Origin: Artemia franciscana
Lineage: Eukaryota > Arthropoda > Branchiopoda > Anostraca > Artemiidae
DNA length: 64,000 nucleotides
Assembly: GCF_032884065.1 (NCBI RefSeq)
Contig: NC_088883.1
Span: forward strand, 21,943,637-22,007,636
Direction of reading: 5' to 3'
The notes beneath the pieces were generated by a model. That model made no database searches. It saw only the letters and a program-made list of their open reading frames with translations, and was not told the origin of the DNA. The translations under genes were made by a program, and so were the position numbers. This document shows positions 1 through 64,000 of this stretch, piece after piece; position 1 is the stretch's first letter; each line of letters opens with the position of its first letter.

Positions 1-136
1 ATTCCACAGAATCTAAAATAGGACTTTAAGAGGAAGTTGCAGTTAATAAATGCAGTCGGGAAATCTAACCAAAAATTTTTGTGTTGTGTGAAGGAAATTT
101 GTGTTGTGTGAAGCAAGACACGTGCAGAAACACGTA

Positions 137-705
137 TGTTTTCTAAAACTACATTCATAATCCTTCCTTTGACACTATTTTGACTAGCATAGTTCTGACA
201 TTTTCGTAGGAAATATGCAGGAATTCGGATATTGAATCCAAGAAGATAATCTTGATATTCTGTGTTTTTCTGAGACGAGGTTGAATGGACAAGACATCAT
301 AACCTTGAATCTCAGACTACAGACTGATGAAAACTTCCCAGACAAACTAACTGAAGAAGAGCTTTATTGAAGAAGAAGAAGAAGAAGAAGAAGAGCTTAA
401 AGAAGAGCACTTGAACGCTACACTTCAACTAGGAACAGCCTCATGATAGACTTCATCCTGCAGGAATGTTTTCTAAAGGTACATTCAGAATCTTTCCTTT
501 GACACTTCATTTTTACTAGCAAAATTCTGACATTTTCGAAGGTAATATGCAGGAATTTGGAACCCTCAGACTACAGACTGAAGAAAACCTCCTGGACAGA
601 CTAGCTGAAGAGGATCTTTGTTGAAGAATAAGAGAAGCTTAAAGAAGAGCACGTGAACGCTACACTTGAACTTGGATCAGCCTCATGATAGACTACATCC
701 TTAAA
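137..705 (+). repeat. two diverged direct repeats of about 330 and 240 bp (copy 1)
   Basis: The segment from 137 (TGTTTTCTAAA, then the ...CTGACATTTTCG... and AATATGCAGGAAT blocks, then ...CTCATGATAGACT near 450) recurs from 467 to about 705 with many substitutions. The first unit also contains a piece matching the endonuclease fragment at 941-1000 (TTGAATGGACAAGACATCAT). A GAA microsatellite of about 26 bp lies at 369-394. The equivalent in copy 2 is 44377-44944. It looks like rearranged 5' parts of the adjacent LINE fragment; no protein is readable. Confidence 0.7.
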
Positions 706-860
706 AATTCATATATTGATTCCTTAAAAAGGGAAATCAACACATTTAATTAAAATCATCTAAGTGAGAGATTCTGTGGTGTCAAACGTAGTTTTCTACA
801 AGCACACCTACCACTCACTTTGACAAGGTACCTCTGCCTGCTCCTCCCTTTGCAGAGCCA

Positions 861-1225
861 TTGCTGAAAACACGCAGAAGCACAGTAAGTTGGATTGCTT
901 ACGAAAGGAGACAGTCTATACTGAGCATATTTCATATTTATAATCTTGATACCCTGTGTTTTTCTAAGACGAGGTTGAATGGACAAGACATCATTACCCT
1001 CGAAGCACCGTCTGGAAAAAGTCATATTTTACTACTCGGATCATCTGAAGGCTCAGGTTTAGCAGGAGTAGGTCTTCTGTTGTCCCCTTAGACCTTCACT
1101 GAATCCCTCAAATATAAAGCAGTATCTAGTAGAACTGTTCGGGCGATATTTAAAGGCCAAAATAACAAAATGACCACATCCACTCATATCCTTATAAGAA
1201 GATTTTTCTCAACGTCCCACCATTA
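861..1225 (+). pseudogene. LINE AP-endonuclease fragment (copy 1)
   Basis: The translation contains YNLDTLCFSKTRLNG, ITLEAPSGK, LAGVGLLLSP and a KAVSSRTVRAIFK block. This matches the N-terminal part of apurinic-type endonucleases of non-LTR retrotransposons (DxLxxxETR, then GVGLMLS, then VSxRIxxARF). A TAG stop at 1089-1091 interrupts it. Copy 2 has AAG there and stays open. No RT of the same element follows, so this is a dead 5' fragment inside a gene intron. Confidence 0.75.
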
Positions 1226-1884
1226 GCCAGGGTAACAAGACAAAGCTGTAGGCAAACAGCTTGGTCTGATTATCTGAAAAAAAAACTAGAAGTATTATAA
1301 ACATGGCTTTGCTCCACACACCACATATACCTTGAATTCATATCCACGAGGCCATTATTTTTTCAAAGTAACTTTTTGATTCTGACAATCAAAGGCTCAA
1401 CAAACCCTTGGCATTGTCATGAGCAAACTAGGGAAAGGAAGATACCCATGATGTCAGACATCCATATCATATCAGACACCCATGATATGTCTGGTACAAC
1501 CAAATGTGTAACAAATGCGTACCATGTCAAGAAACTTACGAATATCATTTTGGAGCCGTTTGAAGAGAAAATCTTTAAGACCCCAGTTTTATTTCTCCCA
1601 AATCTTTTAGTCTTTTCTTTTTAACTTACCTCTGCCCCATTTCCAATTTTTCTATTTTCTGCATTACTGTTTTCATATATCATATATTTAAATATTTCTA
1701 TTTTCTATTTTGTTCTATTTTCTGCATAAAAAAGAAATTCTATTTTCTGCATTCTTTATTTTTTTGGCAAAATTTGAGTAGCGTCAAACGCATTATTGTT
1801 TCTTCTTTTTGTCTAATTTGTGGGTATTTCCGCTTATTTTTAGGGTACTTCTTCACAAAGGCACAAATCCAAACATTTTCTTAC
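1226..1884. other. intronic stretch without a gene (with equivalent 45468-46165)
   Basis: Between the endonuclease fragment and exon 2 I see no coding potential. There is a short imperfect palindrome around CATATCATATCAGACACCCATGATATG (1467-1497), split here only by its centre, and a T-rich run with several TTCTATTTTCTGCAT repeats (1650-1760). Copy 2 carries its extra 39 bp in this interval. Confidence 0.6.
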
Positions 1885-2325
1885 CCGATTTCTCTAGGAT
1901 CAAGTTTGGTCCTTTTTGCGTATCCATCTTCATCATGGTTTCTAAGAGACAGTGGATCGGTATCGAGGTCAACTCTGACTGGAGAACCAAATTTGAAGGT
2001 AACTGGGCTGTTCTGAGTTTTATCAGACAATATTTTTGACTTGCTCATATCAAGTGAAGGATACGCTTTTTTAACTGAACTAAGCTTTGATTTGTATGTT
2101 CTTACAGGTGGTAATTTCGGGGAATTGTTGCTAAACCAATCATCATATTGTGGGCTAGGACTTCGTGCTTCAACCCGCAATTTTTTAGCCTGGGAATTAG
2201 GTGAATTTTCCTTATCTGATGGCGATGAAAACAATGAGCGTGGGGTGAGTTTTCCTTTATTTCGACAAGGTGAAGTACCTTGACTTGACCTGGCATATCC
2301 ATTTGAAAACGCTTGAAACACATTC
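1885..2325 (-). CDS. duplicate of USP37-like exon 2 (copy 1)
   Basis: Same 146-codon exon as 46166-46606, with the same splice sites. The encoded residues are identical, including the KEN box (2205-2213). I see one base difference, a silent Asp codon change (GAC here, GAT in copy 2, around 1968). Exon 3, with the catalytic Cys, would lie left of the window start if this copy extends that far. Confidence 0.85.
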
Positions 2326-2459
2326 CTGAAAAATTAAAATATAGATAAAATAAATAGAAAGATAATTTTTTGATATATATTTCAGTAAGCCAGACAAAAA
2401 AAAATAGCTCGGCTGCAAAAAAAACTTTAACTTATTTTGAAGCATCTCGATATTAACTA

Positions 2460-2705
2460 TGTATCCTGCTTTCTATGGCTATAATGAGAGATAGATATAA
2501 ATGCCTATGGCATGTTCTGTGGATGAAGGATGACAGATTGCCAGACTGTCAGTTTCGGCCAATCGTCCAGGCCTAAATGGAAAGTAGATCGCCCTCGGTT
2601 AAGGTGGAAGGATGTAAAGACGGAAGCTTTGAATAGATTGGGGTGGAGGAGGAGCGTGCATATCTAAGTTGGCCTCAGGCGGCTTGGAGCTATAGTGAGT
2701 TATTA
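2460..2705 (+). mobile_element. 5'-truncated LINE RT tail (copy 1)
   Basis: Fragments read IMRDRYKCLWHVLWMKDDRLP and, after frameshifts, a ...ALNRLGWRRSV-like end followed by a C-terminal GAIVSY-type tail. This is the recurrent RT C-terminus also seen at 15280, 23805 and 24169: a (R)LGHVLRMKDDRLP block, then W-E-D, then EALNRLG. Only about 240 bp remain. The equivalent in copy 2 is 46741-46986. Confidence 0.75.
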
Positions 2706-2872
2706 GTAGTATACATGAACCAATATTGATTCAAGGTTTGAGCTTCAACGGAACTCTTTTCTATGTTTTGAAGAATGTTTTGTACAAACAAACAAAATAC
2801 CATATCGCGAAATATAAATATTGTGTTTTTACAGATTCAACCCTTGGGGATGGGTAAATAAAAAAAGTATAC

Positions 2873-2962
2873 TTTTTTAATAGCACAAATTTCACGAAGT
2901 TTCTCGAAGGTTTTGTAGGCTGATCTTGTAGTCCCTCATCTTTCTTTTCTGCCATAGGCATT
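2873..2962 (-). CDS. duplicate of USP37-like exon 1 (copy 1)
   Basis: Identical over all 90 bases to 47154-47243, including both splice sites. It lies on the minus strand, 3' of the main gene. The window ends before any further exon in this direction, so whether this copy belongs to a working gene cannot be judged here. If copy 1 is an allelic contig, this is the other allele. Confidence 0.55.
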
Positions 2963-3480
2963 CTATTGGAAAATTAAATAACAAAAATGATTTGCAATTA
3001 TGTCTGAAATTTCAACAGTAACAACTATTGATTGACTGATCATTCCATTTTTACTGTTCTACCAATGAAATATGAGTCATCTCTGATTTTTATGTTTTTT
3101 TAGTTTGTTTTTGCTTAGTGTTCAGTTTTAGGCAAACACCTCTTTCTCAAATTTCATGATTTTGCGAAATAATAGTAGTTTTAGAACTTTTCAAAGTTGA
3201 CTGTTGTATCGCATGACTGTTAGGACCAATCTACAGAAGCCTACAAAAACACATTTTTTAAAGTCCTTATCAAAGAATCTTTGAGCCCTTAAACTGTAGA
3301 ATGGAGGAGTTTGCTGAAAACATGAAATACAATCAGTAAAATAAATTACTCAGCATTTTTAAGCCCTTGAGCTAGTGTATGAAGGAAAATTGCATTTCAG
3401 ATAATACATTATCTTTGTAAACAATGGGCTATCTGCACTACAGGAACAATAAATACTTTTTTTTTCTTTCTTTTTTTCTC
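2963..3480. other. intronic stretch without a gene (with equivalent 47244-47760)
   Basis: AT-rich sequence with stops in all frames. No repeat structure is visible beyond T runs near 3460-3480. Nothing else to report. Confidence 0.6.
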
Positions 3481-3529
3481 TCAAACTTAAGTTTATTGTG
3501 AAAGAGTTATAAGGGTTTGGCCTCTGCTG

Positions 3530-4290
3530 TTACCCTAGAAAATGTGTACCTTAGACTAGGTGATGAATATAACGTTACATTGGAAAGCTGCATTTGATGA
3601 TTCCCTAAGGCCAAAAAACAGGTCTTTTGCTTGACCTTGACTCAGAGTATACAGTGTAGGAAATGAAGTGGAGTTTTATAGTTGATTTCAGAGAGGATTA
3701 TTTAAAGATTTTTGGGAAAGTATGGACCTTAGTCTAGATCAATGAATATAGCATTAATTGAATGAATTAGCGTTAATATTATAATATTATTAATATATTT
3801 AATATAAATTATTAATATAAATATATAAAATTAATATAAATATTAATATATATTAAATATATTAACATAAATATAATTAATATAATTATCAATATAAATT
3901 AAATATTAATATAATATTTATTAATATAAATATATATTATATAAATATAATTATTAATATAATATATAAATATAAATTATTATTATTTATATAAACTAAA
4001 TTGAAATTAGCATTAATTAAATGAATATAGCATTAAATTGGAAAACTGCATTTGATTGCATTTGGCAAAAACTCAAGTTTTTTCCTCAACCTCAAGTCAA
4101 GCCATACAGCATAGGAACTGAAGCGAAGTATTACAAACAATTTTGCAGAGATAATAGTTTTATATATAATTTCTGCCAAGTTTCGTTTTCTTCAAACCAC
4201 GATTCTGCTTTGAAGTGGGAAGTTCAATCTGACAAGGAAGTAGGGACCAGTTTCAAACTCAAGTTAGACTACAATCTATAAGTACTTAAG
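3530..4290 (+). repeat. diverged repeat pair split by an AT-rich expansion (copy 1)
   Basis: Two related units: one at 3545-3670 (ACCTTAGACTAGGTGATGAATATA ... TTGGAAAGCTGCATTTGAT, quoted in part), the other starting at 3723 and resuming at 4021 (TTGGAAAACTGCATTTGAT). Between the two halves of the second unit lies about 250 bp of almost pure A/T built from TTAATATAAA-like words (3765-4015). A relative with ...GTGTGGACCCTAGGCCGG... occurs in the TIR element at 26.3 kb. Copy 2 equivalent: 47811-48571. Confidence 0.6.
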
Positions 4291-4424
4291 ATCTATAATT
4301 ATTATCTTACTCCATTACCAAAATATTTTCTTTCAAAAACAAATAAAATCTTAAATTCAATCACAGCACCCAGGCTGCAGCAGCTAAGGCAAACCAAAAT
4401 GTTGGTATTATCAAATGCATAATT

Positions 4425-5094
4425 TTGAGTCAGTCTCCTACAATTATAAGTAAACTTTACAAGAGCCTTGTGAGAAAAAGATTAGGATTTAGAATGTATA
4501 ACAAAACAACGCTTAATATAACGGGCCAGTTAAGGTTTGTATCTGTCCAGAGACAGACAACAAAATGCGTCAAATGGTTCAAAGATAATGAGTATGTATG
4601 CCAATTGTAGACCCTCAAGCTACTAACTTTAACATTTCATCAATGATGAGGTGAAACGGTAATAACCTATAAGCAGTGGTGTTAAATCACAAATATTTAT
4701 GGGGAAGGGGACAAAATGTATTTCTCAAAATCTAGGGGGTGCAAATTTGTCCTGTTTTATTCAATAAAAATACCAAAAAGAGAATTTACCATTGAAATAC
4801 CACAAAAAGATACTTTCAGAATCTAGGGTGGGGGAAAATCTGGGACGGGGACACATGCCCCCCCAATGGAAGCCACTGCCTACAAGCTGCTCAAGTCTGA
4901 TGACAAAACCTGTCCCAGTCTGCAGAGTCATCGAGTACCAGAGGTCATTAAGCAAAGCTGCTCCACAAGAATGCCAAACAAGAAAAATAAATTATTTTTT
5001 CCACAATTGTATCATAGGCCTGTGGAACAGTGTAAGCAAGATAACTGTGACTTCACCAGCTGTTGACAGCTTCAAAGCCAATGACAAGGATTGA
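4425..5094 (+). pseudogene. LINE RT C-terminal fragment (copy 1)
   Basis: The first part reads KLYKSLVRKRLGFRMYN and VQRQTTKCVKWFKDNEY, a degraded form of the LYKSLVRPxLEFG...VQRRATKxIxGLK block of jockey/CR1-type reverse transcriptases. The second part, near 4970-5092, reads FHNCIIGLWNSVSK, then AVDSFKANDKD, the usual RT C-terminal end (R-V-V-x-x-W-N-S-L-P...SVxxFKxxLD). About 190 bp of unrelated sequence separates them. Copy 2 equivalent: 48706-49375. Confidence 0.75.
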
Positions 5095-5146
5095 GTGACA
5101 AACCATAGCTCACACTATGGGATACAGCACACGTTCTTTGCCCCTA

Positions 5147-5247
5147 TTATCACTAAATGGCATATCATCACTAAATGGCATATCATCACTAAATGGCATA
5201 TCATCACTAAATGGCATATCATCACTAAATGGCATATCATCACTAAC
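5147..5247. repeat. 18-bp tandem repeat, about 5.5 units (copy 1)
   Basis: Units of CATATCATCACTAAATGG, nearly perfect. Because 18 is divisible by three the repeat is open in several frames (reading ITKWHI or SLNGIS repeatedly), which explains ORFs of 61-121 codons without protein meaning. Copy 2 (49428-49528) has the same unit number. Confidence 0.95.
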
Positions 5248-5469
5248 TTGCATCTCAACTGTCAAAAATCTTTGTGGGCAAACTCCTTATATTCAGCTTT
5301 AGAAGAGTCAGTCACCTCACAGGGAGTCATGACGGGAGCAAACAATTTTGTAGAGGGTATATTGACCACCTGTCTAAGGTTATCACTTGGTTCAATACCC
5401 CCAAGCACAAAAAAAAACTGGAACATCAAATGTTTATTAACTTCCCATTGTAAATCCTAACCGTCTTAG

Positions 5470-6045
5470 GATGAGATACTTGTACTTGTGGTGGGAGTCA
5501 GGCGTTTCCGCCTCGCCCACCAACCAGGGAACTTGTAACCTGTTTGGACCAGGTTTCACGACCTGTTGTCAATTGCTCTGCAAACAGGGGCCACTGGGCC
5601 GACCATCTAAGTCCAAATTTTTTAAAGCTACCAATGGGATCCAGGTCAGACTTGATCAGGGTCCACTAGTTCTTCTTTCGCAATCCCTGATGTCTCTTCC
5701 AAGAGTCATAGGGCTCAACTAGAAGGATTCGATGGGGCCGGTATTCTGGTGGTCTCTGCAGGACATGGCCCAGCCATTCTAAGCGGCACTTTTTGACAGT
5801 GGTAGCAAAATCTCTTCTAATCTTACAGAGTTGGCGAATATCAGAGTCAGAAATACAATATTGCCGGCAAATTCTAAGTATTTGGCGTAAGCATCCATGT
5901 TGAAAGGCAGCTAATGCTCTCTTGTGTTGAAGCTTCAAGGACCAAGTTTTGCATCCATAGAGTAGGATGGTTTGGACCATGGCCGTACAAATTCGACTTT
6001 TAGTCGGAATGGAGATTTCTCGGCGGTTTCAAAGGGTCAGATGAG
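5470..6045 (-). pseudogene. LINE RT C-terminus and 3' region (copy 1)
   Basis: Read from about 6045 to 5666: a degraded RRNISL-like start, then AMVQTILLYGCKTW, then CLRQILRICRQYCISDSDIR, then CRLEWLGHVLQRPPEYRPHR and a short tail ending in KN. This is the standard end of a non-LTR reverse transcriptase (AxVxxxLLYGCETW...RWLGHVLRRP). 5470-5660 would be its 3' untranslated part. It is 5'-truncated. Confidence 0.85.
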
Positions 6046-8480
6046 ACAGTAAATATTAATAAACAAACATTAAATAATGATAATCAGGATGGATTTTGTG
6101 CTTATGAATACACCCTTGAATATTTTTGTTCTGTATTATTCATTTGTATTCTGTTAATAACCACATTGTAGCTTTTATTGGAAAGGTACACCATCTAGTT
6201 GGATGAACGAAAGAAAAGTAAAGGGGGAATATATATCAAATTGTACTATCTTGAATGGCAAAGAAGAATTTTTCTATGGGGTCAACAAATCCCGAAGTTT
6301 GTGATTTAGCAGCCTTGTGATCCCATATTTAAATCCTTAAGACAGTAAAGAGGGCTTACAGATCAGCCACTTTCCATTAGGACCAAAAGTTGTTGTTCTA
6401 CATGAATCAAACATTTGGAAACCTAATCTACAGCCAAAATTAAGGGTAAGAAGCTGATTCGAAGCAGCTTTCTAAGGTCCATCTTTTTAAGGTTTTAGAT
6501 TCTATGAAGGCAAGTCTGATTCTATGAAGGCAACTTGAAAAAAAAAATTACTGAAATATTGAAAATGTCAACTCAAGGTAACCATGGAGACATGTTGATT
6601 TGCAAATATTTTACTGGATCAGATAATAGTCTTTTTAACACAGATTCTGTGACTCATCAAACGAGAAGACATCAAAAAACTGTTTAAAGACACAGTTAAT
6701 ACTGGGAAATACACAAACTGTTTAGCTAAATAAGTAATTAATGACTGGAGTGGACTAGCCTAGGTGAAGACAAGGTAACTGCTCCAATTACAACATCACC
6801 CTCATCAGAATTGGATACACATTAGAACGACAGACCATGGAAATAAGATTGAATTTACTGTACACTCAACAAACAAGTAACTCATTCATGTGGCATGTCA
6901 TGTAAGTTTCAGTGAAATGATGTTTTATAAATACATAAAATATTTGTTAGTTTCAACAGAAATTCTGCATAACTTTCATCAACTCAATTAAAGTACAATT
7001 TAAAATGTAATTAAAATATCCATAATTTTAACTATTTCCTAAATAATCTACCATTTTGCTGAATAGCAGATTTACTATGCATCTTTTTTCTTTACTGTAC
7101 AATTAAACCTGAGACTTTCTGTAATTTTTTTTTTAAAGCATACATTCCAAAAATGAATGGAAAAAAATTTTGAAACCAATTAAACCAAGTCCTATTTAAA
7201 ATGAGTTTCATAGAAACATTAAATGGAATTGGTTGTTCTATTGCTTTTGTTTAGAAAAGGAATGGCACTGTAAATTTACCTCAACTTTTTTAACATTATC
7301 AAGCCAGACATGAAGGGAAGATACAGAGGTAGAAAATTAAAAGTACCTGTAAGAGCTAAAGGGTCTGAACCCACTCTTCCCGAAATTTCTGTCTGACTTG
7401 TAAAAACATAACAAATTGCATATAAACAAATTTTTGCTATGTTAAGAAACAATTTTGCACCCCCTCCCCTCAATCCCCCTACGAAAAAATATCCCTGAAT
7501 AAAATTTCGCTTTTTTGATTGATCTGATCTGGTTTATGTAATAGAGATTTTTTTTATGGATCAGGTTTTTGTAATAAAGATTCTTCTGTTTTGCCTGCCC
7601 TCTCTGATAAGATTTATGCACCTCACAATACAATGGCCTCTAATGAGGTGAATAATTGCACCTTGGATATCTCAAATTACCATTAACTGGACTTGCAAGC
7701 AACAGGACAATGATGTTAGTTATGATTTCAACCCAATAAAAAATGAAACAAAACATAGAAATAGCTCATTGTCATTTGACATGAAGGAACGTGTTTTAAA
7801 CATCAGCCTACTATTAATCTAATGCTTTTACTATACTCTTACCACTTATACTGGGGCTTTCAAGTTTAGTTTCCATGATTTATCACACCAATTAGTGTCT
7901 TTACCTTTCTTGAGTGTGCTGGCAGATGCAGAAGTAGCACTGCTGTCAATGGGAGTTCCACAGTGACACAACCTTGTTTGAAAAGAATGCAGTTGTGCTT
8001 CTTTCCAAAGTGACTTCAACCCATAATTAGCAGCTATGGCTGCAAAACTCTTATATTTTGGTCTCAGTATTTTTCCCCTTTATTGACTGACTATTGAGTC
8101 TGACTAAACCTTGGTAGAATTTGCTAATAACTTTATTCAGTCTTCTGTTTTGTTTCAATTAATGAGTGCATGTTGCTTGATGACAGAGATGACAATCTCA
8201 AAAAGCACACCTGCCTGATACATGTTCTTTCCTTGAAATAGACTTGGAATGCTAACCCTTATTGATTTTTTTCCCTCAAGAAAAAGGCAATGGCAACTTG
8301 CTGACTGAGGTCATCCATTGTTATGAATACTTGAATCCAGCAAAATCAATAAGTTTTATCTTACTTCAACCTATAAAGTTCGAAGCATTTCATCTCTATT
8401 ACAACAATTATACCTCTATTTACTTTTGTATAATGCATTAAAATAACTCGGAAGTAATAGAACAATTACAGACATAATTC
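6046..8480. other. intronic/intergenic stretch without a gene (with equivalent 50327-52766)
   Basis: No coding sequence recognised. A G-rich dispersed repeat on the minus strand around 7380-7480 resembles the piece at 40.5 kb (shared CAGACAGAGATTT...GGGGG context). A duplicated GATTCTATGAAGGCAA word lies at 6500-6540; copy 2 has one more ATTCTATG unit. The rest is AT-rich single-copy-looking sequence. Confidence 0.55.
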
Positions 8481-9174
8481 AACAGATGCAAGAATCTCAA
8501 CTACCTATCTCAACTGAATAAGCAACAGCTTCCAACACTTGTGTAAAGATGATATCAGCAAGAGAGCTGATATGATAATGGCTTATAAGCTTTTGAACCC
8601 AGACTTTTTGAAAATGAGCAAAGCTTTTGAAAACAAACAAACATATATTTTTGATGTTGTTAAAGTGAGAAGAGATGTGCCCCAAGGCACAGTCCTGGGC
8701 TAAACTCTATTCAGTATATTCATTAAAAATGGAATCCCAAACATTAGAATGAAATAAGCCTTTATGCAGACAATTCAAGAGTAATTAGTTCTGTAAAAAC
8801 ACCAGATAAGATAGAATAATAGCAAAATTTAAAGTCACATAAGCAGAATTGAACTTTTCTGCTTATTGGACAAAGATTTGGAAGCTGGAGTTTAATTTCA
8901 AGAAATGCAAAGCAATCCGCTTTGGTACAAGTAACCCAAGACAAAAAAGGAGTTAAAAGATGGAACAAGGTAGCCCTGTTGAATGAGACCTGGGTGTACT
9001 AGTTGATTAAGAATTGATATTTAACCTCCAGACTCGGGCTGCTGCTACAAAGGCTAGTTAAACTCTTGATATAATCAAGAGTTTGACAAAAATATTTAAT
9101 ACAAAATATAAAATAATTACATAATACTTAAACACAAAATAGTTAGAACAACATACAAAAATCTCAATAGTCAT
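8480..9174 (+). pseudogene. LINE RT fragment, cut by the gap (copy 1)
   Basis: After correcting by eye for frameshifts, reverse-transcriptase motifs follow in order: RRDVPQGTVLG (motif B), LYADNSRVIS (motif C, Asn in place of the second Asp), KCKAIRFGTSNPRQ, DLGVLVD and QTRAAATKAS. This order is that of jockey/CR1-type RTs. Many stops. The copy ends at the Ns; copy 2 shows how it continues. Confidence 0.8.
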
Positions 9175-9274
9175 NNNNNNNNNNNNNNNNNNNNNNNNNN
9201 NNNNNNNNNNNNNNNNNNNNNNNNNNNNNNNNNNNNNNNNNNNNNNNNNNNNNNNNNNNNNNNNNNNNNNNNNN
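9175..9274. other. assembly gap, 100 Ns
   Basis: Exactly 100 Ns, the usual placeholder for a scaffold gap of unknown size. Both flanks are reverse-transcriptase sequence, but of different elements on opposite strands: plus-strand RT on the left, minus-strand RT on the right. The join is therefore not a short gap inside one element. Confidence 0.99.
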
Positions 9275-9993
9275 ATGAAAATATGTGTTGCGACGACGGC
9301 ATCTTCTGTCGATCTATCTTTTAAAAAACCAAACTGGACCTTCGAAAAAAAAATTATCTTTTCCAGAAAGGATGTAAGTCTATGCTTCATTATTTTTTCA
9401 AAAACTTTAGCCAGTGGGGAAAGGAATGCTATAGGACGGTAATTATTGGGGTCTTGAGCCTCACCTTTTTTAAATATAGGGATTATTTTAGCCTTTTTCA
9501 GAAGATCAGGGAAGACACCATTTTTTATGCTCGTATTTATAACATGTGCAAGAGGTTCATATATTACTCTTGATATTTTCTTCAAAAGATTTGTCGATAT
9601 ATCATCTACTGAGGCTGAATTTCCTCTCTTTAAATCACTAATAGCTTTTTGGTATTCATCAAATGATACTGGTAGCATATACAATGATTTATCTTAGTTT
9701 TGGGGCAAAAATCGTGTATAATCTGATGACTCATCCAAAAGATCTCTATCCAATTCTTCACCAATTTTATTGAAATGCTTAGCAAATAATTCCGCGATAT
9801 CCTTTTTTTCAGTTGATTCATTAACGTCATTTCCATTATTAAGAAAAGTCGGTGTTGCTCTTGGTTTATTTTTATTTAATTTATCACGCAAGATTTCCCA
9901 CATTTTCTGCTGGGACGCAGCTGAAGATATTTCGTTCTCATAATAATTTCTTTCACTTTCTCTCAAAGTTCTAATCAGAGTATTTTTGTACAA
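9275..9993 (-). pseudogene. LINE ORF2, reverse-transcriptase N-terminal part
   Basis: Reads MWEILRDKLNKNKPRATPTF and HFNKIGEEL, then after a frame break FDEYQKAISDLKRGNSASVDD, AKIIPIFKKGEAQDPNNYRP, FEKIMKHRLTSFL and FGFLKDRSTEDAV. These are RT motifs 0 to 2a of non-LTR elements (K...D...IP-IFK-KG...NYRPI, then FxxxxSTxDA). The sequence stops at the gap before the motif A aspartate. Confidence 0.88.
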
Positions 9994-10305
9994 TTTGAAT
10001 TTCTGGATGTATTCATCAGAAATAATTGCATTTAATTTTGTATAGTCTATTTTTTTCTTTAATACATTTTAACAGTCTCGGGGATATCCATGGTTTTTGT
10101 GGCATTGACTTGGGTGTTTTCCTTTTAACTTTCGGACATATCATATCATTATAAACATCACTAAATGATTTATAAAACATTTCCAATGCCTTGTTTGCAT
10201 CCTCAGTACTGACTACTTCCTTCCAATCTATATCTACTAGCTTAATACTTAAACGCGCAATTGATTCATCATTTAGTATACGACTTGTTCTTTCATTAAG
10301 TTTAT

Positions 10306-11171
10306 TTATTTTTTAGATCTGGCCAAATTAAATTCAGAAATTATCACACCGTGATCTGAAATATCATTTAATATGACAATAGTTGAAAAACAAATACTAT
10401 TCGAAAAAATATTATCAATTAATGTTGCTCCATTATCATCTATTCGAGTTGGAATCAGACATGATGGGAGCAGTCCTTGACAAAGCATTAGTTCTAAAAA
10501 TTCTCTTATCTTCGAATCATTTTGCTTTGCTTGAATTTTCATTAGGTCTAGGTTGAAATCACCAAAAATAAACATTTGCTTATTGATTTTTTGATATTTT
10601 ATTTAACAGAATTTTAAATTGCATCAAAAATTGGTCTATGCTTCCGGAAGGTGGGCGATATAAAGATATCATGATTGTTGATTTTTTATTAACTTCACAT
10701 TCCAGAATACACGTTTCAAAAATCATTTCTACATTCCAAATCATTATGGTCTCGTCTTATTTTCGATTTTAACTCTTTTCTTATGATAAATCCTAATCCA
10801 CCATGCGGATGGTGTTTTCTACTCTCGTGAACAAAATCATAATCAAGAAACATTACATCATTAATATTCCTAGCATTTAAGAAAGTTTCGTTTACCGCTA
10901 AAGCTTCAATTTCATTTTTATTAATTATATCATTTATGAACTCAATGCTACTAAGTAAATCTCTGCAGTTAAAACTAGAAAAACGTACATTACTGCATGT
11001 GGGGATAGAATCATCCATAAATGAAAATTTGTTTTTCGGGTTATCTTCCAAAATTACTGCTTCATCATCCTTCACATCCCTCATGCATTTCAGTATATCA
11101 AAAGGATTTTCCTCTAACAGTTTAGTTCTGCTTACAAGATCAGGTAAATTATGTAAACTCAATATCATCAA
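10306..11171 (-). pseudogene. LINE ORF2, AP-endonuclease part
   Basis: Two open blocks separated by about 140 bp with stops. The first (11171-10716) reads VRFSSFNCRDLLSSIEF, IEALAVNETFL and HGGLGFIIRKEL. The second (10575-10306) reads MFIFGDFNLDL, TRIDDNGATLIDNIFSN and ISDHGVIISEF. These are the N-x-R, ETxL, GG, GDFN and SDH motifs of the endonuclease that nicks target DNA. The gap between the blocks reads SLYRPPSGSIDQFL in another frame, so one or two frameshifts suffice to explain it. Confidence 0.85.
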
Positions 11172-11582
11172 TCAACAAAAAAGCCTCACTCCAGTTAATC
11201 AACAATTTAACAAAAGACCACTCAAAAAAGAAAACTAAGCTAAGCAGATATAACAACCGCACACGTCGGAGAATTCCATTGCATTTTGGTGAAAGTATGT
11301 TCATTCTTTCATTCGTATTCATTCTTATTTTCGTTCATTCTTTCTCATTCAACAGAGATTTTGGCAACAATGTGCGTACACCAACACAAATTTGCGCATT
11401 TATGTGGTGACTATTATGAACAAATCCTAACAAGTCACTAATAATGACAAAAAAAAAAAACATAATTTATTCGACTGGTGGGAGGTTATACCACTTCTTT
11501 TTCTGTTTCACTCCGTCTTGGTCTATGTAGCATAATGTGGGTGGTACCATGGGTTGGATCCATGCAACAAAACATTTATCTT

Positions 11583-12242
11583 TCATTTCTTTCTTTTTCT
11601 TTGATTTAGCGTAGCGCGAATCTCCCTGCAGGTTTTACTAACATCATCACTGAAGAAAACTCCATTGTAATCAAATTTTGACGCTTTATCTAGGTCTTTT
11701 TTCCAGGACTGGTCACGTAATTGTTTATTCGCTTGAAGTGCCGAGAATTTGTCATCCGAGTTCATGAGTTGTATTTTCACAAATTTGTCATGTACTTCTT
11801 TAACTTCAAAATTAACTTTCAGTTGTAAGAAGTTTTCCAGCAAATCTTCCATTTTCGTCGAGGCCTCCGGCACTGAGGCACCCTTTAAATTCCAAGAAAT
11901 AATGTTGTCTTTCTTTTCCAAATTCTCCAATATGAGGACCTTATCAGTGAGAGGTCCTAATCCATGGGTTCCTTTCTTTTGTATATCTTTTAATTCTGCC
12001 TGAATCTTTGTTATTGTATCCGAGTGGGTCGCAGTTATGATTTCAATATCATTCACTTTGGAGGTTAGACCACTAATGTCTGAACGGATTTCGGATAATT
12101 CCGATCTCAAACCTTGTATCTCTTCCCGCGTTGCTTCAACTGTTTCTAAAATCTGATGGACCGAAATGGTCAGCGCATCAATCGAATCACATATCGTCCC
12201 TTGGGCTGTTGAATCTTCCACAGATAATCGTGTGGATTCCAT
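11583..12242 (-). CDS. LINE ORF1 protein, 219 codons
   Basis: Intact frame starting MESTRLSVEDSTAQGT. Residues about 20-95 form heptad-like Leu/Ile spacing (ALTISVHQILETVEATREEI and on to SDISGLTSKVNDIE), a likely coiled coil for trimerisation. The C-terminal half has an RRM-like stretch ending FSDDVSKTCREIRATLNQRK, typical of LINE ORF1 nucleic-acid-binding proteins. It would bind the element's RNA. It ends in a basic RKRKK tail and is followed by about 400 bp before the endonuclease frame. Confidence 0.75.
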   Translation of the reverse strand: MESTRLSVEDSTAQGTICDSIDALTISVHQILETVEATREEIQGLRSELSEIRSDISGLTSKVNDIEIITATHSDTITKIQAELKDIQKKGTHGLGPLTDKVLILENLEKKDNIISWNLKGASVPEASTKMEDLLENFLQLKVNFEVKEVHDKFVKIQLMNSDDKFSALQANKQLRDQSWKKDLDKASKFDYNGVFFSDDVSKTCREIRATLNQRKRKK

Positions 12243-12720
12243 ATCATTAAAGAATAAATAAAAAAGAAATAAAATAAGGAATAAAAAAGGACTAGAACTA
12301 CTTTTCTTGTTTATTTAAGAAATGATTCCTTCCATATCAACAGTTGCTTGCTAATGGTTCCTTACTACAATAGCAAGTTCTTATTATCCCTTAACTCGGC
12401 TAGCGAGGGAAAGAATCCTCCCTTAACAAAACCAGTAAAGAACGAATCCTGTTGTCAGCGCTTTCAACCCAACTATTTTTTAGAGTCATTGTTGAAAGAC
12501 ACATGTGTTATGTCATCTTTTATGTGAAGATACAGTTTTTATGTCAAAAATTCATATTTCATTTTTACAATGTTATTTTATGTTAATTACAGAAGAAACT
12601 AGATATTGCGAAATCCCTTCAAATGAAACCTTGGAATAGCTCTCTATCATGTTCAGGTTCCCTGCAATCTGTTAATAAAAAGAAGAACAAAAAAAGAATA
12701 AAAAAACACATTTGTGCTAC

Positions 12721-12903
12721 CTATGCAAATAAATGATTTTCCTTGTTGTTCAAGGTAGTGGGTAGTAACTTTCCTTTTCGGAGCTTTCGATAATGGCAGT
12801 TGCAGTGGTGCATATTTCCATTCAAAATTCCCATAAATTTGTTTTCCCAGTAAACTTTTACTATCAAGATTAATCAAACTAATAGTTAATATTCCTAAAT
12901 CAG
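12721..12903 (-). CDS. candidate exon of unknown product
   Basis: A 183-bp open stretch on the minus strand. It has a good acceptor (TTTTCACCTTTAG) and a donor (GTAGCA), entering and leaving in phase 1. It would encode about 60 residues including SLINLDSKSLLGKQIYG and LQLPLSKAPKRKVTTHYLEQ. The composition is protein-like and the flanks are AT-rich. I do not recognise the product. It could be a later exon of the USP gene, but the phase does not match a direct join to exon 6, and the similarity to the segment after LHLKRY is too weak to claim. Confidence 0.35.
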
Positions 12904-13119
12904 CTAAAGGTGAAAATTTTTTGTCGCTTGACAGTTGTTTTTTTTTCTTTTTTTTTCAAAAATCATATTTAAATTTATGGTCGTATTTGTTTTTCATTAC
13001 GTTACACCTACTGTAACAGCTATGAAAATGACAAGTTTTCCTACTTCTCAAAACTCAACTAAAGTTAACATGGAGGGAAATCTTATCTGAAGCTGCCTTC
13101 TCAGTACCTATTTGATTAT

Positions 13120-14460
13120 ATGAAAAGTGCTTTCACACTACACCGTATACGAAATGGCATGTATATTAGTACCATAAACACTAGCACCATTTACTTTCTT
13201 GACGACATTGAGGGTGCTTTCAAAACACTACCTATTTCAACACTATATACTTTAATAGCCATACTTGCTCGACTAAACCGTCATCACCATAGACATTAGT
13301 GCCGTTTTCTTATTCGACAAGATTAAAGGTCCCTTCACACTACACCGTATACACTAGCACTGTGTATATCGGCAACATACACTCTAGCACACTTCAATGG
13401 TTCTTTCACACTACGCCGTATACACTCGCACAATGTATATCAGCACCATATACACTAGTACCGTTTAATTATTCGACGGTATAAAAACTTCTTCCACACT
13501 ACACTGTATACACTAGCACTGTCTATATCAGCAGCATATACTCTAACACCCATATGTGTTCGAAGATATCAGTGGTACTTTCACACTAAACCGTATACAC
13601 TACTACTGTATGTATCACCACTATAGACACTAGCACTGTGCATATCAGCACCATACACTCTAGCACCCATACTTGTTCGATGATATCAATGGTTCTTTTG
13701 AACTATACAGTATAACCTATCACCATGTATATCAGCACCATATACACTAGTACCGTTTATTATTCGACGATATTAAAGGTCGTTTCACACTACACTGTAT
13801 ACACTAGCCCCGTGTATATCAGCAACATATATTCTAGCATAGTTTACTTGTTTGACGATATCAATGGTTCTTTTACACTACATCGCATACACTAACAACG
13901 CGCATATCAGCACCACATATACTAGCACCGTCCATTTTTCGACAATATTAGAAGTCCTTTCACACTACACTGTATACACTAGCACTGTCTTTATCAGCAC
14001 CGTATACCCTAACAACCATATTTGTTTGACAATATCAGGAGTTTTTTCACGCTAGTCAGGATATACTAGTACTGTATGTATTATCACTATAGAGACTAGC
14101 ACCGTTTACGTATTCGACAATACTAAAGGGCCTTTCACACTACACCGTATACACTAGCAATGTGTATAGCAGCGCCATACACTCTAGCACCCATACTTGC
14201 TCGATGATATCAATGGTTCTTTCACACTGCACCGTAAATACTGGCACCATGTATATCAGCACAATATACACTAGTACCGTTTACTTATTCGACGATATTA
14301 AAGGGCGTTTCACACTACATTGTATCCACTAGCACTGTGTACATCAGCAACATATATTCTAACACCGTTTACTTGTTCGACGATATCAATGGTTTTTTCA
14401 TGCTACATCACATACACTATTAACGCGCATATCAGCACCGCATGCCCTAGCACCGTTTAA
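13120..14460. repeat. satellite: about 14 monomers of ~87 bp with higher-order repeats
   Basis: Monomers begin near 13128, 13331, 13404, 13491, 13577, 13694, 13781, 13869, 13956, 14043, 14131, 14218, 14306 and 14394. The consensus runs TTTCACACTACACCGTATAC, ACTAGCACTGTGTATATCAG and GTTTACTTATTCGACGATAT. Monomers 13694, 13781 and 13869 are closest to 14218, 14306 and 14394, a distance of about 524 bp or six monomers, so a six-monomer higher-order unit exists. ORFs inside are a by-product of the repeat. Confidence 0.93.
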
Positions 14461-15107
14461 TTTTACATATTTTCATCTAACTTCCCTACACAGACACAAT
14501 TAACATCTCAGGAATAATTCAATCAAGACCTATTTTTTAGAAGTTAATTCAGACGATTGGGAAAAGAAACGTTAAAAATATTATTAAATAAATACATAAA
14601 CACATAACATAAACAAAAACATAAACACAATAAGGTACAAAAAAATGCAACAGAAGTAATATTGAAAAGAATAATCAGACCAGGTATAAAATTACAAGCA
14701 AGTATTTTGATCTAACTTTTATACATAGACACAATTACCATATTAGGAATAATAGAACATGTCAGGAATACCTCAGGAATAGTTCAGCCTATTAAATCAA
14801 GCAATTGAACGAGACCCTTTTAGTCCTTGCTTTTATAGATTAAGAAAAAGCGCCTGATTCAGCCGGTAAAAGAGCTTTAATGAAGGTCCTACCCCTTTGT
14901 GGTAAATGAGATAAATACAGTTAAGTGATTATTGCTACGTGCGAGAAAAACATTGCTGCAATTAAAATATGTTGATGATTTAAGCATCCTTGATGATAGT
15001 GTGAGTACAATGAAAGAACATTTCAAGCGAACATTTCACTCTGAACAAGCGAGTTCAGAGTGCTAGGATAGCTTTAAGAATTATTGTCAAGAAGAATAAG
15101 TTTATGT
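14461..15107. other. stretch without a gene
   Basis: AT-rich; two related pieces (TCTAACTTCCCTACACAGACACAATTA-like at 14475 and a diverged copy at 14710) form a loose direct repeat about 235 bp apart. No coding frame. Confidence 0.5.
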
Positions 15108-15270
15108 TAGTCGGGGGTAATGTCTATATTAGTCGTGGGTAATCTCTATATTAGTCGGGGTAATGTCTACATTAGTCGGAGGTAATGTCTATATTAATCA
15201 GAGGTAATGTCTATATTAGTCGGGAGCAATGTCTATATTAGTCGGGCGTAATGTCATTATTAGTCGACTA
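15108..15270. repeat. 22-bp tandem repeat, about 7 units
   Basis: Units of GTCGGGGGTAATGTCTATATTA with single-base variants. The array directly precedes an RT tail, as if it were part of that element or an expansion at its edge. Confidence 0.93.
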
Positions 15271-15279
15271 ATATAGCAA

Positions 15280-15935
15280 TAAGAGACGAGGAAAAGGTGA
15301 CGTTGAGTACCAAAAAGATCGTCAAAGTAGACAGCTTCACTTACCTTGGTAGTATTATTAGTAACGATGGTCGATGTAGTGAACATGTTAAAAAAAGAAT
15401 AGCAAAGGTCCAGGGTATTTTTTCATAGTTGAAAAAAGGTTTCGAAGAATAGGTAGATTAGAATATTAGAAGCAGCAGTGGTGACAGTCGTCAATTATGG
15501 GTTTAGTAGATGGGCGCTCCAAAAGACAGAGGATTTGTTAGATGTTTTCCAGAAGAATGGTCCAAGGATCCTTCCGGGTACCCGTTTGACTGACCCTATT
15601 TCAAACAGTAAGCCGTAAGAAAAATGTGGATCAATCGCGCTTTCTAGGGTTATAATGAGAGAAAGCTTGAGATGCCTAGGACATGTTCTACGAATGAAAG
15701 ATGACAGATCGCCAAAAACCATCCCTTTTGGCCAATCATTTAGGGCCAAACAAAAAAAAGGTCATTCATGAATGGGGTCGGAGATCATAAGGAAGGAGTT
15801 AATAGAAATGCAAACTTCGTGAGATGGCGTAAAGAGGAAAGCTTTAAATAGATTAGGATTGGAGGATGACATAACTGTTTTGGGCTCAGGCAGGTTAGTG
15901 CTGCAGTGAGCTGTTGGTATTAGTAGTTAAGTTAC
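15280..15935 (+). pseudogene. 5'-truncated LINE RT C-terminus
   Basis: Reads KKIVKVDSFTYLGSIISNDG, then VKKRIAKVQGIFS, then WALQKTEDLLDVFQKN, LTDPISNSK, MRESLRCLGHVLRMKDD and KRKALNRLGL. This is the standard order for a non-LTR RT end (VDSFxYLGSIIS, RI, LLYG-like, RxLGHVLRM). Frameshifts and stops are frequent. It is a fuller member of the tail family at 2460, 23805 and 24169. Confidence 0.9.
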
Positions 15936-17244
15936 TTTTCTGCAAACAATTTGAATGAACATGCTTTCTTATCAGGAAATGAAGGAAAAAATTGCGTCCT
16001 TTTATGGATAAAATTAATCCTATAAGATATTACTGAGATGTACCAATCTAATTTACCCATCAAATAGCCCTTCTTAATCTCATATCACCGAAAACCTTTG
16101 GCCGGTTGACGCTTCAAAAACAGGTGGAACAGACAATTCAAGAAAACAACAACAAAAAGAACTATTTAAAGCTTAACGTATGTTTGAGATATCTTAATAT
16201 CCATCAAATAACCCTTTTTACTACAATGGCGGTTCTGACCTCTTTTGCGCCCGGGGTAAAATCTTGATTATCCACACACACACACATACACACACACACG
16301 CCCTTCTCCCATAGAATTTTGAGGTCGAATTTTAACAAAACTTTCATTATTTAAACAAAACTATTTTATTTTATTAATAAATTGATAAAAATTTTTTAAT
16401 TTATTATTTATAATATTCAATTATCATTAATCGTTTTAATTCAATTATTTTCATTATTATTATTCATTTTTTAATTTATTTTATTTAAAAATCAACTTTA
16501 TTATATATGCGCCCTCTAATTAATTTAATAGAAATAAAACTTCAAAAACTACAGAATGATTGTAACGGTTAAATTATTTATTTGGAATTTTGCGGCCCTA
16601 AAATTTCTGCACCCGGCGAAAGCGTCCCTTTTCCCTCCCTCCCCGGAAAAAAAATATATTTATCACTGTCATATCGGCAAGAACCTCTGTCCAGTTGACG
16701 CGAGCCAAAAAAGAACAAAAGATTATATAAAAAAAAATGAAACGCTTAAAATGTCGCTGAGTTTTTGCAGGCCTTCATTTGCATAAAAATGACCCTTTTT
16801 ACTCCCACACCAGAAAAAAAACTTCTGACCGGTTGACCCTAGCAAAAATAAGATGAGAAAAAAAATTCAAGCTCTTAGAAAACAATGAACGAGAAATCAA
16901 AATCAGCTAAAGTTTCAATACTAAGCGTGTGAATCCCAGAAAATCTCAAAATGTGTATTTTACGTCAATTGCAGGAAAGAACTGAGGTTGTTAGGTTCAA
17001 AAATGTGGTTTAGTTTTCCAAATTTCCTTAACTAATTAAACTCAATTAATTAATTACCTTAATAAAATTAATTAACAAATTTAATTTAGTAAAAATTTAT
17101 TTGATTATCTATTCATGAAAAAGCGTTCAACCTTTTCACATGTAACATTTTCGGAGACACTGCTACGCCTCCTTGACAAGTAGTAGACCTGGACACTGTT
17201 CCAGTATTTTTCACTATAAAAGAAAGTTTACTTGACTGTTTATC
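15936..17244. other. repeat-rich stretch without a gene
   Basis: Holds a CA microsatellite (16268-16300) and three diverged copies of a motif with CCGGTTGACGC...AAAA (near 16102, 16692 and 16838), suggesting an old tandem or dispersed repeat. It is followed by a T/A-rich block at 16340-16510 of ATTTTATTTTATTAAT words. No coding frame. Confidence 0.6.
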
Positions 17245-17850
17245 AGGCGCTTGGTTCATGCTGTTTTCTTTCTGGACTTGAGGTACCAAATTTGCAAAAA
17301 TGAGCTAAAGTTGAACCTCCCAAAGTAAAACCTCTAAGTTGAACCACAGTTTAACCTCCCAAGTGTCTTTAAGCTTACCCATCTCTACAGCCTAATTCTA
17401 TTTCAACAATTTCATTATTAGACTTCATGTTTTTTTATTTCAAATTTTCTGCGCGTTTGAAAATATTACAGATAAAACACTCCTGTTTTCACATGACCGC
17501 CTCAACAGGCCTCAACGTTATTTTTGCATGACTGTGACACCTACCTGAATGGGCAGAGGTGCCAATATGCTGAATTACCCCAAATAATTTGTACTGGCAA
17601 CCATTGGCGGCACAAGAAGCAACTTTTTCAGAATCCGCATCCTTCATACTCGAGAGTCCAAAAGATGACAGCAACTCAGGATTTGAGGAACTACAAAAAA
17701 AAACATTCTTACAAGACTGTGCTCGACACATTTTGCATACATATTAAGTATGTATACTTGACATATTTTTATATTTTGTATAGCAAGCATATACCAATGA
17801 GAAAGGGGCAACCTTCAGACTCAGTATTATTCGGATATCTCACGATGTCC
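17245..17850. repeat. direct repeat pair, unit 1
   Basis: Matches 18120-18560 in the same orientation, with much divergence and indels. Shared words include AAAGTTGAACCTCCCAA, TTGAACCACAGTT, TTTGTACTGG, CAGAATCCG and GAGAAAGGGGCAACCTTCAG. Units start about 870 bp apart. The spacer holds T and C runs. No protein; both strands have stops. Confidence 0.85.
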
Positions 17851-18119
17851 TCTATAATTCCTATATAGTTTGCCCCAGCTATAAACACAAACTTATCTTG
17901 AGGAATATTTTTTTTTTTTTTGGTATTTTCATTGAGAAAAATAAAAAAAAGAACAAAATTCCTTTCCCTCCTATATTTTGAAAAATAATTTCTTTGTATC
18001 TTCTTTCTAAAACAATACAAACAAAAATTCCTCCCCCCCCCCCCGATAGACGAGAGACGGAGTGTAGATAGCATCCCTGGCTCTGAAAAGAAAATTGGTG
18101 GTTTATCCAGTCGGTCTGG

Positions 18120-18560
18120 CTAATTTTCTTTTCTTCCAGGATGTGAGGTGCCAAAATAGCTGAGAACAGTTAAAGTTGAACCTCCCAAGTTGAACCACAG
18201 TTGAAACTCCCGAATGTCTTTAAATTATCCGTCTCTCCAGCTTAGTTCTATTTTAACAATTTCATTGTTAAACTTTAAGTTTTTTGCTTTCAAATTTTCC
18301 GCATGTTTGATTTGTACTGGTAATGGTAATTTGTATTGGGGATTTGTACTGGTAACCATTGATTGTACAAACTTTTCCAGAATCCGTATCTCTCACATTC
18401 GATAGTGCAAAAGCTGACGGCAACCCTGGATCTGAAGAACTACAAAAAAGAGCAGTCTTGCAACACTGTACTTGACATATTTTGCTACAACGTAACAAAA
18501 AAATTAGAGCAAGTATACACAGCTGAGAAAGGGGCAACCTTCAGGTTTAGTACCGTTCGA
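18120..18560. repeat. direct repeat pair, unit 2
   Basis: Second copy of the repeat at 17245-17850, shorter through internal deletions. It ends with GAGAAAGGGGCAACCTTCAG followed by unrelated sequence. Confidence 0.85.
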
Positions 18561-19007
18561 ACAACAAAAGAATAATGATACAAAAATAAAACAACAAAAT
18601 AAAAATAACATCTCCTGTTTAACCTATCACCTGTCAGAGTTCTATAGAGACAAGGTCGTTAAATTTCCTACGTTCAATCGGATTAAACGAAACATAGTTT
18701 TCAAGAATGAATTATGAATACTTTAACAATGAGGTCCTTGTGATTACCCTACTAAGACAAAACAGACCCCATGATGACCATTGCTGTTGAAGAATTAAGT
18801 TACAGAACCGAGGGAAGTTTTCAAAGCAGTATGCAGACAGGAAAGACTAGGATCTTAGCACTTAAAATTTAATCTGTTTTACCAAAATTCCAGGAATCGT
18901 CGCTATGACACTTAAAAACCGGATAAAACTTATTAACTACAATAATATAATAAAATAAAACATTGGGATATTTAACATTAATAAGAACAAAAACACATTT
19001 TCATCAA

Positions 19008-20060
19008 ACAGTTCGTGGTAACGAACTGTAGTAAGGAGCGACCCGGCTCAATAGTAACCGAAACTCTAAAAAATGGAATTTCGATACCAATAATTACAAC
19101 AAAAGATGTTTACACCTGTCTTTACATATAGCAATGATTATTGGGAAGTGTACATACGTTTTCAGGGGATTTTTTTGTTTAGGGGGGAGAACTGAGGCGG
19201 GGGCGTTACGTGGGAAGATATTTCCATGGAGAAACTTCTCGTGGGGGAAGAGAATTTCAATGCATTAATTTCATTAGAAGAAATTATTCTAGCATTATTT
19301 GAAAAAACAAGGAAAAAAAATATGAAAAGTTTTTTTCTACTGAAAGTAAGTAGCAGCATTAAAACTTAAAACGAACAAAAATTATTACCCATATGAGGGG
19401 TTTACCTCCTTGTTATTCCTCACTCTTTACGCTAAAGTATTTTTAATGATTTCAACTATTTATTCTACGGCCTTTGTGATTTAGAGGTCATTCTTAAGGA
19501 ATTGGGACATGATTTCAGCTTTAGTGTAAAGAGCGAGATATTAACGACGGTTGACTCCCTCATAAACGCAATAAAAACATACAAATATAGAAGTTCGTTA
19601 CGTAAGTTAATTCGTAAGTTACGTATATTTTTTACCAATGAAAACGTTTGTAAAAATTAACAGTTCTAGTTGCTTTTTTAAGTAATCCAAAAATTGGAGG
19701 GCAACTAGGCCTCCTCTCTCGCTCCTTTTTCTCAAGATATTCCGATTAATTGCAATTCATTAATATCCAAATTTCGTTTTAATTATTTATGTGCAGAGAG
19801 CCAAGATCAAAACATACATTAATTATCAAACGTCCAGAGATTAAATAAAAAAAAAAACAAGTTTTTTTTTTAAATGAAAGTAAGGAGCAGCATTAAAATT
19901 CAGAACAAACAGAAATTACTCCATGTATGAAAGGGGCTTTTCCTCCTCAACAACCTGCTCTTTACGCTAAAGTTTGACTCTTTCTCTTAACTCTATTTTT
20001 ATAACAGTAAGAAAATTCCCGCCCCCCTCTCCTCCTGGTCAAGCCCTAAAAGTTACCTGT
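19008..20060 (+). repeat. dispersed repeat starting with a perfect hairpin
   Basis: It begins with ACAGTTCGT-GGTA-ACGAACTGT (19008-19029), a perfect 9-bp stem with a 4-base loop. Two subrepeats follow, at about 19345-19435 and 19875-19980, each with GCAGCATTAAAA, ACAAAAATTA or ACAGAAATTA, and CTCTTTACGCTAAAG. Pieces of the same repeat occur inverted at 43051-43270 and 63585-63690. From memory it resembles an abundant Artemia repeat; not verified. A non-autonomous Helitron-like element is one possibility because of the hairpin. Confidence 0.8.
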
Positions 20061-21242
20061 AAATTTAACTATGGTTTTACTGAAATTACAACAGCAAAAC
20101 ATTATATAGCAAAAAACAGGAAAGGAGAACTCTCTGTTAGTTACGAGGAATTTACCTGGCTGGCTACATTTGAAGAGATAAAAAGGTGATTTTCTCACCT
20201 TGAGGCATCTAGCCTCCATTTTTTTTCACTTAGACGGAACTCTTGTCGGCGGAATATTTGGGGGTTATTTTCAACATGGAGTAGCATAACCAATCATTTG
20301 CGGAAAATATGCTTCAATATTTTTTAGTTTGAATTTTAGCAATGCAGTATTAGCCTCAAGTTTGTAATCTAATCAACGATCTCAGAATTATTTGATCCCA
20401 TATTTGGTAGAAATTAAAAACAGGCCCAAGCCACTCTTCCCGTTAGCCTAGGTGTCTGTCCATGCTGTAATCCTCAGAAAACAGAAAAGAAAGAATATAG
20501 GCCGCTATTTATTCAGGGCTCTGTGCTTAGAAGAACTAATAATTATAGAGCCTACAAATGAAGCAAAACTGGGCCTATCATAGTTGCTTTTAAATCTACC
20601 TAAGAGAGGATTAGACTTTCTAAATTCAAAAGCTTCCAGAGAAAAAAAAAGTCTGGTTACCTGGAGACATGTAACTTCTTATCGTTTGGCCAATGTGGCG
20701 GAAATTTTGTCGACGAGGCCATCCATGCGCTGATATCTAGCAAAGGGGTTATGGTAATTGGATTTGATAATTTGTTTAGATAGCCATCACAATAAACATA
20801 TCGCTTAAGCTGTATCATAAGAACCCTATAATAAATTTAAAAAAATATTACAGTAAACGTATCTCTTTAGCTGAATCATATAAGCCCTATATTCAGAAAA
20901 AAATTGCATTAAACATATTACTTTGCCTGAACTGCAAAAACAACCCATTTTAAGGCAATAATAAAACGATATACACTTCACTTTAGCTGAATCCCAGCGC
21001 TTAATTAAAGAAACATAAAATCATTTAGGGTATAGTGGGTAAGCTAGTAAAAGATGGGTGAAATTCAGTGAGCTCTTGCCACATTTATTTCAAAAGTTAT
21101 TGCAAAACGTTAGCTTTTTATATTCTTAGATGTTAAGGATATGAATAAATCCTCAAATATGGCGTAAACTAAGAAATGGTTGTAAATCATTAATTGTTTT
21201 TCTTTTATCATCAGTATGTGAACAATTTGTAAGAAAATTCAA
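20061..21242. other. stretch without a gene
   Basis: No coding sequence. Around 20780-21000 the phrase CTTTAGCTGAATC plus ATAAACATAT recurs three or four times (20790, 20850, 20910, 20975), a loose ~70-bp degenerate repeat. Confidence 0.5.
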
Positions 21243-21320
21243 ATAGACACCTTGTGACAGCGCAGTGAGTAATGCCGTGCTTCTGGATTGAAGGCTTCCT
21301 GGTTCTATCCCGCATGTCAC
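21243..21320 (+). other. tRNA-like sequence, probably SINE-derived
   Basis: GCGCAGTGAGTAATGCCGTG resembles a pol III A box (TGGCGCAGTGGGTAATGC in tRNA-related SINEs), and 38 bases later TTCCTGGTTCTATCCC resembles a B box (GGTTCGATTCC). No clean cloverleaf: the acceptor stem does not pair. It is best read as a tRNA-derived SINE head or tRNA pseudogene. Confidence 0.5.
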
Positions 21321-22059
21321 TAGAAAATATTTGTACATTATTTCATCGGATTATATTTTTATTTAACAATTTAACTTAGAACCAATTGTTTCTAACTATT
21401 AACCATGAATTTGTAATCCTTACTTTAATAAAGTCTTAAAAAAATAAAGTCTTTTAATTAAAGTCTTACTTTAATTGATCCTTCTATATAACTTGTAGGG
21501 CAATTTTTCTCATGTAAATCGATAAAATACAAGTTTTTGATTTTATACCACACGTTATCCTTTTCTACATCTTAACCGATGCTAGTATAAACCTCTGGAA
21601 TAGTCTCGCGTACAACATTAAGGGGACAGTTTCTTAATTTACACCCAAGCCTTAAAATTGTACTTAAAAACGACGCATGATAAAAGCCGATTGCTTGTGA
21701 GCAGGGTTGCAATCCGTAACACAAAATTGATATTTTAGCACTATTTTATTTTGTGTCGCATTGTGGCATCTCAAGGGTTGCTAAAATAGGACGAAAGTGC
21801 TACTTCGCACTATTACAATCAATTTGTTGACTATAGAACCGAAAATAATTATATGGATATTTCTGTCGCGAATATCTTAAATTCGTAAAGCGGGAGCGTT
21901 TGCAAAAATGGACCAGTATTTTCCAGCTTTAGGTATACCAATTGAGTTTTAATAAGCCTTCCCTTTTGCAATAAGTCTTTCCACTGAGCCAACCTTGAAT
22001 ATATTTAGTCCAGACAAGTTGAGCCCCCCCCCCAATGAAAAATCCAGCATTAGAAACAC
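21321..22059. other. stretch without a gene
   Basis: AT-rich, with a short triplication of AAAGTCTTA words near 21430-21475 and a CCCCCCCCC run at 22025-22033. No protein or RNA recognised. Confidence 0.5.
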
Positions 22060-22710
22060 TCCTGAAGAAATTTCTATGTCGAAAGCTAGAATAAAATATG
22101 TCCGTGGCCAATTCATAAACTATGCCTGAGTATTTAGGGCTTTGACAAAATTTGAAAGGTAAAGTTTCCGTGAGCTACTCATAAAGTATATTTTTCTTAT
22201 CTTTTGAAAAAAAAAAACAAGGTTGAAAGCTGTCATAAAATATTTACATGGCCTATCCAAAAAAAAAGCCTGTTTTTAAGCTTCTGACAAAATTTCAAGT
22301 TCTATCACTGATATCGAATTTGTCGGTAGCTTATTCATAAAGCATACCTAATTTTAGCTAAAAAACGCCACTTCTGGTCAGTTCTCAAGCCAAGATATAA
22401 ATAAATATATAATGACACCTTATGGCACCATTAGGTCACTGAAAGGAAAATCTACAACAAATATTGACATGAAATATTCATAAAAAGCTTTGTTTAGCTT
22501 TTGACAAAATTTCCAGGTCAAAAACTTGTACAGAATTTGTCGGTGTCGGTATTCATAAATTGTGTCTGATTTATATAACAGCCTATGGCACAATTAGGTA
22601 AAAATCTGTAACATATAATAAAATGAAATATTTAAACAGCCAGAACCTTGATAAAACAGTGAAAAACATAGAAATAAATTCTTCACAATATTGACAAAAT
22701 TCCAGATTCC
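22060..22710. repeat. degenerate tandem repeat, ~70-bp unit
   Basis: The phrases TTGACAAAATTT, GAATTTGTCGGT and ATTCATAAA recur in order at about 22085, 22140, 22210, 22285, 22500 and 22690, with variable spacing and strong divergence. A second phrase (CCTTATGGCACCATTAGGT / CCTATGGCACAATTAGGT) occurs at 22415 and 22587. No coding. Confidence 0.6.
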
Positions 22711-23717
22711 TGTCTGTTCATTTTTTTTATTTTCTTTTATTTGAACACAAAATTCTCAGCAAAGACCATAAACAGTGTTGAAGATAAGCTTCGACTGAAC
22801 AATTGGTCCGGGGAAAACGCTAAGTGAGGCCAAGAAGCAAAATAATACATGTTTTTCTAACTTTTACAATATACGTTTTTTTTTCAATTTAAATTTTTTA
22901 CAAAAACTATTTTACTCATTTTCAGCAGAAGATAAAAATCCTTTTGTTTCTATTACCGGTTGATAGAATCAACGTAAATAAATGGACATACGTAAATTTT
23001 CCTACATCTGGTAGAGTGCTAACAAAATCTGTACTTTTTTCCAAAGATATAATTTCAAATATCTAAGATTCACCAAACCTATTTCAGCAACAAAAAGTTA
23101 TACCAAGACCGGTCCAGTCTCCGGCAATCAGCTGATTAAAAAAAAAAACAAGCTAATAACGGTAAAATCCGTGGAGTAGAGTTGGGAAAGGAAAAAGCTT
23201 AAAGAAAGAAAATTGGTAAAAGAAAAAGTAAGATTTGTTGTTCTTTCTTTTGGTTTACCACGGCCCTTGTTGGCTTTGATGTAAACCAATTGCTAGTATT
23301 AACATTCTTATTATCAAAGAAAATATATATAAGTTTATCTGAAGTAGCCTTATTTAGCTAAAAACGAGCTATTTTTATGCTTGAAAATAAGGGTAACGGA
23401 TAAACCAGAAATCAGATGGGAAAAAGACATATACCATTGGATTCTCCATTCAATGTCATTTTCCAATCTAACAATTGATTCTGTTTCAACTGTGTCTCAG
23501 CCCCTCCCTCCTTCTAATAGGATCAGATTTAGCCCAGGCTAAATAGGAAAAGTTTGCTGATCTTGTGAGTTTGTTTTTACGTTTTTTGTTTATTTTGTCT
23601 CATTTTTGTCTTTTTCTGTTCCATACATAATTATCTAATAGACCACAAAAACCCCCATATCAGGCTACCTAGGGTCATAAAGATGATAAATATTGTTCAA
23701 CTTTGTTTGAATCGCTC

Positions 23718-23719
<2 letters not shown>
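22711..23719. other. stretch without a gene
   Basis: Intronic AT-rich DNA. I see no open frame with protein-like composition and no repeat structure beyond short A runs. Confidence 0.5.

Positions 23720-23799
<80 letters not shown>
23720..23799 (-). repeat. homopolymer: 80 T on the plus strand
   Basis: An unbroken run of about 80 T. Read on the minus strand it is poly-A, but no minus-strand retroposon ends there. It abuts a plus-strand RT tail. It may be an insertion tail, or its length may be inflated by sequencing. Confidence 0.95.
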
Positions 23800-23802
<3 letters not shown>

Positions 23803-23804
23803 TA

Positions 23805-24168
23805 GCTTTTCTGATCAAGTTTAGTCCTAAAGCGTGGATGCTCCAAAAAAGACAGGCAAGGATTTGCTGAAAGAAATTGTATACGGATTATTTCGGGAAC
23901 CGGAATGACTGACGAGAAATGAAAAATGTGGTTCAATCACGCCTTTTAGGGCTACAATGAGAGAAAGACTCCGATGAGTAGGAGACATTCTATGGATGAA
24001 GGATGACAATGCCAGCCGTCTTTGCCCAAATGTAGAACATTCTCATCTCGGAATCGGATGGGAAAATGTCATAAGAAAAGATTTAAAGGAAATAGAAATA
24101 GAGGATGTATAGAAGGAGGTTTTGAATATATTGAGACTGCGACTGCGGAGGAGCCGTATCTGACTGAC
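23805..24168 (+). pseudogene. LINE RT tail, first of two head-to-tail copies
   Basis: Reads WMLQKRQARIC-like, then EKCGSITPFRATMRERLR-like and ILWMKDD blocks, then IGWENVIRKDLKEIEIED, all broken by frameshifts. Same tail family as 15280-15935. It runs into a second copy at 24169 at the motif CTGACTGTATCTCAAACAGC. Confidence 0.8.
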
Positions 24169-24520
24169 TGTATCTCAAACAGCAAGCTATAAGAAAAATA
24201 TGGTTCAATCCCACTTTCTAGGGATACAATGAGAGAAAGGTTCAGACGGCTAGGACATGTTCAATGGATGAAGAATGACAGACTGCCAAAGATAGTCCTT
24301 ATAGGCCAGCCGTTTAAGCCAAGACGTATGACATTTCGTTTCGGAATGGAGTGGGAGGATGTAATAAGAAAAGATTTAAGGGAAATAGAAACTTCTTATG
24401 AGGGTGTAAAGATGGAGGCTTTGAATAGATTGGGACTAGGGCCGAGGAGGAGCGTGTTAGCTATTTTGGACTCCGGCGGCTTGGTGATACAGTCAGTTGT
24501 TAGTAGTAGTAGTATTTAGC
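24169..24520 (+). pseudogene. LINE RT tail, second head-to-tail copy
   Basis: Better preserved: MRERFRRLGHVQWMKNDRLP, KIVLIGQPFKP, FGMEWEDVIRKDLREIETSY, VKMEALNRLGLG and a 3' end of (AGT)n. The open frame covers 24229-24519. It is the C-terminal tail of the RT only, and ends 184 bp before USP exon 6, antisense to it. Confidence 0.88.
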
Positions 24521-24703
24521 ATAAATACTAGGTTCTCACCTTCTCCTGTTTTTCACAAGAAATGAGCGTTAACAAAAAATGTCAAGGGCAAACAAAAGGA
24601 TTTAAAGTCATACATGGATCTTGGGTTAGGTCAGGGCAGTGAGGCTTTTCTAGCGTGTGTTTAGCACATGACTGTTCTAAAGCTAAAAAAAGAAACAGCC
24701 AAC

Positions 24704-47243
<22,540 letters not shown>

Positions 47244-48045
47244 CTATTGGAAAATTAAATAACAAAAATGATTTGCAATTATGTCTGAAATTTCAACAGT
47301 AACAACTATTGATTGACTGATCATTCCATTTTTACTGTTCTACCAATGAAATATGAGTCATCTCTGATTTTTATGTTTTTTTAGTTTGTTTTTGCTTAGT
47401 GTTCAGTTTTAGGCAAACACCTCTTTCTCAAATTTCATGATTTTGCGAAATAATAGTAGTTTTAGAACTTTTCAAAGTTGACTGTTGTATCGCATGACTG
47501 TTAGGACCAATCTACAGAAGCCTACAAAAACACATTTTTTAAAGTCCTTATCAAAGAATCTTTGAGCCCTTAAACTGTAGAATGGAGGAGTTTGCTGAAA
47601 ACATGAAATACAATCAGTAAAATAAATTACTCAGCATTTTTAAGCCCTTGAGCTAGTGTATGAAGGAAAATTGCATTTCAGATAATACATTATCTTTGTA
47701 AACAATGGGCTATCTGCACTACAGGAACAATAAATACTTTTTTTTCTTTCTTTTTTTTCTCTCAAACTTAAGTTTATTGTGAAAGAGTTATAAGGGTTTG
47801 GCCTCTGCTGTTACCCTAGAAAATGTGTACTTTAGACTAGGTGATGAATATAACGTTACATTGGAAAGCTGCATTTGATGATTCCCTAAGGCCAAAAAAC
47901 AGGTCTTTTGCTTGACCTTGACTCAGAGTATACAGTGTAGGAAATGAAGTGGAGTTTTATAGTTGATTTCAGAGAGGATTATTTAAAGATTTTTGGGAAA
48001 GTATGGACCTTAGTCTAGATCAATGAATATAGCATTAATTGAATG

Positions 48046-48296
48046 AATTAGCGTTAATATTATCATATTATTAATATATTTAATATAAATTATTAATATA
48101 AATATATAAAATTAATATAAATATTAATATATATTAAATATATTAACATAAATATAATTAATATAATTATCAATATAAATTAAATATTAATATAATATTT
48201 ATTAATATAAATATATATTATATAAATATAATTATTAATATAATATATAAATATAAATTATTATTATTTATATAAACTAAATTGAAATTAGCATTA
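48046..48296. repeat. AT-rich expansion (copy 2)
   Basis: About 250 bp of A/T words such as TTAATATAAA and ATTATTAATA, the partner of 3765-4015. Length and sequence are nearly the same in both copies, which is unusual for a simple-sequence tract if the two copies had separated long ago. Confidence 0.8.
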
Positions 48297-48705
48297 ATTA
48301 AATGAATATAGCATTAAATTGGAAAACTGCATTTGATTGCATTTGGCGAAAACTCAAGTTTTTTCCTCAACCTCAAGTCAAGCCATACAGCATAGGAACT
48401 GAAGCGAAGTATTACAAACAATTTTGCAGAGATAATAGTTTTATATATAATTTCTGCCAAGTTTCGTTTTCTTCAAACCACGATTCTGCTTTGAAGTGGG
48501 AAGTTCAATCTGACAAGGAAGTAGGGACCAGTTTCAAACTCAAGTTAGACTACAATCTATAAGTACTTAAGATCTATAATTATTATCTTACTCCATTACC
48601 AAAATATTTTCTTTCAAAAACAAATAAAATCTTAAATTCAATCACAGCACCCAGGCTGCAGCAGCTAAGGCAAACCAAAATGTTGGTATTATCAAATGCA
48701 TAATT

Positions 48706-49375
48706 TTGAGTCAGTCTCCTACAATTATAAGTAAACTTTACAAGAGCCTTGTGAGAAAAAGATTAGGATTTAGAATGTATAACAAAACAACGCTTAATAT
48801 AACGGGCCAGTTAAGGTTTGTATCTGTCCAGAGACAGACAACAAAATGCGTCAAATGGTTCAAAGATAATGAGTATGTATGCCAATTGTAGACCCTCAAG
48901 CTACTAACTTTAACATTTCATCAATGATGAGGTGAAACGGTAATAACCTATAAGCAGTGGTGTTAAATCACAAATATTTATGGGGAAGGGGACAAAATGT
49001 ATTTCTCAAAATCTAGGGGGTGCAAATTTGTCCTGTTTTATTCAATAAAAATACCAAAAAGAGAATTTACCATTGAAATACCACAAAAAGATACTTTCAG
49101 AATCTAGGGTGGGGGAAAATCTGGGACGGGGACACATGCCCCCCCAATAGAAGCCACTGCCTACAAGCTGCTCAAGTCTGATGACAAAACCTGTCCCAGT
49201 CTGCAGAGTCATCGAGTACCAGAGGTCATTAAGCAAAGCTGCTCCACAAGAATGCCAAACAAGAAAAATAAATTATTTTTTCCACAATTGTATCATAGGC
49301 CTGTGGAACAGTGTAAGCAAGATAACTGTGACTTCACCAGCTGTTGACAGCTTCAAAGCCAATGACAAGGATTGA
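48706..49375 (+). pseudogene. LINE RT C-terminal fragment (copy 2)
   Basis: Duplicate of 4425-5094, with the same KLYKSLVRK and GLWNSVSK blocks and the same stops. Confidence 0.75.
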
Positions 49376-49427
49376 GTGACAAACCATAGCTCACACTATG
49401 GGATACAGCACACGTTCTTTGCCCCTA

Positions 49428-49528
49428 TTATCACTAAATGGCATATCATCACTAAATGGCATATCATCACTAAATGGCATATCATCACTAAATGGCATAT
49501 CATCACTAAATGGCATATCATCACTAAC
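49428..49528. repeat. 18-bp tandem repeat, about 5.5 units (copy 2)
   Basis: Same array as 5147-5247 with no change in unit number, which argues for a very recent split between the two copies. Confidence 0.95.
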
Positions 49529-49750
49529 TTGCATCTCAACTGTCAAAAATCTTTGTGGGCAAACTCCTTATATTCAGCTTTAGAAGAGTCAGTCACCTCA
49601 CAGGGAGTCATGACGGGAGCAAACAATTTTGTAGAGGGTATATTGACCACCTGTCTAAGGTTATCACTTGGTTCAATACCCCCAAGCACAAAAAAAAACT
49701 GGAACATCAAATGTTTATTAACTTCCCATTGTAAATCCTAACCGTCTTAG

Positions 49751-50326
49751 GATGAGATACTTGTACTTGTGGTGGGAGTCAGGCGTTTCCGCCTCGCCCA
49801 CCAACCAGGGAACTTGTAACCTGTTTGGACCAGGTTTCACGACCTGTTGTCAATTGCTCTGCAAACAGGGGCCACTGGGCCGACCATCTAAGTCCAAATT
49901 TTTTAAAGCTACCAATGGGATCCAGGTCAGACTTGATCAGGGTCCACTAGTTCTTCTTTCGCAATCCCTGATGTCTCTTCCAAGAGTCATAGGGCTCAAC
50001 TAGAAGGATTCGATGGGGCCGGTATTCTGGTGGTCTCTGCAGGACATGCCCAAGCCATTCTAAGCGGCACTTTTTGACAGTGGTAGCAAAATCTCTTCTA
50101 ATCTTACAGAGTTGGCGAATATCAGAGTCAGAAATACAATCTTGCCGGCAAATTCTAAGTATTTGGCGTAAGCATCCATGTTCGAAGGCAGCTAATGCTC
50201 TCTCGTGTAGAAGCTTCAAGGATCAAGTTTCGCATCCATAGAGTAGGATGGTTTGGACCATGGCCGTACAAATTCGACTTTTAGTCGGAATGGAGATTTC
50301 TCGGCGGTTTCAAAGGGTCAGATGAG
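49751..50326 (-). pseudogene. LINE RT C-terminus and 3' region (copy 2)
   Basis: Duplicate of 5470-6045. The upstream part has lost the open frame, so the readable protein starts at KLLHERALAAFEHGC. The WLGHVLQRPPEYRPHR block is the same. Confidence 0.85.
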
Positions 50327-52766
50327 ACAGTAAATATTAATAAACAAACATTAAATAATGATAATCAGGATGGATTTTGTGCTTATGAATACACCCTTGA
50401 ATATTTTTGTTCTGTATTATTCATTTGTATTCTTTTAATAACCACATTGTAGCTTTTATTGGAAAGGTACACCATCTAGTTGGATGAACGAAAGAAAAGT
50501 AAAGGGGGAATATATATCAAATTGTACTATCTTGAATGGCAAAGAAGAATTTTTCTATGGGGTCAACAAATCCTGAAGTTTGTGATTTAGCAGCCTTGTG
50601 ATCCTATATTTAAATCCTTAAGACAGTAAAGAGGGCTTACAGATCAGCCACTTTCCATTAGGACCAAAAGTTGTTGTTCTACATGAATCAAACATTTGGA
50701 AACCTAATCTACAGCCAAAATTAAGGGTAAGAAGCTGATTCGAAGCAGCTTTCTAAGGTCCATCTTTTTAAGGTTTTAGATTCTATGAAGGCAAGTCTGA
50801 TTCTATGATTCTATGAAGGCAACTTGAAAAAAAAAATTACTGAAATATTGAAAATGTCAACTCAAGGTAACCATGGAGACATGTTGATTTGCAAATATTT
50901 TACTGGATCAGATAATAGTCTTTTTAACACAGATTCTGTGACTCATCAAACGAGAAGACATCAAAAAACTGTTTAAAGACACAGTTAATACTGGGAAATA
51001 CACAAACTGTTTAACTAAATAAGTAATTAATGACTGGAGTGGACTAGCCTAGGTGAAGACAAGGTAACTGCTCCAATTACAACATCACCCTCATCAGAAT
51101 TGGATACACATTAGAACGACAGACCATGGAAATAAGATTGAATTTACTGTACACTCAACAAACAAGTAACTCATTCATGTGGCATGTCATGTAAGTTTCA
51201 GTGAAATGATGTTTTATAAAAACATAAAATATTTGTTAGTTTCAACAGAAATTATGCATAACTTTCGTCAACTCAATTAAAGTACAATTTAAAATGTAAT
51301 TAAAATATCCATAATTTTAACTATTTCCTCAATAATCCACCATTTTGCTGAATAGTAGATTTACTCTGCATTTTTTTTCTTTACTGTACAATTAAACCTG
51401 AGACTTTCTGTAATTTTTTTTTTAAAGCATACATTCCAAAAATGAATGGGAAAAAAATTTTGAAACCAATTAAACCAAGTCCTATTTAAAATGAGTTTCA
51501 TAGAAACATTAAATGGAATTGGTTGTTCTATTGCTTTTGTTTAGAAAAGGAATGGCACTGTAAATTTACCTCAACTTTTTTAACATTATCAAGCCAGACA
51601 TGAAGGGAAGATAGAGAGGTAGAAAATTAAATGTACCTGTAAGAGCTAAAGGGTCTGAACCCACTCTTCCCGAAATTTCTGTTTGACTTGTAAAAACATA
51701 ACAAATTGCATATAAACAAATTTTTGCTATGTTAAGAAACAATTTTGCACCCCCTCCCCTCAATCCCCCTACGAAAAAATATCCCTGAATAAAATTTCGC
51801 TTTTTTGATTGATCTGATCTGGTTTATGTAATAGAGTTTTTTTTATGGATCAGGTTTTTGTAATAAAGATTCTTCTTTTTGTCTGCTCTCTCTGATAAGA
51901 TTTATGCACCTCACAATACAATGGCCTCTAATGAGGTGAATAATTGCACCTTGGATATCTCAAATTACCATTAACTGGACTTGCAAGCAACAGGACAATG
52001 ATGTTAGTTATGATTTCAACCCAATAAAAAATGAAACAAAACATAGAAATAGCTCATTGTCATTTGACATGAAGGAACGTGTTTTAAACATCAGCCTACT
52101 ATTAATCTAATGCTTTTACTATACTCTTACCACTTATACTGGGGCTTTCAAGTTTAGTTTCCATGATTTATCACACCAATTAGTGTCTTTACCTTTCTTG
52201 AGTGTGCTGGCAGATGCAGAAGTAGCACTGCTGTCAATGGGAGTTCCACAGTGACACAACCTTGTTTGAAAAGAATGCAGTTGTGCTTCTTTCCAAAGTG
52301 ACTTCAACCCATAATTAGCAGCTATGGCTGCAGAACTCTTATATTTTGGTCTCAGTATTTTTCCCCTTTATTGACTGACTATTGAGTCTGACTAAACCTT
52401 GGTAGAATTTGCTAATAACTTTATTCAGTCTTCTGTTTTGTTTCAATTAATGAGTGCATGTTGCTTGATGACAGAGATGACAATCTCAAAAAGCACACCT
52501 GCCTGATACATGTTCTTTCCTTGAAATAGACTTGGAATGCTAACCCTTATTGATTTTTTCCCTCAAGAAAAAGGCAATGGCAACTTGCTGACTGAGGTCA
52601 TCCATTGTTATGAATACTTGAATCCAGCAAAATCAATAAGTTTTATCTTACTTCAACCTATAAAGTTGGAAGCATTTCATCTCTATTATAACAATTATAC
52701 CTCCATTTACTTTTGTATAATGCATTAAAATAACTCGGAAGTAATGGAACAATTACAGACATAATT

Positions 52767-53760
52767 CAACAGATGCAAGAATCTCAACTACCCATCTCAA
52801 CTGAATAAGCAACAGCTTCCAACACTTCAGTAAAGATGATATCAGCAAGAGAGCTGATATCATAATGGCTTATAAGCTTTTGAACCCTGACTTTTTGAAA
52901 ATGAGCAAAGCTTTTGAAAACAAACAAACGTTTATTTTTGATGTTGTTAAAGTGAGAAGAGATGTGCCCCAAGGCACAGTCCTGGGCTAAACTCTATTCA
53001 GTATATTCATTAAAAATGGAATCCCAAACATTAGAATGAAATAAGCCTTTATGCAGACAATTCAAGAGTAATTAGTTCTGTAAAAACACCAGATAAGATA
53101 GAATAATAGCAAAATTTAAAGTCACATAAGCAGAATTGAACTTTTCTGCTTATTGGACAAAGATTTGGAAGCTGGAGTTTAATTTCAAGAAATGCAAAGC
53201 AATCCGCTTTGGTACAAGTAACCCAAGACAAAAAAGGAGTTAAAAGATGGAACAAGGTAGCCCTGTTGAATGAGACCTGGGTGTACTAGTTGATTAAGAA
53301 TTGATATTTAACCTCCAGACTCGGGCTGCTGCTACAAAGGCTAGTTAAACTCTTGATATAATCAAGAGTTTGACAAAAATATTTAATACAAAATATAAAA
53401 TAATTACATAATACTTAAACACAAAATAGTTAGAACAACATACAAAAATCTCAATGGTCATTCCCTTGCAGTTGTTATGAAACTTCTTAAAGGATTGATT
53501 CAGCATAAGCTAGAATTTGGGTGCATTATCAACCCAATTAACAAACTTGACCAAGAAACTCTACAATTAGTTCAAGGGCATACAACAAAATGCATCAAAG
53601 GTCTTTATAACATCCCATATCCCTCCTGGTTTGAGAAATTGAAATTAAAAACTCTGGCAGATTGCCAAATGAGAGTGGGACATGATTATGATATTCAAAC
53701 TGTTTGAATATAAAAAGTCTATCCCTGGCATATTTCAAGAAGCATGGCAAGACTGCTCAA
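52767..53760 (+). pseudogene. LINE RT fragment, fuller copy (copy 2)
   Basis: Same motifs as 8480-9174, then beyond the duplicated block MKLLKGLIQHKLEFGCIIN, LQLVQGHTTKCIKGLYNI and LKLKTLADCQMRVGHDYD, the RT C-terminus (LVRPHLEYG, VQRRATKxIxGL, LGLPSLxxRRxRGD). An uninterrupted 76-codon frame covers 53477-53707; the rest is broken. Plus strand, antisense to the USP gene. Confidence 0.85.
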
Positions 53761-55292
53761 AATTATTTTCTAGTCAAGTAGAGAATTTTAGAAACTCATT
53801 AACAGGATACAGTTCCTTTTGGCAATGTGGATTCATTAAAACCATCAGCTGAAGGAGTAGTGCAACAAGCCCAGGCAAGCAGTTTGGGACTCACCTAGCA
53901 GACTATACTTATCAACAAGCAACTACAGCATCATCATATTGGTAGTAAGTCCGGTTTAAGGTGAATTGAAACATTTTGACAAGTAGGCTATAAATAAAAC
54001 TGGGAAAGTTTCTTCAACTCAAATAATAATTACCTAAAACCCTCTGATTCTAAAACTTTGTATTACAAATGTATGCAAATTTCAAATCCTGTTTGCCATC
54101 TTTCTTGTATGTTTGAAGGTCTTGTAATGATTAAGGTAAATTTGCTGTGATTGACAACATCTAAAGGAAACATAATAATAAGATGAAAGTAGCACCATAA
54201 GATTCTCCATTTTGTGATCTTCCCAAAAATAATGGTCACTTTTCTGGAAATACACCCCCACCACTTCATGGTTCCAGATAAAGCCCTATTACTATGCATT
54301 ATTATTACTATTACTATTGCAACATTAGATAAAAAAAAATATTATTTGAAATAGTTTTAAAATGAAGGTAACAATGGAAAGAAAATTGGTCATTTTGATT
54401 AATCCAACTTACAGCACATTATAAAGTAAGAATTTCAATGTTTTAGTATTTTATCTTAGTTTTGTAAATATACTGTATATCCTTTTCTTTAGCTTTTTAA
54501 TACCCTGGACTGGCAGGGGAGATGGGAAGGGGTATATATTGTAAGAAATGACCACAGTATTTGGAAAGGGATTCCATGGTATTTTTATGTATTCTAGGAC
54601 TATACTCTGGACCATAGGGGAGGTGGGAGGCCAAATATAGTCAGAAGCAATCATGTGAAGGGGAAGAGAATAAAATAGAGAATCTGATGGTGCTACCTTA
54701 TTTTATTAGCATGATCACTTTGGATATGATCCACCAAAGTAAATTGACCTTACAAAATTCTAAGATAAATAACTTCAGATTACATGTTGATGATTGATGA
54801 AGTAATTGCCTAGAGGGTAAAATTAAACCCACCAGATTTTCCCAGCAGTGTAGCTAATTAGAGTTTGCAATCTGTCAAGTTTAATATAGCAGCTACTTTT
54901 TTGGGGTCTTCTTAGTCCATCATAGGCTATTAATGAATGCAATAATACACTGATGAACATGACAGACTTAGTGTGCTAGATAGCTCTATTGTTTGTTTGA
55001 TCATATTCTGTTAAGATAGAATCTGTTTTTCAAATGCTGTGACCTATTTACAATTCAATATTTTGACTTGTAATATTTTTGTTTCATTCTATAAAGGTAG
55101 TGAGCCAAGCATCTACCTTAACTCTTAAGAGTCATTTGCCTTAATTCCAAATCTCTGATTTAGTGACAGCTTGAGATGTTGTTGCAGAGAAGTGTTTTTT
55201 GTTAGATTTCGTAGATTTTCAAAAAGATTTTTTAGGTTTTAGCCTAGGACATAGCTTGAACCTGTTTAGTTTCATTTCCTGATTAGCTGAAT
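53761..55292. other. stretch without a gene
   Basis: AT-rich. Short frames on the minus strand at 54063-54299 and 54451-54654 show no domain. Nothing repetitive is obvious. Confidence 0.5.
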
Positions 55293-55959
55293 ATGTCCAG
55301 CAAAGCAAAGCGTGAACACATAAACTCAGTAAAAGGCCATGAAAGGTGTGCTGCCTGTTCTTCAGAATTAGATGAGGGGTCCTCTACCATAGAGTGTGAC
55401 ATTTGTGAGAAGTGTTTTTTTTTGGTAATTATCTGGACCTGTCTCCAGGAGAATATAAATTATTAAGCAAGATGATGCAATCCCTTGCTTGTTCCTAGTC
55501 ATGTCCAGTCAGCAAAGTTAACCCTCCCCCTCCCCCTTTAGTGAGTAGGCTATGACAGAAAAGCTAGCTTTTGTTAGGAATAATTCCTAGAAACCTTTCA
55601 GGAAAGACCTCAAGAGGGAGTTTGGCACCAGTAGTCAGTTAACCCAAACATGTTCCCAACTGAGAACTAAGCTTAAATTTGACATTTCTGCTTAGTTTAT
55701 TGATATTGCCAATAGGGTATCACACATTGAAAATTCACTACAATCAATGTGCTCTGTTTCAACAACTGTTCAGGAGCTAGTGGTTTCTACAGTGTCTTCT
55801 CAATCGTCTCATCTTCATGCAGCCCAATTAACTGAAACTAATGTTCATCAGATAGCATGTTCAGAGTGCCAGTGTTTCAAAAGATGTTTTAATATTGCTG
55901 CATATGGAATCACCACCCAGACTAATGATGCAGTTTTCTTGTATAATTATCTACTATAG
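55293..55959 (+). pseudogene. CR1-like ORF1 with PHD finger
   Basis: The start reads MSSKAKREHINSVKGHERCA, then CAACSSELDEGSSTIECDIC and EKCFF, and after a frame slip GNYLDLSPGEYKLLSKM with SWSCPVS. The Cys spacing (CxxC...CxxC...C...CxxC-like) fits a PHD finger. Further on, NRVSHIENSLQSM and FNIAAYGITTQTNDAV resemble the coiled-coil and RRM-like part of LINE ORF1 proteins. Confidence 0.72.
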
Positions 55960-56410
55960 AGGTGATATTGGAGCCCCTCCCCTCTCAGCCAAAGTAAAAA
56001 GACTTTCAAATAGCAATTAACCATCTGGTAGCTGCCTCTTCTTTTCTCTGTGACATTAGCTGAATTTACAAGGCAAATAATACAGAAACCCTTTGAAAAA
56101 CAAGGATCAATCAGTTTCTAAGGTGACAGTCGAAGGGAAGATTGAATAGAGCACAGAGCTCTAGTTGAGGAGTTAAAACACAGAAAAGCTAATGAAGAGG
56201 TAGATTTGATAATTGGTTAGGGTGCCATTATTCAAAAAAACTTGCCAGTTGGAGCAATTCCCCTGAATGCTCCCATGTCCCACTATTATCAGTGCCTCCT
56301 TCTACCTCTGTTAGTCGCTTAAATGTTTATGGACTAGCATCACCAAATTTTGTCTCTCAACTGTCCACAACCTTACCAGTCCTTTGGTTCCTGCTTACTG
56401 TAGTCCTGTA

Positions 56411-56725
56411 TCCTCTCAGACTTCTACCTCACAAGGAATTAGGTTCCTTGGCTCCAATGTTGATAGCCTCCCAAATAAGGTTTCTGAACTTTCCTTTCAT
56501 ATGATATCAGAAGAAGTGGATGTTGGAGCAATTACCAAAATTTCACCAAAAAACACCTTGTCAAACTCATCTCCTGATGAAATCAAGATCAATGGTTACC
56601 AATCCTTTTCTAATCTGAATTCCCCACTTTGCCACAGAGCAGTGTGCTTTTATATAAGAGATGGACTAAAGGTTACTCTTATTCAATTTAATTCTTTGAC
56701 TACTGATGAAATTGAGTTTGTGTAA
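56411..56725 (+). pseudogene. CR1-like endonuclease fragment
   Basis: Reads IRFLGSNVDSLPNKVSELSF, VDVGAITKISP and CFYIRDGLKVTLIQ. It matches the CR1 endonuclease start (xxNVRSLxNKxxEL, DIIxITET, GVxxYVRxxL). The catalytic Glu position is Lys here. It stops at TAA 56723-56725. Confidence 0.78.
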
Positions 56726-56979
56726 GTATAATTTCTTCAGAAAAGGGGAAATGTAACATCCTGCTATGATTTGATTGCTTTAGTGAATTAGTTATTGCTT
56801 TGCTTAGATTTGTTTTGTTGCTTTCTTACTTGTTGATTATATTATGTTTACAGGGCTTGGGTCAAATTTTACCATTAACTATATCAGAGTTCTACAAAGG
56901 AGAGGCCCATTTATTTCATCTTGTGAAGAAGACATTAATGATAACCTGCCATTCAATTCATCTCCCATGTCAGTAGGAG

Positions 56980-57600
56980 ATTATATCTGAAGTAGAAGAT
57001 TATATTGGTGTTCATTTTGATTCTAGTCTTAGGTTTGACAGGCATGTCTCTGAAGTAACTCTTAAGGCAAACTATCAGCTTTTATGTCTTGGATGCAATT
57101 TCCATAAGTTTAATCTCCATTCATTCATTGCCATTTATAAATCAACAGTTTGACCTATACTCGAATACAATTCATCACTATGGTATCCACTGAATAAAAA
57201 AGACAGAGCAAGGGTTGAAAAAAAATACAGCAAAGAGCAACTAAGCTTGTACCTTATTTGAAATGTTTGCTGTATGAAAATAGACTGCACAGGCTAGGAT
57301 TGCCAAGTCTCCAATTCTGAAGGGATAGGGCAGACATTATTATCACATTTCGCATAATCAAAGGCATTGATAATATAGTTACATCCCAGTTCTTCACATT
57401 TAATGACACTAACAGGACCCATTGTCATCACATACATTGTACCCCTCACTTTCAAAAAGGGAAATAGGCCAGCATTCATGTTAAAGCAGGGTGTGGAAGC
57501 CATGGAATGACCTTCCACATGAAACATTTCTAACAGATGACATAAATAGATTCAAAACAAAACTAGCAGAAACCCATTTTCACAGTAAATCATATTTAAA
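56980..57600 (+). pseudogene. CR1-like RT C-terminus
   Basis: Reads YIGVHFDSSLRFDRHVSEVT, KANYQLLCLGCNFHKFNLHS, FIAIYKSTV-PILEYNSSLW and YPLNKKDRARVEK. This is the LGVxxDxxLxFxxHI...LYKSxVRPxLEYxxxxWxP block. Frames are broken after 57230. Confidence 0.82.
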
Positions 57601-57790
57601 TTGTTTATAGTATTATTTGTCAGTGTTTGTTGTAGTTGTTATTTTCATAGATTTGTATGTGTGTATTATGTTGTCAGCATTGTCATACCTTCTTTTTATT
57701 ATGTTTAGTGCAACAAGCTTGAAAGCCTACTGTATTTGGTATTAATAAATACCCTTGTTAAGTTCCAGCTTAAGAAGTCAACCCACTACT

Positions 57791-58579
57791 GTTGGCTTAA
57801 TGCAGGAGATTGCAGACAGTGAAGCTACAATTAGTTTCATGTGCAAGAAAGCAAAAGATTTTTCTTTCTTGAGGCAGAAGATGTTGCAAGTGTAGATTTT
57901 TTTTTTTATATTCTCTGAAGTGTGCTCCAAGAAAAACATTTTTCCTGAGGAGGAATCAGTAGAGTGACTTTGAGCTTTTGCTAAGAATTTGATGTTTCAC
58001 AACACAATGTCTTAATTAAGCAAGCTTATAATTATAATTTTGTAGAACTTTATTCAAAGTAAGAAAAAACTATTTTTTGGACAAATTCACAGTTTACACA
58101 GGTCTGCTGGATGATTTTTGGTACTTTTTTTAGCTTGTCTAGTTTGAGATTCTTTGAATTTTCAGAACATTTGAAGAACCTTTAAAAAAAAAATTAAGCA
58201 TTTCTTATTCTGAGATGTGTCTAGAGAATCCCAAATTAAGGTTTCTATTCATAAGCAAATGAGATGTTTAGTGATCTGCAATTTTTTTCTATTTTAAGCC
58301 TAACCTCCCTTATATGATTAGCTTGAATATTTTAGCCATGTACAGCACTCATAATCCCAAATATACTGATAGACAATAGTGAAGCCTTATCTTGGCAATC
58401 TATTAAAAGGTTAAGCCCAATTAAAAAAAAAAAATGTTATCTAATCTTTCACATACAATCTTAAAGTTAGAACAACCTATCCTATTAATAGACAAATATG
58501 CACTATATGGGGATGAAGTTCATTTGTTATGCAAATGAATGTTGTATTTAGATTAAGGATGCAATTCTGGATATATATT

Positions 58580-58651
<72 letters not shown>

Positions 58652-58724
58652 GCTATCAAATTAGTCATCTGCTGTTATCTCTTCATAGACATGGTCTACT
58701 TTGGATAATTTGAATCTAAGACAA
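57791..58724. other. stretch without a gene, with a TA microsatellite
   Basis: AT-rich; the (TA)n run at 58583-58643 and its imperfect extension are the only clear structure. Confidence 0.6.
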
Positions 58725-59335
58725 AGTGACTTTTGACTAGGCCTATCTTAGAAAGGGGTTATGTTAGGAAAGTGAAACTTTGAGAGATGGGTCTAAAGGC
58801 TAAAGTATGTCATGGGAAGGTATTTTGAAGTATCTATCTCTACTCCTTCTCTCTCTAGAGGGCCCTGACCTTTGATGACCTTCAAAAATATGTGTGTTAT
58901 GAAAGTGAAACCTTGCAAAATAGATCTTCTGCTTGAATGAAGTACAACAAAATTATTTCCAGCTTCATAACATTACTCAATCCTAATTTATAAGGTTGTA
59001 AAGATATGCAAATACAGTTTCTAAATTTTGAAAAAAAAAAAAACAGTGACATGGCTCAAAATTCTACTCAAATAACAGAAATTGCATTTTCAGAACTAAA
59101 GGCAGAGAAAAAGCAACTAGTAACTGAAAATTAAGGTAAAATGTTGTTTTGTTGAAATTTCAATAGGTAGCCTATAGACCTGTCATCCAGGCAAATTTTG
59201 GGGCTCTCTAGAGGGAGAAGGAGTGGAGGTAAGTACTTCAAAATGTCTTCCCAGGATATACTCTAGCCTGTAGACCCATCCCTGAAAGTTTCATTTTCCT
59301 AACCTAACCCCTTTCTGAGATAAAAAGAAGTCACT
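58725..59335. mobile_element. foldback element: inverted repeats of ~140 bp
   Basis: 58725-58866 and 59200-59335 are inverted copies (about 80-85 % by eye). For example GAAAGGGGTTATGTTAGGAA on the left pairs with the reverse complement of TTCCTAACCTAACCCCTTTC on the right. The arms meet CTCTAGAGGGCCC / GGGCTCTCTAGAG on the inside. The spacer is 333 bp with no frame. This is the structure of a foldback or long-TIR non-autonomous DNA element; a transcript would form a long hairpin. Confidence 0.85.
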
Positions 59336-60569
59336 CAACTAGAATTTTACCCACACTAGGCCTATTGAATCCCTTTTCAAGGCCCTTTCCAAATATAATA
59401 GCCACTTCACTATCAAATGCTCTTTGCCTAATTAATAGGCTAGGAACAAATTGCATAGACTATTATAAATTTAGAACAACATTTTTTAGTGTTTCCTGTA
59501 TAGCTTCATACACTCCATGGCTAAATCTGCAACCATCATGGAGGTTGGGAGCCATGGGAGAATTGTCAAAAGAGTAATCATGACTCCTAGCTAAACCTAG
59601 CCTGTTAGAAAGGGCACAAAGGAATGAAACGGTACTAATTGGGTTTTATGAAAGATTCTTTTTAGAAGAGCTTTAACTCTAGACTGTAACTATTTCCTTT
59701 ATCTGTACTTACTGTGGAGATCCTGTAACATTTTCATTTGGGAGTTTGCCCTCTCTCTTAGCAGCTTCTTTTAATGCACTTTCAACAAGTCTAGATGATC
59801 TTGAATAGGTTTTTCTATGTACAGACATGACAATTTGTATTCAAGCAAAACTAACTTTTCAGTTAGAATCACATAAGAATACTTTGTTTTAAATATTCTG
59901 TGGCGGCTGTTTCAAATTTACTGCTGAATTAGTCGCTGAAAAAGAAATCCTTTAATCAAACACGATCCCGCCTTTTTTGGCGCCGATTTGAAAAATTAGC
60001 TGCGTTCATTTTCAACATCCGCGGGGCTCCCAAGGCGTCAATGAAGCTGTTAAAGCAGTCCACCAAGCTAATAAATAATTTTTCTCGGATAACACTCTTG
60101 ACCTTATTGAACAAACAATACACAAATAAATGGCTGCATATATAGTAGTATATATATGTTTAAATGTTTTTCTTGGTAAAAGAATGATGCAGGGCTCCCA
60201 TGGGGTTAATAAGGCTAATAAAGTTTTTCACGAAAATACAGAAGATAATTTTTGTCCCACTCACGCAAGAATATCACCTTTTTGACATAGTAACTTTTAT
60301 AGAATATAACTAAAATAATTGGATGGGGAGCTGATAAAACTATCTTTTGAAGTATTTTTTCCTTTTAATAATAGATGAAAATATTTTGTTTCTAGCCCTT
60401 ATTCTTTTATCAGGCAAAATATTTAAACAGGCATACACCATTATATATGTAAACACTAATTTGTGTGTGGTTTGATTGAAATTTTCTACAAGTCTGTTGC
60501 TACTGGCTGAGCTTTGCGGACGTTCTTGAAAAAAGTTAAAATGAAGTTCAACTTTTTTCGACAGCAATA
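59336..60569. other. stretch without a gene
   Basis: No coding frame with a recognisable domain. 59930-60060 is locally GC-richer (CGCCTTTTTTGGCGCCGATT, with a GGCGCC palindrome), an island of different composition in AT-rich DNA. Confidence 0.5.
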
Positions 60570-62070
60570 AAGTCATAGTGGCTGTCTCAAAAATTTGATT
60601 GGATGCATTTGAAAATGAATAGGCTAGAGATAAGGGCTGCTTGCCCTCAAATCTTGTCACTCTCAAATAGGGCACAAAAACTTTTAATTGTGAATTAATT
60701 AGCTCCTTTAAAAGTTTCAGTGATATTGCCAGCTATTATAGAGTGGTGATCCCTATTATATTACTTATATACCCTTTTGAAAACCTGCATGCATAAAGTA
60801 TCTTCCTCTAATTGAAACTCCTAAATGTCACAGGGAGCTTCATCTCAATATCTTCTGTGCCCTTAGTTACATCAACTGTAGCGGTAGTAGTGACAACATA
60901 TATATAGTGCCTTCTGGCTAGTTTAAAATTCCCCACAACTTTCCCTCGAAGGTCTAAATTAATAATATATGTTGATATAATAGAATTTGACAATCTGGGG
61001 AGGTTGGAATCCCAAAAGACATAATTACTGAACCTTTCGATAATACTGAACAAAACGATTCTCTTAAAATTTTGATTGGATGTGTTTTGGAGAATGATAG
61101 GATTGTGGAGGGAGGCTGGTTGTCTTCCTTTCACTTTTGAATTATCAGCTATTAATCTAATTTTAGAACAAACTTATCTTGTCTTGTGTTTTTTGTTAGC
61201 AAAAATATCAGTTTTGTGTTCATTTTCCCGCTCAAAACTCAAAAGCCATTCAAGTCCATTCATCTTACAACATTAAATGACGAAATAGGTGTAAAATGTT
61301 TTAAATTTTTAGCTTTAATGCATAAAAATTACATAAAATTTAAGGAATATCTATCACTAAATATACTAAACTGATAATCCACAGGCATTTTCTTCAGTAA
61401 AGTGCAAATCATGTTTTAGTCTTGAGAAGGCTTGGCGGTTGTCAAAGACATAATTTCCAGACCTTTTATCTACACTGAACAAAATGGTCATCTCAAGACT
61501 TTGATTAAATGTGCTTTGGGAATTGATGGAATGTGGGGAGGGCTTGTTACCCTCCAATCATTTTTCACTAATAAAAAGAGCACTAGCTCTTTCAATTTCC
61601 AGTCGAATGAACGTTTTTCAAGGTTTTTACGACAACAAATTCTATTGGATGCATTTCAAGAAAATACGAGGTGTGGGTGGGTATCCATCCTTTGATCATT
61701 CTCAATCTTAAAAAGGACACTAGAACTCCTTATTACCAATCCAACGACCCCTCTCCAAAGTTTATGCGATCACCCTTTCTATGTAAGCCTGATATGCCCC
61801 CAAAGCATAACTTACAAACCTTGCCCTGAGGACTGTGAGGGGGGAGGGTTATCATCCTCAAAGACATAATTTTTGGACCTTTCAAATACCTTGAACCAAA
61901 TGGCTATCTCAAAATTGGGATTCGCTGTGTTTGAAAAAGTCATAGGTTTTGGAGGGGGCTGGGAGGGGGTTAGTTGCCCCCCGATCACTTTTGACCAATA
62001 AAAAGGACACTAGCCCTTCCAATTTCCAATTGAGTGATCCCTTTTTGAAGTTTCTACAACAACTCCTTCG
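60570..62070 (+). repeat. tandem array, four units of ~415-445 bp, strongly diverged
   Basis: Units start near 60573, 61019, 61449 and 61863. Each has, in order, AAAGACATAATT-like, GGCTATCTCAAAA-like, TTGATTGGATGTG-like, a G-rich GGGAGGGCTTGTTACCCTCC-like piece, then AATAAAAAGGACACTAG and CTTTCAATTTCCA-like. Short minus-strand frames of 63-111 codons across the units share no domain and arise from the repeat. It resembles a common Artemia repeat from memory; unverified. Confidence 0.82.
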
Positions 62071-63584
62071 ATACGAAATGCCTTGGTCTAAACAGAAAGA
62101 ATAAAAATGATATTGTGCCCACATAGCCCTTTATTTAGGTAGTGCTATTTCGCTGCCTATGATTGCGTTTTATTTTGCTATTCTACAAACATTGTTCTGT
62201 ACTGAAACATTTCCTTGTAAAATTTCCTCAGCCAGACAAAATGTTCAACCACAATCAAAACGGAAGGGATTAAAACTTATGCAAATATATAATAATAATA
62301 ATAATAATTTTATTTTTGCCCGCTCACTCACAAAAAAAAGAAAAGCAGAGTAATAAAAAAGACAAAAAGAAAAAAACACGAATACTCAGCATTAAAATAC
62401 AAGACTAAGTAATAAATTCTTCATTTGTACTCGCATATCAGGTGTAGAGGCAAAAACTCGAACAATTTTTCCAACGCCTTTTTGTCTGCACTTGTACCAG
62501 TAGACGGCACAACGATAATTGGGTCCATTATATTTTAGTCTGTCAGTTTGTGTGAACCAGTCCTATAGCGAAGATACATAAAGCAGGTGAGGGGGAGCAA
62601 CCGATTGAAGAACTCACCTTTAAACAAGCTGACTGAAGACAGACATAATGGACATTGACTGAAGACAAAGAAAAATATCGACGAGCTATTTAAAGCCAAT
62701 TATAATTCAATAAATGAAAGATATTTGTACAAAAGCATAATTGATTTCCTCGTGGATAATAGTATTTTTTGAAGAGAGTAAAGTGAGCGCAGAAGAGAGT
62801 AAGTTCGAGTACTAAGAGCCGTATAGGTACCAGCCGGCCTACAGGTCTTAAATTGCTGAGAACAGGCAGCTCGACTACTTGTACCTCCCACAAGCCCTCC
62901 AATCCTATCATTTCTTATTTTCCCTTTGTTCTGGGTTATTTTTTTTTGTTATATAAAAACCAAGAATATTATATTCCTTAATAACTGTAGAAAAAAGAGA
63001 GAGAAAAAAATAATATATATATTGATTGTGTTGATGTTGATTGCCAAAAAAAAGTCTTTTTGCTTATCTGATGGTTGTATTGATTTTCGTTGCATTAATT
63101 GTGTATTTAGAAGAAACCTCCAAGAATCCGAAATGAGTCTATTATAGATTCCAGTTGCTTCTTTTGGAAGAAGATGTGTAAATGCTGACTTCACAATCAT
63201 TTTTGATGTTTCAGGCCCCTCCAATATTTTAATATATATATTCCGAGGGGTGTGCTTTCTTAGGTTTGATTCTTAGCCCCAGTTTTTGTTTTGCAAATAC
63301 TAAACTTGAATTTAGTAAAAAAAAGGATTTAAAAGAGAGACTTGTAGCCTCTGTATATTTAAAAACAAAGTTGAATCTTTATCTTCTATCCTTTAAGAAC
63401 AAAAACTTTTAGAACAGCAGCAATTGGAATGGAGTAGAAAGAATTTTTCATAATATCTCAAAAACAGAAGAGCTCACTATTATACATTTGCTTGAAATAA
63501 TACAGTTTTCACTTGAAATGTTTTAAAAGGCCATTGGTGGCATGTTTATTGCACTCGTAAGTGCTTCAAGTACAGGACTATTTA
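62071..63584. other. stretch without a gene
   Basis: Contains a short AAT microsatellite (62289-62307) and a likely dispersed repeat at 62765-62920 (AGAGCCGTATAGGTACC, CAGCCGGCCTACAGGTCTTA, GGCAGCTCGACTACTTGTAC), which I remember as frequent in Artemia DNA but cannot check. Frames on the minus strand there are repeat by-products. Confidence 0.5.
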
Positions 63585-63690
63585 GCGCAAAGAGCGGGAA
63601 GCTGAGAAGAGAGCAGCCCATCTAATGGACGGAGTAATTTCCATTAGTTTTAATATTCATATCACTCATTCCTTTCATTTGAAAAAAAGT
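63585..63690 (-). repeat. fragment of the hairpin repeat
   Basis: Contains TTTAGCGCAAAGAGCGGGAA, CGGAGTAATTTCCATTAG and TTTTAATATTCATATCACTC, a diverged inverted copy of the subrepeat seen at 43140-43250. No hairpin. Confidence 0.7.
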
Positions 63691-64000
63691 AAAAATAAAA
63701 ATAAATAAATGAATATGATTTAAGAAGGAATTCTCAAAGACAAAGGCAGTTGGAAATGCATAAAAGGTATTTTTCACTTTACCTCAAATATGGAAAAGCT
63801 TATTAATCTGCATTTACCCTAAATAATAAAAATGTTTTTATGTAATGACATAAATGTCATGACATTATGTAATGACAACCTTTTTATGTAATGAACAATT
63901 CCCGTTTACTTAAAGTGCTAGATTACTTTTTACTTGATTTGAAAAAATATGTCTTTTAAATTTACTATCGTGATGGTTTTACACAATGGTTAATGATGTT
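63691..64000. other. stretch without a gene at the window end
   Basis: AT-rich. TTTATGTAATGACA recurs three times at 63836-63890 as a short tandem. Nothing else seen. Confidence 0.5.

What the first reader, a model, noticed from the sequence alone, without database searches (positions are those of the whole stretch)
1..9274. 9.2-kb duplicate ends exactly at a 100-N gap: probable misplaced allelic contig
Everything from base 1 to the gap matches 44241-53461, about 1-2 % diverged, in the same orientation. The contained piece starts at the window edge and stops at the Ns, as a redundant haplotype contig would. If real instead, it is a recent partial duplication of a deubiquitinase gene including its KEN-box exon.
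Basis: partly seen in the sequence, partly recalled or inferred. Interest (0 to 1): 0.7.

Follow-up and report, generated by a model that had tools for sequence, protein, structure and literature searches.

The report
Haplotype copy wedged into assembly
The repeated stretch is very probably the second parental copy of one chromosome region, wrongly inserted into a cut in the first copy while the genome was being pieced together, so it is an assembly error and not a new gene duplication.

Summary
The repeat is real in the file: window 1-9174 matches 44241-53461 on the same strand with 75 substitutions in 9169 aligned bases (0.82%) and 11 indels. It is only the visible tip. In the host genome (1.27 Gb, scaffold C21) the contig ending at 9174 ("A") runs left without a gap for at least 129 kb. 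Its last 45.2 kb match contig B (9275 onward) from B's very first base. About 270 kb further left another contig end ("A0") matches A up to the base just before B's match begins, and is also followed by exactly 100 N. So A0 and B abut with no base lost, cut inside a LINE that A carries uncut. Simplest reading: one haplotype's contig (A0|B) was cut during scaffolding, and other contigs, ending in the alternative haplotype A, were inserted with 100-N spacers. A ubiquitin-specific protease gene is thereby doubled; its catalytic exon was found only at these two places. Two similar near-duplicates turned up on other scaffolds. No reads were available, so allelism is inferred, not proven.

The parts
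1..9174 (+). Right-hand end of contig A (alternative haplotype); copy 1 as seen in the window
   Evidence: 0.82% substitutions against 44241-53461; match continues 36 kb left of the window
9175..9274 (.). 100-N scaffold gap between contig A and contig B
   Evidence: the only N run in the 244 kb C21:21823637-22067636
9275..53461 (+). Stretch of contig B duplicated in contig A (C21:21907644-21952810)
   Evidence: 1.47% substitutions in 38 of 45 one-kb bins
9275..12314 (-). LINE retrotransposon (coiled-coil ORF1-like, endonuclease-like and RT parts) cut at base 9275 inside the RT frame; not cut there in contig A
   Evidence: RVT_1 E 3.8e-07, 30.4 bits against cut-off 29.6, profile positions 3-55 of 205; in A the frame stays open for 34 more residues and RT-like sequence goes on in shifted frames; its part at about 10298-12250 has 38 other places at 86-94% identity among 40 candidates scored. 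Left limit is the cut; right limit is an ORF edge, not a mapped element end
1884..2333 (-). KEN-motif exon of the deubiquitinase gene, copy 1 (open frame around the exon)
   Evidence: 150 aa identical to copy 2, one silent difference, both splice sites identical
46165..46614 (-). KEN-motif exon, copy 2 (by splice signals the exon is about 46166-46606)
43503..43742 (-). Cys-box exon of the ubiquitin-specific protease (open frame around it)
   Evidence: Pfam UCH E 2.7e-07; 2 of 11 scored candidates in the genome match, the two copies
37374..37637 (-). Exon of the same protease (QDAxE-like region; open frame around it)
   Evidence: weak UCH match, below cut-off; joined-exon search hits USP8, USP4, USP15 in PDB
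24664..25107 (-). Exon with CxxC of the same protease (open frame around it)
   Evidence: no Pfam match alone; part of the joined-exon PDB match; open in A in a shifted frame
20660..20836 (-). Exon with LKRY motif of the same protease (open frame around it)
   Evidence: weak UCH match, below cut-off
17492..17743 (-). Exon with His-box-like sequence, same protease (open frame around it)
   Evidence: UCH E 0.0045 over residues 34-74, below the curated cut-off; in A the frame has a stop at residue 9, before that part

Best explanation
This is a haplotypic false duplication made by scaffolding. One haplotype was assembled as a contig of which we now see two pieces, A0 (ending C21:21683036) and B (starting at window 9275). 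That contig was cut at one point inside a LINE. About 270 kb of other sequence was inserted into the cut, with 100-N spacers at both ends; its last contig, A, is the other haplotype of the same region. The file therefore reads A0 - 100 N - other sequence - A - 100 N - B, and everything shared by A and A0|B appears twice. Shown: the two-fold sequence, the base-exact abutment of A0 and B against A, the 100-N gaps at both cut ends, and the LINE uncut at that point in A. Inferred: that A and A0|B are alleles, and that a misjoin-correction step made the cut because the LINE cannot be mapped uniquely.
For: A0's last base aligns to A base 21907643 and B's first base to A base 21907644; A0 is followed by exactly 100 N and B is preceded by exactly 100 N. 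The last 80 bases of A0 are identical to A. The A/B match begins at B's first base and ends at A's last base. The LINE RT frame is cut at B's start and goes on in A, and the neighbouring part of this LINE has at least 38 other places. Divergence is uneven along the block (chi2 118, df 37, p 2e-10; 1.76% in 25 bins left of 38 kb, 0.91% in 13 bins right of 40 kb) with presence/absence differences, as expected of recombining alleles. The protease exons recognised are open in both copies over their protease-like parts. The right flank of the block is listed once in full length (40 of 353 candidates scored). Two other same-strand near-duplicates in the assembly have similar divergence: C14, 458 kb apart, 97.7-98.1%; C15, 153 kb apart, 98.9%. 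[quoted passage not shown]
Against: No read depth, k-mer or long-read test was possible. 0 of 4 samples left of A0's matching part gave an allele-like match to A, so A is not shown to be a contained haplotig; one of the two may be wrongly joined or structurally different there, or another contig may begin there (not tested). A0 against A is 93-99% identical depending on place, partly in tandem repeats, lower in places than A against B. The region holds other close repeats, including a stretch matching at 99.8-100% at 128 kb distance in 3 of 20 samples, so real segmental duplication nearby cannot be ruled out.
Confidence: 0.94

Rival explanations
1. A true recent segmental duplication: a block of about 45-62 kb carrying the protease gene exists twice on this chromosome, and the junctions happen to fall in assembly gaps.
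For: Both copies have open protease exons. Real, widespread gene duplication has been claimed for another animal, the cat flea (abstract and outline seen, PMC7305587). Other near-duplicates exist in this genome.
Against: A real insertion would need both of its junctions hidden in exactly 100 N, with the two broken ends fitting base to base inside a LINE reading frame. A plain tandem duplication would not explain A0. The sequence after 53461 shows only four short repeat-like matches to 9275-44240. Divergence is uneven, though gene conversion could also do that.
Confidence: 0.04
2. A plain unmerged overlap of two neighbouring contigs: the right end of A overlaps the left end of B and the order A-B is correct.
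For: Suffix of A equals prefix of B, same strand. Heterozygous overlaps are a known failure that, to its authors' knowledge, long-range scaffolders do not handle (PMC7203741, passages).
Against: B's left end is not a natural contig end: it continues base-exactly into A0, about 270 kb away.
Confidence: 0.02

Closest known systems
Heterotype (haplotypic) false duplication, Ko et al. 2022, PMC9516828 (passages seen)
   Same: Two allele-like copies on one scaffold, with an assembly gap between them; genes counted twice
   Different: Here the other haplotype's contig is itself cut and the alternative contig sits in the cut; depth, linked-read and k-mer criteria could not be tested
Haplotig or heterozygous overlap as removed by purge_dups, Guan et al. 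2020, PMC7203741 (abstract and passages seen)
   Same: Suffix-prefix match of two contigs at allele-like divergence
   Different: The overlap comes from a cut in B's parent contig, not from a natural contig end; full containment of A not shown
Ubiquitin-specific protease (Pfam UCH), perhaps USP37-like
   Same: Cys box, later catalytic-core pieces and a KEN motif on separate exons of what looks like one gene on the minus strand
   Different: Subfamily not tested; the KEN box of USP37 is recalled, and only a search listing of papers was seen

Membership tests
Heterotype false duplication (criteria of PMC9516828) | Assembly gap between the duplicated pair on one scaffold | tested here: met
   100 N at 9175-9274; second 100-N gap at the A0 cut
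Heterotype false duplication (criteria of PMC9516828) | Haploid-level read depth on each copy | not testable with these tools
   no reads held
Heterotype false duplication (criteria of PMC9516828) | Haploid-specific (1-copy) k-mers | not testable with these tools
   no reads held
Heterotype false duplication (criteria of PMC9516828) | Discordant linked read pairs | not testable with these tools
   no reads held
Allelic haplotypes (my own criterion, not from a paper) | Low divergence, uneven along the block, with presence/absence differences | tested here: met
   1.47% in 38 of 45 bins, chi2 118, df 37; 17 of 126 indels are 50 bp or more. Not exclusive to alleles
True segmental duplication | Junctions present as continuous sequence | tested here: not met
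   the inserted stretch is bounded by 100-N gaps and the two outer ends abut base-exactly
Contained haplotig | Whole contig A matches the other haplotype | tested here: inconclusive
   the match spans 61.7 kb of at least 129 kb of A; 0 of 4 samples further left gave an allele-like match
Ubiquitin-specific protease (UCH, PF00443) | Cys-box region above the curated cut-off | tested here: met
   E 2.7e-07, 30.9 bits against cut-off 23.9
Ubiquitin-specific protease (UCH, PF00443) | His box | tested here: inconclusive
   17492-17743 matches UCH at E 0.0045, 17.1 bits, below cut-off 23.9
USP37 subfamily | KEN box plus ubiquitin-interacting motifs and PH-like N-terminus (recalled) | not tested
   only the KEN letters were seen

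The most novel reading that the evidence does not exclude
A real, recent duplicative insertion of tens of kilobases into a LINE, doubling a deubiquitinase gene with a KEN motif in this species, with both junctions lost in gaps.
Probability: 0.04. Interest if true: 0.35.

Novelty: not a real feature. Interest (0 to 1): 0.12.

Why it matters
It warns that this assembly probably counts some genes twice: the protease gene here, and likely a proteasome-family gene on C14 and a stretch on C15. Gene-family counts, copy-number claims and variant calls in such stretches would be wrong. It also gives a precise, checkable signature: two contig ends that fit base to base against a third contig, with other sequence between them, mark a scaffolding cut without any reads.

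Tried and rejected
Plain tandem duplication: rejected because 53462-64000 shows only four short matches to 9275-44240 and because of A0.

Plain dovetail overlap of A and B: my first reading, replaced when A0 was found.

The search of the right flank 53462-63461 was swamped by a repeat, so that even the query's own place was not listed; a shorter stretch was used. A search meant for the left flank fell inside the overlap and instead showed the copy number of part of the LINE.

Family surveys for PF00118, PF00493 and PF10596 did not complete, so how common such duplicates are rests on one answered family search and a chance hit. The ungapped abutment test was spoilt by small indels (74 mismatches in 200 and 89 in 200) and is not used. 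Rfam at gathering scores and tRNA scans of the window: 0 matches. The organism was not identified.
Full report
What was claimed.

Check of the observation. The N run is exactly 9175-9274. Bases 1-9174 align end to end with 44241-53461 on the same strand: 9094 identical columns, 45 transitions, 30 transversions (0.82%), 6 deletions and 5 insertions in copy 1, the largest 39 bp. Substitutions are clumped at the 250-base scale (variance/mean 2.13; p 0.0002 from 5000 simulations), weakly at 500 bases (p 0.03) and not at 1000 (p 0.38).

The window edge hides most of it. The window is C21:21943637-22007636, strand +, of a 1,270,528,402-base assembly in 6468 contigs. Of 42 listed matches to 1-9174 (40 of 6667 candidates scored, so counts are lower bounds), two are full length, the two copies; 38 are about 560 bp at 83-87% (a dispersed repeat at 5477-6036) and two lie in an AT-rich repeat. 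I fetched 80 kb to the left and 20 kb to the right, and later 40 kb more on each side. In these 244 kb the only N run is the one in the window. The match continues left without a break in order: A (C21:21907644-21952810, 45,167 bp) against B (window 9275-53461, 44,187 bp), beginning at the first base of B and ending at the last base of A.

The decisive fit. B begins inside the reverse transcriptase frame of a LINE on the minus strand: RVT_1, E 3.8e-07, just above the curated cut-off, profile positions 3-55 of 205, running up to the cut. In A the same frame stays open for 34 more residues past that point, and RT-like sequence goes on in shifted frames; the element is not intact in A either. A search with part of A's left flank showed a further copy on the same scaffold, 222 kb to the left, same strand (98% over 1.9 kb, with a dispersed repeat present in A and absent there). 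Short stretches and samples showed this copy, A0, running along A between 21671738 and 21683036: 2,972 bp at 96.7%, 500 bp at 98.8%, 1,137 bp at 93.8%, and two samples at about 93%, one of them in a tandem repeat; the bits between the samples were not read. A0's last base, 21683036, aligns to A base 21907643, and B's first base aligns to A base 21907644. A0 is followed by exactly 100 N, and B is preceded by exactly 100 N; the last 80 bases of A0 are identical to A. So A0 and B are two pieces of one sequence cut at a point, with nothing lost, and about 270 kb of other sequence, ending in A, lies in the cut.

Reading. A cut without loss, with 100-N spacers on both sides, is what a scaffolding step that breaks a contig and re-orders pieces leaves behind (that some such programs use 100 N is recalled). 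The cut lies in a LINE whose neighbouring part (about 1 to 3 kb from the cut) has 38 other places at 86-94% among the 40 of 153 candidates scored, where reads are hard to place; that this caused the cut is inference. The contig put next to B carries the other haplotype. Shown: duplication, abutment, gaps, and the LINE uncut at that point in A. Inferred: allelism and the cause of the cut.

Allele or paralogue. Over the A/B block 42,081 columns align with 722 substitutions and 126 indels, 17 of them 50 bp or more. These totals include a badly aligned stretch at about 38.3-39.8 kb. Keeping 38 of 45 one-kb bins (left out: 4 bins with fewer than 900 aligned columns and 3 starting at 12275-14275, in and around a tandem-repeat array), 553 of 37,695 positions differ (1.47%), unevenly: chi2 118, df 37, p 2e-10; 1.76% in 25 bins left of 38 kb, 0.91% in 13 bins right of 40 kb. 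Uneven divergence fits recombining alleles better than a single duplication date, though gene conversion or uneven mutation could also produce it. Presence/absence differences include a 777-bp repeat only in A flanked by ATATAA, a 509-bp zinc-finger tandem copy only in B, and a block of about 1.5 kb only in B next to an AT microsatellite. The right flank 53720-55700 is listed once in full length; of the other 51 listed matches one is 132 bp at query 597-728 and the rest lie within query 1112-1980, a dispersed repeat (40 of 353 candidates scored).

The gene. On the minus strand lies a ubiquitin-specific protease: Cys-box exon at 43503-43742 (Pfam UCH, E 2.7e-07). Pieces joined from the window match USP8, USP4 and USP15 in the PDB (best E 2.3e-13). 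The KEN-motif exon gives 150 identical residues in the two copies, with one silent change and identical splice sites. The other exons recognised are open in both copies over their protease-like parts, with a few amino-acid differences; in A the frame at the His-box-like exon has a stop at residue 9, upstream of the part that matches UCH (residues 34-74), and the 24.7-kb exon is open in A in a shifted frame because of length changes in flanking sequence. The Cys-box exon matches at 2 of 11 scored candidates in the genome, the two copies. Thus the doubled block holds all the exons I recognised, not the KEN exon alone. Whether it is USP37 was not tested.

Is the assembly prone to this? One answered family search (proteasome, PF00227; 33 matches) showed one gene twice on C14, 458 kb apart; the 10-kb stretches compared there are 97.7-98.1% identical. 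A chance pair on C15, 153 kb apart, is 98.9% identical over 3.2 kb, with 574 bases present in one copy only. These support an assembly-wide cause but do not prove it, since real duplications would look alike at this resolution, and no gaps were sought there.

Against. No reads, depth or k-mers could be examined. 0 of 4 samples left of A0's matching part (21604001 to 21660300) gave an allele-like match to the 129 kb of A held; one gave only repeat-like matches at 69-75%. So A is not shown to be contained; either haplotype may be structurally different or misjoined there, or another contig may begin there. One stretch matches at 99.8-100% at 128 kb distance in 3 of 20 samples, unexplained.

Literature. 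Ko et al. 2022 (PMC9516828, passages) list gaps between copies, half depth, discordant linked reads and one-copy k-mers as the marks of false duplications. Guan et al. 2020 (PMC7203741, abstract and passages) state that to their knowledge long-range scaffolders do not handle heterozygous overlaps. Driscoll et al. 2020 (PMC7305587, abstract and outline) is the counter-example in which duplication was held to be real.

Verdict. An artefact of assembly, ordinary in kind, with an unusually clean signature. Interest is low for biology and moderate for users of this assembly.

Noticed in passing
window 30081-30369 and 30590-30891: A 509-bp spaced tandem copy of a stretch with C2H2 zinc fingers, with no mismatch between copies (13 bp of gaps), present in B and absent in A: a young length difference between the two haplotypes or a local assembly error.
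   Followed up: partly
L035 (C14:23283001-23293000) and L036 (C14:23741295-23751294): Proteasome-family gene present twice, same strand, 458 kb apart, 97.7-98.1% identical: probably another haplotypic duplication.
   Followed up: partly
L037 (C15:35421001-35425000) and L038 (C15:35573826-35577825): Pair 153 kb apart, 98.9% identical, with 574 bases in one copy only.
   Followed up: partly
L048-L050 (C21:21696801-21701700) against C21:21824825-21829702: Three of 20 samples match at 99.8-100% at 128 kb distance; a young mobile element or an exact duplicate, not resolved.
   Followed up: no
window 53462-53704: Right after the last base matched by contig A, B carries an open frame that looks by eye like the tail of a LINE reverse transcriptase (Pfam gives only a sub-threshold DUF1623 match), so A may end at a repeat boundary.
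   Followed up: no
window 20660-21020 and 17492-18540: The LKRY-type and His-box-type exons of the protease each seem, by eye, to have a diverged neighbour copy (one nearby 140-bp DNA match at 82%), suggesting old exon duplications within the gene.
   Followed up: no
window 38251-39759: About 1.5 kb present only in B beside an AT microsatellite; frames there look by eye like a hAT-type transposase remnant, but Pfam gave no match at E 0.1 to the two frames tested.
   Followed up: partly
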